From Synergistaceae bacterium (lineage in GTDB: Bacteria > Synergistota > Synergistia > Synergistales > Aminobacteriaceae): 61,668 nt of DNA. The notes beneath the pieces were generated by a model. It searched no databases. It had not been told where the DNA came from and saw only the letters and a program-made list of their open reading frames with translations. Shown one piece after another: positions 1 to 61,668 of the stretch. The translations under genes and the position numbers were made by a program. Position 1 is the first letter of the stretch, and every line of letters starts with the position of its first letter. Where the stretch lies: the NCBI GenBank assembly GCA_018436595.1, contig JAHDLC010000042.1, forward strand, positions 1 through 61,668. The letters run 5' to 3'.

Positions 1-1
1 C

Positions 2-763
2 ATCGGGACCTTCATCGGCGCCCTTCCCGGGGCGGGAGGACCCGTGGCCTCCATCATCGCCTACGACCAGGCCAGGAAGTCGGTGAAGAATCCCACCCGG
101 CCCTTCGGGGAAGGTGCTGTGGAGGGGGTCATCGCCAGCGAAGCGGCCAACAACGCCTGTATCGGCGGAGCCCTCATTCCCATGCTTACCCTTGCCGTTC
201 CGGGTGACGCCGTCACGGCGGTCATGCTGGCGGCATTCTACGTCCACGGCCTCCAGCCCGGGCCCCTTCTGTTCGTCCGGACGCCGGAACTGTTTTCCGT
301 GGTGCTCGCCGCCGGCTTTCTCGCCTGCTTCGCCATGCTCCTGCTCGGCATGACGGTGGTTCCCCGCCTCTCCGGAATCGTCCTCGTTCCGAAAAGGATC
401 CTCATGCCCCTGGTGACGGTGCTCTGCGTGGTGGGAACCTACGCCGTGAACTCGAGCATGTTCGACGTGGGGCTCATGTTCTGCTTCGGCCTCGCAGGAT
501 TTCTGATGAGGAGCAGGGGATACCCGGCAGCACCGCTGGTGCTCGGCCTTGTCCTCGGCGGCATGATGGATTCGAACCTCCGGCGGGCTGTGAATATGGC
601 CCTGGCGGGAGACAGCGTTTTCCTTGAGCTGTTCGGCCGCCCGACGACCCTGGTGCTTTCCTTCCTGGTAGCCTTCTCGGTCCTCGCCGCCGTTCCGGCG
701 GTAAAGGAACGGATCGGCGCGGCGGCATCCCGCCTTCTTTCGGTCTTTGGATCGGGCAGGTGA
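2..763 (+). CDS. Tripartite tricarboxylate transporter permease, TctA family (C-terminal part, start outside window)
   Basis: The reading frame is open from base 2, so the gene starts outside the window; 253 residues are visible. The first visible residues give the TctA glycine motif (TFIGALPGAGGPVASIIAYD), followed by the second conserved block (ASEAANNA, then GALIPMLTLAVPGD) and several hydrophobic helices. This is the C-terminal half of a roughly 500-residue, 12-helix inner-membrane permease that works with a periplasmic TctC binding protein and a small TctB subunit. The complete TctA at 12356-13849 carries the same two blocks, so this is a second TTT system. The substrate cannot be read from the sequence. 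A hairpin follows the stop codon. Confidence 0.9.
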   Translation: MGTFIGALPGAGGPVASIIAYDQARKSVKNPTRPFGEGAVEGVIASEAANNACIGGALIPMLTLAVPGDAVTAVMLAAFYVHGLQPGPLLFVRTPELFSVVLAAGFLACFAMLLLGMTVVPRLSGIVLVPKRILMPLVTVLCVVGTYAVNSSMFDVGLMFCFGLAGFLMRSRGYPAAPLVLGLVLGGMMDSNLRRAVNMALAGDSVFLELFGRPTTLVLSFLVAFSVLAAVPAVKERIGAAASRLLSVFGSGR

Positions 764-773
764 CGGAAAGTAC

Positions 774-805
774 GCAGGGCGGCCGCGGGGCGGCCCTGCT
801 TTATT
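774..805. terminator. Hairpin terminator between convergent genes
   Basis: GCAGGGC pairs with GCCCTGC, and after a G/G mismatch GCC pairs with GGC around a GCGG loop. The stem is followed by CTTTATT on the plus strand. It lies between the TctA stop and the stop of the minus-strand oxidoreductase. Confidence 0.55.
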
Positions 806-2087
806 CCAGGACAGCTCCTTCGTCCAGAAGGCTTTTCCTGAGGAGATCCCGTTCCAGCTCCCGGGGGAGACTGCCGGAGCGGATGGCGAGCCGTGCCGCG
901 GTACCGGCGGCGTGACCGGTGGCGAGGCACTGTCCCATGACCCTTGAAGACGCATAGGCTCCGGAGGTGACGGAAATGTTCCTCCCGGCGGCGAGGACGT
1001 TGTCCATTCCCCTGGGGAGGAGGGAACGGTAGGGGATGGTGTAGTCTTTTCCGCTCCACCTGTAGACGAGGCTGTTCCGTTCCCAGTCGTGGTACTCCAT
1101 GGGCCAGGAGCCAACGCAGACGCTGTCGGGAAAGACCCGCCCCTCCATGATGTCCTCTTCAGTCAGGGTGTAAAAGCATTCCGTCCGGGAGGCTTCCCTG
1201 ATCCCGAGGGCGGGGGCGATGCAGGACAGGACGGCCTTCCCGAATCCCGGGACGTATTTCCGGAAGAACCGGGCGTTTTCCAGGACCTTTTCCCGTCCCC
1301 CGGTCAGCCCCCGGGTGACGTCCCCCGGAACTGCGGAATCGGCCTTCACCCAGTTGGCGTTCACGATGGCGGCGGTGCCGCACGGGAGGACCGTAAGGAC
1401 GCCGTTGCCCCGTTCCTGGGTGATGTCGCCCTTCGAACGGGCCTCCGTCATGAGGGAAGCGATCCGGTCCTTGGTGACGGTCCTGGCCGTTTCTCCGTCC
1501 ACGCCGTCCATGCGGAAGACCAGGGTTCCCGCCTGGAGTTTCCCCCCCTCGGGGGAAAGGACGGCGCCGGATGGGGCGAAGGGGGCGAGGAGGGCCTTTC
1601 CCGCAGCGTCGACGGCTATCTTCGGCAGGATGACCGTCCGGCTTCCTGATTCGGAGTTCACCGTTTCTACGGAATGGAGTCTTTCCCCGTCGAAGGAGGC
1701 GCCGGTGACAAGGGTCGAAAGGTGAAGATCCGTCCCCGTGCGGAGTACCATCCGGTCGAGGGCGCAGGCAAGAAGTTCGGGATCGCAGATGTCGCTCCTG
1801 TGGGTCTCCCGGTTCACACCCTCGTCCAGGCCTCCGAGGATTTTCAGTTCGGCGGCGAGGGCGTCCCGGGCTCCTCCCGAAATCTTCCGCCGCTCCCCGA
1901 GGGAAGAGTAGCACCCGCAGAGGGTGCTCACCAGTCCGTTGGTGGCCGTTCCGCCGAGGCGGCCCGTTTTTTCCGCCAGAACGACCGAAATTCCCGGGGC
2001 CGACGCGGCCCATGCCGCCGCAGCCCCGGCGGAACCGCCGCCGAGGATGAGAATATCGCAGCGCAGGGTGGAGGAAACTGTTTTCAC
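801..2087 (-). CDS. FAD-dependent oxidoreductase (FAD_oxidored family)
   Basis: About 428 residues. An N-terminal Rossmann nucleotide-binding motif, ILGGGSAGAAAAWAA, is followed by an acidic strand end (VLAEKTGRLGGTATNGL), typical of flavoproteins of the FAD_oxidored group (PF12831, succinate dehydrogenase/fumarate reductase-like fold). The C-terminal part has the second FAD contact, VLAAGRNISVTSGAYASSRVMGQC. No signal peptide is seen, so it is probably cytoplasmic. An ATG at 2093 lies only two bases from the GGAG, whereas the GTG at 2087 lies eight bases from it, so I take GTG as the start. It sits tail to tail with a carrier permease and head to head with a diguanylate cyclase. The substrate is unknown; oxidation of an imported organic acid is possible. 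Confidence 0.85.
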   Translation of the reverse strand: MKTVSSTLRCDILILGGGSAGAAAAWAASAPGISVVLAEKTGRLGGTATNGLVSTLCGCYSSLGERRKISGGARDALAAELKILGGLDEGVNRETHRSDICDPELLACALDRMVLRTGTDLHLSTLVTGASFDGERLHSVETVNSESGSRTVILPKIAVDAAGKALLAPFAPSGAVLSPEGGKLQAGTLVFRMDGVDGETARTVTKDRIASLMTEARSKGDITQERGNGVLTVLPCGTAAIVNANWVKADSAVPGDVTRGLTGGREKVLENARFFRKYVPGFGKAVLSCIAPALGIREASRTECFYTLTEEDIMEGRVFPDSVCVGSWPMEYHDWERNSLVYRWSGKDYTIPYRSLLPRGMDNVLAAGRNISVTSGAYASSRVMGQCLATGHAAGTAARLAIRSGSLPRELERDLLRKSLLDEGAVLE

Positions 2088-2286
2088 GGCCATCTCTCCG
2101 TTCGTTGACGTTTTTTTCCGCAGCCCTTCCCGGCCCGGGGAACAGGGGGTACGCTCAGGTCCAGGAAAGGGAGAAAAGTTTCTGTTTCATAAGAAAAAGA
2201 ATTCCATGAAACGGCATTTTGTACTATGATAACAGATTGTGAGAAATCGAGAATGCTGCCATACCTTTGCAGGAGGCGAATGTGCC

Positions 2287-4116
2287 ATGGCGAAAGCGCC
2301 CCGGGAACAGCATCCCCTGAATGAAGGCACTCCCCTGAACGGGACCAGGTTCTATGGTCCCGGAAGGGGTATTTCGGACGGGGATGAAGCATCCTGCCCG
2401 GAGATCCTCCGGGACATCACCCGGAATAAAGGGAAAGACCGGTGGATCGAAAACCTGTCATCCACCCTCCCGGGGATGCTCTTCCAGGTGAGGCGGGAGC
2501 CTTCCGGCAAAGAGGCGATCACCTGCATCGGCGGAACCCTGGCCGCCCGCTTCGGCTTCCGTGCCGGCCATGCAACGGTGGACAGGGAGGAGTTTTTCCG
2601 GAACGTCCCGTCCGGCGACCTTCCCCGGGTCGTCCGGTCTTTCAGGGATGCCGTTGAAAAAAAGGATACCTGGCGGTGCGAATTCTGTCTTGAACTTCCC
2701 CAGGGCTGCCGGTTCTGTGTCGAAGGGACGGCGTCGCCTGCGGAGGAGCCTGACGGCACTCTCCTGTGGTTCGGCTACCTCGCCGATGTAACGGAGCGGA
2801 AAGAGCTCGAGGAGCGGCTGAAGGACCAGCTGGAGCTCCAGGAGCAGATCTTCGCCACCATCCCGGTGCCCCTTGTCCTCAAGGATCATCACTCCCGGTT
2901 CCTCCAGGTCAACGAGGCCTTTGCGGACTTTGTGAACCTCCCGAGGAAGGAGATCATGGGGAAGGGGCCCTACGAGGTCTTCGGTCCGGATCTGGCCGAA
3001 CTGGTCTTCCGGGAAGACGAGGAAATCCGGCGGACGGGGGAGACGAAAATGGATCTCGAGCGCAGGGTGAAGGACGGGCACGGCCGCCTCATGTGGCTCA
3101 AATCCTACAAGGGACCCATACGGAACAGCCGGGGAGATGTCGTGGGCATCGTGGGGGGCAACATGGACATATCCGCCGTCAAGGACGCGGAGGAAGCCTT
3201 AAGGGAGAGCGAGGCCCGGTGGAAGTTCGCCCTGGAAGGATCGGGGGCGGGAGTCTGGGACCTCAACGTGAGGACCGGCGACATCTTCTTCTCGAAACAG
3301 TGGAAGGCCCTGCTCGGCTATGAAGACCACGAGATACGGAATTCCCTGGATGAATGGAAGAGACTGATTCATCCCGACGACGCCGAAGCGACCTTCCGGC
3401 AGATTGAGCTGACCCACGGGGAAAATGAGGACGTCTGCACTGCCGAGTTCCGGATGAAGCGGAAGGACGGGAAGTGGGCCTGGATCCTCGGCTTGGGGAA
3501 AGTGGTGGAGCGCGACGGAGAGGGGAGACCGCTCCGGGTGATCGGAACCCACACCGATATCACCGAACGGAAGAACGCGGAGAAGATTATCTTCCACCAG
3601 GCCACACACGACGCACTCACCGACCTGGCCAACAGGTCCCTGTTCAACGACCGGCTCGGGATGGCCATGGCCGAGGCCAGGCGGTGCCGGAAAAAAGTCG
3701 GGGTCATCTTTCTCGACCTGGACAATTTCAAGAAAGTGAATGACGCCATGGGGCATTCCGCGGGAGATCTGTTGCTTGTCGGCGCCGCGGAGAGGATGCG
3801 GCGCACCCTCAGAGATACGGACACCCTGGCCAGGATCGGCGGGGATGAATTTGCGTTTCTTTTCCCGATGGTGGAGGACCGGCCCGAGGTGGAGGCCGTG
3901 GCGGCCCGGATTCTGGAAGCCCTCTCGGTTCCTTTTCCGGTTGAGGGCCGGGAGTTCGTCATTTCAGGCAGCCTGGGGATCTGCCTCTTTCCGGACGATG
4001 GAGACGACGGGCAGACGCTCATGAAGAGGGCCGACACCGCCATGTACGAGGCAAAGCGGGCGGGGAAGAACACCTGGCGCCACTGGACAGGGTTCCCCTG
4101 TTCCGCCAACGGGTAA
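2287..4116 (+). CDS. Diguanylate cyclase with three PAS domains
   Basis: 609 residues. Three PAS/PAC units cover roughly residues 50-170, 180-300 and 310-430; the second and third are introduced by the linkers DVTERKELEER and AEEALRESEARW. A GGDEF domain covers about 435-609. The catalytic GGDEF is intact at 518-522, and RDTD at 509-512 is an RxxD allosteric site in the usual position, so the enzyme should make c-di-GMP from GTP and be product-inhibited. No membrane segment is seen, so the sensing is cytoplasmic. The start is the ATG at 2287, ten bases after AGGAGG; a longer frame from a GTG at 2239 would include that ribosome site. The ligand of the PAS domains is unknown. Confidence 0.93.
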   Translation: MAKAPREQHPLNEGTPLNGTRFYGPGRGISDGDEASCPEILRDITRNKGKDRWIENLSSTLPGMLFQVRREPSGKEAITCIGGTLAARFGFRAGHATVDREEFFRNVPSGDLPRVVRSFRDAVEKKDTWRCEFCLELPQGCRFCVEGTASPAEEPDGTLLWFGYLADVTERKELEERLKDQLELQEQIFATIPVPLVLKDHHSRFLQVNEAFADFVNLPRKEIMGKGPYEVFGPDLAELVFREDEEIRRTGETKMDLERRVKDGHGRLMWLKSYKGPIRNSRGDVVGIVGGNMDISAVKDAEEALRESEARWKFALEGSGAGVWDLNVRTGDIFFSKQWKALLGYEDHEIRNSLDEWKRLIHPDDAEATFRQIELTHGENEDVCTAEFRMKRKDGKWAWILGLGKVVERDGEGRPLRVIGTHTDITERKNAEKIIFHQATHDALTDLANRSLFNDRLGMAMAEARRCRKKVGVIFLDLDNFKKVNDAMGHSAGDLLLVGAAERMRRTLRDTDTLARIGGDEFAFLFPMVEDRPEVEAVAARILEALSVPFPVEGREFVISGSLGICLFPDDGDDGQTLMKRADTAMYEAKRAGKNTWRHWTGFPCSANG

Positions 4117-4143
4117 ATTTACAGGAAGAAAGGATGGAAAAAA

Positions 4144-5295
4144 ATGTTCCCTTCATTCAGCTATGAAATGCCCACCAGGGTGGAGTTCGGCCGGGGAGCG
4201 GCGCTCCGTACGGGGGAAGAGGCAGGGAGGATCGGCGGGACGCGGGTGCTGCTGATTTCCGACGAAGGGGTCCGCAGGGCGGGACTGCTCGACCGCATCA
4301 CGGAGAGCCTTGACCGGGCTTCCGTTCCCTGGGACCTGTTTCTCGATGTGGAGCCCAACCCGAAGGACCGGAATGTTCATGCCGCTGCTGCGGCAGTGTC
4401 CGAAACGGGGGCGGACTGTCTCGTGGCGGTGGGGGGAGGCAGCCCCATCGACTGCGCCAAGGCCGTGGCCATCGTGGCGGCGGCGGGGGGCAAGGTCAGG
4501 GAATACGAGGGACGGTTCACAACCTCCGTCCTCCCCCTCCCGATCATCGCCGTGCCCACCACGGCGGGAACGGCGAGTGAACTGACCTTCGGCTCAGTCA
4601 TCACCGACACGGCGGCGAAATTCAAGTTCACCGTCAAGAGTCCCCTGCTGGCCCCGAAGGTGGCCCTGGCGGACCCTGAAATGACGGCCACCATGCCGAA
4701 AAGCCTCACCGCATTCACGGGGATGGATGCCCTGACCCACGCCATCGAAGCCTATACCTGCCGGGCCGCCACCCCCTTCTCCGACGCTCCCGCCATCGTG
4801 GCCATGGAACTCATCGGGAAGTATCTCCGCAGGGCCTGGAAGGACGGCTCCGACATGGAGGCCAGGGAAGGGATGCTCCTCGGAAGCCTCCTTGCGGGAG
4901 TGGCCTTCAGCCATTCCGACGTGGCGGCGGTCCACTGCCTCGCCGAGGCCCTGGGCGCACTGTACGACGCCCCTCATGGAGCCTGCAACTCCATTGCCCT
5001 TCCGGCCATAATGGAGTTTTCCATGGATGCCTGCGTCGACCGGTATGCCCGGGTTGCCGCCTGCCTCGGCCTGGCGTTCTCCACACCCCGGGAGGGAGCG
5101 GAAAAGGCAGTGGAGGAAGTGAAGAGGATGGCCGTTGACCTTGAGCTGCCCTCCCTTTCTGTTTTCGGCGTCAGGGAGGAGGATTTCGACGAAATCGCCG
5201 CGAAATCGGAGGCGAATTCCTCGAACCCGGACAATCCGAAGATCATGAAACAGAACGACTACATCGCCGTGCTCCGGAAACTGACGGGAAAATAG
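4144..5295 (+). CDS. Iron-containing alcohol dehydrogenase
   Basis: 383 residues, the normal length for the type III (iron) alcohol dehydrogenase family. The nucleotide-binding GGGS is at 97-100. Metal ligands are in place: D195 and H199 in GMDALTHAIEAY, H264 in VHCLAEALG and H278 in DAPHGACN. The family interconverts short alcohols and aldehydes, or hydroxyacids and oxoacids, with NAD(P)H in the cytoplasm. It starts 27 bases after the diguanylate cyclase and may be cotranscribed with it. Substrate specificity (butanol, lactaldehyde, propanediol, 4-hydroxybutyrate) cannot be decided from the sequence. Confidence 0.92.
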   Translation: MFPSFSYEMPTRVEFGRGAALRTGEEAGRIGGTRVLLISDEGVRRAGLLDRITESLDRASVPWDLFLDVEPNPKDRNVHAAAAAVSETGADCLVAVGGGSPIDCAKAVAIVAAAGGKVREYEGRFTTSVLPLPIIAVPTTAGTASELTFGSVITDTAAKFKFTVKSPLLAPKVALADPEMTATMPKSLTAFTGMDALTHAIEAYTCRAATPFSDAPAIVAMELIGKYLRRAWKDGSDMEAREGMLLGSLLAGVAFSHSDVAAVHCLAEALGALYDAPHGACNSIALPAIMEFSMDACVDRYARVAACLGLAFSTPREGAEKAVEEVKRMAVDLELPSLSVFGVREEDFDEIAAKSEANSSNPDNPKIMKQNDYIAVLRKLTGK

Positions 5296-5327
5296 CACCG
5301 GAGCGGGAAAGACGGCATGCCGGACAG

Positions 5328-5361
5328 AAAAAACGGCCCGGGGCGGAAAAGCCCCGGGCCG
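5328..5361 (-). terminator. Strong rho-independent terminator of the betaine-type ABC operon
   Basis: An 11-bp perfect stem (5334-5344 with 5351-5361), almost all G/C, has a six-base loop. On the minus strand it is followed by a run of six T (A at 5328-5333). It also separates the operon from the convergent alcohol dehydrogenase. Confidence 0.9.
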
Positions 5362-5382
5362 GTGCATGACGCGGCAGTGAAA

Positions 5383-6234
5383 TTATCTCTTTGGCGGTTC
5401 CCAGCGCTTCGCCATGTTCTGGGTCAGGCGGTCGATGACGATGGCCAGGAACACCACGCTCATGCCTGCTTCGAACCCTCTCCCCACGTCGATGCGGTTG
5501 ATGGAGAGCAGAACTTCCTGTCCGAGTCCCCTGGCGCCGATCATGGAGGATATGACCACCATGGCCAGGGCCATCATGGTCGTCTGGTTCACCCCCGCCA
5601 GGATGCTCGGCATGGCGAGAGGAAGACGGACCTCCTTCAGGAGCTGCCACCGCGTGGCGCCGTAGGCCAGGGCCGCTTCCTCCACGGGCTTGGGAACCTG
5701 GTTCAGTCCCAGTGCCGTAAGGCGTATCACCGGGGGAAGGGCGTAGATAAGGGTCGCCAGCACCGCCGGGACTTTTCCGAGACCGAAGAGCATCATCGCA
5801 GGGATCAGATAGACGAAGCTCGGCATGGTCTGCATGCCGTCCAGTACGGGACGAAGAACGGCGGCCACGGGCTTCAGTTCCGCCATGAGCACGCCGAGGG
5901 GAAGGCCGATGATCAGGGCCATGAGGACGGCGGTGATGATGACCGACAGGCTTTCTATCGCCATCGCCCAGAGGCCGAACATGCCGATGACAAAGGGCAG
6001 CGATGCCAGGACCACCGACGCGATGAGCTTCTTTGAGGAGTACCAGCTCAGCAGAAACACCACCGCTATGTAGGCCCACCACGGGATGAAGGAGAGCACC
6101 GAATTGACTCCGAGGAGGAAGGAGAGAATCCCGTGGGATATGGAATCGAATACGGGACCGTAGGCCTCGATGAGATTGTTGATGAAGTCGTTTACCGGGC
6201 CTGCCACATGGTACCGGAACATTTCAGGAAACAT
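5383..6234 (-). CDS. ABC transporter permease, glycine betaine/proline type (ProW/OpuAB-like)
   Basis: 283 residues with about six hydrophobic helices. It carries the BPD_transp_1 coupling motif around EEAALAYGATRWQLLKEVRLP, followed by A-x-P-S-I-L-A-G. The closest family is the quaternary-ammonium (betaine, choline, proline) permeases. The start is the ATG at 6234, preceded by AAAGGAGG, which lies inside the end of the upstream ATPase gene. The two genes therefore overlap by 11 bases and are probably translationally coupled. It is the last gene of a binding protein-ATPase-permease operon. Whether it imports an osmolyte or a methylated-amine growth substrate is open. Confidence 0.9.
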   Translation of the reverse strand: MFPEMFRYHVAGPVNDFINNLIEAYGPVFDSISHGILSFLLGVNSVLSFIPWWAYIAVVFLLSWYSSKKLIASVVLASLPFVIGMFGLWAMAIESLSVIITAVLMALIIGLPLGVLMAELKPVAAVLRPVLDGMQTMPSFVYLIPAMMLFGLGKVPAVLATLIYALPPVIRLTALGLNQVPKPVEEAALAYGATRWQLLKEVRLPLAMPSILAGVNQTTMMALAMVVISSMIGARGLGQEVLLSINRIDVGRGFEAGMSVVFLAIVIDRLTQNMAKRWEPPKR

Positions 6235-7165
6235 GAGGGGTCCCCTCCTTTCCTGCCCTGTTTTTCGCAAGGACCTCTTCGGCCCGCCTCATGTGTTCCC
6301 GTTCGTCGCTGACGAACCTGGAGACGTAATCATCGGCCGGGTTCGCTATGACTTCGTCGGGCGAGCCCACCTGGACGATCTCTCCTTTTTTCATTATGGC
6401 CATGCGGTCACCCATGCGGAGTGCCTCGGAAAGGTCGTGGGTCACGAAGAATATGGTCTTGTGCATGACTTTCTGGAGGTGGATCATCTCGTCCTGCAGC
6501 TCCCGCCGGATGAGGGGGTCGAGGCCGCTGAAGGGCTCGTCCATGAGCAGGATCGGGGCGTCCATGACGAGGGCCCGGGCGATTCCCACCCTCTGGCGCA
6601 TGCCGCCGCTCAGGGAGGCGGGGTAGTACTTCTCCCATCCCTTGAGCCCAACCTTTTCGAGAGCGTCGGCCGCCTTTTCCTTCCTGCCTTCCTTCTCGTC
6701 TCCCCTGAGCTTCAGGCCGAAGGTGACGTTCTGAAGAACCGTGCGGTGAGGCAGCAGGCCGTAATGCTGGAACACCATGGCGATCTTTTCCCTGCGGAAA
6801 TTGACGAGCTGTCTCCTGTTCATGGCCGTGACGTTCTCGCCGTTGATGATGATATCACCGGACGTGGGCTCCACAAGGCGGAGGAGGCAGCGGATGAGCG
6901 TCGATTTCCCGCTGCCGGAGAGGCCCATGATGATGAACGTCTCTCCCTGCCTGATTTCGAGGGAGACGTTCTTCATGGCCACTACTGCGTCCTCTCCCTT
7001 ATCCAGCTCCTCGACAAGCTCCTCGTTTTCAACGTCCGAGGAGGAGACGCTCATGCCCTTTTTCCTGGTGTAGATCTTCCAGAGGTCGCGGATGAGAATA
7101 GCCTCCATGCCGGCCGCGGCGCCGGGAACTCCGGCGCTGGCGTCCTGCTGCTGGGGGGCGTCCAA
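6224..7165 (-). CDS. ABC transporter ATP-binding protein, glycine betaine/proline type (ProV/OpuAA-like)
   Basis: 313 residues. Walker A GLSGSGKST at 81-89, signature LSGGMRQRV, Walker B ILLMDEPFSGLDP and switch His in FVTHDLSEA are all intact. An N-terminal extension and the positively charged start of the nucleotide domain resemble ProV, but the C-terminal tail is short and I see no CBS pair, so direct osmotic gating by CBS domains is unlikely. The start is a TTG at 7165 placed seven bases after the GGAGGA that ends the binding-protein gene. The next ATG, 57 bases later, has no ribosome site. Confidence 0.92.
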   Translation of the reverse strand: MDAPQQQDASAGVPGAAAGMEAILIRDLWKIYTRKKGMSVSSSDVENEELVEELDKGEDAVVAMKNVSLEIRQGETFIIMGLSGSGKSTLIRCLLRLVEPTSGDIIINGENVTAMNRRQLVNFRREKIAMVFQHYGLLPHRTVLQNVTFGLKLRGDEKEGRKEKAADALEKVGLKGWEKYYPASLSGGMRQRVGIARALVMDAPILLMDEPFSGLDPLIRRELQDEMIHLQKVMHKTIFFVTHDLSEALRMGDRMAIMKKGEIVQVGSPDEVIANPADDYVSRFVSDEREHMRRAEEVLAKNRAGKEGTPHVS

Positions 7166-8170
7166 CTATTTCTCCTCCTTCAGCGCCGCGGAGATTTTTT
7201 CGGCCACATCGGAGGGAACCCAGGCCTTCCACACGTCCTCGTAGTTTTTCAGGAACCAGACGGCGGCCTTCTGTGTATCGGCTTTCTCGTTGAACATGAA
7301 CCCGAGGACCTTGTTGTTCTGCTCAAGGGTGGTGCTGTAGTTCCTCAAAAAAGCCGCGATGTCGGGATTGGCCTCCACGAACTTCGTGTTGGCGACCACG
7401 AGGACGCGAACGGAAGGAATGGCGCATGCGTACAGTTTTTCGTCGTTCCAGAGTTTCTCGTCGTAGGGGGGCTCCTCGAGCTTGGTCATGTCCAGAAGAC
7501 CCATGACCCAGGTGGGCTCCCAGTAATAGGCCAGCACCGGTTCGCCGCGGTCATAAGCTCTCTTGATGGCAGCCGAAAGGGCGGTTTCCGAACCGGCGGA
7601 AAAGGCGTCGTAGTGCTCGTCCAGGCCATAGCCCCTGATCTTCATCTCGTTGATCGAGGTCACCTTCCATCCGGCCGGACCGTTGAGAAGCCGTCCCTTT
7701 TTGGGGTTCTCGGGGTCTTTGAAGAGTTCCCAGTACTTCGGAAGATCCGCGACGGACTTGAGATCCGGGGCCACAGCCTTGATGCCCCGCTTTTCGTCCC
7801 CCTTGATCATGTAGGTGGGAACGTACCATCCCTGGGGAGCGTCGGGGAAATTGGTCCCGAGGCTCACCATCTTCCCGCTTTTTGTGGTCTTCTCCCAGTA
7901 CTCGAGGAGGTTGTCGACCCAGCCCTCCATGGAGAAGTCGGCGTCGCCGCGCTCCATGCCCATGAACCCGGGAAGGGATTCGGCAAAGATGAAGTCCGTT
8001 TCCCTGCCGTATCCTTTTTCGATGATGTAGGCGGCGATGCGGTTGTGGACCTGGACGCTGTCCCAGCTGAAATCGACCAGCGTCACCGGGCGGGCGGCAG
8101 CAATGCCGGGCACGGCCGCGGCCAGGCACAGGACGGCAAGAATAAGCGCACATGCGGTTCGCATTTTCAT
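7166..8170 (-). CDS. ABC transporter substrate-binding protein, glycine betaine/choline type (ProX/OpuAC-like)
   Basis: 334 residues with a cleavable signal peptide (basic start, hydrophobic stretch, cleavage near GIAAARP). The mature part begins VTLVDFSWDSVQVHNRIAAY and continues with the OpuAC-fold pattern (LPGFMGMERGDADFSMEGW). Several Trp and Tyr residues (W54, W58, W165-like) could form the aromatic cage for a quaternary amine, but the exact cage cannot be assigned by eye. AGGAGG precedes the ATG by seven bases. It is the first gene of the operon, behind a good sigma-70 promoter, with its stop almost touching the ATPase start. Confidence 0.9.
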   Translation of the reverse strand: MKMRTACALILAVLCLAAAVPGIAAARPVTLVDFSWDSVQVHNRIAAYIIEKGYGRETDFIFAESLPGFMGMERGDADFSMEGWVDNLLEYWEKTTKSGKMVSLGTNFPDAPQGWYVPTYMIKGDEKRGIKAVAPDLKSVADLPKYWELFKDPENPKKGRLLNGPAGWKVTSINEMKIRGYGLDEHYDAFSAGSETALSAAIKRAYDRGEPVLAYYWEPTWVMGLLDMTKLEEPPYDEKLWNDEKLYACAIPSVRVLVVANTKFVEANPDIAAFLRNYSTTLEQNNKVLGFMFNEKADTQKAAVWFLKNYEDVWKAWVPSDVAEKISAALKEEK

Positions 8171-8272
8171 GCAAACACCTCCTGGAATAAAATAGAATCT
8201 TGGATGTTGTACGAGGATTACATCCGCAGAAATAAGTTGACTGTTTTCCTGGCGGGAGATTTATGTTATCTG

Positions 8273-8301
8273 ATTAAAACTCAAGGCGCACAATTTGTCA
8301 A
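8273..8301 (-). promoter_or_regulatory. Sigma-70 promoter of the betaine-type ABC operon
   Basis: On the minus strand TTGACA (8301-8296) and TTTAAT (8278-8273) are separated by exactly 17 bases. The predicted start of transcription near 8266 leaves a leader of roughly 95 bases before the binding-protein gene. Confidence 0.75.
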
Positions 8302-8404
8302 GATAGATAATTCGGTAATGTATGCATTCGTCGTCCCAGTGGAAGAAAGGGGAGCGTGAGGATATACTATTCAGTTAATCTACAAGTCAAAGGGGGGCGT
8401 TTCA

Positions 8405-8881
8405 ATGAAAAATATCGTGAACGGCATGAAGGGGTATTATGACCGGGGGATGGAATTTCTTTTCAGGCTGATCGATGAATGTCCTGACGATCTCTGGACG
8501 AAAAAAGGCGGCGGGTTCTTTTACTGGCAGCAGGTGTACCATGCTTTTTTCTGCGTGGATTACTTCCTTCTCCCGCCGGACGGGGAAATGGCGGATGAGC
8601 CCTACGGGAGAGCCGTGGCCATGTTCAGCGAAGTTCCCCCGTCGGCCCCTTCCAAGGAGACCGTGAGAGAGTTTGGAGCGACCATGAAAAAGAAGGCCGA
8701 CGAATGGATCGCCTCCCTTGATGACGAATCCCTGGGAGCCAGGCATGAGGGAATGACGGCCCGGAAAAAGGCTGAAACCTGCAACGGGGCGGTTTTTGCC
8801 TCCCTGTGCGGCCACAACATGTACCATGTCGGCTGCCTTGACTCGGTGCTTCGGGAGCACGGACTGAAGGGAGTGTACTGA
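8405..8881 (+). CDS. DinB-family (DinB/YfiT-like) putative metal-binding protein
   Basis: 158 residues, mostly helical, with the size and pattern of the DinB/DUF664 four-helix bundle. A first helix ends in FYWQQVYHAFFCVDYFL (histidine H46 region), a middle segment covers residues 60-110, and the last helices carry CGHNMYHVGCLDSVLRE with histidines in the usual metal-binding spacing. Family members are often thiol-dependent transferases or have no known role. A purine-rich GGGGGG site precedes the ATG. It stands alone, divergent from the betaine-type operon. The family call rests on pattern only. Confidence 0.65.
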   Translation: MKNIVNGMKGYYDRGMEFLFRLIDECPDDLWTKKGGGFFYWQQVYHAFFCVDYFLLPPDGEMADEPYGRAVAMFSEVPPSAPSKETVREFGATMKKKADEWIASLDDESLGARHEGMTARKKAETCNGAVFASLCGHNMYHVGCLDSVLREHGLKGVY

Positions 8882-8923
8882 TCCGGGATCCGGCAGGGGG
8901 AATCGGGGGAATTGTTCCCCGCC

Positions 8924-8953
8924 TTGACAAAAGGAATCCACCTGGACTATAGT
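8924..8953 (+). promoter_or_regulatory. Sigma-70 promoter upstream of a short transcript
   Basis: TTGACA at 8924-8929 and TATAGT at 8948-8953 with an 18-base spacer. The predicted start is near 8960. An intrinsic terminator follows only about 100 bases later. Confidence 0.75.
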
Positions 8954-8959
8954 TAAAGC

Positions 8960-9083
8960 GTACAGGACCTTGAGAAAGCAGAATATTCTGCGCATTTTAT
9001 AAATGCGTTCAGGGTGTTTTGCCCCACATACATGCGATAATTGTACCTTACGACCGGGGAAGCTCCGCTTCCCCGGTTTTTTT
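8960..9083 (+). ncRNA. Candidate small RNA or attenuated leader
   Basis: A transcript of about 124 bases is bounded by the promoter at 8924-8953 and a terminator made of CCGGGGAAGC / GCTTCCCCGG (9054-9063 with 9067-9076), a three-base loop and seven T. Inside are a 14-base palindrome (8978-8991) and a 7-bp hairpin CGCATTT/AAATGCG (8991-9007), which share a base and may compete. No convincing reading frame lies in it. The CYTH-like gene starts 46 bases after the terminator, so it can be either an independent small RNA or a leader that attenuates the CYTH-ppx genes. It does not match the 6S, tmRNA, SRP RNA or RNase P features I know. Confidence 0.5.
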
Positions 9084-9128
9084 ATTCTTCGCACCACACT
9101 TTCATCAGGACACGGAGGGAATAATACG

Positions 9129-9716
9129 ATGGCGAAACCGATAGTGGCACGGTGGGAATGGAGGACCTTCGGGGCGGGATTCGACGAACCGGAGGCAAGG
9201 ATACGGAAGTTCGAGCAGGGCAATTTCAAGGAGAGCGGGGAAGTGTACGTTCTCTCCCGGAACAGCGACGAGAACGTGAAGGTCCGGGACGACCTCCTTG
9301 ACATCAAGTCCCTGCAGGAAGTGAACGGCGACGGCCTGGAACAGTGGTTCCCCGTACTGAAGGCCGGGTTTCCCATCGCCGTGGAGGAACTGAAAGGGGT
9401 GTTCTTCTATTTCAAGGTCCCGGAGCCCATTTTTGGACGGAAGGAGTATACCTTCGACCAGTTCCTCAACGAGATCGTGAAGCCGAACCAGAATCTTCGC
9501 CTCGTCCAGGTGAAGAAGAAGCGGTACATCTATGTCATCAACGGTGCGGTCACCGAGATCGCCGAGACCGATTTCGACGGCGTTGCCCTCAGGACCATCT
9601 GCGTGGAGCACGAGGATCCCGATGTGGTGATGAAAACCGTCCGTGAGCTCGGAATGGAAGACCTGCCCAACATCAACTACATCCAGGCGATGAAGAAGAC
9701 CGTGGGGATGGCGTAG
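9129..9716 (+). CDS. Conserved protein, divergent CYTH-like (triphosphate tunnel) fold suspected
   Basis: 195 residues, starting at an ATG after GGAGGGAATAATACG; an upstream frame to 9003 runs through the terminator and is not used. No signal peptide or membrane segment. The order of charged strands resembles CYTH proteins: an opening E-x-R (RWEWRTF), a VKVRDDLLDIK strand, then VKKKRYIYV, VTEIAETDFDG and a late acidic strand TICVEHED, followed by LGM and INYI. CYTH enzymes bind triphosphate or polyphosphate inside a barrel with such residues. The coupled neighbour, a Ppx/GppA phosphatase three bases downstream, fits a polyphosphate or nucleotide-triphosphate role. The fold assignment is my inference. 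Confidence 0.5.
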   Translation: MAKPIVARWEWRTFGAGFDEPEARIRKFEQGNFKESGEVYVLSRNSDENVKVRDDLLDIKSLQEVNGDGLEQWFPVLKAGFPIAVEELKGVFFYFKVPEPIFGRKEYTFDQFLNEIVKPNQNLRLVQVKKKRYIYVINGAVTEIAETDFDGVALRTICVEHEDPDVVMKTVRELGMEDLPNINYIQAMKKTVGMA

Positions 9717-9719
9717 CCC

Positions 9720-10634
9720 ATGGACACCGTGAAGGCAGTCATCGACGTCGGCACTAATTCCATCAAGTTCCACGCGGCCAGGAAAAAAGCGGACGGGTCC
9801 CTTGAGACCGTGCTGGATCAGAATGACATTGCCCGCCTCGGCGAGGGACTTCGGGAGACGGGGCTGATCGCTCCGGAAGCCCTTGAACGGAACGCCCTGT
9901 CCGTGGCGGCTTTCGCCGAAAAAGCGAGGGAGCTGGGAGCCGTACCGGAAATCGTGGGGACCATGGCCCTGAGGACAGCCAAGAACGCCGATGCTTTCGT
10001 AAAAAGGGTGAAGGAGCTTACAGGCCTCGACCTGAGGGTCATCCCCGGCGAGGAAGAGGCGAGGCTGTCCTATCTCGCCGTGCTTTCCGGCCTTCCCCTC
10101 GACGGAGGAGACCTCGTCACCTTCGATACGGGCGGGGGAAGCACCGAGTTCGTCTACGGCAGGGGGGCGGAAATGCTCCGGAAGTTCAGCGTTCCCCTGG
10201 GGGCGGTGCGCATCACCGAGGAATTCTTCGCAGACGATCCTGTCCGTCCGGGATCGGTGGACGCCGCCATGGATGAGATACGGAAGAGCCTCACCGGCGG
10301 AGGGGTACTCGGCTCCCCCGAGGTGATCGTTGGCATGGGAGGAACGGTCACCAGTCTTGCGTCCGTCAAATTCAAAATGGAGACCTACGACCCCGATGTG
10401 GTCCAGGGGTCGGTCCTTACCCTGACCGAACTGAAGGAGATGGCCGCCATGTTCGCCTCCATGACGCTGGAGGAGCGGAAAGGCGTGACGGGATTGCAGC
10501 CGAAGCGGGCTGATGTTATCCTTGCCGGAACATGCATTGTCTGTGCCATCCTGGATCTTCTCGGGGCCTCCTCGTTTACCGTGAGCGACAGAGGGCTCCG
10601 ACACGGGCTGGCTTACGAGCTTTTCCGCAAATAG
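9720..10634 (+). CDS. Ppx/GppA family phosphatase (exopolyphosphatase/pppGpp phosphatase-like)
   Basis: 304 residues, the short two-lobe form without the C-terminal HD-like extension of the E. coli enzymes (about 500 residues). The actin-like ASKHA phosphate loops are visible: AVIDVGTNSIKFH at the N terminus, IPGEEEARLSYLA with the catalytic Glu near position 120, FDTGGGSTEFVYG, and VGMGGTVTSLAS. The family removes terminal phosphate from polyphosphate or from pppGpp in the cytoplasm. It begins three bases after the CYTH-like gene, so both come from one message. Which substrate is used cannot be told from the sequence. Confidence 0.88.
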   Translation: MDTVKAVIDVGTNSIKFHAARKKADGSLETVLDQNDIARLGEGLRETGLIAPEALERNALSVAAFAEKARELGAVPEIVGTMALRTAKNADAFVKRVKELTGLDLRVIPGEEEARLSYLAVLSGLPLDGGDLVTFDTGGGSTEFVYGRGAEMLRKFSVPLGAVRITEEFFADDPVRPGSVDAAMDEIRKSLTGGGVLGSPEVIVGMGGTVTSLASVKFKMETYDPDVVQGSVLTLTELKEMAAMFASMTLEERKGVTGLQPKRADVILAGTCIVCAILDLLGASSFTVSDRGLRHGLAYELFRK

Positions 10635-10701
10635 GGGAATCCGCCCGGGGGAACAGAATCCGGGCAGGGGAATTCCAAAAATTCTCAGGAGGTGTTTTTT
10701 C

Positions 10702-11658
10702 ATGAAACGGATCATCGCCGTTCTGTGCATCGCGAGTCTCGCCGTGCTCGGGGCCTCGGCCGCCTTTGCGGCCTACCCTGAAAAACCCGTCAGGGTTGTC
10801 AACTACGTGGGACCGGGCGGCCTCATGGACGTGACGAGCAGGAAATTCGTCTCCATCGCCAAAAAGTTCACCGATGCCACCTTCGTGGTGGAAAACAGGG
10901 AGGGTGCCGGCGGACTGGTGGGAATGCAGGCGGTGCTCGAACAGCCCGCTGACGGATACACCGTCTTCGCTGCCACCACGTCCAACATAGCCAAGGTACT
11001 GACTTCCAAGAAAAACGTGGACGATTACATCTGGGGATTTGAATGGATCGCCATGCTCATGAAGGACCCCGAGTGTCTCATCGCCGCCAAGGACAGTCCC
11101 CTGAACACCTGGGAAGCGGTCTTCAAGGACGCCCTGGAGAAAAAAGGAGCCCAGATCTGGGCGGGACCGGCCGCGGGAGGCAACGACCATCTCATGGCCA
11201 TGAAGGTGTGGGAAAAGACCGGAATGAGCGCCAAGTGGATTCCCTACAGCACCGGCCCTGAAGCCATGATGGGCCTGCTCAGCGGCCAGGGGGCCGTATA
11301 CGTGGGCAACGGCGCGGACATCGGCGGCCGGGAAGGATTCACTATCGTCGCTATCGCCCGCAAGGAGCGCTCCCCGAAGTTCCCTGACGCCCCCACCTTC
11401 ACGGAGCTCGGTATTCAGGGGCTTGAGGACGAGGCCATGTGGCGGGGATTCGCCATGAAGAAGGGATCTCCCGAGGAGGCCATGGCCTGGTGGGAAGACC
11501 TTCTGAAAAAAGTGGCCGCCGATCCCGAGTGGAGGGAATTCCTGGAGAAGGACGGCATCGATGTGGTGGACTACGGCCGTCCCGAGTTCAATGCACAGGT
11601 GAAGAAGGATATCGAGGACGCGACCCACTACCTCAAGCAGTACGGCCTGATCAAGTAG
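10702..11658 (+). CDS. Tripartite tricarboxylate transporter substrate-binding protein (TctC/Bug family)
   Basis: 318 residues with a Sec signal peptide (MKRIIAVLCIASLAVLG, cleavage after AFA). The mature part shows the TctC pattern YPEKPVRVVNYVGPGGLMDV, then VENREGAGGLVGMQAV and a C-terminal block AFAMKKG with WEDLLKKVAADPEWREFL. It is a periplasmic Venus-flytrap receptor that hands a small carboxylate to TctAB. AGGAGG precedes the ATG by eight bases. It opens the tctC-tctB-tctA operon and is separated from tctB by a stable hairpin. The ligand is unknown (citrate, tartrate, aromatic acids and amino acids all occur in the family). Confidence 0.93.
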   Translation: MKRIIAVLCIASLAVLGASAAFAAYPEKPVRVVNYVGPGGLMDVTSRKFVSIAKKFTDATFVVENREGAGGLVGMQAVLEQPADGYTVFAATTSNIAKVLTSKKNVDDYIWGFEWIAMLMKDPECLIAAKDSPLNTWEAVFKDALEKKGAQIWAGPAAGGNDHLMAMKVWEKTGMSAKWIPYSTGPEAMMGLLSGQGAVYVGNGADIGGREGFTIVAIARKERSPKFPDAPTFTELGIQGLEDEAMWRGFAMKKGSPEEAMAWWEDLLKKVAADPEWREFLEKDGIDVVDYGRPEFNAQVKKDIEDATHYLKQYGLIK

Positions 11659-11689
11659 ACGTTTACGCAGGCTGAAGAGAGATGCCCCC

Positions 11690-11726
11690 GGGGCGTCGTC
11701 GTCGAAGGCGGCGCCTCGTTTTCTTT
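11690..11726 (+). terminator. Intercistronic hairpin (attenuator) after tctC
   Basis: An 11-bp stem without unpaired bases (11690-11700 with 11707-11717, including G-U pairs) closes a GTCGAA loop and is followed by GTTTTCTTT. It lies between tctC and tctB, so it should lower permease expression relative to the binding protein. Confidence 0.65.
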
Positions 11727-11784
11727 ACCGGGGCCCGTTGCATGACATGACCGCGGGCGAAACTGCCCGGGGAGGTGGAACCAG

Positions 11785-12339
11785 GTGGAAGAAATGCTCG
11801 TCTTTCTCTCGGGAGGCAGCGGCCTGCTTCTGTTGGCGGCCGGCTTCCCGGCGGTGCTTCTGGCCGTGTGGGCCTGCACGGGACGGGAGCGTTTTGCCCC
11901 GTTCCGGGTCCGGATTCTCATCTGTGCGGCCCTGCTGTACCTTTCGTTTGTCTTTTTCTTTCTCTCCTTCGGCCTCGAAGAGATCGAGGCCGTGGGGAGC
12001 AGTGCGCGGACGGCCCCCAGGCTCTGGTCCGCGGGGCTGGCCCTGTTCACCCTCGACCAGCTGCGCCGGACTCTCCAGGGGCGGGCTCCCCGGGATCCTG
12101 AATGCGGGGATATCCGGCGGGTTCTCGCCACTGCCGCAGTGGTGGCCTTTTCCCTCTGGGGCATGGATATCGTCGGATACTACCTTTCATCAGGCATCAT
12201 GCTTCTCGTGCTCTGCGTCCTTCTCGGAGAGAGGCGTCCCGCCGTGTTTCTCTCTTTGACGGGGGGATGGGTCCTGTTCTCCTGGGCCGTGTTCTCCCGG
12301 ATGCTGAACCTCAATCTGCCCTCGGGGCTTTTCTTCTGA
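11785..12339 (+). CDS. Tripartite tricarboxylate transporter small subunit, TctB family
   Basis: 184 residues with four predicted membrane helices (about residues 5-28, 38-60, 105-130 and 140-175), the TctB layout. The sequence is poorly conserved as usual, and the assignment leans on its place between tctC and tctA. The start is the GTG at 11785, nine bases after GGGGAGG; an ATG three codons later is too far from that site. It would form the membrane complex with TctA in a proton- or sodium-driven importer. Confidence 0.82.
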   Translation: MEEMLVFLSGGSGLLLLAAGFPAVLLAVWACTGRERFAPFRVRILICAALLYLSFVFFFLSFGLEEIEAVGSSARTAPRLWSAGLALFTLDQLRRTLQGRAPRDPECGDIRRVLATAAVVAFSLWGMDIVGYYLSSGIMLLVLCVLLGERRPAVFLSLTGGWVLFSWAVFSRMLNLNLPSGLFF

Positions 12340-12355
12340 CAGGGAGGCCTTTCTC

Positions 12356-13849
12356 ATGGACACAATATCTCATCTTTTTGAGGGACTGGGAAGCCTCATG
12401 GGGCCCGTGCCCCTTCTCGTGATCCTGGCGGGAGTGTGCGTGGGCATTCTCGGCGGCGCCATGCCGGGAATCTCTCCCTCCATGGCGGTAGCCCTGCTGC
12501 TGCCCTTCACCTTCGGCATGTCGCCCGCCATGGGGCTCGTCATGCTGTGCGCCATCTACCTCGCGGCGAATTACGGCGGGTCCGTCACGGCGGTCATGAT
12601 CAACACCCCGGGAACACCTTCCGCGGTTGTCACCGCCTTCGACGGATATCCTCTCACCCGGAAAGGGCAGGCGGGAACCGCCCTCGGAATTTCCCTTATT
12701 GCCTCGGTGGTGGGAGGGTTTGTCGGCATTGCCATTCTCGTCCTCTTTTCGGCACCCCTGGCGAGATTCGCCCTGAAATTCTGGCCTGCGGAATACTTCG
12801 CTCTGGCCATCCTTGGACTGTCCACCATAGCCTCCCTCGGAGGAGGCCGGTGGCTGGAGTCTTTCATCGCCGTCCTGCTGGGGCTGCTGCTGAATACTAT
12901 CGGCCTTGACCCCCTCAGCGGCGTCAGCCGGTACACTTTTGACGTTCTTCGGCTGTACGACGGCTTTTCCTTCATTCCCGTCCTCATCGGCCTTTTCGCC
13001 CTGAGCGAGGTCTTCTCGGGGATAGAGTCGGGCGAGATCGGCCGTCCTCCCGCGGCCCCCGACAAGGAACGGTCACCCTGGCCTACCCTCCGGGACTATC
13101 TGAAGCTCAAGTTCTCCATGCTCAGGGCGGGAGTCCTTGGGACGGTGATCGGCATCTTTCCGGGTGCCGGCGGGACCATCGCTTCCTTCATCGCCTACGA
13201 CGTGGAAAAGCGCCTGAGCAAAAACCCCGCCGAGTTCGGGCAGGGAGCGCCCGCGGGCGTTGCGGCAGCGGAAGCGTCCAACAGCTCCTCCGTGGGCGGG
13301 GCGCTGGTTCCCCTGCTGACCCTCGGCATTCCCGGAAGCTCGTCGGCGGCTGTGCTCATCGGTGCTCTCATGATCCACAATCTCCAGCCCGGGCCGGAAC
13401 TCTTCACCAAGCACCCTGAAATCGTGTATACTCTTTTTTCCAGCCTCCTGGTGGCCAACGTCTTCATACTGGCTCTCGGCCTCCTCGGCGCCCGGCTCTG
13501 GATCAAGGCGGCCCTCATACCGAAGCGGCTCCTGTATCCCCTCATCTTCGCCTTTTCCTTCATCGGCAGCTACGCGGTGCGGTCCTCCGTGTTCGACGTG
13601 GGGGTCTGCCTCGTCTTCGGCCTGGTGGGATGGCTTCTCTCAAGGGCAAAGTTCCCGGTGTCCCCCGTGGTCCTCGGAATGATCCTCGGCACCATGATCG
13701 AGAAGAACCTCCGGGCGACCCTCATGATGGGCGGCTTCTCCCTCTTCGTGCAGCGGCCCCTGTCGCTGACCCTGCTGATCCTGGCCTTCGCCTCGGTGGC
13801 TGTGCCCGTGCTGCGGGAGCGGAGGGCGGCCCGGAAGGGAACACTGTGA
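12356..13849 (+). CDS. Tripartite tricarboxylate transporter large permease, TctA family
   Basis: 497 residues, the typical length, with about 12 hydrophobic segments. The N-terminal signature ILGGAMPGISPSMAVALLLP and NYGGSVTAVMINTPGTPSA are followed by the inverted-repeat copy GTVIGIFPGAGGTIASFIAYD and ASNSSSVGGALVPLLTLGIPGS. It is the substrate channel of the TTT importer in the inner membrane. GGGAGG precedes the ATG. The last four bases (GTGA) overlap the start of the Na/phosphate cotransporter gene, an unusual partner for a TTT system. Confidence 0.95.
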   Translation: MDTISHLFEGLGSLMGPVPLLVILAGVCVGILGGAMPGISPSMAVALLLPFTFGMSPAMGLVMLCAIYLAANYGGSVTAVMINTPGTPSAVVTAFDGYPLTRKGQAGTALGISLIASVVGGFVGIAILVLFSAPLARFALKFWPAEYFALAILGLSTIASLGGGRWLESFIAVLLGLLLNTIGLDPLSGVSRYTFDVLRLYDGFSFIPVLIGLFALSEVFSGIESGEIGRPPAAPDKERSPWPTLRDYLKLKFSMLRAGVLGTVIGIFPGAGGTIASFIAYDVEKRLSKNPAEFGQGAPAGVAAAEASNSSSVGGALVPLLTLGIPGSSSAAVLIGALMIHNLQPGPELFTKHPEIVYTLFSSLLVANVFILALGLLGARLWIKAALIPKRLLYPLIFAFSFIGSYAVRSSVFDVGVCLVFGLVGWLLSRAKFPVSPVVLGMILGTMIEKNLRATLMMGGFSLFVQRPLSLTLLILAFASVAVPVLRERRAARKGTL

Positions 13850-15441
13850 GCGCCCATCTTTTTTCCTACATCAACATCCTCGGCGGCCTGGCCCTCTTTC
13901 TCTACGGGGTCGAGGAAACCACGGCCGCCTTTGGATCGAGCTTCGGCGGGAGATCCAAGGACCTCATGGTCCGGTTCACCCGGAAAAAGCCCCTGGCCTT
14001 CCTCTTCGGCGTGCTGCTCTCCGCCGTGGCCCAGGGGAGCACCGTGGCCACGTCCTTCGCCATAGGCTTCGTGGACGTGGGCATGCTCTCCTTTGCAGGC
14101 TCCGTGGTGGTCATGATGGGAGCCAGCGTGGGCGGCACCTTCGTGACCTTCCTGCTCAGCCTCGACATCGCCGCCTTCTCGCCCCTGCTTTTCGCCGCGA
14201 GCCTTCTCATGGTCCGCTTCGGCAGAGGAAAAACCTACAGGATCGGCAACATGCTCCAGGGACTCTCCCTGGTGCTTCTGGGAATGTTTGTCCTCAAGCT
14301 CGGCGTGGGGCCCCTCCTTTCCACCCCGGGATTCGCGGAGCTTGCCGCCCATGCGGGGGCAAACAGCCTCCTGACAGGACTGGCGGCTTTTGCGGCCACG
14401 GCGGTTCTGCAGAGCAGTTCCGCCGTCATGGCCCTGGCAGTCACCCTTGCCACTTCGGGAGCCATGCCCGTAACGGCAGTTCTGCCGGTGATTTTCGGGG
14501 CCCACGCCGGCTCCTCGGTGACGGTACTCATCGCGGGACTTTCCGGGAAGCAAAACGCCCGAAAGCTCGGCATCTGCACCTTCGTCTACAAGGTGCTCGG
14601 CGTTCTCATCCTTCTGCCCGCCCTTCCCTGGCTCCAGGGCCTGCTCTCCGGAGCGGCGGGGGGGCTTGCCGGAAAGATCGTCCTCGCCCAGGTGGGGGTG
14701 ACCCTCTTCAATGCCCTTGTCTTCTACCCCTTTGCCGATGCTCTGGCCCGGTTTTCCGGCGCCATCGCCGAGAGAACGGGGCGGGAGCGGCTGGCCGCCC
14801 CGGTGTACCTTGACGAGGATCTGCTGGAAATTCCGTCCCTGGCCATCCTGCTGCTTTCGAAAGAGATGATCAGGCTGGCGAATTACATCGAAATGTACTG
14901 CCAGGTGCTCTTCGTTTCGGCTCCGAACGGGGACAAGACCTTCCAGGAGCTGCCCGGGGCAATCCGGGAGCTTTCGGAGGCCTGCGAGGAGTATATGTAC
15001 GGCATTCACATACCCTCGGACGACGACGTTCTTCGCGAAAATTACTCCACGGTGTCCTATTCCATGGTATCCTTCCGGCAGATGGCGAAAATTCTTTCCG
15101 GGGAGCTGCGGCTTCTCGCCGAGGCAGGAGTGGGAGGCCAGCTCGCCAGGGAACTCGGGAAGACCACCTGGGACGAGCTCACTCGGGTGGCCATGACGGA
15201 CATCCGGCTCGCCCTGAGGGCCTTCGCCCTTGCGGACGTGGATTTCGCCGCCGTTGCCGGAAAATATGAACGGGAGTTCGAGGAACTGGACAGGAGGATT
15301 CGGCTCCGCCTCGGAGCGGACGCCCTTAACCGCAGGGAGCTCGCCCCTCTCGTGGACTTCCTGTCCCAGATATTCCTTCTCGTGAAGACATCCCTTGAAA
15401 TTGCCCGGGGTGAGGCCTACAGGGAAGGTACGGCGCGGTAA
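13846..15441 (+). CDS. Na+/phosphate cotransporter family protein (NptA/YjbB type) with C-terminal PhoU-like domain
   Basis: 531 residues from the GTG at 13846, which overlaps the tctA stop by four bases (GTGA). The N-terminal 310 residues carry the Na_Pi_cotrans repeat: LFLYGVEETTAAFG, then AVAQGSTVATSFAIGFVD, and later the second QSSSA copy in ATAVLQSSSAVMALAVTLATSG. About residues 345-531 form a helical PhoU-like tail (LSKEMIRLANYIEMY and following helices). Such proteins move inorganic phosphate, often outward, with sodium. The frame upstream of 13846 (from 13630) lies inside tctA and is not used. Direction and true substrate are inferred. Confidence 0.88.
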   Translation: MSAHLFSYINILGGLALFLYGVEETTAAFGSSFGGRSKDLMVRFTRKKPLAFLFGVLLSAVAQGSTVATSFAIGFVDVGMLSFAGSVVVMMGASVGGTFVTFLLSLDIAAFSPLLFAASLLMVRFGRGKTYRIGNMLQGLSLVLLGMFVLKLGVGPLLSTPGFAELAAHAGANSLLTGLAAFAATAVLQSSSAVMALAVTLATSGAMPVTAVLPVIFGAHAGSSVTVLIAGLSGKQNARKLGICTFVYKVLGVLILLPALPWLQGLLSGAAGGLAGKIVLAQVGVTLFNALVFYPFADALARFSGAIAERTGRERLAAPVYLDEDLLEIPSLAILLLSKEMIRLANYIEMYCQVLFVSAPNGDKTFQELPGAIRELSEACEEYMYGIHIPSDDDVLRENYSTVSYSMVSFRQMAKILSGELRLLAEAGVGGQLARELGKTTWDELTRVAMTDIRLALRAFALADVDFAAVAGKYEREFEELDRRIRLRLGADALNRRELAPLVDFLSQIFLLVKTSLEIARGEAYREGTAR

Positions 15442-15465
15442 CAGCCCAGGAGGTGGAGTTGCCCA

Positions 15466-16188
15466 GTGACCCACGGAAAAAACAACAAGTCCATTCAGGC
15501 CTTTCTCTATGCGTCCGACCGGGAGCGCATCGTCACCACGGTGATCCGGATGGGGGAGATGGCGGCGGATGCCCTTCACAACTCGGTGAATGCCCTTTTC
15601 AACCATGACGCGGTTCTGGCCCAGAAAGTCATCCTCAATGACGACTTCATCGACAGGCTGGAGGAGGCCGTGGACCAGGAGTGCCTCGGATCGATCGCCA
15701 TGAGGAGCCCCGGAAAGGAAGAGCTCTGCTTCGTTTTCGGCGTCCTCAAGATAATCACCGACCTGGAGCGGATCGGCGACCAGGCAGTGAACATCGCTGA
15801 AAAGTCCCTGAAGATCAAGTGCGCAACCACTTTCCCGAAGAAGGACCGGATCCTGTCCATGCTGGACACGGTTCTCTCCATGTTCCGCCATGCCCTCGAG
15901 GCTTTCCGCACCGGCGACAGGGAGGCCGCCTCCGCCCTCTGGAAGCAGGACGACGAGGTGGACGAGATCTACGCCCAGTGCTACGATGAATTTCTCGATT
16001 CGGCCATCGCCGGGGCAGCGGGAAACCACGAGGAGGTCGAGCGGGGGGCCGTGGAGCTCTGGGCAGCCCGTCACCTCGAACGGGCGGGAGACCACGTGAT
16101 CAACATCGCGGAGCGGGTCTATTTCATGGTGGAGGGCAAATATTTCCCGAGCAGGGAAGAACGGGAAAAAAACAGGAAAAATGGATGA
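15466..16188 (+). CDS. PhoU-like domain protein
   Basis: 240 residues, all helical, with two PhoU repeats marked by the metal-binding signature E-R-x-G-D-x-x-x-N: DLERIGDQAVNIAE in the first half and HLERAGDHVINIAER in the second. PhoU proteins bind metal clusters and restrain phosphate uptake or signal to PhoR. It lies 24 bases behind the phosphate cotransporter, so it probably controls that carrier. The start is a GTG at 15466 with AGGAGG twelve bases upstream, slightly long. No pstSCAB or phoR is in the window. The cotransporter tail is itself PhoU-like, so the pair may heterodimerise. Confidence 0.88.
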   Translation: MTHGKNNKSIQAFLYASDRERIVTTVIRMGEMAADALHNSVNALFNHDAVLAQKVILNDDFIDRLEEAVDQECLGSIAMRSPGKEELCFVFGVLKIITDLERIGDQAVNIAEKSLKIKCATTFPKKDRILSMLDTVLSMFRHALEAFRTGDREAASALWKQDDEVDEIYAQCYDEFLDSAIAGAAGNHEEVERGAVELWAARHLERAGDHVINIAERVYFMVEGKYFPSREEREKNRKNG

Positions 16189-16217
16189 AAGCACAAAGCT
16201 GCGTTCAGAAATCCCGG

Positions 16218-16252
16218 AAGGACGTTCCCGAAAGAGGAGCGTCCTTTTTTTC
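16218..16252 (+). terminator. Rho-independent terminator of the tct-phosphate transport operon
   Basis: AAGGACG (16218-16224) pairs with CGTCCTT (16240-16246) and is followed by a run of T. Confidence 0.8.
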
Positions 16253-16372
16253 TCTCCATCCGCAGTTTTTTTAGGCAGAGGAAGTGTCTCCGGGCATAAG
16301 GTGAATCCGCCCCGCCAGGAGCGAAGAGATCCCGCTCCCCGCTTCCTGCGGATGCAGGTTTTCTGACCAATC

Positions 16373-16400
16373 TTGACAGACGGAAAAAAACGGCTATAAT
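16373..16400 (+). promoter_or_regulatory. Sigma-70 promoter of dnaK
   Basis: TTGACA at 16373-16378 and a perfect TATAAT at 16395-16400 with a 16-base spacer. Transcription should start near 16407, about 36 bases before the dnaK ATG. Confidence 0.85.
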
Positions 16401-16405
16401 TTCCA

Positions 16406-16430
16406 TAGTCAGCATTAGTCAGTAAATCAG
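16406..16430 (+). repeat. Phased TAGTCAG direct repeats at the dnaK transcription start
   Basis: TAGTCAG occurs at 16406-16412 and 16416-16422, ten bases apart (one helical turn), and a shorter copy, AATCAG, ends at 16430. The repeats overlap the predicted start of transcription. No CIRCE inverted repeat (TTAGCACTC-N9-GAGTGCTAA) is present. They could be an operator for an unknown heat-shock regulator. Confidence 0.4.
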
Positions 16431-16442
16431 GGGGGAGACACC

Positions 16443-18332
16443 ATGAAAAAAGCGGTCGGAATAGATCTTGGAACAACAAATTCAGTCATTGCGGTCATAG
16501 AGGGCGGTTCGCCCGAAGTCGTCGCCAACGCCGAGGGAGGAAGGACAACCCCTTCGGTGGTGGCCTTCACCAGGGACGGGGACAGGCTGGTCGGCTCCCT
16601 TGCCAAGCGCCAGGCAACCCTCAATCCTGACGGGACGCTCTTTTCGGTGAAGCGGTTCATCGGCAGGAAATACAATGAAGTGGAATCGGAGTTGAAGATC
16701 GTTCCCTACAAGGTCACCGAGGGACCAAACGGTGCCGTGCGGTTTTCCGTGAACGGAAAGGAGTACGCTCCCGAGGAGATCAGCGCCTCGGTGCTGAAGA
16801 AGCTTGTGACGGACGCCTCGGCCTACCTGGGCGAGAAGATCACCGACGTGGTCATCACCGTGCCGGCCTATTTCAACGACGCCCAGAGGCAGGCCACGAA
16901 GGATGCCGGGGCCATCGCCGGACTCAACGTGCTCCGGGTCGTCAACGAACCCACCGCCGCGGCCCTGGCCTACGGCCTGGAGAAGCAGAAGGAACAGAAG
17001 ATCATGGTCTTCGACCTCGGCGGCGGTACCTTCGACGTGTCCATTCTCGACATCGGCGACGGGGTGGTGGAAGTGCTCGCCACGTCGGGAGACACCCATC
17101 TCGGCGGCGACGACTTCGACAAGGTGGTAGTGGACTGGATCGCCGACGAGTTCAAAAAGGAGAACGGTATCGACCTCCGGAAGGACAAGCAGGCCCTGCA
17201 GAGGCTCTACGAGGGCGCCGAGAAGGCGAAGTGCGAGCTTTCGTCCCGGGCGTCCACGGAGATCAGCCTGCCCTTCATCACCGCAGACGCCAACGGGCCG
17301 AAGCACCTCAGCATGACGATCACCAGGGCGAAGTTCGACCAACTCACCTCTCCCCTGGTGGAGCGCTGTGTCGGGCCTGTTAAGGATGCCCTTGCCGCCG
17401 CGAAGCTCTCCGAAAAGGAGATCGACGAGGTGGTTCTCGTGGGCGGCTCGACACGGATTCCCGCAGTGCAGGACCTGGTCCGGAAGCTCACCGGCGGCAA
17501 GCAGCCGAACATGTCGGTGAATCCCGACGAAGTGGTGGCCGTGGGCGCCGCCGTCCAGGCCGGCATCATCAGCGGCGAAATGAAGGACGTGCTGCTCCTC
17601 GACGTGATCCCCCTGTCCCTTGGGGTGGAGACCATGGGCGGCGTGATGACGAAGCTCATCGAGAAAAACACCACCATTCCCTGCAAGAAGACGGAGATTT
17701 TCTCCACGGCGGCGGACAACCAGCCGGCAGTGGACATCGTGGTGCTCCAGGGCGAGCGGGAAATGGCGGCGGACAACAGGATTCTCGGCAACTTCAAGCT
17801 CGAGGGTATCCGCCAGGCGCCGAGGGGACTGCCCCAGATAGAAGTGACTTTCGACGTGGACGCCAATGGCATTCTCAACGTGAGCGCCAGGGACCGGGAC
17901 ACCGGCAAGGAGCAGAGGATCACCATCAACGGGTCCACCAATCTCGACACGGCGGAAGTGGAGCGGATGATCCGGGAGGCCCAGGAGCATTCCGCCGAGG
18001 ACCGGAAGAAAAAGGATATGGCCGAAGCCCGGAACGATCTGGAGTCGTCCGTCTACCAGCTCGAGAAGATGCTGGAGCAGGGCGGGCCGAATGTTCCGGA
18101 AAACGAAAAGGCCCGGGCCCGTTCCCTGGTGGAGGAGGGCAAGGCAGCTCTCGGCAGGCACGACGCATCCCTCGAGTCCCTGAAGGTGGCCGCTTCCGAC
18201 GTGAAGCAGATGATCCAGATCCTGTCGTCCTCGACAGCCCAGGGACCGGAGCCCCAGCCCGCTTCGTCGGCAAGGGAAGACGACACCGTGGTTGACGCCG
18301 AGTTCACCGACGGCTCCGGAGGAGGATGCTGA
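16443..18332 (+). CDS. dnaK: Molecular chaperone DnaK (Hsp70)
   Basis: 629 residues, normal DnaK length. The ATPase domain has the phosphate loop [13 protein letters not shown], then [14 protein letters not shown] and [13 protein letters not shown], and the adenosine motif [14 protein letters not shown]. The substrate domain starts near residue 385 ([14 protein letters not shown]), followed by the helical lid and an acidic tail. The tail ends [13 protein letters not shown] instead of the usual EEVD-like end, so it has a C-terminal cysteine. The chaperone refolds proteins with DnaJ and GrpE, but neither gene lies next to it. GGGGGGAG precedes the ATG. It is monocistronic, between its own promoter and terminator. 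Confidence 0.97.
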
Positions 18333-18401
18333 GGCGTCTGACGCCGTCTCCGTGAGAGACAGGTCCCCGATCCGGCACAGGGCCGGTTTATCATAGATCG
18401 G

Positions 18402-18440
18402 AGCCTGCGGGCAGCAGCAAATTGCCCGCAGGCTTTTTTG
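18402..18440 (+). terminator. Rho-independent terminator of dnaK
   Basis: An 11-bp perfect stem AGCCTGCGGGC / GCCCGCAGGCT (18402-18412 with 18424-18434) is followed by six T. Confidence 0.9.
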
Positions 18441-18477
18441 CGGTTATACTTGGCTGGAAAATTCCGGAGGTGACCAA

Positions 18478-19362
18478 ATGTCATTGACTTTTACCCCTTT
18501 GTCCATAGAAATGCGGAATGAGTATTCCGCCCTGTTCGATCTCTGTTCCGGCAAGACGTCCGACTATACGTTCGTCAACATCTGGGCCTGGTCCGACGAG
18601 CGGCAGTATGAACTCGCCCATGCCCACGACCTGTTCTGGCCCCGCATCAACCGTCCCTCTCCCGTTCACTGGGCACCCGTGGGAAACTGGGAGTCCGCCG
18701 ACTGGGAACGGATCCTGCCCGGTCTTTTCCCGGACGGGGCGGAGTTCCACCGGGTGCCCGAGGAGCTCGCCGCTCTGTGGTCGGAGCGCTTCGGTGAGCG
18801 GATGATCCTGGAGGACCAGCGGTCCGAATGGGAATACGTCTACTCCGTGGAAGAGCTCATCTCCCTCAGGGGGAACCGGTTCCACAAGAAAAAGAATCTC
18901 TGGAAGCAGTTCCACAAGAACTACGGATCGTCCTATAAAAAACTCTTCCGGGAGGACGTGGACGGCATTCTCGAGATGCAGCAGCTCTGGTGCGAGTGGA
19001 AGAGCTGCGACGACATCCCCGGCCTCCGGGCGGAAAACCACGCCATTTCAAGAGTCCTGAAGAACTGGGACCGTCTTCCGGGCCTGCTGTGCGGGGCCCT
19101 CTACGTGGGAGACTACATGGTGGCCTACTCCGTCGGGGAGCCTATGACGGAGGACATGGTGGTGGTCCACTTCGAGAAGGGACTCGCTGACTACAAGGGC
19201 GTGTACCAGGCCATCAACCAGGCTTTCCTGGAGCACTCCTGCCCGGATTTCACCTGGGCCAACAGGGAGCAGGACATGGGAGAGGAAGGCGTCCGGCAGG
19301 CCAAGGAGTCCTACAACCCGGTCCGGTTCCTCAAGAAGTACCGCGCGGTCTGGAAAGGATAA
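18478..19362 (+). CDS. DUF2156 domain protein (lysylphosphatidylglycerol synthase C-terminal-like, GNAT fold)
   Basis: 294 residues, soluble, no signal peptide. The sequence follows the DUF2156 pattern (PF09924): an opening LSIEMRNEYSALFDL, the conserved SDYTFVNIWAW, YVYSVEELISLRGNRFHKKKNLWKQF, then YVGDYMVAYSVGEP and a final W-x-N-R-E-Q-D-M-G-E-x-G-V-R-Q-A-K-x-S-Y block. The related catalytic domain of MprF moves aminoacyl groups from tRNA to phospholipid, but this protein lacks the membrane flippase part. Stand-alone members are common and uncharacterised. GGAGG lies seven bases before the ATG. The MFS gene starts nine bases after its stop, so the two form an operon. Confidence 0.82.
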   Translation: MSLTFTPLSIEMRNEYSALFDLCSGKTSDYTFVNIWAWSDERQYELAHAHDLFWPRINRPSPVHWAPVGNWESADWERILPGLFPDGAEFHRVPEELAALWSERFGERMILEDQRSEWEYVYSVEELISLRGNRFHKKKNLWKQFHKNYGSSYKKLFREDVDGILEMQQLWCEWKSCDDIPGLRAENHAISRVLKNWDRLPGLLCGALYVGDYMVAYSVGEPMTEDMVVVHFEKGLADYKGVYQAINQAFLEHSCPDFTWANREQDMGEEGVRQAKESYNPVRFLKKYRAVWKG

Positions 19363-19371
19363 GCCGCCGCC

Positions 19372-20631
19372 ATGCCTGACTGGGAAAAAAGCACCCTCTT
19401 CCGGGCCTTCCGGCACAGGAACTTCCGGCTGTTCTACATGGGGCAGATCGTCTCCCTCTCGGGACTCTGGATGCAGCGGGTGGCCATGAACTGGCTCGTC
19501 TACAGGATCACCGGCTCGCCTCTTCTGCTCGGGACGGTCGACTTCATGACCCAGATTCCCGTGCTGCTTTTCGGGTCCTTCACCGGCGCCTTCCTCGAGG
19601 GGCGGAACCTGCGGAGGGTCATCATGATCTGCCAGACCATCAGCATGCTCCACGCCCTCACCCTTGCCGTCCTGACCTTGTCTGGAGTAGTGGAATACTG
19701 GCATATCCTCATCCTGGCGGCCGTCATCGGCATCTCGGACTCCTTCGAGGTCCCCGCCCGGCAGGGTTTCACCATCCGCCTCGTGGAGGACGAGAAGGAC
19801 CTGGGCAACGGCATCGCCCTCACATCCACCCTCTTCAACGTCACAAGGCTTGTGGGACCCTCCATCGCGGGCATGGTCATCGCCGTGGTGGGGGAGGGGA
19901 TATGCTTCCTGATGAACGGCATGGCCTATTCCGCCACCCTCACCGCCCTCTTCCTGATGCGCTTCAGGAAGCCCCTCGTCACCGACCAGGTCCGGAAGAG
20001 CGTCCTCGAAGGCATGAAGGAAGGTGTCCGGTACGTTGCCTCCTTCCTCCCCCTGCGGAATTACCTCGGTGCCATCGCCCTGGTCAGCTTCTTCGCCTTC
20101 CCCTACATGGTCCTTCTTCCCGTCTTTGCCCGGGAAATTCTCGGCGGAGGCCCCCGCACCCTGGGCTTCCTCATGGGAGCCACAGGGCTGGGCGCCCTGG
20201 CGGGGTCCGTCCGGCTCGCCCTGAGAAAATCCCCCGTGGGTCTCGGCAGGATCATGGCGGTGTCCTGCATCCTCCTCGGGTTCTCCATGGCGGCCTTCTC
20301 CCTCTCGAGGATGTTCTCTCTTTCCCTGGTCCTCATGGCCTGCCTCGGATTCTTCATGGTCTCTACCCTGGTCTCCTGCAACACCCTGGTCCAGACCCTG
20401 GTGGACGAGGACAAGCGGAACAGGGTGATGAGCCTTTTCATCGTCTGTGCCATGGGCATCACCCCCATCGGGAGCCTGAACGCGGGATGGCTGGCCACCC
20501 ACATCGGCGCTCCCGCCACCCTCTTCGCCGGCGGGACGATCAGCCTCGGCATCGGCCTGCTCCTCCTTCGGGCGTGGCCGTCCATGTGGGCGCTCTCCGA
20601 ACCGGTCTACCGGCGGAAGAATCTCCTGTAG
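19372..20631 (+). CDS. MFS transporter, EntS/MFS_3 type exporter
   Basis: 419 residues with twelve hydrophobic segments. The N terminus LFRAFRHRNFRLFYMGQIVSLSGLWMQ matches the MFS_3 family (PF05977), whose best-known member, EntS, exports enterobactin. The loop-2 motif and the central pattern DSFEVPARQGFTIRLVEDEKDLGNGIAL are typical. It would expel a small molecule from the cytoplasm using the proton gradient. The coupling to a DUF2156 gene gives no clear substrate; no siderophore genes are nearby. Confidence 0.88.
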   Translation: MPDWEKSTLFRAFRHRNFRLFYMGQIVSLSGLWMQRVAMNWLVYRITGSPLLLGTVDFMTQIPVLLFGSFTGAFLEGRNLRRVIMICQTISMLHALTLAVLTLSGVVEYWHILILAAVIGISDSFEVPARQGFTIRLVEDEKDLGNGIALTSTLFNVTRLVGPSIAGMVIAVVGEGICFLMNGMAYSATLTALFLMRFRKPLVTDQVRKSVLEGMKEGVRYVASFLPLRNYLGAIALVSFFAFPYMVLLPVFAREILGGGPRTLGFLMGATGLGALAGSVRLALRKSPVGLGRIMAVSCILLGFSMAAFSLSRMFSLSLVLMACLGFFMVSTLVSCNTLVQTLVDEDKRNRVMSLFIVCAMGITPIGSLNAGWLATHIGAPATLFAGGTISLGIGLLLLRAWPSMWALSEPVYRRKNLL

Positions 20632-20708
20632 CTCCCTCCGTCCGAAACTCTCGGGTATAATAGGGGAGAAAAAATACCTGATACAGGCATTCCCGGGAGG
20701 TGAAGGAA

Positions 20709-22076
20709 TTGGCGAAAGAACGGGTTCTCATAGTGGGCGGCGACGCTGCGGGCATGTCCGCCGCCGGACAGATCCGGAAACTGCTTCCCGAAGCGGACAT
20801 CGTCGTCTATGAGCGGAGCGGCTACTCTTCCTATTCCGCGTGCGGCATACCCTACTTTGTCGCCGGGCTCGTGGAGCCCGAAACCAGGCTTGTGGTCCGG
20901 ACGCCGGAGGAATTCCTGGAGAAGCAGAATATCTCGGTCCATACCCGCCACGAGGTGCTTTCTCTCGATCCTGACGGGGGGACCCTGCTGGTGAGGGACC
21001 TCGAGTCGGGAAGGGAATTCCGGGACTCTTGGGACAAGCTGCTTCTCGCCACGGGGGCGAGCCCGGCGGTGCCTCCCGTTGAGGGTGCGGAAGCGGAGGG
21101 TATCTTCACCCTCAGTACCCTGGAGACCGGCATCGCCGCCCGGCGCTACGTGGACGAAGTCCGGCCCCGGCACGCCGTGGTCATCGGGGGAGGCTATATC
21201 GGCCTGGAGATGGCCGAGGCCTTCGCCTGTGTCCGGGGGATGAAGGTGACCCTCGTGGACAAGTCTCCCCAGGTCATGAACACCTTCGACGCCGACATGG
21301 CGGAACTCATCGCCTCCGCCATCCGCGGGATCGGGACGGAACTCCGCCTCGGCGAAGGCCTGGTTGGCTTCGGCACCCAAGGTGGCCGGGTCCGGTCGGT
21401 CATCACCGAACACGGGGAAATCGAGACGGAAATGGTGATCATGGGCCTCGGCGTCCGCCCCAACTCAGGGCTCGCGGGGGCTGCGGGGCTGAAGCTGTCC
21501 GTGCGGGATTCCATCCTCGCCGGCGAGACCATGGCCACATCCCGTCCCGGAATCTGGTCCGCCGGAGACTGCGCCTCCACCACCCACCTCCTGACGGGGA
21601 AACCCTTCTGGATCGCCCTGGGCACCGTGGCCAACAAGATGGGGCGGGTGGCAGGGATCTCCATGGGCGGCGGCCGGGCCTCTTTCCCGGGCGTCTATGG
21701 CACCGCCATGAGCAAGCACTGCGGCCTCGAAGTCGCCCGGACCGGCCTGACGGAGAGGGAAGCGGAAGAAAACGGCTTCCGGTACGTCTCCTCGGTCATC
21801 CGGACCAAGACCCGGGCGGGGTATTACCCCGGGGCGGAGACCATGCACGTGAAGCTCGTGGGCGAGGAAGAAACGGGCAGGCTGCTGGGCGGGCAGATCG
21901 TGGGCGGCCAGGGTTCGGCGAAGCGGGTGGACATCATCGCCACGGCCCTCGCGGGGGGCATGACGGTGAACGATCTACTGGAGCTTGACCTCGGATATGC
22001 TCCCCCCTTCTCCATGGCATGGGATCCGGTCCAGATCGCCGGAAGGGAACTGCTGAAAAAAACAGGCGGGGAATGA
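20709..22076 (+). CDS. CoA-disulfide reductase-like FAD/NAD(P)-dependent oxidoreductase
   Basis: 455 residues from a TTG at 20709, eight bases after GGGAGG; a GTG at 20700 would use the ribosome site itself. The FAD motif VLIVGGDAAGMSAAGQI is followed by the redox cysteine in YSSYSACGIPYFVAG, then a second dinucleotide site VVIGGGYIGLEMAEAFA, the FAD contact GIWSAGDCA and the C-terminal dimer domain with DLGYAPPFS. This matches the single-cysteine flavoproteins: CoA-disulfide reductase, NADH oxidase and polysulfide reductase Npsr. A TATAAT lies at 20656-20661. A longer relative with a rhodanese domain sits at 23578-25266. Oxygen, CoA disulfide or polysulfide could be the acceptor. Confidence 0.88.
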   Translation: MAKERVLIVGGDAAGMSAAGQIRKLLPEADIVVYERSGYSSYSACGIPYFVAGLVEPETRLVVRTPEEFLEKQNISVHTRHEVLSLDPDGGTLLVRDLESGREFRDSWDKLLLATGASPAVPPVEGAEAEGIFTLSTLETGIAARRYVDEVRPRHAVVIGGGYIGLEMAEAFACVRGMKVTLVDKSPQVMNTFDADMAELIASAIRGIGTELRLGEGLVGFGTQGGRVRSVITEHGEIETEMVIMGLGVRPNSGLAGAAGLKLSVRDSILAGETMATSRPGIWSAGDCASTTHLLTGKPFWIALGTVANKMGRVAGISMGGGRASFPGVYGTAMSKHCGLEVARTGLTEREAEENGFRYVSSVIRTKTRAGYYPGAETMHVKLVGEEETGRLLGGQIVGGQGSAKRVDIIATALAGGMTVNDLLELDLGYAPPFSMAWDPVQIAGRELLKKTGGE

Positions 22077-22100
22077 CCCGCCCATCAAGGAGGTAATTTC

Positions 22101-23501
22101 GTGCTGTCGGAAAAAATCGATGCAATGAAAGATGAACTTGTGGCCGCCATACAGGATGTTGTGCGTATCCCCAGCGTCGGCGGCGAGCCCGCTGAAGGAG
22201 CCCCTTACGGGGAGGGGCCGAGGAAATGCCTCGACTGGACCCTCGCCTTCGCGGAGAAAATGGGCTTCCGGACGAAGAACGTGGACAACGTGGCAGGCTG
22301 GGCCGAGATGGGCGAAGGGGACGAGATGGTGGCCGTCCTCGGGCACCTGGACGTGGTTCCCGAGGGAAAGGGCTGGACGGTGGACCCCTGGGGCGGCGAG
22401 CTGAAGGACGGCATGGTCTGGGGCCGGGGCGTCCTCGACAACAAAGGACCGGTCATTATCGGTCTTTTCGCCGCGAAGGCGATCTTCGACGCCGGGCTGA
22501 AGCTGAAGCGCAGAGTCCGGATCATCTTCGGCACCAACGAGGAGCAGGGAAGCAAGTGCATGAAACGCTACGTGGAGTTGGGGGAGGATCTTCCCGCCGC
22601 GGGGTTCACCCCCGACGCCGAGTACCCCATCATTCATGCAGAAAAGGGCATCGTCACCTACACGGTCTCCCTTCCCTTCGCTCCCTCGGGCGAAATGAAG
22701 ATAACCTCCCTCGAGGGAGGCGTGGCCGCCAACGTTGTTATGGCCGAGGTTACGGCCGTGATCGAGGATTCCAGGGCCGAGTGCAGGCAGCGCATCACCG
22801 CTGCCGCCTCCGCATGGAAGGGGCCCGAGGGCAGCTCCCTTACCGCAGATGATGACGGCAGCAGGGTCACCCTGGTGATGAAGGGCCACCCCGCCCACGG
22901 AAGCACACCCGAAAAGGGAATCAATGCCCTCGCCTGCCTGGCGGACTTCATGGCGGGGCTGAAGCTGAAGGGCGAGCAGGGGGAGTTTTTCTCCGCCTTC
23001 TCCCGGCACGCGGGTTTCGAGACCGACGGGAAATCCCTGGGCGTCGCCATGGCCGACGAAGTGTCCGGGCCGCTGACGGTCTGCGTGGGCGTGGTGAAGG
23101 CTGAGAATGGCAGGGCTTCTTTCACCATCAACATGCGGTATCCCGTCACGGCGAAGGAAGAGGCCGTCACCGGCCCCATCGAGGAGACCTTCAGGAAGAA
23201 CGGCCTGACGGTGGAGAAGGTGTCCAAGGCGAACCCCCTGTACATGCCTCCCGAGTCCAGGCTCATTCAGGCCCTCCAGAAGGTCTACACTGAAGAAACC
23301 GGCCAGGAAGCCACGCTGCTGGCCATCGGCGGGGGCACCTACGCCAAGACCATGCCCAACGTGGTGGCCTTCGGCCCCGTCTTCCCCGGGCAGGACTACA
23401 CAATCCACGAGGAAGACGAACGGTGGTCCGTGGAGGACATCATGAAGAACGCCCACATCATGGCGAAGGTCCTGGTGGAGCTTGCCGAGACAAAGGAATA
23501 G
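22101..23501 (+). CDS. pepV: M20 dipeptidase, PepV-like
   Basis: 466 residues, the length of PepV. The M20 metal site is present: GHLDVVPEGKGW (first His and catalytic Asp), WGRGVLDNKGP (bridging Asp), FGTNEEQGSKC (catalytic Glu followed by Glu) and a late TYAKTMPNVVAFGPVFPG with a C-terminal His in YTIHEEDER. The lid domain is inserted as in PepV. The enzyme splits dipeptides with an unblocked N terminus in the cytoplasm and fits a peptide-fermenting cell. The start is a GTG nine bases after AGGAGG. It starts 24 bases after the flavoprotein, so the two are probably cotranscribed. Confidence 0.87.
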   Translation: MLSEKIDAMKDELVAAIQDVVRIPSVGGEPAEGAPYGEGPRKCLDWTLAFAEKMGFRTKNVDNVAGWAEMGEGDEMVAVLGHLDVVPEGKGWTVDPWGGELKDGMVWGRGVLDNKGPVIIGLFAAKAIFDAGLKLKRRVRIIFGTNEEQGSKCMKRYVELGEDLPAAGFTPDAEYPIIHAEKGIVTYTVSLPFAPSGEMKITSLEGGVAANVVMAEVTAVIEDSRAECRQRITAAASAWKGPEGSSLTADDDGSRVTLVMKGHPAHGSTPEKGINALACLADFMAGLKLKGEQGEFFSAFSRHAGFETDGKSLGVAMADEVSGPLTVCVGVVKAENGRASFTINMRYPVTAKEEAVTGPIEETFRKNGLTVEKVSKANPLYMPPESRLIQALQKVYTEETGQEATLLAIGGGTYAKTMPNVVAFGPVFPGQDYTIHEEDERWSVEDIMKNAHIMAKVLVELAETKE

Positions 23502-23515
23502 ACCGGGAGAAACGG

Positions 23516-23553
23516 AAAGGGGCTGCCGCAGGGATCCCTGCGGCAGCCCCTTT
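23516..23553. terminator. Bidirectional terminator, perfect 38-base palindrome
   Basis: Two 19-base arms form a perfect inverted repeat centred at GGGATCCC, between the convergent dipeptidase and CoA-disulfide-reductase-like genes. The outer ends are AAA/TTT, so it can stop transcription from either side. Confidence 0.85.
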
Positions 23554-23577
23554 CTGTTTCTCCTGCGGTCCGGAGGA

Positions 23578-25266
23578 TTATTTCAGCTCGTAGGGCCAGG
23601 CCATGACGCCTCCCTCAAGGAGGGCCACGTCCTCGTAGCCTGCACCTTTCAGGGTCGCCAGGGCATCCCAGCCCCGGACGGAGATTTTGCAGAAGGCCAC
23701 GATCTCCCTGTCCCGGGGCAGTTCGCCCACCCGCTCCCTGAGCTTCCCGAGAGGGATGTTCACGAACTCGTAGGGGAGACGGCCCTGGAGGTCCAGCTCT
23801 CCCGGCGTCCTCACGTCCAGCAGCAGCGGAGGATTCGCCCCCTGCATCCTTTCCCTGAGTTCCCTTGGCTGGTACGTTTTCACCAGGCCGTCCATCTTGT
23901 TCTTCAGCGCGTTGGCGGCGTGGGTATTCGGGTCGAGGGCCGTGGAGAAGGGCGGGGCGTAGGCGAAGTCGCCGTCCGCCAGGAGATCCACCGTCATCCC
24001 CGAGGAGACGGCCGCCACGAGGGCGTCAAGACGCTTGTCCACCACCCCTGAACCCATGATCTGGGCGCCCAGGATGCGTCGGCTCAGCCTGTCCGCCACC
24101 AGCCGGATGGTCATGGCCCCCATGCCGGGCATGAAGTGGGGCCGGTCCGGCTCTTCCACTACGATGCTCACCGGCTCGAAGCCCGCTTCTTTCGCCTGCT
24201 TCTCGTCGAGGCCTGTCTTGCCGATGGTCAGGTTGAAAAGCTTCAGTATGCCCGTCCCAAGGACCCCCGAGAAGGGCGTGGCAAGCCCGGCGATGTTGTC
24301 GGCGATGACCCTGCCCTGGCGGTTTGCCGTGGAGCCCATGGGCTGCCATACGGGCTTTTTCGTGACGAGGTGCCGTGTCTGGACGCAGTCGCCCCCGGCG
24401 TAGATGGAAGGGTCACTCGTCCTCATCAGTTCGTCCACCACGATGGTTCCGTTGGGAGCGAGCTCCAGGCCGGCGTCCCGGGCGAGGCTGGTGTTGGGCC
24501 GGATGCCCACCGCCAGGAGCACCATGTCCGCAGGCAGGGAGCGCTTGTCCGTCCTGACCCCGGTGACCACCCCTCCCTCGCCGGTGATTTCGGTGACCTT
24601 CTCGCCTCCGAAGAAATCGATGCCTTTTGCCTTGACCGCTTTTGCGACCCGGAGGCCGAAATCTTCGCCCACGAGGGCCGGAAGGGGCGTGGGAAGGGCG
24701 TCAACCACGGAAACCCTGACACCCCTTTCCGTAAGGGCCTCCACGACTTCCATGCCGATGAGGCCGGCGCCGATGATGACCGCTGTTTTGATGTTCCCCG
24801 ACGAGAGGGCCGATTTCATGGCCAGGGCGTCGGGCATGGTCCAGAGGGTGAAGACCCTGTTGAGGTCGCTGCCCGGAATGGGGGGGCGGATGGGGGACGC
24901 GCCCGTGGCGAGCACGAGGTTGTCGTAGGGAAAGGTCTTTTCTTCGCCCGTGGACGCGTCGGAGGCGGTGACGCACTTTTTCTCCCTGTCGATCCGGGTG
25001 GCGAGGCAGCCGGTGTGGACCGTGATGTTCTTCACCGTCCGGAAGAAGTTCGCGTCCCGGATGATGCCGAGGGGAGTGCAGACCAGGTCCTTGTACTCCT
25101 TCACCACGTCCCCCACGAAATAGGGAAAGCCGCATCCGGCGAAACTGAGGTGTTCCCCCCGCTCAAGCACCGTGATGTCGAACTCCGGAGCAAGCCTGGC
25201 AAGCCTGGCGGCCGTCTTGGCGCCGCACGCCACGCCCCCGATGATGAGCACCTTTTTTCTTTCCAT
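23578..25266 (-). CDS. CoA-disulfide reductase-like flavoprotein with C-terminal rhodanese domain (CoADR-RHD)
   Basis: 562 residues. The N-terminal 450 are a single-cysteine pyridine-nucleotide-disulfide oxidoreductase: FAD motif VLIIGGVACGAKTAARL, redox Cys in SFAGCGFPYFVGD, NAD(P)H site AVIIGAGLIGMEVVEAL, FAD contact YAGGDCVQ and dimer domain GDFAYAPPFST. From about residue 465 a rhodanese domain follows (LLLDVRTPGELD) with the active loop Cys in IVAFCKISVRG. Such fusions reduce persulfides, polysulfides or CoA-disulfides. AAAGGAGG precedes the ATG. It lies downstream of a DUF3343 gene on the same strand. The presence of both cysteines says it should be active. Confidence 0.92.
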   Translation of the reverse strand: MERKKVLIIGGVACGAKTAARLARLAPEFDITVLERGEHLSFAGCGFPYFVGDVVKEYKDLVCTPLGIIRDANFFRTVKNITVHTGCLATRIDREKKCVTASDASTGEEKTFPYDNLVLATGASPIRPPIPGSDLNRVFTLWTMPDALAMKSALSSGNIKTAVIIGAGLIGMEVVEALTERGVRVSVVDALPTPLPALVGEDFGLRVAKAVKAKGIDFFGGEKVTEITGEGGVVTGVRTDKRSLPADMVLLAVGIRPNTSLARDAGLELAPNGTIVVDELMRTSDPSIYAGGDCVQTRHLVTKKPVWQPMGSTANRQGRVIADNIAGLATPFSGVLGTGILKLFNLTIGKTGLDEKQAKEAGFEPVSIVVEEPDRPHFMPGMGAMTIRLVADRLSRRILGAQIMGSGVVDKRLDALVAAVSSGMTVDLLADGDFAYAPPFSTALDPNTHAANALKNKMDGLVKTYQPRELRERMQGANPPLLLDVRTPGELDLQGRLPYEFVNIPLGKLRERVGELPRDREIVAFCKISVRGWDALATLKGAGYEDVALLEGGVMAWPYELK

Positions 25267-25328
25267 GAACTCTACCCCTCCTTTTGGAATAATACCACTA
25301 TCCCCTATATGGTATTCTCCACGGCGGA

Positions 25329-25622
25329 TTATGTCCAGTTGTCTTCCAGTTGGTGATATGATTCCACGTCGATTTTTTTCTCTCCGCAGAGAGCCCGCAC
25401 TTCATCCCCGGATTCGCAGGGGAATTCGCAGGCGAGGCCGCAGCTTGAGGAGAGTTTCCGCGGAACGGGAACCACTTTTGCGGGGATTCCTTTTTTTCTG
25501 CAGGTCCGTTCAAAGAGGAGCGCCATGCTGGTGACTTCGAAAGTGGCGATGCAGCGCACATCCTTCACCATCCTTTCTTCGGGGGAAAGTCCTGTCCCCC
25601 GGAATGCCGATCTTTTGCTCAT
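25329..25622 (-). CDS. DUF3343 protein, putative Se/S carrier-like
   Basis: 97 residues. After a 20-residue lead the sequence fits DUF3343 (PF11823): CIATFEVTSMALLFERTCRKKGIPAKVVPVPRKLSSSCGLACEF. The conserved end, PVPR-x-[IL]-S-S-S-C-G-L, carries the single strictly conserved cysteine; a second Cys follows three residues later. Family members sit beside YedF-like sulfur or selenium transferases and are thought to carry S or Se, though this is not firmly shown. It lies 62 bases upstream of the rhodanese-bearing flavoprotein on the same strand, which supports persulfide handling. Confidence 0.78.
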   Translation of the reverse strand: MSKRSAFRGTGLSPEERMVKDVRCIATFEVTSMALLFERTCRKKGIPAKVVPVPRKLSSSCGLACEFPCESGDEVRALCGEKKIDVESYHQLEDNWT

Positions 25623-25692
25623 CTGCCGTTCCCTTTTTTGACTCCGGGAAGGTATACTCTTGGGGCGGGAAATCCTTCCGGAGGTGGATGGG

Positions 25693-25854
25693 ATGAACTA
25701 TGCAGCTCTTGCGGTGATACTGGTCCTTGCCTGTGTTCCCCTGTTCGCGGGGTCCTCCCGCACCCGGCCCTGTTATCGGGGGTGCCACGGGTGCGGGAAG
25801 TGCATGCCCTCCCCGGGGAAGAACAAAACTTCCGGACCCGAAGGACAGGGATAG
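25693..25854 (+). CDS. Small Cys-rich single-span membrane peptide
   Basis: 53 residues from the ATG at 25693, eight bases after CGGAGG. The N-terminal 20 residues are hydrophobic (AALAVILVLACVPLFAG), followed by a basic stretch and a compact cysteine cluster, C-x3-C-x2-C-x2-C in CYRGCHGCGKC. The plan resembles the FeoB-associated Cys-rich membrane proteins (PF12669), but no feo gene is near. The cluster could bind iron, zinc or a persulfide. It is divergent from the DUF3343 gene, which also concerns thiol chemistry. No function can be assigned. Confidence 0.55.
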   Translation: MNYAALAVILVLACVPLFAGSSRTRPCYRGCHGCGKCMPSPGKNKTSGPEGQG

Positions 25855-25917
25855 GATACCGCCCGATTTCCCTTTACGCAACGCCGGTTGCCCCGGACCG
25901 AAAGGAGGAGTCGTGCC

Positions 25918-27051
25918 ATGAACGCTTTTCGCACTGTCCGAACCCTGATTCTGCTGCTTCACCTCGCCTGCCTCCAGGGTCCGGCGCACGGTGCGGCGCG
26001 GTTCTCCCTGGCCGCCGTGGGGGATGCCCTGATCCACAAGGGCGTGTATTCCGCGGCGGTTATCAAGGGAGGCGGGTATGATTTCCGGCCCATGCTCCGC
26101 CTGGTGAAGAGCAGGATTTCTCCCCATGACGTGGCCTTTTACAACCAGGAGACCATCCTCGGCGGCACGAAGCTGGGACTGTCCACCTACCCCAGGTTCA
26201 ATTCCCCCCGGGAGGTGGGGGACGCCTTTCTCGACGGCGGGTTCAACCTCGTGTCCCTGGCGAACAACCACACCCTGGACAGGGGGGAGAAGGGCGTGCT
26301 CGCCTCGCTGGAATACTGGAAAGACAAGAAGGGCGTGGTGACCGCAGGAAGCAGCCTGACCGCGGAGAAGGAAAAAGAAATCAGGTTCTTCCGGGTCAAC
26401 GGCATTTCCTGCGCCTTCCTGGCCTACACGACCGCCACCAACGGACTGAAGGCCCCGGAGGGAAAGGGACATTACGTCAGCCTCTACACGCCGGAAAAAG
26501 CCAGGAACGACGTGGCCCGGGCGCAGAAAAAAGCCGATGTGGTGATCGTCTCCATGCACTGGGGAAGCGAATATGTCTTCGCACCCACCGCGGAGCAGAA
26601 AAAAATCGCGGAGCACCTCGCCTCCCTCGGCGTTTCCATCGTCCTCGGCCACCATCCCCACGTGGTCCAGCCCGTGGCCATGGTGAAGAGCACCCTCGTG
26701 GTCTATTCCCTCGGCAATTTTCTCTCCGCCCAGAAGGAGATCCACAAGCTCGTGGGCCTGCTCGTCTCCCTCGACGTGGTCAAGACGGAGATGAGGGGGG
26801 AAACGCGGATTTCCTTCGAGAACGTCACCGGGACGCTGCTCTACAATCCCCGCCGGTCTCCCCTGGGGCGGTACGTGGTGGTTCCCTTCGACATGCTCAG
26901 GGAGGATATCCTGAAGAACTTTTCAGCGGTGTATAAAAAGTACGCCGCCATCGTGACGGGCGGCGGCAGGGTTGTCTCTCTGAGGGCGCCGGCTTCCCCG
27001 CCTCCGGCGAAACCCCGGTCTTCCGGGAAAAAAGGCCGGACATCAAAATGA
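25918..27051 (+). CDS. CapA family protein (PGA_cap metallophosphatase-like), exported
   Basis: 377 residues with a Sec signal peptide (about 1-26, ending AHGAA). The body follows the PGA_cap/CapA pattern (PF09587): SLAAVGDALIHKG with the metal Asp and His, FYNQETILGG, NLVSLANNHTLDRGE, then IVSMHWGSEY and LGHHPHVVQP, all carrying metal-binding His or Asp residues, and YSLGNFL. CapA is needed for poly-gamma-glutamate export and anchoring, but the large family also holds unrelated phosphoesterases. No capB or capC is nearby, so capsule synthesis is not supported. The start is the ATG at 25918 behind AAAGGAGGAG. Confidence 0.85.
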   Translation: MNAFRTVRTLILLLHLACLQGPAHGAARFSLAAVGDALIHKGVYSAAVIKGGGYDFRPMLRLVKSRISPHDVAFYNQETILGGTKLGLSTYPRFNSPREVGDAFLDGGFNLVSLANNHTLDRGEKGVLASLEYWKDKKGVVTAGSSLTAEKEKEIRFFRVNGISCAFLAYTTATNGLKAPEGKGHYVSLYTPEKARNDVARAQKKADVVIVSMHWGSEYVFAPTAEQKKIAEHLASLGVSIVLGHHPHVVQPVAMVKSTLVVYSLGNFLSAQKEIHKLVGLLVSLDVVKTEMRGETRISFENVTGTLLYNPRRSPLGRYVVVPFDMLREDILKNFSAVYKKYAAIVTGGGRVVSLRAPASPPPAKPRSSGKKGRTSK

Positions 27052-27190
27052 GCTGAAGAGCATTGTCCGGACTGCTGCCCGGCCGCTGAAAACACTGTTA
27101 CCAGGCGGTTGTACCCTCCTGTCCTTCCCCGGGTGTACCGGGGGAGGGAATTCTCATGTGCCGGCCCGTATTTTCTTTTTCCAAAAAAAC

Positions 27191-27218
27191 TGAGGTTTTT
27201 TCTTCTGCCGGCCGATAC
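27191..27218 (+). promoter_or_regulatory. Sigma-28 (FliA)-like promoter of the flagellin gene
   Basis: TGAGGTTT (27191-27198) resembles the TAAAGTTT box and GCCGATAC (27211-27218) matches seven of eight bases of GCCGATAA. The spacer is 12 bases against the usual 11. The predicted leader is about 80 bases. Confidence 0.7.
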
Positions 27219-27307
27219 CAATATGCAGGTTCTTTCCCGCAGGCTTTTCCTCAGGCCGGGCATGCCCTGCGGATACGCTGTGAATCCTTTCTGGGGGGTG
27301 CCCGGAA

Positions 27308-30300
27308 GTGCGGATCTCCACGAACCTTATGTCACTGGCCTCTTTTACGGCCCTGTCGGACGTCAGTAACCGCCTGTCGAAGGTTTCAAAAAAACTGGCT
27401 ACCGGCCTTCGCATCAACAGTGCCTCCGATGACGCTTCAGGCCTGGCCGTCTCGCAGAAGATGCGCGCCCAGATACGGGGATTGGACCGGTCGGCCAAGA
27501 ATGCCCAGGACGGCATATCCCTCCTTCAGACCGCGGAGGGAGGGATACAGGAGATAACTTCCCTTCTGCAGCGGATGAGAGAGCTGTCCGTCCAGGGGGC
27601 AAACGATGTTCTCACCAGTGAGGACAGGGGGCATATCCAGGGCGAGATCGACGAACTCTCCTCCCAGGTGGACGCCATAGCGAATCAGACCCAGTTCAAC
27701 AGGAAAAAATTGCTGAACGGCGATATGTCCGCGCTCTGGAGCACGTCCACATCCCATCTTTCCGTAGTGATGCCCGGAAGCGGCAGGGCCAGCGGAACGG
27801 AAGAGGCTGCCGCCGTTCCGTCGGGCAACTTCAGGATTCTCTTCAGCACCCTGGACGAGGGGAGGGAAAACATACAGAAAAGCAACATCCTCACCCTCAG
27901 GAACGGGACGGCGGGGACCGGTGCGGTTATGGACACCGGGGGGGCCGGGCTTGCGGCCATGTCCGCCCTGAACCTGGCCGAAGGGAGCTGGAGGCTGGAA
28001 ACCCGGGAGACCCCTTTCGGGGGAATACGGTACCTGGCCGGGGGGATGAATTCCAGTGCCGCCGCAGTGGGCGGGGCGGTCGGGGTGTCCCCGACGCCGA
28101 ACACCGTCGCGCCGGGAACCTACAACGTGCGCCTTTCGGACGCTGTCCCCATGATGGCCGATTTCGACGATGCCCTGGAGCTTGGGGTTGTGGAGGGAGT
28201 CAACATCAGCAGCAGGGGAACATCCTCCGACTTCGACGCCCGGTTTGCGGTGCGGGCCGACGAGGCGGGGACGCCGTCATCCACCCTTGTCTACCGGAAC
28301 GATATTCCCGGGGGGACAGTGAGCGCCGGCGGGGCGGGTGATGTTTCCCTCACCGTGAACCAGGACAGCGCCGTTAATCTCTTCACCCATTACGCCGTCA
28401 CCGGGACGGACCGCCGGGACCTCATGGCCGGAGACGTGGTTCTCACGGAATCCTACGTGACCTCCCGGGATGCGGTGATGACCGTCAGCCTGGAGTACCA
28501 GGCGGCGGACGACACCGAAATCCATATCAGCTACCGGTCATCGGGGGCAGGAAACGCCGTCACGGCGGTGACCACGTGGCAGGCCGCCTCCGGTGCGTCC
28601 CTTGACATCGGCGGAACGGTGATCTCCGTGGGCGGCATGGGCATGTCCGACATCAGGGATGCCGTCAACGGGGCGGGCATCGCAGGAATTACTGCCTCTG
28701 TGGATTCCCTCGGCGCAAGCCGCCGGATCATCCTGTCGAACAGTTCCGGCGGAGATGTGGCCGTGACTGAAACAGGAGTGGGACCGGACGGGCTGGGGCT
28801 GGCCGGGGTCGTCGCGGACGGGGGGACAGCGGCCGGGACGTTCCGGGAATACCAGCGGTCGGTGACGCTGTCGATGAACGGCTCGGGGCTTGCGGATATC
28901 GCAGCGGGGCTGGACTCTCTCACGGGCCTCTCGGCTTCCGTCACGGGAGGGGGCGGCCTGCCCGCTTCCGTCCAGCTGGCCGGCCACGCCAACTATGATG
29001 TATCGCTGGCCTCCGCCGGGCAGATTGCTGCGGAACTCTCCCTTGACCATGTCTTTGACGGAGGCGGTTCCCATTCGTCCGCCCAGGTCTGGAACGGCCG
29101 CGGGGTGATTGCCGACACCGGCGGAAAAAATCTTGCCGATGCCGCCCTGTCCATTCAGAATGCCGTTGGCGGAATACCGGGGATGGCGGCCTTTGCGGCG
29201 GGAACAACCTCGTCCGGAAACCTCCATGGGCTCAGTTTCAGCAACGCGGTCGGCATCTACGAGATCTCCATGACAGGAAGGGCGATCCGGGAGCTTTCGA
29301 CAGGCGTCTACGGTCCCCCCGATTCCATCACGGTCGGAAGAGGGGGCGGCTTTTCCACGGGGAACAGGGTCTACGTCAATCATGATGTTTCCGTCAGCAC
29401 CTTCAGCGCCGACGCAATGGAGGTGGTCTCAGCCCTCAACTCCGCCGTCGGCGGAGCCCTCGGTCTTGACGGCCTGACGCAGAACAACGGGATCTCGCCC
29501 TTTTCCGCCATCTCAGCAGGTGCTTCCAGGCAGCTCAGGCTTTCGAGCGTCCCTTCATCGGGATACCGCATCTCCGTCACCGGCGGAAGCGGAGGATCCC
29601 TCCAGGAAGTCTGGGGCGGACAGAGAACGGTCAACCGGGGCGGAACGTCCTTCGGACAAGTCCTTGACTACGGGAAGGAGACCGTCTTCGCCGTGACCGG
29701 GATGAACATGGAGGAGGCTTTCGGCGCGATATCCTCGGATGGAAGACTCTCCCTGAACTGGCTGACGGAGCCTTCCCATACCGCCGGGGAGCATGAAGGC
29801 AGGATCGCCTTCACGAATGTCTCGGCGGGAGCGGGGAGAAGAGTGTTTTCCATGGCACAGGCCGGAACGGACCAGGGGAACGTGCTCAACGCGGAACGGA
29901 CGCTTTTCGATTCCACCGGGCCCTTCTGGTCCCCGGAGAACGACGGCGCCGGTACGGTGAACTCCCGGACGCTCCAGGCCCATGACCGTTTCTCGCTGCA
30001 GGTGGCCTGGGACGGCAACAGGGCCTCCGACGCATCCCGGTACCAGGGGTCGGCCTCCGCCTGGCTTTGGGAGGGCGGAACCGCGGGAGGAGGGACGTCG
30101 GGGCAGAATGCCGCCGCCCTGAGCGGAGCTCTCGGGCTTCCCGGCTTCTTCACCGGCTTTGTCGCCGCGGACGGGGATGCTCACGGACCGGACCTCGTCG
30201 CCGGGGATTCCTGGATGACCTACACCACAGCCCGGGTTGCAGGCACTGCGGACAGGCTCGAGCTCTCCCTTTACGACGGACTGTACGCCGACGGCGGGAA

Positions 30301-33145
30301 CAACGGCGGCGTCACGGAGGGTATTGTGTATGCCTTCGACGACGGAGCGCTGGACGGCCGGTTCGTTTCCATCAACCAGCTCGTTCGGACCGCACCCGGA
30401 ATCGGGGGCTCGGAGAATCTTTCCCACCGGCTTGATTTCGGCTCCGTGAGCCAGAATACCACCCTCTCCTACGGAGAGCGGGGGAGTGCCGGGACCTACT
30501 GGGAGAACACGGGAGGCTCCCCGTCATGGTACTCCCACAGCTACTATGCCGGGGATACGACCTGTTTCTTCGGGAGCGGCGGCAGCCCTTCCGATATTGT
30601 CCGAAACGCCGAGGTCTACCGGCAGAACGATATCAACGCGTCCCTTCTGTTCGAATTCGACGGGGCGGGACTGACAGTGCGGGCAAAGGGCTTCGACAGG
30701 AACGGCAGCGAGCTGCCCGAGTCGGCCGACACCTCCCCCTGGAGCTTCCCTCCGGCCGTTTTTTCCCAGCTTGCTTCTGGCGCGGACGTAACCCTCTTCC
30801 AGGGCACTTCCCACGAAATCCGCTGTACGAACCTCCAGGTGGCCACGGACCGGCTTTCGGCAGGGGATAAATTCGTCATCAATGTCGCCGCCGCCGCCAA
30901 GCTGGATGGGCTGAATACGTCGCCTTCACTTTCGGGGGGCTTCCTGTCGGCGGCGAACGTCGCCGTCGAAGGCGACCCCTTCCGGGTGCAGTCCGGAGAA
31001 TGGGGCAGTTCCGCCCAGTACAGGCTCGCGGACGGAGCGGAGAACGGCGCCGATCTCAATCTCCTGGGGTATTTTGTCGATCCCCTGAACGGCAGGAGCG
31101 ACGTTCCCGGGCTCGGCTACTACACCGGGACGCTCATCCTTCAGGCGGAAGCGGCGGGATTCGCTCCGGGAAGCACCGTGGGGGCGCCGGACGGCACTGA
31201 TGCGGGTTCCCGCCGGGTCCGGGCGGAGATCAACTACCAGGGAGACGCCAGACCTTCTGCCGGAGCCCTTGTGACGAGCGCCTTTTTCGGGGACATGGAA
31301 GCCGGGGGAGAGACGGACCTCAAGCGGTACATCGGGGGAGTGGGGTACTCGAACTACCTCTACGGCAGGCGGGGCGACGGGACCTACGGCCCGCTGAATG
31401 AACCGGGTGCCGAGCGGTACAATCCGTACAACGCCTCGCTGGTATTTGACGTGATCAGCGTGGAAAACGGCTCCATGAGGTTCCGGGTCCAGGGGCATGT
31501 CATCGGCAGGGACGGAAGGCAGTGGTATGCGGAAGAGGAACATTTCGGGCTCAACGACGGACAGAACACCGCAAAAAACAGCGCGGCGCTGCCCCCGGTG
31601 ATCCCGTCCGAGGTGGTGAACCCGGTGGTCCTTTTTCGGGACTCGGGGTTCGGGGGGCTGTTTTTCGACGAGTTCACCCTCGGTGACAGTTCCCTGTGGA
31701 ACGAAGGGGACAGGTTTACCCTCTCGCTGGCTGCGAGCGGGTTCACCGACGGAATCAGTGAAGCGGACCAGCTGAGCGACCCTCTCCTGAGCCCCGCCTC
31801 CGATGAACTCGACCTCTTCTCCGACAACAGGGGAACGAACATGCCCCATTCCCTGAGGTTCAACGAAGGCGTCCTGGATAATGCCCGGGTGGATATCGGG
31901 ATCTACCAGGTTGCGAATAACCTCGCCCAGAGGGGGAGCGGCGCTTTTGCGAAGGACCAGGTCATGGACGGAACGCTGTCCCTTTCTTTCAGCGATTTCC
32001 ATCCCTCGTCAGCGGATGTGGAGGAGAACGCCCTGACCTTCGAGTCGGTCTTCGGGAGCGGGATGGACGCGGGGCCTGCCCATTACTACAGCAGGCTGTC
32101 CGATATCGGCCTGTTTTATGACGGGAACGGGCGCTTCCTCCTGGAAGGGGACGGCGGGAGGCTGACCATCCGCCAGGGAGAGAGGGAAACCCATGTCACC
32201 GTCGGGGCCGGCATGGAAGTGGGGCAGATGGCCGAATACATCTCCCGGCAGATCCGGCTTGACCTCCTCGGGCAGGAGGACGGCATCCCCAGGGGAGAGG
32301 GCAGCCGTTTTCCCGAAGGCAGCGGTCCCCGACTGATGGACAGGAGGGACATGAACAGGATTTTCAGGTTCATACAGCATGTGCCGGGGCAAAGCGGCAA
32401 TGATTCGGTGGTTTCAACCCTTCTCGCCCATTCCGTTCTTCCCGGGGAGGAAAGGAAACTCCGTTTTTACGGAAGCGAGGACCTGCTGAAGGCCTTCGGA
32501 TTTGCCTCCATCCAGGAAGGGGAAAAGGCCCGCATGATGATGAGGGTGACTGACGCCCACAGCGGGAAGTCGGTATCGCCCGCAATGGCTGCCGAAGCGG
32601 GGAGCAGGGTGTACGGGCTTCTTCCCGCAGGGGTTGAACTGGATGTGGAAAGCGAAATCGGTCTGGACCGCATCCTGTTCGACCGCCGGAGAGGGACCTT
32701 CGGGGCGCAGCGGCAGGATGTCTTCAGCCATGTCGTTCATATCGCCGACAGTTCGGGCCGGCTGCAGATCGGCGCGAACGAAGGGGAGGACATGATGTTC
32801 CGGCTCGGTGACATGTCCCTGTCCGCCCTCGGGCTGGAATCCCTGGATGTCCGGGACAGGGAGGGCGCAGTCCGGAGCATAGGCAGGATCGACAGGGCCC
32901 TGGACAGGGCGTCCTCCCAGAGAGCGGTCATCGGGGCAAGGATCAGCCGGCTGGAGCATACGGTGAACAACCTCAGCACGTCGTCCCGCAGCCTGACCGC
33001 GGCGGAATCGAGGATACTCGACGCGGACGTCGCCAGGGAAATGATGGAATTCGTAAAACTCGGCATCCTGCTCCAGGCGGGGATGTCGGTCGCCGCACAG
33101 GCAAACCAGCTGCCGCGGCACGTTCTTGAACTCCTGGGCCGGTGA
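27308..33145 (+). CDS. Giant flagellin (1,945 residues)
   Basis: The first 145 residues are a standard flagellin N-terminal D0/D1 domain (ISTNLMSLASFTALSDVSNRL, LATGLRINSASDDASGLAVSQ, MRELSVQGAND, DAIANQTQFNRKKLLNG). The last 130 are the matching C-terminal domain (LQIGANEGED, ISRLEHTVNNLSTSSRSLTAAESRILDADVA, ending VAAQANQLPRHVLELLGR). Ordinary flagellins have about 270-600 residues; here about 1,670 lie between the two ends. That part is Gly/Ser/Ala/Asp-rich, contains an IN-type segment near 420-500 (TVISVGGMGMSDIRDAVNGAG) and repeated beta-rich modules near 1054-1201 and 1351-1482. Only two Cys are seen in it, and no HExxH protease site. The start is a GTG at 27308, nine bases after GGGGGG. 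No other flagellar gene is in the window. Confidence 0.93.
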   Translation: MRISTNLMSLASFTALSDVSNRLSKVSKKLATGLRINSASDDASGLAVSQKMRAQIRGLDRSAKNAQDGISLLQTAEGGIQEITSLLQRMRELSVQGANDVLTSEDRGHIQGEIDELSSQVDAIANQTQFNRKKLLNGDMSALWSTSTSHLSVVMPGSGRASGTEEAAAVPSGNFRILFSTLDEGRENIQKSNILTLRNGTAGTGAVMDTGGAGLAAMSALNLAEGSWRLETRETPFGGIRYLAGGMNSSAAAVGGAVGVSPTPNTVAPGTYNVRLSDAVPMMADFDDALELGVVEGVNISSRGTSSDFDARFAVRADEAGTPSSTLVYRNDIPGGTVSAGGAGDVSLTVNQDSAVNLFTHYAVTGTDRRDLMAGDVVLTESYVTSRDAVMTVSLEYQAADDTEIHISYRSSGAGNAVTAVTTWQAASGASLDIGGTVISVGGMGMSDIRDAVNGAGIAGITASVDSLGASRRIILSNSSGGDVAVTETGVGPDGLGLAGVVADGGTAAGTFREYQRSVTLSMNGSGLADIAAGLDSLTGLSASVTGGGGLPASVQLAGHANYDVSLASAGQIAAELSLDHVFDGGGSHSSAQVWNGRGVIADTGGKNLADAALSIQNAVGGIPGMAAFAAGTTSSGNLHGLSFSNAVGIYEISMTGRAIRELSTGVYGPPDSITVGRGGGFSTGNRVYVNHDVSVSTFSADAMEVVSALNSAVGGALGLDGLTQNNGISPFSAISAGASRQLRLSSVPSSGYRISVTGGSGGSLQEVWGGQRTVNRGGTSFGQVLDYGKETVFAVTGMNMEEAFGAISSDGRLSLNWLTEPSHTAGEHEGRIAFTNVSAGAGRRVFSMAQAGTDQGNVLNAERTLFDSTGPFWSPENDGAGTVNSRTLQAHDRFSLQVAWDGNRASDASRYQGSASAWLWEGGTAGGGTSGQNAAALSGALGLPGFFTGFVAADGDAHGPDLVAGDSWMTYTTARVAGTADRLELSLYDGLYADGGNNGGVTEGIVYAFDDGALDGRFVSINQLVRTAPGIGGSENLSHRLDFGSVSQNTTLSYGERGSAGTYWENTGGSPSWYSHSYYAGDTTCFFGSGGSPSDIVRNAEVYRQNDINASLLFEFDGAGLTVRAKGFDRNGSELPESADTSPWSFPPAVFSQLASGADVTLFQGTSHEIRCTNLQVATDRLSAGDKFVINVAAAAKLDGLNTSPSLSGGFLSAANVAVEGDPFRVQSGEWGSSAQYRLADGAENGADLNLLGYFVDPLNGRSDVPGLGYYTGTLILQAEAAGFAPGSTVGAPDGTDAGSRRVRAEINYQGDARPSAGALVTSAFFGDMEAGGETDLKRYIGGVGYSNYLYGRRGDGTYGPLNEPGAERYNPYNASLVFDVISVENGSMRFRVQGHVIGRDGRQWYAEEEHFGLNDGQNTAKNSAALPPVIPSEVVNPVVLFRDSGFGGLFFDEFTLGDSSLWNEGDRFTLSLAASGFTDGISEADQLSDPLLSPASDELDLFSDNRGTNMPHSLRFNEGVLDNARVDIGIYQVANNLAQRGSGAFAKDQVMDGTLSLSFSDFHPSSADVEENALTFESVFGSGMDAGPAHYYSRLSDIGLFYDGNGRFLLEGDGGRLTIRQGERETHVTVGAGMEVGQMAEYISRQIRLDLLGQEDGIPRGEGSRFPEGSGPRLMDRRDMNRIFRFIQHVPGQSGNDSVVSTLLAHSVLPGEERKLRFYGSEDLLKAFGFASIQEGEKARMMMRVTDAHSGKSVSPAMAAEAGSRVYGLLPAGVELDVESEIGLDRILFDRRRGTFGAQRQDVFSHVVHIADSSGRLQIGANEGEDMMFRLGDMSLSALGLESLDVRDREGAVRSIGRIDRALDRASSQRAVIGARISRLEHTVNNLSTSSRSLTAAESRILDADVAREMMEFVKLGILLQAGMSVAAQANQLPRHVLELLGR

Positions 33146-33155
33146 GGATGAAAGA

Positions 33156-33200
33156 ACGGGGCCCATTTCCCTTCCGGGATGCGGCGGGCCCCGTTTTTTT
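33156..33200 (+). terminator. Rho-independent terminator of the flagellin gene
   Basis: ACGGGGCCC-type arms (33156-33164 with 33186-33194) form a 9-bp stem followed by seven T. Confidence 0.88.
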
Positions 33201-33219
33201 GCTTTCCGGTTCCACCCGC

Positions 33220-34500
33220 TCAGGGAAGAAACTCCCCCACCAGGCGTTCCCGCATCTCCGGCAGGGGGATGGAGTGTTCCTCCGACAGTCTCCGGACGTC
33301 CTCGAACTCGGGATTGGCCCGGAGGGTCTCGCCCCCGAGGCGGGCCACCTTGAACCGGACCAGGCCCCAGGAGGTCTCCCGCTCAACAATTTCGTGGTCC
33401 GTCTTCAGCCGGTCAACGGGGTATTTCCGTAAGCCCAGGGTGGTGGTCTCCCGGAGGAGGATTTCCGCCAGGACTTCCTCCATCTCGGGAAGGCAGAGGC
33501 AGCTCAGGGTCACCGCCGGGCGTCCCTTCTTCATGATCATGGGTGTGGCCCAGACGTCGAGGGCCCCTTCCGCGAAGAGCTTCTGCATCACCGGCCCGTA
33601 GTACTGGGGATTCATGTCGTCGATGTTCGTCTCGAGGACGACCCCTCTGTCCCGCCGGAAGGCGTCACGACCACAGTGTTCCGGAGTGTCAACGATCACG
33701 GCCCTTACCATGTTGGGGATGTCGCTGTCCCGATCTCCGAGCCCCTTGCCCGATGCGAGGACTTTTCCTGACGGCAGTGGGCCGAATTCTCCGGCCAGGC
33801 ACCGGACCAGGAGTGCCCCGGTGGGGGTGACCCGCTCCATGGGGGCTCCTTCTGCGTAGACGGGGATTCCCTCCAGGAGTTCCATGGCGGCCGGTGCGGG
33901 AACGGGGAGGATGCCGTGGGCACACTTTATGGTGCCTGACCCCACGTTGAGGGGGGATGAGACTGTTTTTTCGATGCCCGCCATCTCCACCAGGACAAAG
34001 GCGCCGATGATGTCGGCGATGGAGTCGATGGCCCCGACCTCGTGGAAATGGACCTCCTCCGGGGTGGTTCCGTGGACCTTCGCCTCCGCTTCGGCAAGGA
34101 GCCGGAAGGCGGCGGCGCTCCTCTCCTTCACCCGGGGAGAGAGGGGGCTCGCTTCGATGATGGCGAGAACGTCGGAAAGCCCCCGGTGGGGGTGATCCTC
34201 GAGGTTGTGGACCGACACCTTCGTTCCGGCTATCCCGCCACGGCTCCCCTTGCTGATGGAGATTTTCAGCCGGTCCTTCTCTCCCGGGGCATGGTGATGG
34301 TGATGATCATGGTCATGATCATGGTCATGAGAATGTTCCACGCCGTGGCCGTGGCCGGAGGAATGGCCGTGACCGGGAAAGAGGACGATGCTCTCCATGG
34401 TTTCGAGAAAGGTTTTCCTGTCCAGTCCGAGGTCGAGCAGCGCTCCGAGAAACATGTCGCCGGCGATGCCGGCGAAGCAGTCAAGATACAGGGTCTTCAT
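33220..34500 (-). CDS. larC: Nickel insertion protein LarC (pyridinium-3,5-bisthiocarboxylate mononucleotide nickel chelatase)
   Basis: 426 residues in one uninterrupted frame. The N terminus TLYLDCFAGIAGDMFLGALLDLG and the blocks HFHEVGAIDSIADIIGA, GTIKCAHGILPVPAPA and ETNIDDMNPQYYG are hallmarks of LarC, which inserts nickel into the pincer cofactor of lactate racemase-like enzymes. A histidine-rich loop at residues 44-70 holds 14 His, several in His-Asp pairs, likely to hold Ni. In Lactobacillus plantarum the protein needs a programmed frameshift; none is needed here. larA, larB and larE are not in the window. GGAGG precedes the ATG by six bases. Confidence 0.93.
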   Translation of the reverse strand: MKTLYLDCFAGIAGDMFLGALLDLGLDRKTFLETMESIVLFPGHGHSSGHGHGVEHSHDHDHDHDHHHHHAPGEKDRLKISISKGSRGGIAGTKVSVHNLEDHPHRGLSDVLAIIEASPLSPRVKERSAAAFRLLAEAEAKVHGTTPEEVHFHEVGAIDSIADIIGAFVLVEMAGIEKTVSSPLNVGSGTIKCAHGILPVPAPAAMELLEGIPVYAEGAPMERVTPTGALLVRCLAGEFGPLPSGKVLASGKGLGDRDSDIPNMVRAVIVDTPEHCGRDAFRRDRGVVLETNIDDMNPQYYGPVMQKLFAEGALDVWATPMIMKKGRPAVTLSCLCLPEMEEVLAEILLRETTTLGLRKYPVDRLKTDHEIVERETSWGLVRFKVARLGGETLRANPEFEDVRRLSEEHSIPLPEMRERLVGEFLP

Positions 34501-34634
34501 CAGATACCTCCGGTTTTCGCGTCCGGCCGGGGGGGGCCGTTTTTCCCCATTCTATCATCCCCGGGGCCGAAAAAAGGGGGGAGAATGTGCTATCCTTATC
34601 CGGAAAGTTCCTGAGAAAAAAGGAGGATCCGTCC

Positions 34635-36128
34635 ATGTCCGTTCGCCTCGAGGAGAAGATTGCGCACAGGTTTTCCGGGGATCCGTCCCAGCCGGTGCTC
34701 TGGTGGAAAGGTGTCTGGGAGGATGCCGCTGAGACGGAGAGAAAGACCGCCCTCTGCGCGGAAACCCTCCGCCGCGGAGGATTCCAGCCCGGCAGCCGCC
34801 TCGCGGCGTTTCTGCCCAACAGTCCGCTGGTGCTTCATCTGTCCATGGCGGCCTGGCGGCTCGGCGGCGCCATCGTTCCGCTGAATCCCAGAGGAGGAAC
34901 GGAATGGATCCTGAAAATTCTCCACCATGTGGACCCGTTCGGCGTGGTCCTCGGTGATGGGATGGAAGCCCTGGGGGAGGCGGTCCGGGCAGAGGGGATA
35001 CCCGCCGTGGAAGCGTCCCCCGACGGAACGGTACCGCCGCTCACCGGACGACGGGACCGGGTGGAACAGGATCCCGATGTGGCGGTGGTCTTCGCCACCT
35101 CCGGCACTACGGGTGCGCCGAAGGCGGTTCCCCTGACCCACGGCAATCTCTACGACAACACGAAGTGCGTCCACGAAACCGTGGAGGGCTTTGACAGAGG
35201 CCGGGTCCTCATGAACGTGCTGCCCAACTTCCATTCCTTCGGCTACACGGTCTGCGGTGTCCTGCCCCTCGTCTGGGGACTCCCTGAGGCCCTTCTCCCC
35301 GGATTCCTCCCCCTGAAGAATTTCTTCGAGGGACTGAGAGAATCGAAGACGGGCACCCTCATCGCCGTTCCCACCATGCTCCCCTTCCTTCTCGGCGTGG
35401 CCTCCAAGGGGGAAACCCTGCCCCCGGAGCTGCGCTACATCCTCACGGGCGGGGGCAAGCTTGATCCGGCCCTGGAAAAGCGCTTCCGGGACCAGCTCGG
35501 CGTCATCACCTTCGAGGGGTACGGCCTGACGGAATGTTCCCCCGTCGTATCGAGCAACCCCAGCGACGCCCTCCGCAAGACCGGTACCGTGGGGCCCGCC
35601 CTGCCGGGCTACTCGGTGGAGGTCCGGGACAGCGAGGGAAAGGCCCTCCCGAGAGGGGAAGAAGGAGTCCTCTGGCTGAAAGGGCCCTCCGTGGCCCGGG
35701 GGTATTTCCGGGATCCCGTCCTCACGGCGGAGCGCTTCAAAGACGGCTGGCTGAACACCGACGACATGGCGCGGGTGGACGAGGACGGCTACATCACCAT
35801 TCTCGACAGGGTGTCGGACATGATCATCGTGGGCGGGTTCAACGTCTATCCCCAGGAAGTGGAGACGGTGATCAAGGAGCTTCCGGGAGTCAGGGAAGCG
35901 GTAGTCATCGGTGTGGAGAATCCCGTCAGCGGGGAGGTTCCGGTGGCCTTCATCATCCGGGAGGAAGGGGCCGATCTCGAGTCCGGAACGGTGATCGCCC
36001 ACTGCAAGGAGAAGATGGCCCACTTCAAGGTCCCCCGGAAGGTCCAGTTCGTCACCGAACTGCCCCTTTCCGCCGTGGGCAAGGTGCTGAAGCGCAAGCT
36101 CAGGGAGCAGATGGTGCGGGAAAGATAA
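34635..36128 (+). CDS. AMP-dependent acyl-CoA (or acyl-ACP) synthetase
   Basis: 497 residues from the ATG at 34635, eight bases after AGGAGG; an earlier in-frame ATG at 34587 has no ribosome site. All adenylate-forming motifs are present: phosphate loop VVFATSGTTGAPKAVPLTHGN, the YGLTECSPV block, the hinge LDRVSDMIIVGGFNVYPQEVE and the catalytic Lys in GKVLKRKLRE. It would activate a carboxylic acid, probably a medium- or long-chain fatty acid given its similarity to the Aas-type ligases (GFDRGRVLMNVLPNFHSFGYT). It is a single gene, divergent from larC. The exact acid is not decided by the sequence. Confidence 0.88.
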   Translation: MSVRLEEKIAHRFSGDPSQPVLWWKGVWEDAAETERKTALCAETLRRGGFQPGSRLAAFLPNSPLVLHLSMAAWRLGGAIVPLNPRGGTEWILKILHHVDPFGVVLGDGMEALGEAVRAEGIPAVEASPDGTVPPLTGRRDRVEQDPDVAVVFATSGTTGAPKAVPLTHGNLYDNTKCVHETVEGFDRGRVLMNVLPNFHSFGYTVCGVLPLVWGLPEALLPGFLPLKNFFEGLRESKTGTLIAVPTMLPFLLGVASKGETLPPELRYILTGGGKLDPALEKRFRDQLGVITFEGYGLTECSPVVSSNPSDALRKTGTVGPALPGYSVEVRDSEGKALPRGEEGVLWLKGPSVARGYFRDPVLTAERFKDGWLNTDDMARVDEDGYITILDRVSDMIIVGGFNVYPQEVETVIKELPGVREAVVIGVENPVSGEVPVAFIIREEGADLESGTVIAHCKEKMAHFKVPRKVQFVTELPLSAVGKVLKRKLREQMVRER

Positions 36129-36163
36129 AAAAATCCGCCTCTCCGGGGGTCCGGCGAGGCGAA
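36127..36163 (-). terminator. Terminator downstream of the exported hypothetical gene
   Basis: On the minus strand CGCCTC and GAGGCG (36156-36161 with 36136-36141) enclose a further CCGG/CCGG pairing and are followed by a run of seven T (A at 36127-36133). Confidence 0.75.
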
Positions 36164-36188
36164 TCGTCCTTTCGTGACGGGGACGGGG

Positions 36189-36719
36189 TCAATAAATCTC
36201 GATGTCCATGTCGTGAGAGGCTTTTCTGCCGCTGGTACGGTCCGTGGCGACGAAGCCGAGGGTGTACCTTCCCGGGGGAAGCTCCGCCAGGTCGATATTC
36301 ACCGTGAAGAAAAAGTCCCTCCAGGGGCTCTTCACGATGAGGTCGGAGGTCACCACGTCCTTCTGCTCGATGCCCACGTTTCCCTTGTCGTCCTTCACCA
36401 GGAGGTCAAGGCTGACGTGGACCTCGTAGCCGTTGTCCTTTTTCAGGTTCTGAAACCCGTCGATTTCAAGGTAGACCGAGATCCTCGAGCCTTTCTCGAA
36501 CCGGGAAGACGGTTCCTCCGTGTACATTCCGTAGCCTTTCACTTCCGTGACAAAAAGCCCCTTCAGGAAGGAAAACTCCGAAGCGGATGCAGCCGCGGGA
36601 GGAAGTGCCGCCAGAAAAAAAGGAAGCAGGAAAAGGACGGTGAACAGCCCCAAAAGTCCTTTCCCGGTCCGGTACCGAAGGCGGCGCGATCTGGGTGCAG
36701 GGTTCCGCGAAAGCGTCAC
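36189..36719 (-). CDS. Exported hypothetical protein
   Basis: 176 residues. A very basic start (RSRRLRYRTGKG) leads into a hydrophobic stretch (about 21-46, LLGLFTVLFLLPFFLAALPPAAASA) that is either a signal peptide or a membrane anchor. The remaining 130 residues alternate hydrophobic and charged positions as in a single beta-sandwich (YLEIDGFQNLKKDNGYEVHVSLDLLVKDD, then FFFTVNIDLAELPPGRYTLGFVATD). The ending PPGRYTLGFVATD resembles bacterial domains that describe property strengths in periplasmic proteins. I do not recognise a family. The start is a GTG at 36719 with only a weak ribosome site. Confidence 0.65.
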   Translation of the reverse strand: MTLSRNPAPRSRRLRYRTGKGLLGLFTVLFLLPFFLAALPPAAASASEFSFLKGLFVTEVKGYGMYTEEPSSRFEKGSRISVYLEIDGFQNLKKDNGYEVHVSLDLLVKDDKGNVGIEQKDVVTSDLIVKSPWRDFFFTVNIDLAELPPGRYTLGFVATDRTSGRKASHDMDIEIY

Positions 36720-36861
36720 TATTGAACAACCCCCTAAGCGAAAAATATAAAAGCCTCATGCATTATAGTATATTTTCCCGGGGAGGGCGGAAGTAATATA
36801 TCGTATAGGGGCCTGAAGGAAATGCAATTGAGTCCTGAGAACCAGGGAAAGGAAGTATCAA

Positions 36862-37572
36862 ATGAGAAAAATATCACCTGAAATGACATCCAGTCAATTC
36901 CTGGACCTTGATTCCGACTGGAACGACGTTCTCGCTCCCGGCACCGGAGGCAAGAGCGGCCAGTCTTCGGGCAAGGGCAGGCTTCGGGGACATTTCGACG
37001 GAGCCTCCAGGGGAAATCCCGGGGAGGCCGGAGCGGGGGCGGTGCTCTTTGACGGCCGGGGGACCCCCGTCTGGGAGTGCGCCCGGCCCCTGGGAAAGAA
37101 GACCAACAACGAAGCCGAGTATCTCGCTCTTCTCATCCTGCTTGAGGAACTGGAGCGCCGGGGCGTTCCAGCCGACATCCGGGGGGACAGCCGGCTCGTG
37201 GTGAACCAGGTGACGGGCCGGTGGAAGATCAACGAGCCCCGGCTGAGAGAGCTTGCCGACCGGGCGATGGAGCTTCTCAGGAGCACGAAAAGCAGCCTCT
37301 CCTGGGTGCCCAGGGAAGAGAACTCGGCTGCGGACCGGCTTTCCAACATCGCCCTCGACGGACCGAAGGAAGGGGAGCGCGGCGCTTCGCCGAGGGAACG
37401 GCCCGCTTTCGATCCCGACAGGCTGGAGCGGATTCACGACACCATCCTGATTGCCCACGGAACGGAGGACTACGCGGTGGACCTCCTTCACAGGGCCTGT
37501 ACCTGTCCCGCCTTCCAGCGGTCGAGACAGTGCAAGCACCTGGATGCGGCACTTGTACGGTTCGGAAAATAA
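36862..37572 (+). CDS. Ribonuclease H domain fused to a C-terminal SWIM zinc finger
   Basis: 236 residues. Residues 40-165 form an RNase HI-type domain with all four catalytic acids: D46 (GHFDGASRGNPG), E84 (TNNEAEYLALL), D109 (RGDSRLVVNQVTG) and D158 (NSAADRLSN). It belongs to the archaeal/Bsu-type group lacking the basic protrusion. Residues 202-231 form a SWIM finger, C213-x-C215-x8-C224-x-H226 (CTCPAFQRSRQCKH), a small zinc-binding fold that often contacts nucleic acid or protein. The enzyme should cut the RNA strand of RNA-DNA hybrids. A 35-residue acidic lead precedes the RNase H part. A SWIM finger on RNase H is not a standard arrangement that I know. Confidence 0.88.
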   Translation: MRKISPEMTSSQFLDLDSDWNDVLAPGTGGKSGQSSGKGRLRGHFDGASRGNPGEAGAGAVLFDGRGTPVWECARPLGKKTNNEAEYLALLILLEELERRGVPADIRGDSRLVVNQVTGRWKINEPRLRELADRAMELLRSTKSSLSWVPREENSAADRLSNIALDGPKEGERGASPRERPAFDPDRLERIHDTILIAHGTEDYAVDLLHRACTCPAFQRSRQCKHLDAALVRFGK

Positions 37573-37652
37573 GCCCTTTTACGCATCAGCCTTCCCAATC
37601 TTTCTGCTATTCTTTTTAATGAAAAGCAGCCTGGAAATGGAGGGATGTTCCG

Positions 37653-38135
37653 GTGAAGATGATTGCGGGTCTGGCCCTGTTTCTTTTTGCGGCCCTGCTG
37701 GCCCCCGGAGCCGCCGGGACGGCTGAGGCCTGTTCCGCCTGCGGGGATGACGACGGATCGGTAGTGACCTTCGTTCCGGTGGGACGGGGGAGTTACGGCG
37801 GGGTTTCCGACCGGCGGTTTATCGTGGTGAAGGACGAGAACGAGTGGAAGGAGCTGTGGGGCGAGATCAACGGCAACGTGCTTCCCCTTCCGCCTCTGCC
37901 GGATATCGATTTCTCACGGCATGCCCTTGCCGCCGTCTTCCAGGGTCTCAAGCGGAGCGGGGGCTATTCCATTTCCGTGGAGGCCATCATCGAAACCGGC
38001 GACCGGGTGACCGTCTCGGTCCGGGAGAGGGAGCCGGGGCCCCAGAACCTTGTCACCATGGCCCTTTCGAGCCCCTGGGAGGTTGTGGCGTTTCCCCTGC
38101 CGCAAAAACCCGTACTCTTCACCTCCGTCCAGTAG
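37653..38135 (+). CDS. PrcB-like exported protein (protease complex subunit type)
   Basis: 160 residues with an N-terminal signal (about 1-25). Two Cys (C27, C30) follow at once; the preceding residues AEA do not form a proper lipobox. Residues 55-160 follow the PrcB C-terminal pattern (PF14343): FIVVKDENEWKELWGEI, then IDFSRHALAAVFQGLKRSGGYSISVEAI and a closing strand pair with P-x-x-V. In Treponema denticola PrcB is needed to build the subtilisin-like dentilisin complex. A subtilisin with a sorting tail is encoded directly opposite, 90 bases away. The start is the GTG at 37653, eight bases after GGAGGG. The family call is by eye. Confidence 0.7.
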   Translation: MKMIAGLALFLFAALLAPGAAGTAEACSACGDDDGSVVTFVPVGRGSYGGVSDRRFIVVKDENEWKELWGEINGNVLPLPPLPDIDFSRHALAAVFQGLKRSGGYSISVEAIIETGDRVTVSVREREPGPQNLVTMALSSPWEVVAFPLPQKPVLFTSVQ

Positions 38136-38159
38136 GAAGCGGGGAACAGGACAAATAAG

Positions 38160-38186
38160 AAGCGACCGGCCGGGGCCGGTCGCTTT
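38160..38186. terminator. Bidirectional terminator between the PrcB-like and subtilisin genes
   Basis: An 11-bp perfect stem AAGCGACCGGC / GCCGGTCGCTT (38160-38170 with 38175-38185) has a CGGG loop and T-rich flanks on both sides. Confidence 0.85.
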
Positions 38187-38224
38187 GTTGGTGCTTTTTT
38201 CCTCTTACCCCCTCGGGTCGCCCG

Positions 38225-40111
38225 TTACTTACGGACGAGCAGCAGCAGGGGGAGAAGAAAGAACAGGGACGGAATTCCCGCGACGCTGCACCCGCCACCG
38301 CCGCCTGAACCGTCGTCCGGCACTGCTGTCCCCAGGGACCGTGCCAGGTTCAGCCGTCCGCCGGTAGAGACTTTCCCGCTCAGGGAGGAGAGGCGGTCCA
38401 CCCCGCCCAGGATCCTCGAGCGGATCTGGTCCATGGATTCTCCCGGGAACCGGGACGACACAAGGGCCGCCGCTCCCGTCACGAAGGGGGTCGCCATGGA
38501 GGTTCCCGAGATAGCGATATAGGTATCCGTGGACCAGCCCACTCCCACGTTGTCGATCTGTACCCCTGCGTAGTGGAACAGAATGTCGGAGTGGTCCGTT
38601 TTGAAGAAAAACCTGAAACGGAAGTTCGCCGTCCTGAATTCCGCGGGAACCGGGATCGTAAAGTCCGTCCAGTTGTCCCCACCCCCGGTAAATTCGTGGG
38701 CATTCCTCCATGTGGCGCCTCCGTCCTTGGAAAACTGCAGATAGAGATAGTCGAATCCGCTCTCCAGGTCGCACCGTATCTTCATTCCGAAGAGCACCGG
38801 CTGTCCTGCGGTTCCCGAGAGGTCGATGTCGTTCTGTACGGAGAGATAGGTCCTCTGATTGATGGGGTAGTGCTGGTCCGGTCCGTCGGTCCAGACCTTC
38901 GTGGGCCGGTTGTCCCTCGTGGAGTCGATGATCCTCCAGTGGATTTCCGGGGAAGGGTTTTCCACATGGGTTGTCCATTTTCCGGCGCCCGATTCCATGT
39001 CGTCGAAGAAGATGTCCGATGCCGATGGCTCGTACACCCAGGTGTTCAGGATGGCGGTCCCCGGTGCGGCCAGGTGGACGGACGTTCTTCCGTAGTTCGA
39101 AAAGGAGGAGAGGGCGTCATTCCTGTCGGTGGCCGCCACGGAGATAATGTTCGGCAGGGGATAGGACGAGGGGTAGTGGGGTGTTCCGTCATTGTCTTCT
39201 GCAGAGTTTCCGGCGGCGGCGATGAAAAGGATTCCGGCATTTCCAAGGGCTTCGATGGCGTCCCTGGCGGCATCGCTCGCACCGCCTCCTCCATAGGAGG
39301 CGTTCACGGCCACGATGTCCACCCCTTCCTGTTTCTTCCGCAGGATCCAGTCGTAGGCCTCCAGCTCGTTCTCTGAAGTTCCCGAGCCTTGGTAGTCGAG
39401 CATCTTCACGGCCATCAGCTTCACGTTCCACGCCACACCGGCGGTTCCGATGCCGTTGTTGCCCTTCGCGCCGATGATCCCCGCCACGTGGGTGCCGTGG
39501 CCGTTGTCGTCCTCGGGATCGTCGGTGTCGTCCACGCAGTTCCGGCCGTGGATGCCTCCAGGGCCCGCCCAGAGGTTGTCCCTGAGGTCCTCGTGGAGTG
39601 ATGCGATGCCGGTGTCGATGATGGCCACCACCTTTTCCGGCCGGGCAGAGGTGCGGACTCCCCAGGCTGCGGGAGCGTCGATGTCGGCGCCTGCCCTGCC
39701 GCCGTCCTGCCCCGTGTTATGAAGCCCCCACTGGCTGGAGAAAAGGGGGTCGTTGGGGATCACGGGAGACAGAATGCGCAGGATGTAGTTCGGCGAGACG
39801 CTTTCCACGGCGGGATCCGATGAAAATGTCTCGAGAAGTTCCTCCGTCGATTTTCCCGGAACCCGAAGGAACACGACATTTTTTTCCTGTTCAGCGGACA
39901 GGGCCTCGAACCGTTTCACCGAGACTCCCGCAGTCCGGGCCGCCATGGTCTCCAGACGCCCCGTGCCTTCCCCCCCGCGGTAGGTGACAATGATCTCACC
40001 CTCCACCCATTCCGGCCGGTTCTTTTCTTTTCCTTCGCTTCCTCCGGCGGAAAAAGAGGGGAAAAAAGCAAGAAAAAAGAACAGCAATGCTCCCACTGTG
40101 AATCTTCTCAT
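38225..40111 (-). CDS. Subtilisin-like serine protease (S8) with Synerg-CTERM-type sorting tail
   Basis: 628 residues. A signal peptide (1-23) is followed by an I9-like propeptide (about 35-110, IIVTYRGG to VESVSPNY) and an S8 catalytic domain with D166 (AIIDTG), H205 (NGHGTHVAG), the oxyanion Asn in AAAGNS and S538 (SGTSMATP). Between the Asn block and the Ser, roughly residues 350-530, lies an inserted beta-sandwich (GFDYLYLQFSKDGGATW, NFRFRFFFKTDHSD) like the jelly rolls of M6 or MAM domains. The C terminus has Gly-Ser-Gly5-Cys, a hydrophobic helix and a final basic pair, a sorting signal of the Synerg-CTERM kind. It should be a surface-attached or processed protease that feeds peptides to the cell. 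Confidence 0.92.
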   Translation of the reverse strand: MRRFTVGALLFFFLAFFPSFSAGGSEGKEKNRPEWVEGEIIVTYRGGEGTGRLETMAARTAGVSVKRFEALSAEQEKNVVFLRVPGKSTEELLETFSSDPAVESVSPNYILRILSPVIPNDPLFSSQWGLHNTGQDGGRAGADIDAPAAWGVRTSARPEKVVAIIDTGIASLHEDLRDNLWAGPGGIHGRNCVDDTDDPEDDNGHGTHVAGIIGAKGNNGIGTAGVAWNVKLMAVKMLDYQGSGTSENELEAYDWILRKKQEGVDIVAVNASYGGGGASDAARDAIEALGNAGILFIAAAGNSAEDNDGTPHYPSSYPLPNIISVAATDRNDALSSFSNYGRTSVHLAAPGTAILNTWVYEPSASDIFFDDMESGAGKWTTHVENPSPEIHWRIIDSTRDNRPTKVWTDGPDQHYPINQRTYLSVQNDIDLSGTAGQPVLFGMKIRCDLESGFDYLYLQFSKDGGATWRNAHEFTGGGDNWTDFTIPVPAEFRTANFRFRFFFKTDHSDILFHYAGVQIDNVGVGWSTDTYIAISGTSMATPFVTGAAALVSSRFPGESMDQIRSRILGGVDRLSSLSGKVSTGGRLNLARSLGTAVPDDGSGGGGGCSVAGIPSLFFLLPLLLLVRK

Positions 40112-40230
40112 CCGTCTCTCATCTCCTCACGTTTGTCATAACAACATTTTTTCGGGACCGCTTCAGCCCCGACGGGTCCTGTCGGACAACGGCCTTCTGT
40201 CGTATTCTCCCGGGACTCTCTATGGAGAAA

Positions 40231-40260
40231 ATAAGGAAGGAGAGCCTTTCGACTCCCCTT
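40231..40260 (-). terminator. Terminator downstream of the aminotransferase gene
   Basis: On the minus strand AAGGGGAG pairs with CTCTCCTT (40260-40253 with 40244-40237, one G-U pair), followed by CCTTATTTT. Confidence 0.55.
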
Positions 40261-40292
40261 CCTCTGCAACTGTCGGAAAGCAGGCCGGGTCC

Positions 40293-41456
40293 TCAGCCTC
40301 TCTTCTTCAAGGCTTCCTCCATTCTGTCCATGGCTTTCCCGAGGTCTTCCATGGAAAGGGTGCAGGCGATGCGGATGTGCCCGGTTCCGCTCTTCCCGAA
40401 GGCAGTGCCGGGGATAACCGCCACCTTGCCCGCCTCGAGAAGCCACCAGGCGAATTCCTCGTCGGCCATGCCCGTCCCGGAAATGTCCGGGAAAAGGTAA
40501 AAGGCTCCCTTCGGTTCAGGACACGATACGCCCGGCATGGCGTTCAGCCGTCCAGCGCAGTACCGGACCCGCCTTTCAAATTCCGCCGTACGGGCCTTCA
40601 CCTTTTTGTCCTGGGTGGCAAGTGCAAAGGCGCCGCCCTTCTGGGCCAGGGTGTTGACGCCGAAGGTCTGGGAGACCGACAGGGTGGTCATCACCTTCAG
40701 CAGCTCCGCCGGGCCCATGGCGTAGCCGATCCGCCAGCCGGTCATGCAGTGGCTCTTGGAGAACCCTCCCACGGTCATGGTGCGCTCTTTCATGCCGGGA
40801 AGGGACGACAGGGGAATGTGTTTGCCGGAGTAAATGAAGGCCTCGTAAATTTCGTCGGAGATGACGAAGAGATCGTGCCGTACCGCCACGTCGGCGATTT
40901 CCAGGGCCTGCTCCATGGTCAGCACCCCTCCCGTGGGGTTGCAGGGGGAGTTGACCACCAGGATTTTCGTCCTCGGCGTCACCGCCTGTGCGAAATCCTC
41001 CGCCGTGGGGAAGAACCCGTTCTCTTCCCTGGAAGGAACGGGCGCCACCACGCCGCCGTTGTTCTCCACCTGCTGGAAATAGGCGGAAAAGCAGGGTTCC
41101 GCCACGAGAACCTCGTCGCCGGGGTTGAGCATGGCCTGGAAGCAGAGGTGGGGAGCCTGGAGCCCTCCCACGGTGAGCAGTATGTCAGCGGGGTCCGTCT
41201 CCAGCCCGTGATGGCGTTTCCAGTAGGCGGCTATTTCCTTTCTCAGGTCCTCGAAGCCCTGGAGGGGAGGGTAATGGGTGCACCCTTCCCGGGCGGCTTT
41301 TGCCGCGGCGTCGACGATCTCCGGCTCGGTGTGGAAATCCGGTTCGCCGAAGCTCAGGTTGATCAGCCCCTCCACGGCCGAGGCGGCCTGGAATATTTTG
41401 ATCATGGACGAAGGCTGAAGCGAGGAAAAACGGTCAGCTATCCTTATTGCCGGCAT
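40293..41456 (-). CDS. Pyridoxal-phosphate aminotransferase, class I fold (aspartate/aromatic aminotransferase-like)
   Basis: 387 residues from an ATG at 41456, eight bases after AAGGAGG. The frame upstream of it has no ribosome site. Fold-type I motifs are present: FGEPDFHTEPEIVDAA, the cofactor-stacking block, VVNSPCNPTGG (Asn and Pro around the ring), ISDEIYEAF (Asp to the ring nitrogen), GGFSKSHCMTGWRIGY with the Schiff-base Lys, and a late Arg for the substrate carboxylate in GHIRIACT. It would transfer amino groups between amino and oxo acids, fitting amino-acid fermentation. The substrate range is not predictable from these motifs. Confidence 0.92.
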   Translation of the reverse strand: MPAIRIADRFSSLQPSSMIKIFQAASAVEGLINLSFGEPDFHTEPEIVDAAAKAAREGCTHYPPLQGFEDLRKEIAAYWKRHHGLETDPADILLTVGGLQAPHLCFQAMLNPGDEVLVAEPCFSAYFQQVENNGGVVAPVPSREENGFFPTAEDFAQAVTPRTKILVVNSPCNPTGGVLTMEQALEIADVAVRHDLFVISDEIYEAFIYSGKHIPLSSLPGMKERTMTVGGFSKSHCMTGWRIGYAMGPAELLKVMTTLSVSQTFGVNTLAQKGGAFALATQDKKVKARTAEFERRVRYCAGRLNAMPGVSCPEPKGAFYLFPDISGTGMADEEFAWWLLEAGKVAVIPGTAFGKSGTGHIRIACTLSMEDLGKAMDRMEEALKKRG

Positions 41457-41769
41457 GAAAATGTCCTCCTTGGGAATGTCAGGCTGTACCCCTTCTTTTC
41501 GCTGATATGATACATCACCGCGGAACGGGCCACAACACCCGGCCTTTTCGCCGCGAAATGACGGGTGCGAAGCCTCCTCCGGGAGGGGAACCAGCCAGGA
41601 CCGATTCCGTTCCTCCGGCACGAGACCGGAGAAAATAGCAGCGGACCGGTAAATGTATATATTGCGAAAGATAGGGAAGTGCCGTATGATTCAAAAAAAT
41701 CAACCCCCTTTCTCAGCAAAGAAGAATCACGGTCTGTACCCTATCCGATTATCCAGGAGAGTGAACGAA
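41457..41769. other. Intergenic region, 313 bases, between divergent aminotransferase and glucanase genes
   Basis: It holds the ribosome sites of both genes. The part near 41640-41710 is richer in A/T; a TATATT at 41658-41663 may be the -10 box of the glucanase gene, but I see no matching -35. No RNA gene, repeat or reading frame with a ribosome site is apparent. Confidence 0.4.
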
Positions 41770-44700
41770 ATGCCGAAGAGAACGATGCGTTTTACACCAC
41801 TGGCTGTTCCGGCGGCGATTCTTCTGATTCTGTTGTTCGGAGAGGTCCTGTATGGGGCTCCCGCATGGGTGTCTCCTCCGGGCGGCGGCGACGGCAGCTA
41901 TGCCGTCACGGTGCCCGCGGAGGGGAAGCATTCCGACGCGGATCCCGGAGGAGACACCGGGATCGTTCGGGCGGTACCTCCCGCCGTGGGGCCGAACACC
42001 GATGCCCCCGGTTCGCGGAAGGTTCCCACCGCCGACTGGTGGACCCCCCTGGCGTGGCTCGATCCCGCCGACCTGCCCGACCCTGCGGCCCTTCCCTCCA
42101 TGAGAGGTCTTTCGTGGCAGGTCTTCAGCGAACCCCTGGTTTTCCAGCCCCAGAAGGGCGGACTGGCGGTTTCTCTCAACATTCCCGACAGCCGGAGAGC
42201 GGCCGTCAAAGGAGGCATCCTCACGGCCGGGGAAGGCTTCATGCTCGAGGTTGTGGGTGACGACGCTCACGGAGGAAAGGGAATTTCACCCTATTTCAAC
42301 GCCTTCTTCGACCAGGACATGTACCTCGGCTCCACGGCGGCAGGATGGAACGAAGCCGCGTACACCGGCGTGAAGGTCACAGGGTGGAGCGACTGGTTCG
42401 TCAACTTTTCCCTCACCTCCGCGGCTCCCGCGGAGCGGCTGGACGTGACCGCCGGGGCGGGCTCTCCCTTCCTCCTGGTGAAGAACGGGTCAGGGCGGCC
42501 CCAGGTGACCTTCCGGACATGGAACGTGGGGAAGGTCATTCCCCTCCATGGAATGAGCTTTTCCCTCAACGCCGGGCAGGCGAAAGACCAGAACATATCC
42601 TCCAGTGCGTTTGCAGTGGTCAACAAAGTGCCCTACGGAAAACCCCAGGCCCCCGCGGATGCCAAGGAATACGCCACCTACACCGTCTATGCCGTCTTCG
42701 GTCCCTCCGGGTCAACCTGGCAGCTGAAGGATACCCAGTACACCTCCGAAATTCGGGGGCCCTTCGACTCCTGGCAGGCCTCTCATGGCTACTCCCCGGG
42801 AAACCCTGTGGAACCATCGGCGCCCAACGGTTTCTTCTACACCGCCAACGGGGCGGGGACCAGCGGGGTGTCAGAGCCCGCATGGCCCGCGTCGGCGGGA
42901 GGAACCGTGACGGACGGAACCGTCACCTGGACGGCCAACGCCAAGGAGCTGCGGAACGTCCTGAACACTGCGGAATGTTCGGCGGGAACCTATTATGCCG
43001 TGGCGGTCTTGCCCTATCCTTGGGGCAAGGGAATCTACGACGAGCCGGACGAGCAGAAGGTGAAGGACCTGCTTGCCCATTTCGCGGGGCATGCCTTCGC
43101 CGAAGTCACCGACACCCGGGTAATTCCGGGGTACGCCCCCCAGGCGGACGGTCACGATATGAGCGTGACCTATGCCTGCACCACCGTTTCTGTGGGCACG
43201 GAGTCACCTGCGGCAGGTGGTCCCCTTCGGGCCATGTACCCCCACCAGTACCTGGGCCAGTCCCAGGTGGGCATCCTCAACCAGTCGATGAATCAGGTCT
43301 CCTCCGCTTCATGGCGGACGGGGTGGTACTGGCCGTCTTTGAAGGGCCCTCTGCTGCTGGCCTCCGGGAATTCCTTCGTGAACGTCCTCGAAGTTCCTCC
43401 GTGCCTTCCCGCTCCCATAGACGCCCCTGACCGGCAGAAGGCCGACCGCATGGCTGCGTACCTCCGCCAGGCGCTGGATTCGCGGAATCCGCGGTTTCTC
43501 TCCCAGGGAAGCTATTTCGGCGCCCAGCAGATGTACCGGCTGGCAATGCTCCTCCCGGCAGCGAAAATGATACGGGACACGGCCTCCAGGCCGGCGGAAG
43601 TGGACCAGGCTGCCAGGGAGATGTACACCGCCGTGTCGGAAGCCATGGCCGGCTGGATGAAAGCCACGAAGGACGGCACGACCCTCAAGAACGCGGCGCA
43701 GCACATCTTCTACTACGATTCCCGGTGGGGCGCCCTTCTCCCCACCCCAGAGGACGGCTTTGCGGCGGACAGCCTGCTGAACGACCATCATTTCCATTAC
43801 GGGTACTTCATTAAAACAGCGGCCGAAATCGCCCGGTGGGAAAAGACCCATCCGGACGACCCCGCCAACAGGGGGTGGGCATCCTCCTACGCCCCCATGA
43901 TACGGCTGCTCATCAAGAACATCGCCAACACGAGCCGCGAAGGCCGCGGAGAGGACCCCGACTTCCCCTTCCTCCGCCATTTCAGCCCCTATGCGGGGCA
44001 CTCCTGGGCGAGCGGCTCGTCGAGGGGCAACCAGGGAGGGCAGCAGGAGTCCACACCGGAGGCCATCCAGGCCTGGGCCGCCATTCTTCTCTGGGCGCAG
44101 CTCAACTATCCCGAGAACGGGGAGAACGCCGATCTCGAGCGGTGGGCTGCCTACATGTTCGCCTCCGAGGCGAGAGCGGCGGAACTGTACTGGTTCGGCC
44201 TCACCGACGACGGAACCTTCAGGCCTCACCTGAGTTTCCGGCAGTATTCGGTGAAATCGGACGCCGTTCCTAAGCCCTATGTGCCCTCCATGGTCTCCCA
44301 GGTCAACCAGAACGAAATGACTTACCAGACGGACTTCGGGAATCCCCCGCTGCTGAAGCTCGGAATCCAGGTGCTGCCGTTCACTGGGTCATCCTATTAC
44401 CTTGGTTCCACGCCCGGAAACGCGGACGCCATCGTTTCAGGCTACCTGGACAACGACCTGCCGAAGCTGGCCGACGGAGGCACGTCACCCAGCAACAGGG
44501 ACAAGCTGCTCATGCTCCAGGCCATGACGGCGAGGTACACCGCCGACCCCCGGGCTCTCATCACCCCGGCCGGAGGAGGAGCCTTGCCCCTTGACTCGTG
44601 GAAAATGCAGTGGGAGATCCCCACGCCCACCTTCAGCAACCTGATCCTCCAGGACACCTCCCGGGGCGCTGTATACTGGTGGATCGACACGCTCCTTGCC

Positions 44701-44970
44701 CACGGCGTGCCCCATCACGGGGAAAACGACGCGAATCACACCTCCGCGGCCAGCTTCATGGATGGAAGGGGCGGCAGGGTGTATACGGCCTACAACCCGG
44801 GAGAGTCGCCCCTGCTGGTGACCTTCGCCGACGGAAATACCCTGGAGGTGCCCCCCCTGGCCTACGCTCATGAAACATCGGACGGGGCGGGGGGAGGGTG
44901 CACTGCCGGGACAGTAACGTCCTGGATGCCTCTGTTCCTGCTGCCCCTGCTGCTCCTGCTCCGCAGGTAG
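41770..44970 (+). CDS. Glycoside hydrolase family 81 endo-1,3-beta-glucanase with Synerg-CTERM-type sorting tail
   Basis: 1,066 residues from the ATG at 41770 behind AGGAGAG. A signal peptide (1-29) is followed by a low-complexity lead and the GH81 N-terminal beta-sandwich. The catalytic alpha/alpha barrel covers roughly 560-1030, with the acid candidate D672 in LLNDHHFHYGYF and the base candidates E760 and E764 in QQESTPEAIQAW; GHSWASG precedes them as in the family. Residues about 331-394 form an inserted module (SYSPGNPV-like, ending TVTDGTVTWTA) resembling small wall- or sugar-binding units. The end has GAGGGC, a hydrophobic helix and RR, the same tail as the protease at 38225. It should cut beta-1,3-glucan at the cell surface. 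Confidence 0.88.
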   Translation: MPKRTMRFTPLAVPAAILLILLFGEVLYGAPAWVSPPGGGDGSYAVTVPAEGKHSDADPGGDTGIVRAVPPAVGPNTDAPGSRKVPTADWWTPLAWLDPADLPDPAALPSMRGLSWQVFSEPLVFQPQKGGLAVSLNIPDSRRAAVKGGILTAGEGFMLEVVGDDAHGGKGISPYFNAFFDQDMYLGSTAAGWNEAAYTGVKVTGWSDWFVNFSLTSAAPAERLDVTAGAGSPFLLVKNGSGRPQVTFRTWNVGKVIPLHGMSFSLNAGQAKDQNISSSAFAVVNKVPYGKPQAPADAKEYATYTVYAVFGPSGSTWQLKDTQYTSEIRGPFDSWQASHGYSPGNPVEPSAPNGFFYTANGAGTSGVSEPAWPASAGGTVTDGTVTWTANAKELRNVLNTAECSAGTYYAVAVLPYPWGKGIYDEPDEQKVKDLLAHFAGHAFAEVTDTRVIPGYAPQADGHDMSVTYACTTVSVGTESPAAGGPLRAMYPHQYLGQSQVGILNQSMNQVSSASWRTGWYWPSLKGPLLLASGNSFVNVLEVPPCLPAPIDAPDRQKADRMAAYLRQALDSRNPRFLSQGSYFGAQQMYRLAMLLPAAKMIRDTASRPAEVDQAAREMYTAVSEAMAGWMKATKDGTTLKNAAQHIFYYDSRWGALLPTPEDGFAADSLLNDHHFHYGYFIKTAAEIARWEKTHPDDPANRGWASSYAPMIRLLIKNIANTSREGRGEDPDFPFLRHFSPYAGHSWASGSSRGNQGGQQESTPEAIQAWAAILLWAQLNYPENGENADLERWAAYMFASEARAAELYWFGLTDDGTFRPHLSFRQYSVKSDAVPKPYVPSMVSQVNQNEMTYQTDFGNPPLLKLGIQVLPFTGSSYYLGSTPGNADAIVSGYLDNDLPKLADGGTSPSNRDKLLMLQAMTARYTADPRALITPAGGGALPLDSWKMQWEIPTPTFSNLILQDTSRGAVYWWIDTLLAHGVPHHGENDANHTSAASFMDGRGGRVYTAYNPGESPLLVTFADGNTLEVPPLAYAHETSDGAGGGCTAGTVTSWMPLFLLPLLLLLRR

Positions 44971-44996
44971 CTTTTCACGCAGAAAATCTGCATCAG

Positions 44997-45024
44997 AAAG
45001 CCCGCCCATACCAGGGCGGGCTTT
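44997..45024. terminator. Bidirectional terminator between glucanase and D-aminoacylase genes
   Basis: AAAGCCCGCCC pairs perfectly with GGGCGGGCTTT (44997-45007 with 45014-45024) around a six-base loop, between convergent genes. Confidence 0.87.
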
Positions 45025-45050
45025 CTAATGCAGGGATGATACGGGGGAAA

Positions 45051-46664
45051 TTACCTTTTGCCCCTTTTCCTTATGCAGGTACCCGTGGGCGGTGAGACGG
45101 AAACGTTGTCCCTGACGATGACCTTCCCCCGTTTCCAGACAGAGGCAATCCCCTCCGAAGGAACGCTGGTGTCCGTAAAATCAGCACGGTCCCGGATGGT
45201 TCGGGGATCGAAGGCGACAAGGTCGGCAAGGAGCCCTTTTTTGATGAGCCCCCTGTCGGAAAGGCCGCATCGCTGGGCCGGAAATCCGGTCATTTTCCAG
45301 ATAGCCGTTTCCAGGGGGATCACATGATCGTCTCTCACGTATTTTCCGAGCACCCGGGGAAAGGTGCCGAAGGCCCGGGGGTGGGATCTGCGGGAGGCGT
45401 ATATTCCTTTCGTGGACGCCGGGTGGGAGTCAGATCCGATCATGGAGAGAGGGTGGGCCACGATCCGCCTGTTGTCGCTTTCCGACTGGGAGAAGATGGC
45501 GACGGTACAGTTTGCCCGCTCCGAGACGATAATGTCGAACAGAGTTTCGAGGGTATTCCGGGACCGTTCGGCGGCAATGTCTCCCAGGGTCCTGCCTTCC
45601 AGTGATTTGTCCCTCTCCGCCGTGAATATGAGGATATTTTCAAGCCCCGATGTCTTGGAAAAGTTGTCCCATCCGGGGATTGCTTTCTCCATATCCTCCG
45701 CGATCCGCTTCCTCGAGACCGGGTCGGCGAGGCGCCCCACGAGCTGCGCGGCACCCCCTTCGTTGACCCATGGAGGAAGAAGGGCCCCTATCATGGTGGA
45801 TCCGGCCGTGTAGGGATAGACATCGCAGGTCACGTCAATCCCTTCTCTTCGGGCCGCTTCCATCATTCCAAGGGTCTGTTCCGAAAGCCCCTCCAGTTGT
45901 GCCATTATCTTGTGATGGGAGATGTGGACCGGGCAGCCGCTCCTCCTGCCGATGTCAATCGCCTCGGCAACGGCTTTCAGCGTATCCCCCGATTCGCTCC
46001 GCATGTGGGTGGTATATATGCCTCCATAGGCTGCCGCGACCCTGCAGAGTTCCACGAGCTCATCAGTGTCCGCAAAACAGCCGGGAGGGTAGATGAGGCC
46101 GCTTGAGAGGCCTGCGGCGCCGCTTTCCATCTCTCCTGCGAGGAGTTCCTTCATGCGGTCCAGTTCGGCGGGTCCTGCCCGCCTGTTCTCGAAGCCCATG
46201 GCGGCAATCCGAAGAGGACCGTGGGCAGCGAGGAAAAGGAGGTCCGTCATGTACCCGGCGGAATCAATCCGGTCCATCATCTGTTCCAGGGACCTGAATT
46301 CCTGCGGAGCAGGCATTCCGTCGGGAAGATAGGGGCGCATGTATTCATGCAGCAGGCCGGCTCTTTCCGGAACGGACGGAGTCATGGCAAGGCCGCAGTT
46401 CGAGCAGACCTCCGTGGTTACCCCCTGGGTGACTTTCCCGTCCACGTCGTTGACCATGAACGCAGAGAAATCGGAGTGGGAATGCATGTCCACAAAGCCG
46501 GGGCAGAGGGCTTTCCCGGCAAGGTCGACCGTTTCAGAAGCACAGCCGGGGGGGAGTGCTCCTATCTCCTCGATGATTCCTGCCCGGACCGCCACATCTC
46601 CCCGGTACCATGGGCCTCCGCTGCCGTCGTAAATAACCGCGTTCTGAAGAAGCAGATCGTGCAT
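45051..46664 (-). CDS. N-acyl-D-amino-acid deacylase (D-aminoacylase), amidohydrolase superfamily
   Basis: 537 residues from the ATG at 46664, six bases after GGGAGG; the frame upstream overlaps the permease gene. The fold starts with the beta-sandwich DLLLQNAVIYDGSG and the metal HxH in GFVDMHSHSD. Further D-aminoacylase marks are the cysteine region EVCSNCGLAM, GLSSGLIYPPG, THMRSES, HISHHK and the catalytic Asp in GSDSHP. Such enzymes hydrolyse N-acyl-D-amino acids, or N-acyl-D-glutamate/aspartate, to the D-amino acid in the cytoplasm. It is the last gene of a TRAP operon, 28 bases behind dctM, so the carrier probably brings in its substrate. The metal sites look complete. Confidence 0.9.
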   Translation of the reverse strand: MHDLLLQNAVIYDGSGGPWYRGDVAVRAGIIEEIGALPPGCASETVDLAGKALCPGFVDMHSHSDFSAFMVNDVDGKVTQGVTTEVCSNCGLAMTPSVPERAGLLHEYMRPYLPDGMPAPQEFRSLEQMMDRIDSAGYMTDLLFLAAHGPLRIAAMGFENRRAGPAELDRMKELLAGEMESGAAGLSSGLIYPPGCFADTDELVELCRVAAAYGGIYTTHMRSESGDTLKAVAEAIDIGRRSGCPVHISHHKIMAQLEGLSEQTLGMMEAARREGIDVTCDVYPYTAGSTMIGALLPPWVNEGGAAQLVGRLADPVSRKRIAEDMEKAIPGWDNFSKTSGLENILIFTAERDKSLEGRTLGDIAAERSRNTLETLFDIIVSERANCTVAIFSQSESDNRRIVAHPLSMIGSDSHPASTKGIYASRRSHPRAFGTFPRVLGKYVRDDHVIPLETAIWKMTGFPAQRCGLSDRGLIKKGLLADLVAFDPRTIRDRADFTDTSVPSEGIASVWKRGKVIVRDNVSVSPPTGTCIRKRGKR

Positions 46665-46692
46665 GAAAAACCTCCCTGGAAAAAAATGCCCC

Positions 46693-47979
46693 TTAATACA
46701 GGCCGAGCAGCGAGGGAACCAGAAGGCTGAACCAGGGGACGAGAGCCACGAGAAGGAGCGTCGCCAGCTGGCAGAGCACGAAGGGCCAGATCTCTTTGAT
46801 GATGTTTTCCATGGAGATCTGCCCGATGGACGAGACAACAAAGAGCACCGCCCCCACGGGCGGTGTGTTGAGCCCGATATTGAGCGCCAGCACTACCGTT
46901 ATGCCGAAATGGAGCGGGTGGATCCCCATTTGGGCGGCGATGGGTGCCAGGATGGGAGTGAGAATGACGATGGACGCTGTCAGGTCCATGAAGCATCCCA
47001 CGACGAGCAGAAGGACGCAGACGAGAAGGAGAAAAACATACTTGTTCGAGGTGACGCCGAGTATCCCCGCGGCAATTGTCTGGGGAACCTGGGCCACTGT
47101 CAGGACCCAGCTCAGGATTCCGCCCACCGAGACGAGGAGCAGGGCCACTCCCGATATGGAGATGGTCTTTTTGAGGGCCTGCCAGATCATGGCCGGGGTC
47201 AGCGTCCGGAAAATGAACAGCCCGACGAAGAGGGAATAGCCGACAGCCACCCCGGCGGCTTCCGTAGGGGTAAAGATGCCGGAGAGAATGCCCCCGAGGA
47301 TGATGAGGGGCATGCCCAGGGCGAAGAGGCCGTCCTTCATGGCCCTGAGGACTTCCGCCAGCGACGCTTTCTGCTGCTGCATCTGGTATCCCCGCCTGGT
47401 TGAGATGAAATGGTTGAGAATCATCATGAGAAGTCCCAGGAAGAGCCCGGGAAGAAAACCGGTGGCGAAAAGTCCGGCGATGGACGTGTTGGCCACTGAT
47501 CCGTAGACGATCATGGCCATGCTCGGGGGGATGGTGGGGCCTATGATCGAAGCAGCTCCGGTGAGGGCAGTGGCGTAGGGCTTCGAGTATCCCGATGTGT
47601 TCATTGCCGGTATGAGCATGGTTCCGAGAGCCGCGGCGTCGGCGACGGCCGCTCCCGAAATTCCGGCCATGAAGATGTTTGCCACGATGTTGACGTGCCC
47701 GAGGCCGCCCTTCCTGTGTCCCACGAGGGTGTTCGTGAACCGGACGATACGCTCGGTAATGCCCGACACGTTCATGAGTTCCCCCGAGAGCAGGAACAGC
47801 GGGATGGCCATGAGGACAAAGGAATTCATTCCCGAGAATATCTGCTGCGGAACGAGCATGAGGAGGCTTGTCCCCATGGTCATCAGAAGGCCGAGAAGAC
47901 CGGTTATTCCCAGGGCGAAGGCGATGGGCATGCCCGTAAGGATCATTGCGAAAAAGGCGAGGGCTATCAGTGCCAGCAT
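46693..47979 (-). CDS. TRAP transporter large permease subunit (DctM type)
   Basis: 428 residues with 11-12 hydrophobic segments, the normal DctM length. Family marks are IPLFLLSGELMNVSGITERIV, then VNIVANIFMAGISGAAVADAAALGTMLIPAM, GPTIPPSMAMIVYGSVAN and TPTEAAGVAVGYSLFVG. It forms the sodium-driven channel that takes substrate from the periplasmic receptor. The ATG lies seven bases after the dctQ stop. Together with 47987-48475 and 48583-49614 it makes a complete TRAP system, followed by the D-aminoacylase. Confidence 0.95.
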   Translation of the reverse strand: MLALIALAFFAMILTGMPIAFALGITGLLGLLMTMGTSLLMLVPQQIFSGMNSFVLMAIPLFLLSGELMNVSGITERIVRFTNTLVGHRKGGLGHVNIVANIFMAGISGAAVADAAALGTMLIPAMNTSGYSKPYATALTGAASIIGPTIPPSMAMIVYGSVANTSIAGLFATGFLPGLFLGLLMMILNHFISTRRGYQMQQQKASLAEVLRAMKDGLFALGMPLIILGGILSGIFTPTEAAGVAVGYSLFVGLFIFRTLTPAMIWQALKKTISISGVALLLVSVGGILSWVLTVAQVPQTIAAGILGVTSNKYVFLLLVCVLLLVVGCFMDLTASIVILTPILAPIAAQMGIHPLHFGITVVLALNIGLNTPPVGAVLFVVSSIGQISMENIIKEIWPFVLCQLATLLLVALVPWFSLLVPSLLGLY

Positions 47980-47986
47980 GGCCTGC

Positions 47987-48475
47987 TTACCTCCTCAGCT
48001 CCGAGATTATTTTCATCAGCGCCACGAGGAGCATGATCCCGCCGCTGAAGGGTACGGAGAGGAGCGGTATCCACATGGGCATGGGGATAATTTCCGCCGT
48101 TGCGCCCGAATCGAAGGCGAGATCCGTTCCGTAGACCAGCATGATTCCCGCAAAAAGCGCGATCAGAGAATAGTTCAGAACCCGGCAGGCCTTTTGGAGC
48201 CATGCCGGGAAGCGGTTGAGCACAGCGGTGAAAGACGCGTGTTCGTCTTTATGAAGGGCTATGGCAGCTCCTGCAAGACCGACGAAGACAACGAGAAACC
48301 GTCCCGCTTCCTCCGACCAGCTGAGGGCGTTCCCGAGGACGTACCGGTAGAAAACGCTCAGGAGGATTATGACCGTTATGGCCGCCAGCAGAACGGCGCA
48401 CAGGGAGATCAGAATTCGTTCGATTTTTTCGACAGTTCCGGAGAAGGCTGTCCCCTGGTGTTCTTCTTTTTCCAT
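47987..48475 (-). CDS. TRAP transporter small permease subunit (DctQ type)
   Basis: 162 residues with four helices; the start is the ATG at 48475 behind AAGGAG, and the longer frame to 48535 lies in the intercistronic hairpin. The DctQ pattern is visible: VFYRYVLGNALSWSEEAGRFLVVFVGLAGAAIALHKDEHASF. It binds DctM in the inner membrane. It is separated from the receptor gene by 107 bases that hold a stable hairpin. Confidence 0.92.
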   Translation of the reverse strand: MEKEEHQGTAFSGTVEKIERILISLCAVLLAAITVIILLSVFYRYVLGNALSWSEEAGRFLVVFVGLAGAAIALHKDEHASFTAVLNRFPAWLQKACRVLNYSLIALFAGIMLVYGTDLAFDSGATAEIIPMPMWIPLLSVPFSGGIMLLVALMKIISELRR

Positions 48476-48499
48476 TGATCCGGCTCCTTGTCTGCGAAA

Positions 48500-48532
48500 G
48501 TGCGCGCTCCTCCGCGGGAGAGGAGCACGCAC
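48500..48532 (-). terminator. Intercistronic hairpin between dctP and dctQ
   Basis: The 13-base arms (48500-48512 and 48520-48532) are fully paired in the minus-strand RNA, with one G-U pair, around a 7-base loop. Only a short T run follows, so it may be a weak terminator or a block to exonuclease decay. Confidence 0.55.
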
Positions 48533-48582
48533 CATTGTCCGATGATTATAGCGGCGGCTTCAACTGCCGATCCGCTCCGGCG

Positions 48583-49614
48583 CTATTTGCTCCCCTGCAG
48601 CCGCTTCTCGATTTCCTCCACGGTGGCGAGGAAACGGGCGACAATCTCCGGCTCAATTTTCGACTTGCTCCACTCGAGGACGGCGGTGCGTCCGATGTTC
48701 TGGAACTCAATGTAATTTTCGTCAGAAATGGGTGTTATGGTCATTTTCTTCTCTTCGAGGAACTTGATGCCCGTCGCCTGGATGATCTGGCTCTGCCCCT
48801 TGGCGGCGATATTGCCGTAGTGGAAGGCGTCGTCAAAGACTTTGCGGTCCGCAGGCGGAAGGGATTCGTACCACTTCTCGTTTACGGTTACCCACTGGCT
48901 TCCAAGTATTGTGCGGCTGATGGTTATATAGTTCTGTACCTCGAAAAACTTGGAGCTGATGGTTATGTTGATCGGGTTGACCTGCCCTTCCACGACACCG
49001 GTCTGAAGACCGGTGTACAGTTCCGCGAACGCCATGGGCACGGCATTTGCCCCGAGAGCCCTGAACATTTCCACCTGGCTGTCGTCCATGGCCCTGAATT
49101 TGATGCCCTTCATGTCGGCCACCGCAGCTATGGGGCGGACGTTGTTCGTGAAACAGGAAAGCCCCCCGATGTCAAAAACCATGACCGAGCGGATGCCGGT
49201 TTTTTTGTACATATCATCAAAAAGCCACTGGACGAAATCGCTTTCGAGCACTTCGTGGACAACCTTGTCTCCGGAGTACATGAACGGAGTGTTGAGAAGA
49301 ATGGCGGGTTTGTAGAGGTTGCTGAGCCCCCCGATAGACCCCACGTTGATCTGGATGCCGTTCGCCTTGACGAGTTCGAGGCGCTCCCGCTCCTTGCCGA
49401 TGACGTTCGAGGGAAAGATTTCAACCGCATACCTGCCGCCGGTCCGGGTCTCCACGTAATTTTTGAAGACCACGGCCATGACGTAGCAGGGATCGCTCAT
49501 GTCGGGGTTGATACTCAGGGCCATCTTGACGGTCTGTGCGGCGTCTGCGGGAACCGACAGGAATATCGACATGAGGAGAAGAACGGGAATCAGTACTTTT
49601 CGAGTGACCTTCAT
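48583..49614 (-). CDS. TRAP transporter substrate-binding protein (DctP type)
   Basis: 343 residues with a signal peptide (1-25, ending PADAA). The mature part follows DctP: INVGSIGGLSNLYKPAILLNTPFMY, then KGIKFRAMDDSQVEMFRALGANAVPMAFAELYTGLQTGVVEGQVNPI, which contains the Arg (in KFRAM) that usually salt-bridges the substrate carboxylate. It should bind a carboxylate in the periplasm. It heads the operon dctP-dctQ-dctM-D-aminoacylase. The operon suggests an acylated amino acid or its relative as ligand, which is an inference. Confidence 0.94.
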   Translation of the reverse strand: MKVTRKVLIPVLLLMSIFLSVPADAAQTVKMALSINPDMSDPCYVMAVVFKNYVETRTGGRYAVEIFPSNVIGKERERLELVKANGIQINVGSIGGLSNLYKPAILLNTPFMYSGDKVVHEVLESDFVQWLFDDMYKKTGIRSVMVFDIGGLSCFTNNVRPIAAVADMKGIKFRAMDDSQVEMFRALGANAVPMAFAELYTGLQTGVVEGQVNPINITISSKFFEVQNYITISRTILGSQWVTVNEKWYESLPPADRKVFDDAFHYGNIAAKGQSQIIQATGIKFLEEKKMTITPISDENYIEFQNIGRTAVLEWSKSKIEPEIVARFLATVEEIEKRLQGSK

Positions 49615-49956
49615 AATGTTTCCACCCCCTGTTTGTATTTGGACGGGATGCCCAATGCCTCCCTTCGCCTCATCCGGCGGCGGCCTGAGAATGCGGTCGG
49701 GATATCCCCCCGACGGAATGCCCTTACTTTCTGACTTATTTGTTTTGCTTGACAGAAAAAACAGCCCGTTTTAAGATTATCCGAATCTTTTCCGCCCCTG
49801 GACAGGAATCGGGAAAATGGCAGAAGAATCCGAATGTGCAGGGCTTTTCGAAAATTACTATATCACAAAAGAAAACCCCGGTGCAGGGTTCCGGAAGTTG
49901 GACATTGTGACGGCGGCCGGTCAGTGTCCGGGAGAAAATGAACAGGGAGGGAATTT
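49615..49956. other. Divergent intergenic region, 342 bases, between TRAP and YkvI-like genes
   Basis: It contains the plus-strand promoter at 49749-49777. Near 49855-49870 a TGATATAGT on the minus strand could be an extended -10 for the TRAP operon, without a good -35. An AAGATT / AATCTT inverted repeat directly behind the plus-strand -10 may be an operator. No gene is seen. Confidence 0.4.
49749..49777 (+). promoter_or_regulatory. Sigma-70 promoter of the YkvI-like gene
   Basis: TTGACA at 49749-49754 and TAAGAT at 49772-49777, 17 bases apart. Transcription should begin near 49784, leaving a leader of about 170 bases. Confidence 0.65.
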
Positions 49957-51087
49957 ATGATGGAGAACGAGAAAAAAGGCGGTCCGCTGAGTTTTTTCAT
50001 GAACTACGGATGGTACAAAAAGTACCTGCTGCCGGGATTTATCGCCCAGTCGGTGCTTGTTGCGGGTGGCTACGGCACAGGAAGGGAACTGGTGGAGTAT
50101 TTCGGCCAGTACGGTCCTACAGGGGGCCTCATGGGCATGGGGCTGACCTTCGTCCTCTGGGCGGCGCTCTTCGCCCTGAGCTTTGAATTCGCCCGGGTGT
50201 TCAAGGCCTACGACTACCGGACCTTCTTTGAAAAGCTCATCGGCCCGGGGTGGATTATCTACGAAATTGCCTTCATCGTGCTCCTCTGCCTCATCATGGG
50301 AGTGGTCGGCGCGGCCTCCGGAAGTATCCTGAGAGATTCCTTCGGCCTTCCGCCTCTCGTCGGCTCGGGCATTTTCCTCGTTTTCGTGGCGTACCTCACC
50401 TACAGCGGAAGCAAGACCATCGAAGTGGCCCTTTCCTGGTGGTCATACCTGCTGTATGTTGTCTTCGCGGTATTTCTCTACCTCGGGTTCTCCAAATTCG
50501 GTGACGCCATCTCCGCCAACTTCGCGGCGGATACCGTAAAGCCGGGGTGGCAGATGGGCGGGTTCAAATATGCCTTCTACAATATCGCCGTCACGTCCAC
50601 GGTGCTCTTCTCGCTGAACTATCTCGAAAGCCGGAAAGAGGCGGTTATTTCGGGAATCATGGCGGCGTTCATCTGCATCCTTCCCGGAGTGTTCTTCTAT
50701 ATCGTCATGACGGGATTCTACCCGGACGTCCTTTCCATGGAGATCCCCTCCAACGGCATCATCGCACAGCTTGGGGTGAAGTTCCTGCTGCCCGTCTGGC
50801 TTATTGTTCTCTTCGGAACCATGATCGAGACCGGAGTCGGGTTCTTCCACTCCATCAACGAGAGAATCAACGCCACCCTTCTTGAAAAAAGAGGGGTCGG
50901 CATGAGCAAGACGGCCAGGGGTGCAGTGGGAGCCTTTCTTGCCCTGATGGGACTCTTCATTTCCAATTTCGGCCTGATCGGCCTGATCGCCCAGGGATAC
51001 GGCACCATCAGCTGGGTGTTTTTCGGCCTCCAGGGAGTCGGGCTGTTTACGCTGGGCCTGTACAAACTCGCCAAACAGGGACAGTAG
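49957..51087 (+). CDS. YkvI-family membrane protein (COG3949, APC superfamily-like)
   Basis: 376 residues with about ten hydrophobic segments. The N terminus YLLPGFIAQSVLVAGGYGTGRELVEYFGQYGPTGG, with its broken helix and glycine turn, and SGSKTIEVALSWWSYLLY are typical of the YkvI group, whose fold is LeuT/APC-like. Members are suspected amino-acid or osmolyte carriers, but none is firmly characterised. GGGAGG precedes the ATG. It is a single gene between its promoter and a strong terminator, divergent from the TRAP/D-aminoacylase operon. Confidence 0.8.
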   Translation: MMENEKKGGPLSFFMNYGWYKKYLLPGFIAQSVLVAGGYGTGRELVEYFGQYGPTGGLMGMGLTFVLWAALFALSFEFARVFKAYDYRTFFEKLIGPGWIIYEIAFIVLLCLIMGVVGAASGSILRDSFGLPPLVGSGIFLVFVAYLTYSGSKTIEVALSWWSYLLYVVFAVFLYLGFSKFGDAISANFAADTVKPGWQMGGFKYAFYNIAVTSTVLFSLNYLESRKEAVISGIMAAFICILPGVFFYIVMTGFYPDVLSMEIPSNGIIAQLGVKFLLPVWLIVLFGTMIETGVGFFHSINERINATLLEKRGVGMSKTARGAVGAFLALMGLFISNFGLIGLIAQGYGTISWVFFGLQGVGLFTLGLYKLAKQGQ

Positions 51088-51113
51088 TATCAGCTGCTTT
51101 TTCTGACGTACGT

Positions 51114-51153
51114 AAAGAAGCCCCTCCTCGGAAACCGGAGGGGCTTCTTTTTT
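51114..51153. terminator. Bidirectional terminator between the YkvI-like gene and the peptide ABC operon
   Basis: A 14-bp perfect stem (51114-51127 with 51137-51150), ending in T on the plus strand and AAAG on the other, lies between convergent genes. Confidence 0.9.
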
Positions 51154-51159
51154 ATGGGA

Positions 51160-52260
51160 TCACAGGGCGGCGATCCGCCGGAGGAACTCGTCCAGCTGTC
51201 CCGGAGACGGCACCCGGAGCCGGGCCGATCGTTTGTCAAGGTCGAAGAACCCCGATCCCGCTTCGCAGGAGATGCCTGCCGCCGCAAGCCCGGCCGCGAG
51301 GTCGCCCGACTCCCGGGTCAGGAGACAGATGGGAACCCTGGGGTCCGTCTCAGCAACGGAAAGGTCTTTTCTCCCCCCCAGAACGGCGGTCATCTGCTCT
51401 TTGGCCTTTCTGACGTACTTCCTCGTTTCTTCAAGAAAGGAACCGTCCTGCAGAATGGCCTCCGCCAGAAGGGCATCCACAGTCCCGACGGCGAAGGGCG
51501 GCTGGAGTGTCCTGAATGCCGCCGCAAGCTCGGGACTCCGGGAGACGGCGAAGCCCACCCGAAGCCCTGCGCCGCCCTGCCCCTTAGAGAAGGACCGGCA
51601 GGTGATGACGTTGGGCAGATCGATGGATGCCGCGGATTCCTCGTCGGGCAGAAAGTCTCCGTAGGCCTCGTCGATGATGACCCAGGTTCCCTTTTCCATG
51701 GCTCCCCGGGCAAGCCGTTCCGCCGAATCAAGGGAAATTGCCTGCCCCGTGGGGTTGTTTGGGCGGTCAAGGTAAATCAGCGGGTGTCCCTGCCCGCTCA
51801 GCCGCTCCAGCAGGGCAGGGACGACGGAGAAGTCCGGGCCTCTCAGCCGGAGAGGTTCGTAGGATGCGCCGGTGTAGAGCGCCTGGAGAACGGCGTCGGT
51901 GAACTGCGGTGAAATTCCGGTAAAGGAAATGCCGGGGCCCAGAAGGAGCCGCGAGAGAGTGACGAGGACGCCCATGGATCCTCCGCCGACAAGGACCTGT
52001 TCCGGGAGGATTTGCCAGGAGGCGTATTTCGAGACGATGGCCTCTTTTAGTTTTTCCGGCTCCGGCTGGGGATAGCCGCAGACGGAAAGGTCCTCCAGCC
52101 CTTCAAGAAACCGGCGGACGGAGGGAGGAGTCCCCAGGGGGTTTGTTCCCAGGGCGCAGTCGATCACCTCGATCCCTTCGGGATACACGGGCGGGCGGGC
52201 GGATGCGTACCCCTCCTGACCCGTTGACAGATGCTGATGCTGCAGTTTTCCTTTCCACAT
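51160..52260 (-). CDS. Histidinol-phosphate aminotransferase-like PLP enzyme
   Basis: 366 residues from the ATG at 52260, which has only a weak GGGGGA site. Fold-type I marks are ALGTNPLGTPPSV, YLDRPNNPTGQAIS, IDEAYGDF and the Schiff-base Lys in SFSKGQGGAGLRVGF. Length and motifs match the HisC/CobC group. No histidine or cobalamin genes are near. It is the last gene of the peptide ABC operon, 14 bases after the second ATPase, so a role in degrading an imported amino acid is more likely than biosynthesis. The true substrate is open. Confidence 0.85.
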   Translation of the reverse strand: MWKGKLQHQHLSTGQEGYASARPPVYPEGIEVIDCALGTNPLGTPPSVRRFLEGLEDLSVCGYPQPEPEKLKEAIVSKYASWQILPEQVLVGGGSMGVLVTLSRLLLGPGISFTGISPQFTDAVLQALYTGASYEPLRLRGPDFSVVPALLERLSGQGHPLIYLDRPNNPTGQAISLDSAERLARGAMEKGTWVIIDEAYGDFLPDEESAASIDLPNVITCRSFSKGQGGAGLRVGFAVSRSPELAAAFRTLQPPFAVGTVDALLAEAILQDGSFLEETRKYVRKAKEQMTAVLGGRKDLSVAETDPRVPICLLTRESGDLAAGLAAAGISCEAGSGFFDLDKRSARLRVPSPGQLDEFLRRIAAL

Positions 52261-52274
52261 GATGGGTCCCCCAT

Positions 52275-53093
52275 TCAGTTTGTTTCTGGCTTGCAGCTCT
52301 CCTGCCCCGGCAGTTTCCCCAGCCGCGGCAGCGCGGCCACAAGAGCCCGGGTGTAGGGGTGCTTCGGGGCGGAGAGGATGTCCCGGCAGAAACCTTCCTC
52401 CACCACCGTACCTTTGTGCAGAACAATGCCCCTTAGCGCGGCCTTCCGGGCGAGGAAGAGGTCGTGGGTGACAAAGATCATGGACATGCCTGATCGCTGG
52501 CGCTTTGCAAGGATTTCGATGATCTCCCCCCGGGTGGAGGCGTCCTGCATGCTGGTGGGCTCGTCGCACAGCAGAAGCTCGGGGTCGAGGATCAGCGCCC
52601 TGGCTATGGCGACCCGCTGGCGCTGGCCCCCCGAGAGGGAGAGGCGCACCCGGGAGGAGAGGATGGCCTCGTCCCGGAGTCCGAGTTCTCCAAGAAGGTT
52701 CCGGGCCCGTTCTTCTCCTTCTTTCTCGTCATGTTTTCCCCTGACGAGGAGCCAGGGTTCCATTGCCGCCTCGAGGACCGTGAGGGTGGGGGGGAGGGAG
52801 CCGTAGGGATCCTGGGAGACCATGGCGCACCGCCTCCGGAGGGCTGTCATCTCCGGCCCGTCCGCCGAGGCGGTGTCCTGTCCGAAGAGGGTGATGGATC
52901 CCTCCGACGGGAGAACGTGGCCGAGGATGCACCGCATGAGGGTGGTCTTGCCGCTGCCCGATTCGCCGATGACGGAAAGGCTTTCTCCCCTTTCCAGCGT
53001 GAGGGTGAGGCCGGAGAGGGCCCTTACGGGTTCCCGCCGCCTCCTGCCGGGAAAGACCGCCGAGAGGTTCCTGATGTCCAGCAGGGTTGTCAT
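52275..53093 (-). CDS. Peptide ABC transporter ATP-binding protein (DppF/OppF type)
   Basis: 272 residues. Walker A VIGESGSGKTT, signature LSLSGGQRQRVAIARAL, Walker B LLLCDEPTSMQDASTRGEI and switch His FVTHDLFLAR are intact; the C-terminal HPYTRALVAALP is typical of oligopeptide ATPases. The usual D-x-S-V-Q of Walker B is SMQDAS here. The cysteine cluster often found at the end of OppF is absent. The ATG overlaps the stop of the first ATPase by four bases. The reading frame continues open to 53891 but that part lies inside the upstream gene. Confidence 0.93.
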   Translation of the reverse strand: MTTLLDIRNLSAVFPGRRRREPVRALSGLTLTLERGESLSVIGESGSGKTTLMRCILGHVLPSEGSITLFGQDTASADGPEMTALRRRCAMVSQDPYGSLPPTLTVLEAAMEPWLLVRGKHDEKEGEERARNLLGELGLRDEAILSSRVRLSLSGGQRQRVAIARALILDPELLLCDEPTSMQDASTRGEIIEILAKRQRSGMSMIFVTHDLFLARKAALRGIVLHKGTVVEEGFCRDILSAPKHPYTRALVAALPRLGKLPGQESCKPETN

Positions 53094-53884
53094 GATCCTT
53101 CCTCCAGGTCCAGCAGGGCCTTCACGAGGGCCCTGGTGTGGGGATTCCGGGGCCTGGCGGTGATCTCGGCGGGATCTCCCTCCTCCACCAGCTCTCCGTC
53201 CTTCAGTATGTGCAGCCTGTCCGCCACGGAAGCCGCAAGAGGCAGGTCGTGGGAGATGAGGAGAAGGCCGAGCCCCTTTTTCTCCACGAGATTCTTCAGG
53301 GTGGCGATGATCCCCTGCTGGGTGATCACGTCCAGGGCCGTGGTGGGTTCGTCGCAGAGAAGGTAGTCCGGAGAGCAGGCCAGGGCGAGAGCAATGGCCG
53401 CCCGCTGTTTCTGCCCTCCCGAAAGTTCGTGGGGGTACCGTCGGGCCAGTTCCCCGTCCAGCCCGGCCAGGTCGAAGAGTGAGGGTATCCGTTCCAGGGC
53501 TTCCTTCCGGGAGAGCCCCAGGTGGACGGAGAGCACTTCCTCCACGTGGCGGCCCACGGTGAGCACAGGGGTGAAGGAGTTCATGGCCCCCTGGGGGACG
53601 ATGGCGATCCTCCGCCACCGGATGCGGTTCAGGTCGTTCTCCGGCAGGGCGAGGAGGTTTTTTCCGTCCAGAAGGATTTCCCCCGAGACGGCTGTGCCCG
53701 GGGGAAGCAGCCCCGGGATGGCCATGAGCACCGTGCTCTTGCCGCTCCCCGATTCGCCGGCGAGGGCGGAGAACTGTCCTTTCCGGATGGTCATGGAGAC
53801 GTTTTTCACAGCGGCGGCCTGGCTTCCCCTTCCTTCGGAGGTCATCCGGCCGTAGGTGACGGAGAGATTCCGTATGTCGATCAC
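53090..53884 (-). CDS. Peptide ABC transporter ATP-binding protein (DppD/OppD type)
   Basis: 264 residues from a GTG at 53884, nine bases after GGAGG and overlapping the permease stop by four bases. Walker A LAGESGSGKST, the Q-loop VPQGAMNSFTPVLTVG, signature LSGGQKQRAAIALAL, Walker B YLLCDEPTTALDVITQQG and ISHDLPLAA are complete. The Q-loop block with QGAMNS is typical of the dipeptide/oligopeptide group. It forms a heterodimeric motor with the next ATPase. Confidence 0.94.
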   Translation of the reverse strand: MIDIRNLSVTYGRMTSEGRGSQAAAVKNVSMTIRKGQFSALAGESGSGKSTVLMAIPGLLPPGTAVSGEILLDGKNLLALPENDLNRIRWRRIAIVPQGAMNSFTPVLTVGRHVEEVLSVHLGLSRKEALERIPSLFDLAGLDGELARRYPHELSGGQKQRAAIALALACSPDYLLCDEPTTALDVITQQGIIATLKNLVEKKGLGLLLISHDLPLAASVADRLHILKDGELVEEGDPAEITARPRNPHTRALVKALLDLEEGS

Positions 53885-55062
53885 AGGACATTTCCTCCTC
53901 TCAGGCGGGGGTCGACCCGCTCTTCAAGGTATTTCCCCAGGTCCAGAAAGACGAGGCAGAGGAGGGCGATGCCGAGGCCGGGGGGCAGGAGCATCCACCA
54001 TGCCCCGGCGGTGAAGGCGCCGAAAGACTGGGCTTCGTGGAGCATCCGTCCCCAGGAGATCACCCTGGGGTCCGAGAGGCCGAGGAAGGAGAGCCCCGCC
54101 TCGGAGAGAATGGCACCGGGAACTCCCAGGGTCATGGTGGCCAGCAGCACGGGGAGGGTCTCCGGCAGGAGGTGGCGCCGGAGGATATAGCTCGCGGGGG
54201 CTCCCAGTCCCCGCAGGTCTTCGATGTACTGGGCGTCCCGGAGGGTCAGGGTCAGGGCCCGGACGGTCCGGGCGGTACCCATCCATGAGAAGACGGACAG
54301 GATGAGGATGAGCTGCCAGAGCCCCTTTCCCCAGAGGGCGGCGAGGGCCATCAGGATGGGAAGCAGGGGGATGGAGAGCAGCAGGTCCACCGTCCTCATG
54401 ATCACGGCGTCGGTCCACCCTCCCCGGTAGCCCGCGGCGAGGCCGAGGGAAGTTCCGAGGAAGGTCGCCAGGAGGGTGGCGAAGATGCCTACCAGGAGGG
54501 AGACCCGGATGCCGGCCACGAAGAGGGCGGCGATGTCCCGGCCCCGCTGGTCCGTCCCGAGGAGGCCCCACCGTCCCCCTTCCAGCCGGATTTTCACCGA
54601 GCCCTCCCATTCCCCTTCGCCGGTCAGCCCGATCCTGTAGGTTCCCCTTTCGGGAAAGAGGGCGGAGGAGGCGTCCCCGAAGGGAGGCAGGCCCAGGGAG
54701 CGCTTGAAGGCCATGTCCCGACCGTCGAGTTCCACGCCCCCGTTGAGGGGCGTGAGACGGAAGGTCTTTCCGCCGGGGAGGGTCCATTCCACGAACCGGG
54801 AGGGGGCGGGAAGGGCCGTTTCGACCCGGAGGGAGAACCGGGAAGGAGCGCTGAAGGTCCAGTCCAGCTCCACAGCAGGGTGTCCGCCCGAAAGTTCCAG
54901 GTCCATGGTGGGCGGAAGGGACCGGTCCAGCCACAGGGGTTTCGAGAAGGGTGCCGCCACCTCCGCTTCGGGGAGGGCGTCAAAGAGACGGGTCCCGAAC
55001 AGGGCCAGGGCCGCGAGGCCGAGAAGGCACCAGAAGCTCCACCGTTTCAGCAGGCCCTTCAT
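53881..55062 (-). CDS. Peptide ABC transporter permease (DppC/OppC type) with large periplasmic insert
   Basis: 393 residues, about 90 more than a usual DppC. TM1 lies at 9-27. Then, instead of the usual short link, about 140 residues (30-168) of beta-rich sequence follow (VELDWTFSAPSRFSLRVETALP, GTYRIGLTGEGEWEGSVKIRL), before the family motif GLLGTDQRGRDIAALFVAGIRVSLLVG. The rest has five helices and the EAA loop DLRGLGAPASYILRRHLLPE. The insert should stand in the periplasm facing the binding protein. The start overlaps the dppB-like stop by four bases. Confidence 0.92.
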   Translation of the reverse strand: MKGLLKRWSFWCLLGLAALALFGTRLFDALPEAEVAAPFSKPLWLDRSLPPTMDLELSGGHPAVELDWTFSAPSRFSLRVETALPAPSRFVEWTLPGGKTFRLTPLNGGVELDGRDMAFKRSLGLPPFGDASSALFPERGTYRIGLTGEGEWEGSVKIRLEGGRWGLLGTDQRGRDIAALFVAGIRVSLLVGIFATLLATFLGTSLGLAAGYRGGWTDAVIMRTVDLLLSIPLLPILMALAALWGKGLWQLILILSVFSWMGTARTVRALTLTLRDAQYIEDLRGLGAPASYILRRHLLPETLPVLLATMTLGVPGAILSEAGLSFLGLSDPRVISWGRMLHEAQSFGAFTAGAWWMLLPPGLGIALLCLVFLDLGKYLEERVDPRLRGGNVL

Positions 55063-56036
55063 CGTCCGCCGCCCCGTTCCATGCGCACCCGGGGGTCGGT
55101 CAGGCCGTAGAGCAGGTCCGACAGGAGGTTGCAGCTCACGGTGAGCAGGGCCAGCAGAAAGAAGGACGCCCCCGCGGCGGGGTAGTCATGGCCGGTCACC
55201 GCCTCCAGCAGGAACCGCCCCACGCCGTGGAGGGAAAACACCGTCTCGGTGATCACGGCCCCGGAGACGATCCCGGGAAGGGACAGCAGAAAGATGGTGA
55301 GGAGGGGCGGCAGCAGGGTCCGGAAGGCGTGTCCCAGGATGATGTTCCGTTCCGGAAGCCCCCTGGCCCGGGCGAGAAGGATGAAATCCTCGCCGAGAAT
55401 CTTCACCATGAGGTTCCGCACGTAGAGGGCCCATCCTCCGAAACCCAGGAGGACGAGGGAAAAGACGGGCAGGGCCATGTGCCACAGGTAGTCGAGCAGC
55501 AGGGGGAGCCCCTCCGCCGGAGGAGGGACCGACAGAGTTCCCCTCAGGGGAAAGAGGGGGAGTGCGGCCGCGAAGGCCATGAGGAGCACAAGCTGGACGA
55601 AGAAGGAGGGAAAGGAGAAGGACAGGGCGCCGCTCCAGAGGACGCACTTTTCCAGCAGGCTTCCCCGCTTCCGTGCAGCCTTCATGCCGAGCCAGGTCCC
55701 GAGAAGGGACGACAGCACAAGACTTGTACCCAGCAGCACCACCGTGTTTGGCAGCCGGGATTTCAGCTCCTCCATCACGGGGCGCCCGGTGAGGAAGGAG
55801 ATGCCGAAGTCGAAGGTCAGGGTGGACCGGACGTACCGGAGAAACTGCACGGGAAGAGACTGGTCGAGGCCGTAGACTTCGCTCAGCCGTGCCTTTGCCT
55901 CGGGAGAGAAGTTCGGGTCGATGATGGAGGCCACGGGATCTCCCGGCATCATGCGGAACAGGACGAAGTTGAGCACCAGCACCAGCCCGAGGACCAGCAG
56001 GGCGCTCCCCGTCCGCCGTGCCCAGTAGCCGCTCAC
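55059..56036 (-). CDS. Peptide ABC transporter permease (DppB/OppB type)
   Basis: 325 residues, six helices. MMPGDPV after TM1 is the DppB family mark (PGDP), followed by YGLDQSLPVQFLRYV and DFGISFLTGRPV. The EAA loop is ARARGLPERNIILGHAFRTLLPPLL. The GTG start at 56036 sits too close (1-2 bases) to GGAGGG, so initiation may depend on coupling to the binding-protein gene, whose stop lies seven bases away. It forms the channel with the DppC-type partner. Confidence 0.93.
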   Translation of the reverse strand: MSGYWARRTGSALLVLGLVLVLNFVLFRMMPGDPVASIIDPNFSPEAKARLSEVYGLDQSLPVQFLRYVRSTLTFDFGISFLTGRPVMEELKSRLPNTVVLLGTSLVLSSLLGTWLGMKAARKRGSLLEKCVLWSGALSFSFPSFFVQLVLLMAFAAALPLFPLRGTLSVPPPAEGLPLLLDYLWHMALPVFSLVLLGFGGWALYVRNLMVKILGEDFILLARARGLPERNIILGHAFRTLLPPLLTIFLLSLPGIVSGAVITETVFSLHGVGRFLLEAVTGHDYPAAGASFFLLALLTVSCNLLSDLLYGLTDPRVRMERGGGR

Positions 56037-56043
56037 CCCTCCG

Positions 56044-57720
56044 TCACCTCTTCCTGCCGAGCCAGAACCGTTGGTTCCCGCTCAGCCGGACATATTCCCC
56101 CGGGCGGTACTCCCGGAAGACGAAGGGGCCCGTCCCCACGAGTCCTGTGAGGGTAGAGTCCGAAGGGTGCTTCTCCGACGCGGGAAGCCAGCTCCGCCAG
56201 TCGGCGACTTTTTCGATGACGTGCCGGGGGAGGATGGAGATGCCGCCCACCCGGTGGAGGTGCCAGAAGCTCACGTTTTTCATGATCACTTTGAGGGTGC
56301 GGTCATCAGGGGTTTCCACGGTTTCGATGTTGTCCACGTTATCGAAGTACCGGGGAACGGCGTTCTTCCGGAGCGTTTCGTAGGTGAAGGCGGCGTCCGC
56401 GGCCGTCAGGGGGGTGCCGTCGTGCCACTCCACGCCCTCCCTGAGGCGGAAGGTAAGCACCGTGCGGGGGCCCGAAGGGCCTTCCTCCGTGGCGATGGTC
56501 CAGCTTTCGGCGAGCCAGGGAATGGTCTCCAGGGTGTAGGGGTCCACGGCGATGAGGGAGTCGTAGATCAGGCCGAGGACCTGCCAGTCGTAGGCGGAGC
56601 TGGACGTGAAGGGGTTGAGCGCCCTCGGCTCGTCGGCCTGGACGAGATAGAGGGGCTTCATGGGGCCTGACGCGGGCTCCATGGCCAGCAGGCTCCAGGT
56701 GTTGTCCGCCGTGACCCTGTCGGTGACCAGGGTTCCCTTCCACTGCTTCGACACGGCGGAGATGGTGTACCGGCTGTAGACGGGGACCACCGGGACGAGA
56801 TCCGAGAGAAGCTTCTGGGCCTCCGAGGCGGCCGTGCGGGCCGCCGTCTCGTCCGGGGCGAAGCGGAGCCTGTCGAGAACTTCGTCGAGGGCGGGATCGG
56901 AGATGCCGGGCATGTTGTAGCCGCCCCGTATGTCCATCTTCGAGGAGTAGAAGGCGTAGAGGGAATCGGGATCCCGGGTCATCTGCCATGCCAGGACGTA
57001 CATCTGGAAATCCCGCTCGTCCAGCCTGGAGATCATGGTGGAGAAGTCCATGGGCTCCGCTTCGACCGGAATGCCGATGGAGGAGAGGGCCCCGGCCATG
57101 CGCACCGCGATCTCGGCCGTTGTGGGTGCTGTGGACGCCGTGGGGCAGAGAAGTTTCTGGGGGGGGACTTTTTTTCCGTCGGGCGAGACGAGAACACCGT
57201 CGGAGCCCCATGTCCATCCCCCGTCGGCAAGTCGCTTCCTTGCAGCTTCGGGGTCGTGGGGGTAAGCCGTCACGTCCGGTTCGAAGTAGGGAGACACCGG
57301 AGGGAGGAAGGTGGAAAGAGGTTCGGCGTACCCGGCGAAGAGATCCCGGACCATCCTCTCCCGGGGAAGGGCCTGCCAGGCGCTGCGGCGCAGGTCGAGG
57401 CTGTTCCACGGGAAGGTCCGCACGTTGAAGCCGAGAAAGAACCCGTGGAAGCCCGATGCGATGGAGAGGTCCACGGCGGGGCTTTTTGAAAGGGCGTCCA
57501 CGTCCACGGGACGGTGGAGATCCCCCAGGATGTCCGCCTTTCCCCGGTTCAGCGCCAGGAGCTGGGCGTCGGGATCCCGGATGATCACCAGGTAGAGGTC
57601 CCTGACCTTCGGTCCTGCAAAGGCTTCCGGGTCGAAGGCGCCGGCGGCGGCCCGGTGTGAGGCGGATAGCAGGATGAAGGCTGCTGTCGTCAGGAACAGG
57701 GCGAAAAGGGCTTTTCTCAT
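56044..57720 (-). CDS. Peptide/oligopeptide-binding protein (SBP_bac_5), apparently circularly permuted
   Basis: 558 residues from the ATG at 57720; an ATG four codons earlier touches its own AAGG. A signal peptide (MRKALFALFLTTAAFILL) is normal. The order of blocks is not. The mature protein begins with KVRDLYLVIIRDPDAQLLAL and FNVRTFPWNSLDLRRSAW, which belong to the middle and end of the DppA family. Only after TWSLLAMEP does the usual family N terminus appear (ADEPRALNPFTSSSAYD, PWLAESW, FRLREGVEWHDGTPLTAADAAF). The protein ends GTGPFVFREYRPGEYVRLSGN and QRFWLGRKR, the block that normally precedes the piece now at the N terminus. It is the first gene of a complete peptide ABC operon. Confidence 0.88.
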   Translation of the reverse strand: MRKALFALFLTTAAFILLSASHRAAAGAFDPEAFAGPKVRDLYLVIIRDPDAQLLALNRGKADILGDLHRPVDVDALSKSPAVDLSIASGFHGFFLGFNVRTFPWNSLDLRRSAWQALPRERMVRDLFAGYAEPLSTFLPPVSPYFEPDVTAYPHDPEAARKRLADGGWTWGSDGVLVSPDGKKVPPQKLLCPTASTAPTTAEIAVRMAGALSSIGIPVEAEPMDFSTMISRLDERDFQMYVLAWQMTRDPDSLYAFYSSKMDIRGGYNMPGISDPALDEVLDRLRFAPDETAARTAASEAQKLLSDLVPVVPVYSRYTISAVSKQWKGTLVTDRVTADNTWSLLAMEPASGPMKPLYLVQADEPRALNPFTSSSAYDWQVLGLIYDSLIAVDPYTLETIPWLAESWTIATEEGPSGPRTVLTFRLREGVEWHDGTPLTAADAAFTYETLRKNAVPRYFDNVDNIETVETPDDRTLKVIMKNVSFWHLHRVGGISILPRHVIEKVADWRSWLPASEKHPSDSTLTGLVGTGPFVFREYRPGEYVRLSGNQRFWLGRKR

Positions 57721-58304
57721 TTCTCGTCTCATCCTTTCCGGAACGGGGATTCGGATTTGTCCATTATTCTAGCAGATCGCTGAAGAATCCCTTTCCGTGA
57801 AATGCCGTATTTCAGGCTGTCCGGGAGGGCGGAAAGAAGAGCCGGAGCGAATCCCCGGCAGAGCAATGTTCCCGCGGTCCCTCGCGGACACCGGATATAC
57901 CGGTCCGATGACCGGGGAATCGGGAACATCCGCCCGGCTTGACTTCGTAATTTTGAGAGTTTACACTACTGACGAAACAGAGAAAACGGCGAAATAATTC
58001 AGCTTCCTGGCAATCCGAGAAAAGTTTCTTTGGAAGTCGTATCCAGTTATGCACTCTCTTGAATACAATCCGGGAGGTCGGCGGAAAAAAGGAAGAAACG
58101 CCAATTTGTCTGATGTCCTCTGATGAAGGGCTTCCGGCACGGCGGTTCGTTATCCCCGGAGCTGTTTTCCGTTTCTGGACCAGGCGGTTTGTTCTTTAGC
58201 GGGGCAGTCTTTTCCCGCTGAAAAGGCATCTATCTTTTCAGGCGTCCGGCCGACGGTCTCCGGAGCGTTTCCGTCAGGTCCGTCCGCTCAGGCAGGGAGG
58301 TGAT
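57721..58304. other. Divergent intergenic region, 584 bases, between peptide ABC and second TRAP operons
   Basis: It holds the plus-strand promoter at 57939-57967 and, near 57766-57771 on the minus strand, a TAGAAT that may be the -10 of the peptide operon. The predicted TRAP leader is about 390 bases, with an 8-bp hairpin CTGAAAAG/CTTTTCAG at 58218-58241 and a TCTGATG direct repeat near 58099. No riboswitch class is recognised. Reading frames here have no ribosome site. Confidence 0.4.
57939..57967 (+). promoter_or_regulatory. Sigma-70-like promoter upstream of the second TRAP operon
   Basis: TTGACT at 57939-57944 and TACACT at 57962-57967, 17 bases apart. It is the best match in the region and implies a long leader. 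Confidence 0.5.
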
Positions 58305-58361
58305 ATGTTCTCCGAAAAGGACGATGGGGCCGGATCAGAAAATCTGAAGGAGGTGCTTTGA
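58305..58361 (+). CDS. Candidate 18-residue leader peptide coupled to dctP
   Basis: An ATG at 58305 follows GGAGGTGAT, a nine-base match to the 16S rRNA tail. The frame encodes MFSEKDDGAGSENLKEVL and stops at a TGA that overlaps the ATG of the TRAP receptor gene by one base (TGATG). The dctP ribosome site lies inside this frame, so translating ribosomes would pass over it. The peptide has no membrane segment and is not rich in one amino acid. It may be only a coupling device. Confidence 0.4.
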   Translation: MFSEKDDGAGSENLKEVL

Positions 58362-59422
58362 TGAAACATTGGAAACTGGCTTCGATTGGAGTTGCAGCGG
58401 CGGTACTTTTCGGCGTTCTGTTTATCGGCGGCATTGAGCAGGCCTCGGCGGCGGATGTTTTCAACTGGAAGTTCCAGAGCCACCACACCCCGGGGTCCCT
58501 CGCGGTTGAATCCGTCATCAAGCCTTTTATTGAAAGAGTGGAGAAGATGTCCGGCGGCAGGCTGAAAATCAGCCTTCACTATGCCGGTGAACTGGTGGAC
58601 TACGCTGAAGTGGACAAAGCCCTCCAGGCGAATATGATCCAGATCTCCAACACGAGTTCCCTGTTCTTCAGGGGAGCCATCCCCATGGGATGGGTCACCG
58701 CGCCCAACATGCCTCCCTTTGTCACCCGGTCCAACGACGAGTTCAACGAACTCTTCCATCACAGGGGGCTCGACGATCTGGTTGCCGAGGCTCTGAACGA
58801 GCGGGGCATCAAGTACCTCGGATGCCACAGCGTGGGCAACACGTATTTCTGGAGCAAGAAACCGATTAAAACCCTTGAAGACCTGAAGGGATTCAAAGTA
58901 CGTTTCTTCGGCTCCATGTCCGATTTCGTGGAGCACTTCGGTGCCTCCCCCGTCATGCTTCCCCACCCGGAAACCTACATGGCCATCGCCATGGGCACCC
59001 TCGACGGCAGCGGAACAGCCTGGTGGCTGTACCGCGACCTGAAGCTCTATGAAGTCTGCAAGTACTTCGTCGGGCCGGCCTTCCAGGTTCCCCAGGGAAT
59101 GGAACTCTGGGCTTCCAAGAAGGCGTGGGACGAGCTTCCTGCGGACCTCCAGGCCATCGTCGAGACGGCGGCCCACGCGTTCAACACGGATTACATGGAC
59201 GCAGTGACCATGCAGGAACGGGATATGTTCAACAAGTCCTTCAAGGAGTGGGGAACCACCTACACCGAGTTCAGCCCCGAGGAAGTGGCCAGGATAACCA
59301 ACGAATTCTCCATCCCCTATCTCGACAAGGTGGCAGAAGAGCAGGGAAAGAAGGACCCGAGGGTCATCAAGGCCGTCGAGATCATTAAGCAGTTCATGAA
59401 GGATTACGGCTACATTAAATAA
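58361..59422 (+). CDS. TRAP transporter substrate-binding protein (DctP type)
   Basis: 353 residues from the ATG at 58361, eight bases after AAGGAGG. A signal peptide (1-30, ending ASAA) precedes the mature NWKFQSHHTPGSLAVESVIKP. Family marks are KGFKVRFFGSMSDFVEHFGASPVMLPHPETYMAIAMGTLDGSGT with the ligand-binding Arg in KVRFF, and a long C-terminal helix. The pattern HPETYMAIAMGTLDG is nearest to the receptors for oxo acids or lactate, but that is not decisive. A strong hairpin terminator follows the gene inside the operon. Confidence 0.94.
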   Translation: MKHWKLASIGVAAAVLFGVLFIGGIEQASAADVFNWKFQSHHTPGSLAVESVIKPFIERVEKMSGGRLKISLHYAGELVDYAEVDKALQANMIQISNTSSLFFRGAIPMGWVTAPNMPPFVTRSNDEFNELFHHRGLDDLVAEALNERGIKYLGCHSVGNTYFWSKKPIKTLEDLKGFKVRFFGSMSDFVEHFGASPVMLPHPETYMAIAMGTLDGSGTAWWLYRDLKLYEVCKYFVGPAFQVPQGMELWASKKAWDELPADLQAIVETAAHAFNTDYMDAVTMQERDMFNKSFKEWGTTYTEFSPEEVARITNEFSIPYLDKVAEEQGKKDPRVIKAVEIIKQFMKDYGYIK

Positions 59423-59434
59423 GGATCGGCCAAG

Positions 59435-59468
59435 AAAAAACCCCCTCTCTTCGGGGAGGGGGTTTTTC
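59435..59468 (+). terminator. Intra-operon terminator after dctP
   Basis: A C/G-rich stem (CCCCCTCTC with GGGAGGGGG, one G-U) closed by a UUCG tetraloop at 59450-59453, with an A run before it and TTTTT after it. It lies between dctP and dctQ, so only part of transcription should pass into the permease genes. Confidence 0.85.
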
Positions 59469-59508
59469 TTAAATTCCAACAGCCCGAGTTCTCGATGAGG
59501 TGATGCGG

Positions 59509-60054
59509 TTGCGGTTTCTAACTGGTTTTATTCAATTTGTCGACGCCATGGTCGACCGGATCGGAAAGATAGCAAGCTTCCTTATTTATCCGACCATGCT
59601 CGTCCTGGTGTACGAAGTTGTCATGAGATACTATTTCACGCGCCCCACCATCTGGGCCCACGAGACGTCATGCATGCTCTACGGGGCGCACTTTGTGATA
59701 GGAGGGGCCTATGCCCTGCAGAAGGGCGCCTTCGTCAGCGTCGAAGCTTTCTACATGCGGTTTTCACGGCGTACCCAGGCGATCCTCGACCTGTGCACCT
59801 GGACCATGTTCTATATCTTTGTGGGCGTCTTGCTCTGGAAGAGCCTCCCGTGGGCATGGGAAAGCTTTAAGGTGAGCGAATTTTCCGACAGCACGTGGGG
59901 GCCCTATGTCTGGCCCGTCAAGATGACCATTCCCTTTGCCTCTTTTCTCATGCTGCTCCAGGGGATGACCAAGACCATAAAAGACGCGTACCTGGCCGTG
60001 ACCGGGCGGGAGCTTGTCGTCGGTGCGGATGCTGAAGCCGCTGCCGGGAACTGA
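59509..60054 (+). CDS. TRAP transporter small permease subunit (DctQ type)
   Basis: About 181 residues, four helices. DctQ marks are VYEVVMRYYFTRPTIWAHETSCMLYGAHFVIGGAYALQKGAFVSVE. The start is uncertain: GAGGTGAT (59497-59504) leaves a TTG at 59509 at the best distance (8 bases), while GTG at 59500 and ATG at 59503 overlap the ribosome site. It partners with the DctM subunit ten bases downstream. Confidence 0.9.
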   Translation: MRFLTGFIQFVDAMVDRIGKIASFLIYPTMLVLVYEVVMRYYFTRPTIWAHETSCMLYGAHFVIGGAYALQKGAFVSVEAFYMRFSRRTQAILDLCTWTMFYIFVGVLLWKSLPWAWESFKVSEFSDSTWGPYVWPVKMTIPFASFLMLLQGMTKTIKDAYLAVTGRELVVGADAEAAAGN

Positions 60055-60063
60055 GGTGAACCC

Positions 60064-61377
60064 ATGAATATAGAAATGATTTCCGTTCTCCTTTTCGGCA
60101 GCATGCTCCTTCTGCTCGCCTCGGGCCTTCCCGTCGCCTTCGTTCTCGGAGGGCTGGCCGTGGTGTTCACCGGCGTGTTCTGGGGCCCCGAATCGCTCTT
60201 CATCATTTTGGCCAGGACCTTTTCCATGATGTCCACCACGACCCTTGTGGCGGCGCCCCTTTTTGTCCTCATGGCGGTGGTGCTTGAGCGTTCCGGCGTG
60301 GCTGAAGACCTCTACGAGATGATGTACCGGTGGTCCGGCGGCATCAAGGGAGGACTGGCGGTCGGCACCGTTCTTGCCTGCACGCTGATAGCCGCCATGT
60401 CCGGCATTGCCTCCACCGGAGTCGTCATGATGGGCGTCATGGCACTCCCCGCGATGCTGAAGAGAGGGTACGACAAGCGGATCGCCACGGGATGCATCCT
60501 GGCCGGCGGCGTCCTTGGTCCCCTGATTCCTCCCAGCATTGCCCTGGTGCTCTACGGCACCATGGCCCAGGTATCCATCGGCGCTCTCTTCGCCGGAGGC
60601 ATGGCCGCCGGAATGCTCTGCTCCCTGCTGATCATCGGCTACATCCTGATCAGGTGCTATCTCAACCCGAAACTGGGGCCGGCCATTCCCGTGGAAGAAC
60701 GGGCCGACTGGGACGCGAAGATTTCCTCCCTCAAGGGAGTTATCCTCCCCCTTCTTCTTATCACCGCAGTTCTGGGCTCCATCTACAGCGGCATAGCCAC
60801 TCCGACTGAAGCGGCCGCCGTCGGAGCCCTTGGCGCCTTCGTCTGCAGCGCCATCCACAGGCGTCTGACCTGGGACCTGATCAAGAGCGTGGCCTACACC
60901 ACCATCCAGGTCCAGGGGTTCATGATGTGGATCCTGTTCGCCGCCCAGGGGTTTGCGGCCGTTTACATGGGCCTTGGGGCCTCCAGGATGGTCGTCAACC
61001 TGGTCCAGACCTACCAGGTCGGATGGTGGACCATGCTGATCGGCATACAGGTAGTCTGGTTCCTGCTCGGGTGCGTGATCGACGCCTGGAGCATCCTCAT
61101 GATAACCCTTCCCATCATTCTTCCCCTCCTGCCGCTGTATGGATTTGATCCCCTGTGGCTGGGAGTGCTGTACGCCGTCAACACCCAGACGGGGTACCTC
61201 ACGCCGCCCTTCGGCACCATGCTGTTCATGATGAAGGGCATCGCTCCCAAGGAAGTCACCATGACCGACATTTACCATTCCATCGTGCCCTTCGTGGTGA
61301 CCCAGCTGTTCTGCCTGGCATTGTGCATCGCCTTCCCGCAGCTGGTCACCTGGCTTCCGAACCTGCTCTTCAAATAG
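60064..61377 (+). CDS. TRAP transporter large permease subunit (DctM type)
   Basis: 437 residues, 12 hydrophobic segments. Family marks are LLASGLPVAFVLGGLAVVF, then FVLMAVVLERSGVAEDLYEMM, LIAAMSGIASTGVVMMGVMALPAML, GPLIPPSIALVLYGTMAQ and TPTEAAAVGALGAF. The C-terminal block LTPPFGTMLFMMKGIAP is well conserved. AGGTGA precedes the ATG. It completes a dctP-dctQ-dctM operon with no enzyme gene attached, so the substrate is open. Confidence 0.95.
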   Translation: MNIEMISVLLFGSMLLLLASGLPVAFVLGGLAVVFTGVFWGPESLFIILARTFSMMSTTTLVAAPLFVLMAVVLERSGVAEDLYEMMYRWSGGIKGGLAVGTVLACTLIAAMSGIASTGVVMMGVMALPAMLKRGYDKRIATGCILAGGVLGPLIPPSIALVLYGTMAQVSIGALFAGGMAAGMLCSLLIIGYILIRCYLNPKLGPAIPVEERADWDAKISSLKGVILPLLLITAVLGSIYSGIATPTEAAAVGALGAFVCSAIHRRLTWDLIKSVAYTTIQVQGFMMWILFAAQGFAAVYMGLGASRMVVNLVQTYQVGWWTMLIGIQVVWFLLGCVIDAWSILMITLPIILPLLPLYGFDPLWLGVLYAVNTQTGYLTPPFGTMLFMMKGIAPKEVTMTDIYHSIVPFVVTQLFCLALCIAFPQLVTWLPNLLFK

Positions 61378-61384
61378 GATCCGG

Positions 61385-61417
61385 AAAAAAGGCGGGGCTT
61401 CGGCCCCGCTTTTTTTA
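61385..61417 (+). terminator. Rho-independent terminator of the second TRAP operon
   Basis: GCGGGGC and GCCCCGC (61392-61398 with 61403-61409) with a UUCG loop, extended by A/T pairs, and seven T. Confidence 0.92.
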
Positions 61418-61592
61418 TGGAATTTTAAATCCCCGGCCCATGGTCCCCCTCCTTCCCGCGGACGGCCTTTTCCGCGGCAATGGGGCGGCGGGCAAGCATG
61501 GGATACTGCCGCTGCACCGTCTTTGATATAACTCAACTTTCGCAGGACCTTGAAAACCGTAAATTGTTGTCATGACATGGGAAAAGCAGTTA

Positions 61593-61629
61593 AAACGCCC
61601 ATTTTATTCCTCAGGAAGCGGGGCGTTTT
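61593..61629. terminator. Possible terminator at the window end
   Basis: AAAACGCCC (61593-61601) and GGGCGTTTT (61621-61629) pair around a 19-base loop, with T runs on both sides. It could end a minus-strand gene that enters from outside the window. Confidence 0.5.
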
Positions 61630-61668
61630 CCGTACGAATTCCGCGAACATCCCCTCCAGGATGGTTTC
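61604..61668 (-). CDS. Possible C-terminal end of a minus-strand gene (partial)
   Basis: One minus-strand frame is open from the window edge and ends in TAA at 61606-61604, inside the terminator hairpin. The last residues would read GGDVRGIRTENAPLPEE. The piece is too short to judge coding bias or family, and another frame is also open. Its only support is the terminator that follows it. Confidence 0.2.
   Translation of the reverse strand, partial: NHPGGDVRGIRTENAPLPEE

Follow-up and report, generated by a model that had tools for sequence, protein, structure and literature searches.

Results

A permuted binding-protein gene at the head of an importer operon

The window, i.e., the whole stretch of 61,668 nt that was analysed, carries on its minus strand a gene for a substrate-binding protein (SBP) of the SBP_bac_5 family (Table 1). 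Directly beside it lie genes for BPD_transp_1 permeases (permB and permC) and oligopeptide-type ATPases, and the five-gene operon is complete, in agreement with the first-pass annotation, which had placed the gene at the head of an intact operon. The open frame runs from an ATG at 57732 down to 56044 and encodes 562 amino acids at most; the start at 57720 (Met5), with an AAGGA about 11 nt upstream, looks slightly better than the ATG at 57732, which is directly abutted by a purine run. By eye, the leader is hydrophobic with an AAA-G cleavage-like site, as expected of an export signal, so that the signal peptide has indeed been kept, as had been proposed. The aminotransferase gene downstream of the operon is present in another locus (L038) too, its conservation is limited to close relatives, and it probably lies outside the transporter. 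Two TRAP-type sets (DctP/Q/M-like, by eye) at 46693-49614 and 58358-61377 flank the operon. Elsewhere in the window, the proteins encoded at 38225-40111 (subtilase-like) and 41653-44970 (large, secreted-looking) have Gly-rich C-terminal ends with Cys, a hydrophobic stretch and RK/RR, which resemble a C-terminal sorting signal.

Table 1. Features of the permuted importer locus (positions in the window; residue numbers refer to the encoded protein).
Feature	Position	Strand	Remarks
Permuted SBP_bac_5 substrate-binding protein, order M-C-N	56044..57720	minus	Alternative start 57732
Sec-type signal peptide, residues 1-30, no lipobox cysteine	57643..57732	minus	By eye and regex scan of leaders
Block A, residues 41-345: M (41-182) and C (203-333), normal middle and C-terminal part	56698..57612	minus	
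C-N fusion linker, residues 334-371, old C-terminus into old mature N-terminus	56620..56733	minus	
Block B (segment N), residues 358-562, normal N-terminal part	56047..56661	minus	
permB, DppB-type permease, start 7 nt past the SBP stop	55059..56036	minus	Pfam BPD_transp_1 and BPD_transp_1_N
permC, DppC-type permease with extra extracytoplasmic domain	53881..55062	minus	
permC extra domain, residues 28-165, from TM1 to the GTDQRGRD motif	54568..54981	minus	
ATPase subunit, DppD-type	53090..53884	minus	
ATPase subunit, DppF-type (oligo_HPY C-terminus)	52275..53093	minus	
Class I/II aminotransferase, 14 nt downstream of the operon	51160..52260	minus	

The window protein is a complete circular permutation

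The segments are named here by their place in the normal chain, N for the N-terminal, M for the middle and C for the C-terminal part, and the general topology of cluster C SBPs is N-M-C. The blocks of the window protein had been noted to occur in swapped order, and this was confirmed. The Pfam search gave SBP_bac_5 (PF00496) as the only family above cut-off (217.2 bits against a curated cut-off of 32.4), and the match falls into two swapped stretches, residues 41-264 corresponding to profile positions 146-363 and the start of the profile being matched further downstream. All three PDB alignments that were printed (8efz, 1xoc and 8z1y) have the blocks swapped in the same way, and normal order was given by no alignment. 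When the protein was rotated to begin near residue 355, a single Pfam stretch covered profile positions 2-363 of 368 with 233 bits. We then scanned rotations in 5-residue steps with an HMM built from normal-order relatives only (profile length 499). Unrotated, the window protein reached 161.7 bits over positions 201-485, while the best rotations (start residues 336-361) reached 324.4 bits over positions 15-485; for a normal paralog encoded in that genome, the unrotated sequence scored best (556.8 bits). With complementary blocks that become one collinear match once rotated, the gene encodes a complete circular permutation of a cluster C (SBP_bac_5) binding protein, in the order M-C-N instead of the canonical N-M-C. 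The fusion of old C-terminus to old N-terminus bears the motif N-x-W-S-L-L-x-x-E-P-x-x-G. The present ends, QRFWLGRKR and GPKVRDLYLVII, had been described as joining perfectly; they do join, and the word "perfectly" has to give way to a redundancy of a few residues at most.

All three cyclic orders occur in nature

The permuted-order profile was found in 108 of 188 Synergistota genomes from 10 families, normally as one copy per genome, and the genomes include six that consist of one contig. Orthologs from several of these families (46-92% identity) have the same order, and all of the more than 40 orthologs whose order was read one by one are M-C-N. A junction profile (A4) was run on sampled genomes, a match across both junction sides being taken as a permutation. 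Such spanning matches were present in about 41 of 368 genomes of Bacillota (the phylum of a Syntrophomonadaceae MAG) and in 2 of 370 of Chloroflexota (the phylum of a Dehalococcoidia MAG), and none was above threshold in 369 Pseudomonadota genomes; the order itself was read individually for the fetched proteins rather than for every spanning match. Three segment HMMs sorted the fetched proteins into 48 N-M-C, 44 M-C-N and 38 C-N-M, and twelve further spanning loci added 2 M-C-N and 10 C-N-M. All three cyclic orders of the segments therefore exist.

M-C-N is also found in Bacillota, and C-N-M in haloarchaea, Bacillota, Chloroflexota and one Synergistota genome. Haloarchaeal SBPs crossing the junction had surfaced in the first scan; these lipoproteins (L047:4440-6371, L054, L067 and others) are C-N-M and head dpp-type operons, and by the profile they occur in 5 of 247 sampled genomes of that phylum. 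The Synergistota case (genome G037, L103:5617-7293, protein P0002) is a second permuted SBP_bac_5 protein, again C-N-M and leading a dpp-type operon of its own. In Bacillota, the proteins L167, L168, L169, L172, L173-L177 and L181-L184 are C-N-M with weaker spanning matches. Among plasmid-borne relatives, the best 30 of 2635 records match in two pieces, as normal order would, judged by match pattern rather than by individual reading. At two loci (L097:5280-6949 in genome G127 and L043:1-1604), the permuted SBP lies in two frames, either because the gene is broken or through a sequencing error. A contig of a Myxococcota MAG (L044), the end of which encodes a 92% identical piece of the permuted Synergistota protein, is probably mis-binned.

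Origin of the permuted orders

For the SBP tree, which is unrooted, the segments were restored to one order and concatenated. M-C-N forms a single clade (support 100/99) in which the Bacillota and Synergistota halves are sisters. A further branch with support 100/99 separates M-C-N, most C-N-M proteins and the long-branched normal protein L066 from the remaining normal proteins, and a second C-N-M group (L167/L169) is nested among normal-order proteins. One origin for all the permuted proteins was rejected (AU p = 0.0047), and one clade of M-C-N and main C-N-M proteins without L066 was not (AU p = 0.216); since the tested groupings were named after the first tree had been seen, these p-values are indicative. 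The same picture was given by an unrooted tree of the permeases, which are themselves unpermuted: M-C-N operons (100/99), main C-N-M operons (100/100), and normal operons together with the second C-N-M group (100/100). The linker pattern W...EP-G is common to M-C-N and several main C-N-M proteins and is lacking in the second C-N-M group. These data fit, and do not prove, one ancestral C-N fusion that was trimmed differently, plus a later independent event. Since Bacillota share the M-C-N order and M-C-N forms one clade, the order predates the Synergistota phylum. The C-N-M rotation appears to have arisen independently at least once, and the second C-N-M group, represented on the trees by L167 and L169, looks like an independent permutation. 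A likely route to M-C-N would be a tandem duplication and fusion, after which the first N segment and the second M-C would have been lost.

We considered whether the order could be something other than an ancient permutation. The source genome is a draft assembly in 50 contigs, and a normal gene present as a tandem or inverted copy might have been mis-joined during assembly or binning. However, order, breakpoint and operon position are the same in 108 separately assembled genomes, including the one-contig genomes G008, G035, G049, G057, G142 and G143, and the order recurs in Bacillota at about 40% identity. The source genome also lacks a close normal-order sister copy; the paralogs there are distant, with 24-40% identity in local matches, and its other family members are in normal order wherever both blocks are readable. 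Because the same order recurs independently, an artefact is already refuted and its probability is practically nil: the permutation is a lineage trait. Had pieces of two different SBP genes been fused, swapped blocks might also be expected, yet here the blocks complement each other, hardly anything is duplicated or missing, and a single near-complete profile match is obtained on rotation, which makes such a fusion very unlikely. Finally, in an unrooted tree in which a 100/99 branch parts the main permuted groups from normal-order proteins, the permuted orders could have come first in this branch, with the normal order derived from them. Against this, the solved relatives among the PDB matches listed are all in normal order, the second C-N-M group nests among normal proteins and N-M-C is the general topology of cluster C, so that we regard this polarity as highly improbable.

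Breakpoints and predicted fold

The M-C-N break falls at about residue 213 in OppA (1b05) and about residue 245 of Sinorhizobium meliloti YejA (7z8e), and the C-N-M break to about YejA residue 410, inside lobe 2. In E. coli YejA, lobe 1 comprises residues 1-286 and 540-579 and lobe 2 residues 287-539, and the original termini of oligopeptide-binding proteins are close in space (PMC10924461). The M-C-N break would thus lie within lobe 1 and the C-N-M break within lobe 2, and this mapping onto solved relatives bears out the suggestion that the termini have moved to another site on the lobes. The short linker would join the old termini, adjacent to each other in domain I, and the new ones would emerge from a surface loop of that domain, in lobe 1. 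The idea that a single lobe crossing remains after permutation was dropped: with the break in lobe 1, some 55 residues ahead of the first crossing, both interlobe crossings should persist. Ligand capture should hence proceed as usual, between the lobes of a two-lobed Venus-flytrap fold that is presumably kept. AlphaFold2 models had a mean pLDDT of 44.1 for the window protein (6 orthologs) and 43.2 for the haloarchaeal protein (15 rows), both from shallow alignments and both too low for the models to be of use. Permutation for membrane anchoring, as raised for TpMglB-2, was rejected, since all but one of the M-C-N leaders scanned with a simple pattern have no lipobox.

Judged from the family, the ligand is most likely a peptide or a similar small amine. 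The ligand-contact residues R383 and D436 of E. coli DppA (PMC12136057) had no clear counterpart in the window protein in a pairwise alignment. The NCBIfam equivalog cut-offs were not reached (DppA, 60.5 of 1005; NikA, 105 of 393; Opp4A, 128 of 650); the permutation itself lowers these scores. The genes beside the permuted operons gave no conserved clue to the substrate; a gamma-glutamyltranspeptidase and a C69 peptidase are neighbours of two operons, and elsewhere the genes are unrelated.

An enlarged permC accompanies the M-C-N order

The order SBP-permB-permC-ATPase-ATPase was found in all Synergistota permuted loci with flanks. Their permC carries a long extracytoplasmic insert that follows TM1 and precedes the GTDQRGRD motif; in the window, it adds about 110 residues to the length of a normal permC, and comparison of this insert with Pfam and PDB gave no relative above noise. 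By operon, the insert was present with 17 of 17 M-C-N SBPs, 0 of 20 C-N-M and 0 of 10 normal ones, a count that omits one permC listed under L164 as it belongs to a neighbouring operon. Across the Synergistota genomes, insert and permuted SBP occur together in 104, the SBP only in 4, the insert only in 1 and neither in 79. In Bacillota permC, the part preceding the core is larger still, the conserved core beginning at 254-332 (frames as read). The Bacillota M-C-N genes L161 and L179 (G589) are extra copies that have no permease genes nearby. In the genomes G020, G031 and G027, the operon is broken up, with some 4-14 kb of the contig between the permuted SBP and the insert-bearing permC.

In the E. 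coli DppABCDF transporter, the scoop motif of DppB enters the cleft of docked DppA (PMC12136057), and for this reason the extracytoplasmic domain of permC would be well placed to touch the SBP. A permuted receptor had been suggested to dock differently; the SBP, which would hand its ligand to permB/permC, may dock through this domain, and the domain probably contacts it. The rotation could also be real and mechanically neutral, a frozen accident that leaves docking and transport unchanged, with the insert as a separate trait of the operon. C-N-M SBPs pair with an ordinary permC, and hence a rotated SBP can dispense with the insert; moreover, the SBP and permease trees agree, and inheritance alone would keep the traits linked, so that the association may be the mere joint inheritance of one operon. 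On the other hand, the insert is strictly tied to M-C-N across two phyla and the domain has been kept despite sequence divergence, which might be coincidence. We give this neutral scenario close to even odds. The stronger proposal, that among the three orders M-C-N marks a distinct importer class in which the permC domain grips the relocated termini of the SBP and docking is unlike that of Dpp/Opp, is tentative and rather unlikely.

Discussion

The most probable explanation, to which we assign a probability of about 0.87, is an ancient natural permutation that has yielded a working importer receptor with a conserved Venus-flytrap fold and relocated termini. Permuted binding proteins have been built in laboratories as sensors. 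Natural ones are few, and the described cases that we found belong to other SBP classes. Here, a major SBP family has been rotated in nature at two positions, one per lobe, at least two times independently, and the rotated order has been retained through phylum-level divergence. Such a natural experiment can reveal whether the position of the chain start matters to a Venus-flytrap receptor and to its translocator, and the strict pairing of M-C-N with an enlarged permC makes the docking hypothesis directly testable. There is also a consequence for annotation, as a family search alone labels such genes as ordinary binding proteins, so that the permutation is easily missed, and their low scores against curated equivalog models arise for the wrong reason.

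Our search of open-access papers, with subscription journals mostly outside it, brought up no description of permuted cluster C proteins, and a search of the junction profile against the PDB gave no permuted relative, the N block standing at the chain start in 60 of the 60 matches listed. The nearest precedents are permuted proteins of other classes. Circular permutants among glycine betaine-binding proteins were found from structures with CPSARST, at less than 24% identity (PMC2395249). They likewise represent a permutation between homologous binding proteins, but of another class, and unlike in the window protein, the rotation is not visible within one sequence family. Tp0684/MglB-2 of Treponema pallidum ("Type Ic / Cluster Bc") is naturally permuted, lineage-wide, binds its ligand and changes conformation (PMC4990184). 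It resembles the window protein in being a naturally permuted, lineage-wide binding protein of the ABC-importer type, and differs in being a glucose binder of cluster B, with another breakpoint, a fourth hinge crossing and a lipoprotein tether (PMC4990184). The window family belongs to cluster C and its M-C-N members mostly have no lipobox; with SBP_bac_5 as its sole Pfam family above cut-off, the window protein falls outside the MglB-type "Cluster Bc". Compared with DppA, OppA, AppA and NikA (cluster C), it is of the same family, with the same segments and the same type of operon (two permeases and two ATPases). It differs from them in its M-C-N order, with the new termini predicted elsewhere in lobe 1, and the operon differs from their systems in the extra extracytoplasmic domain borne by its permC.
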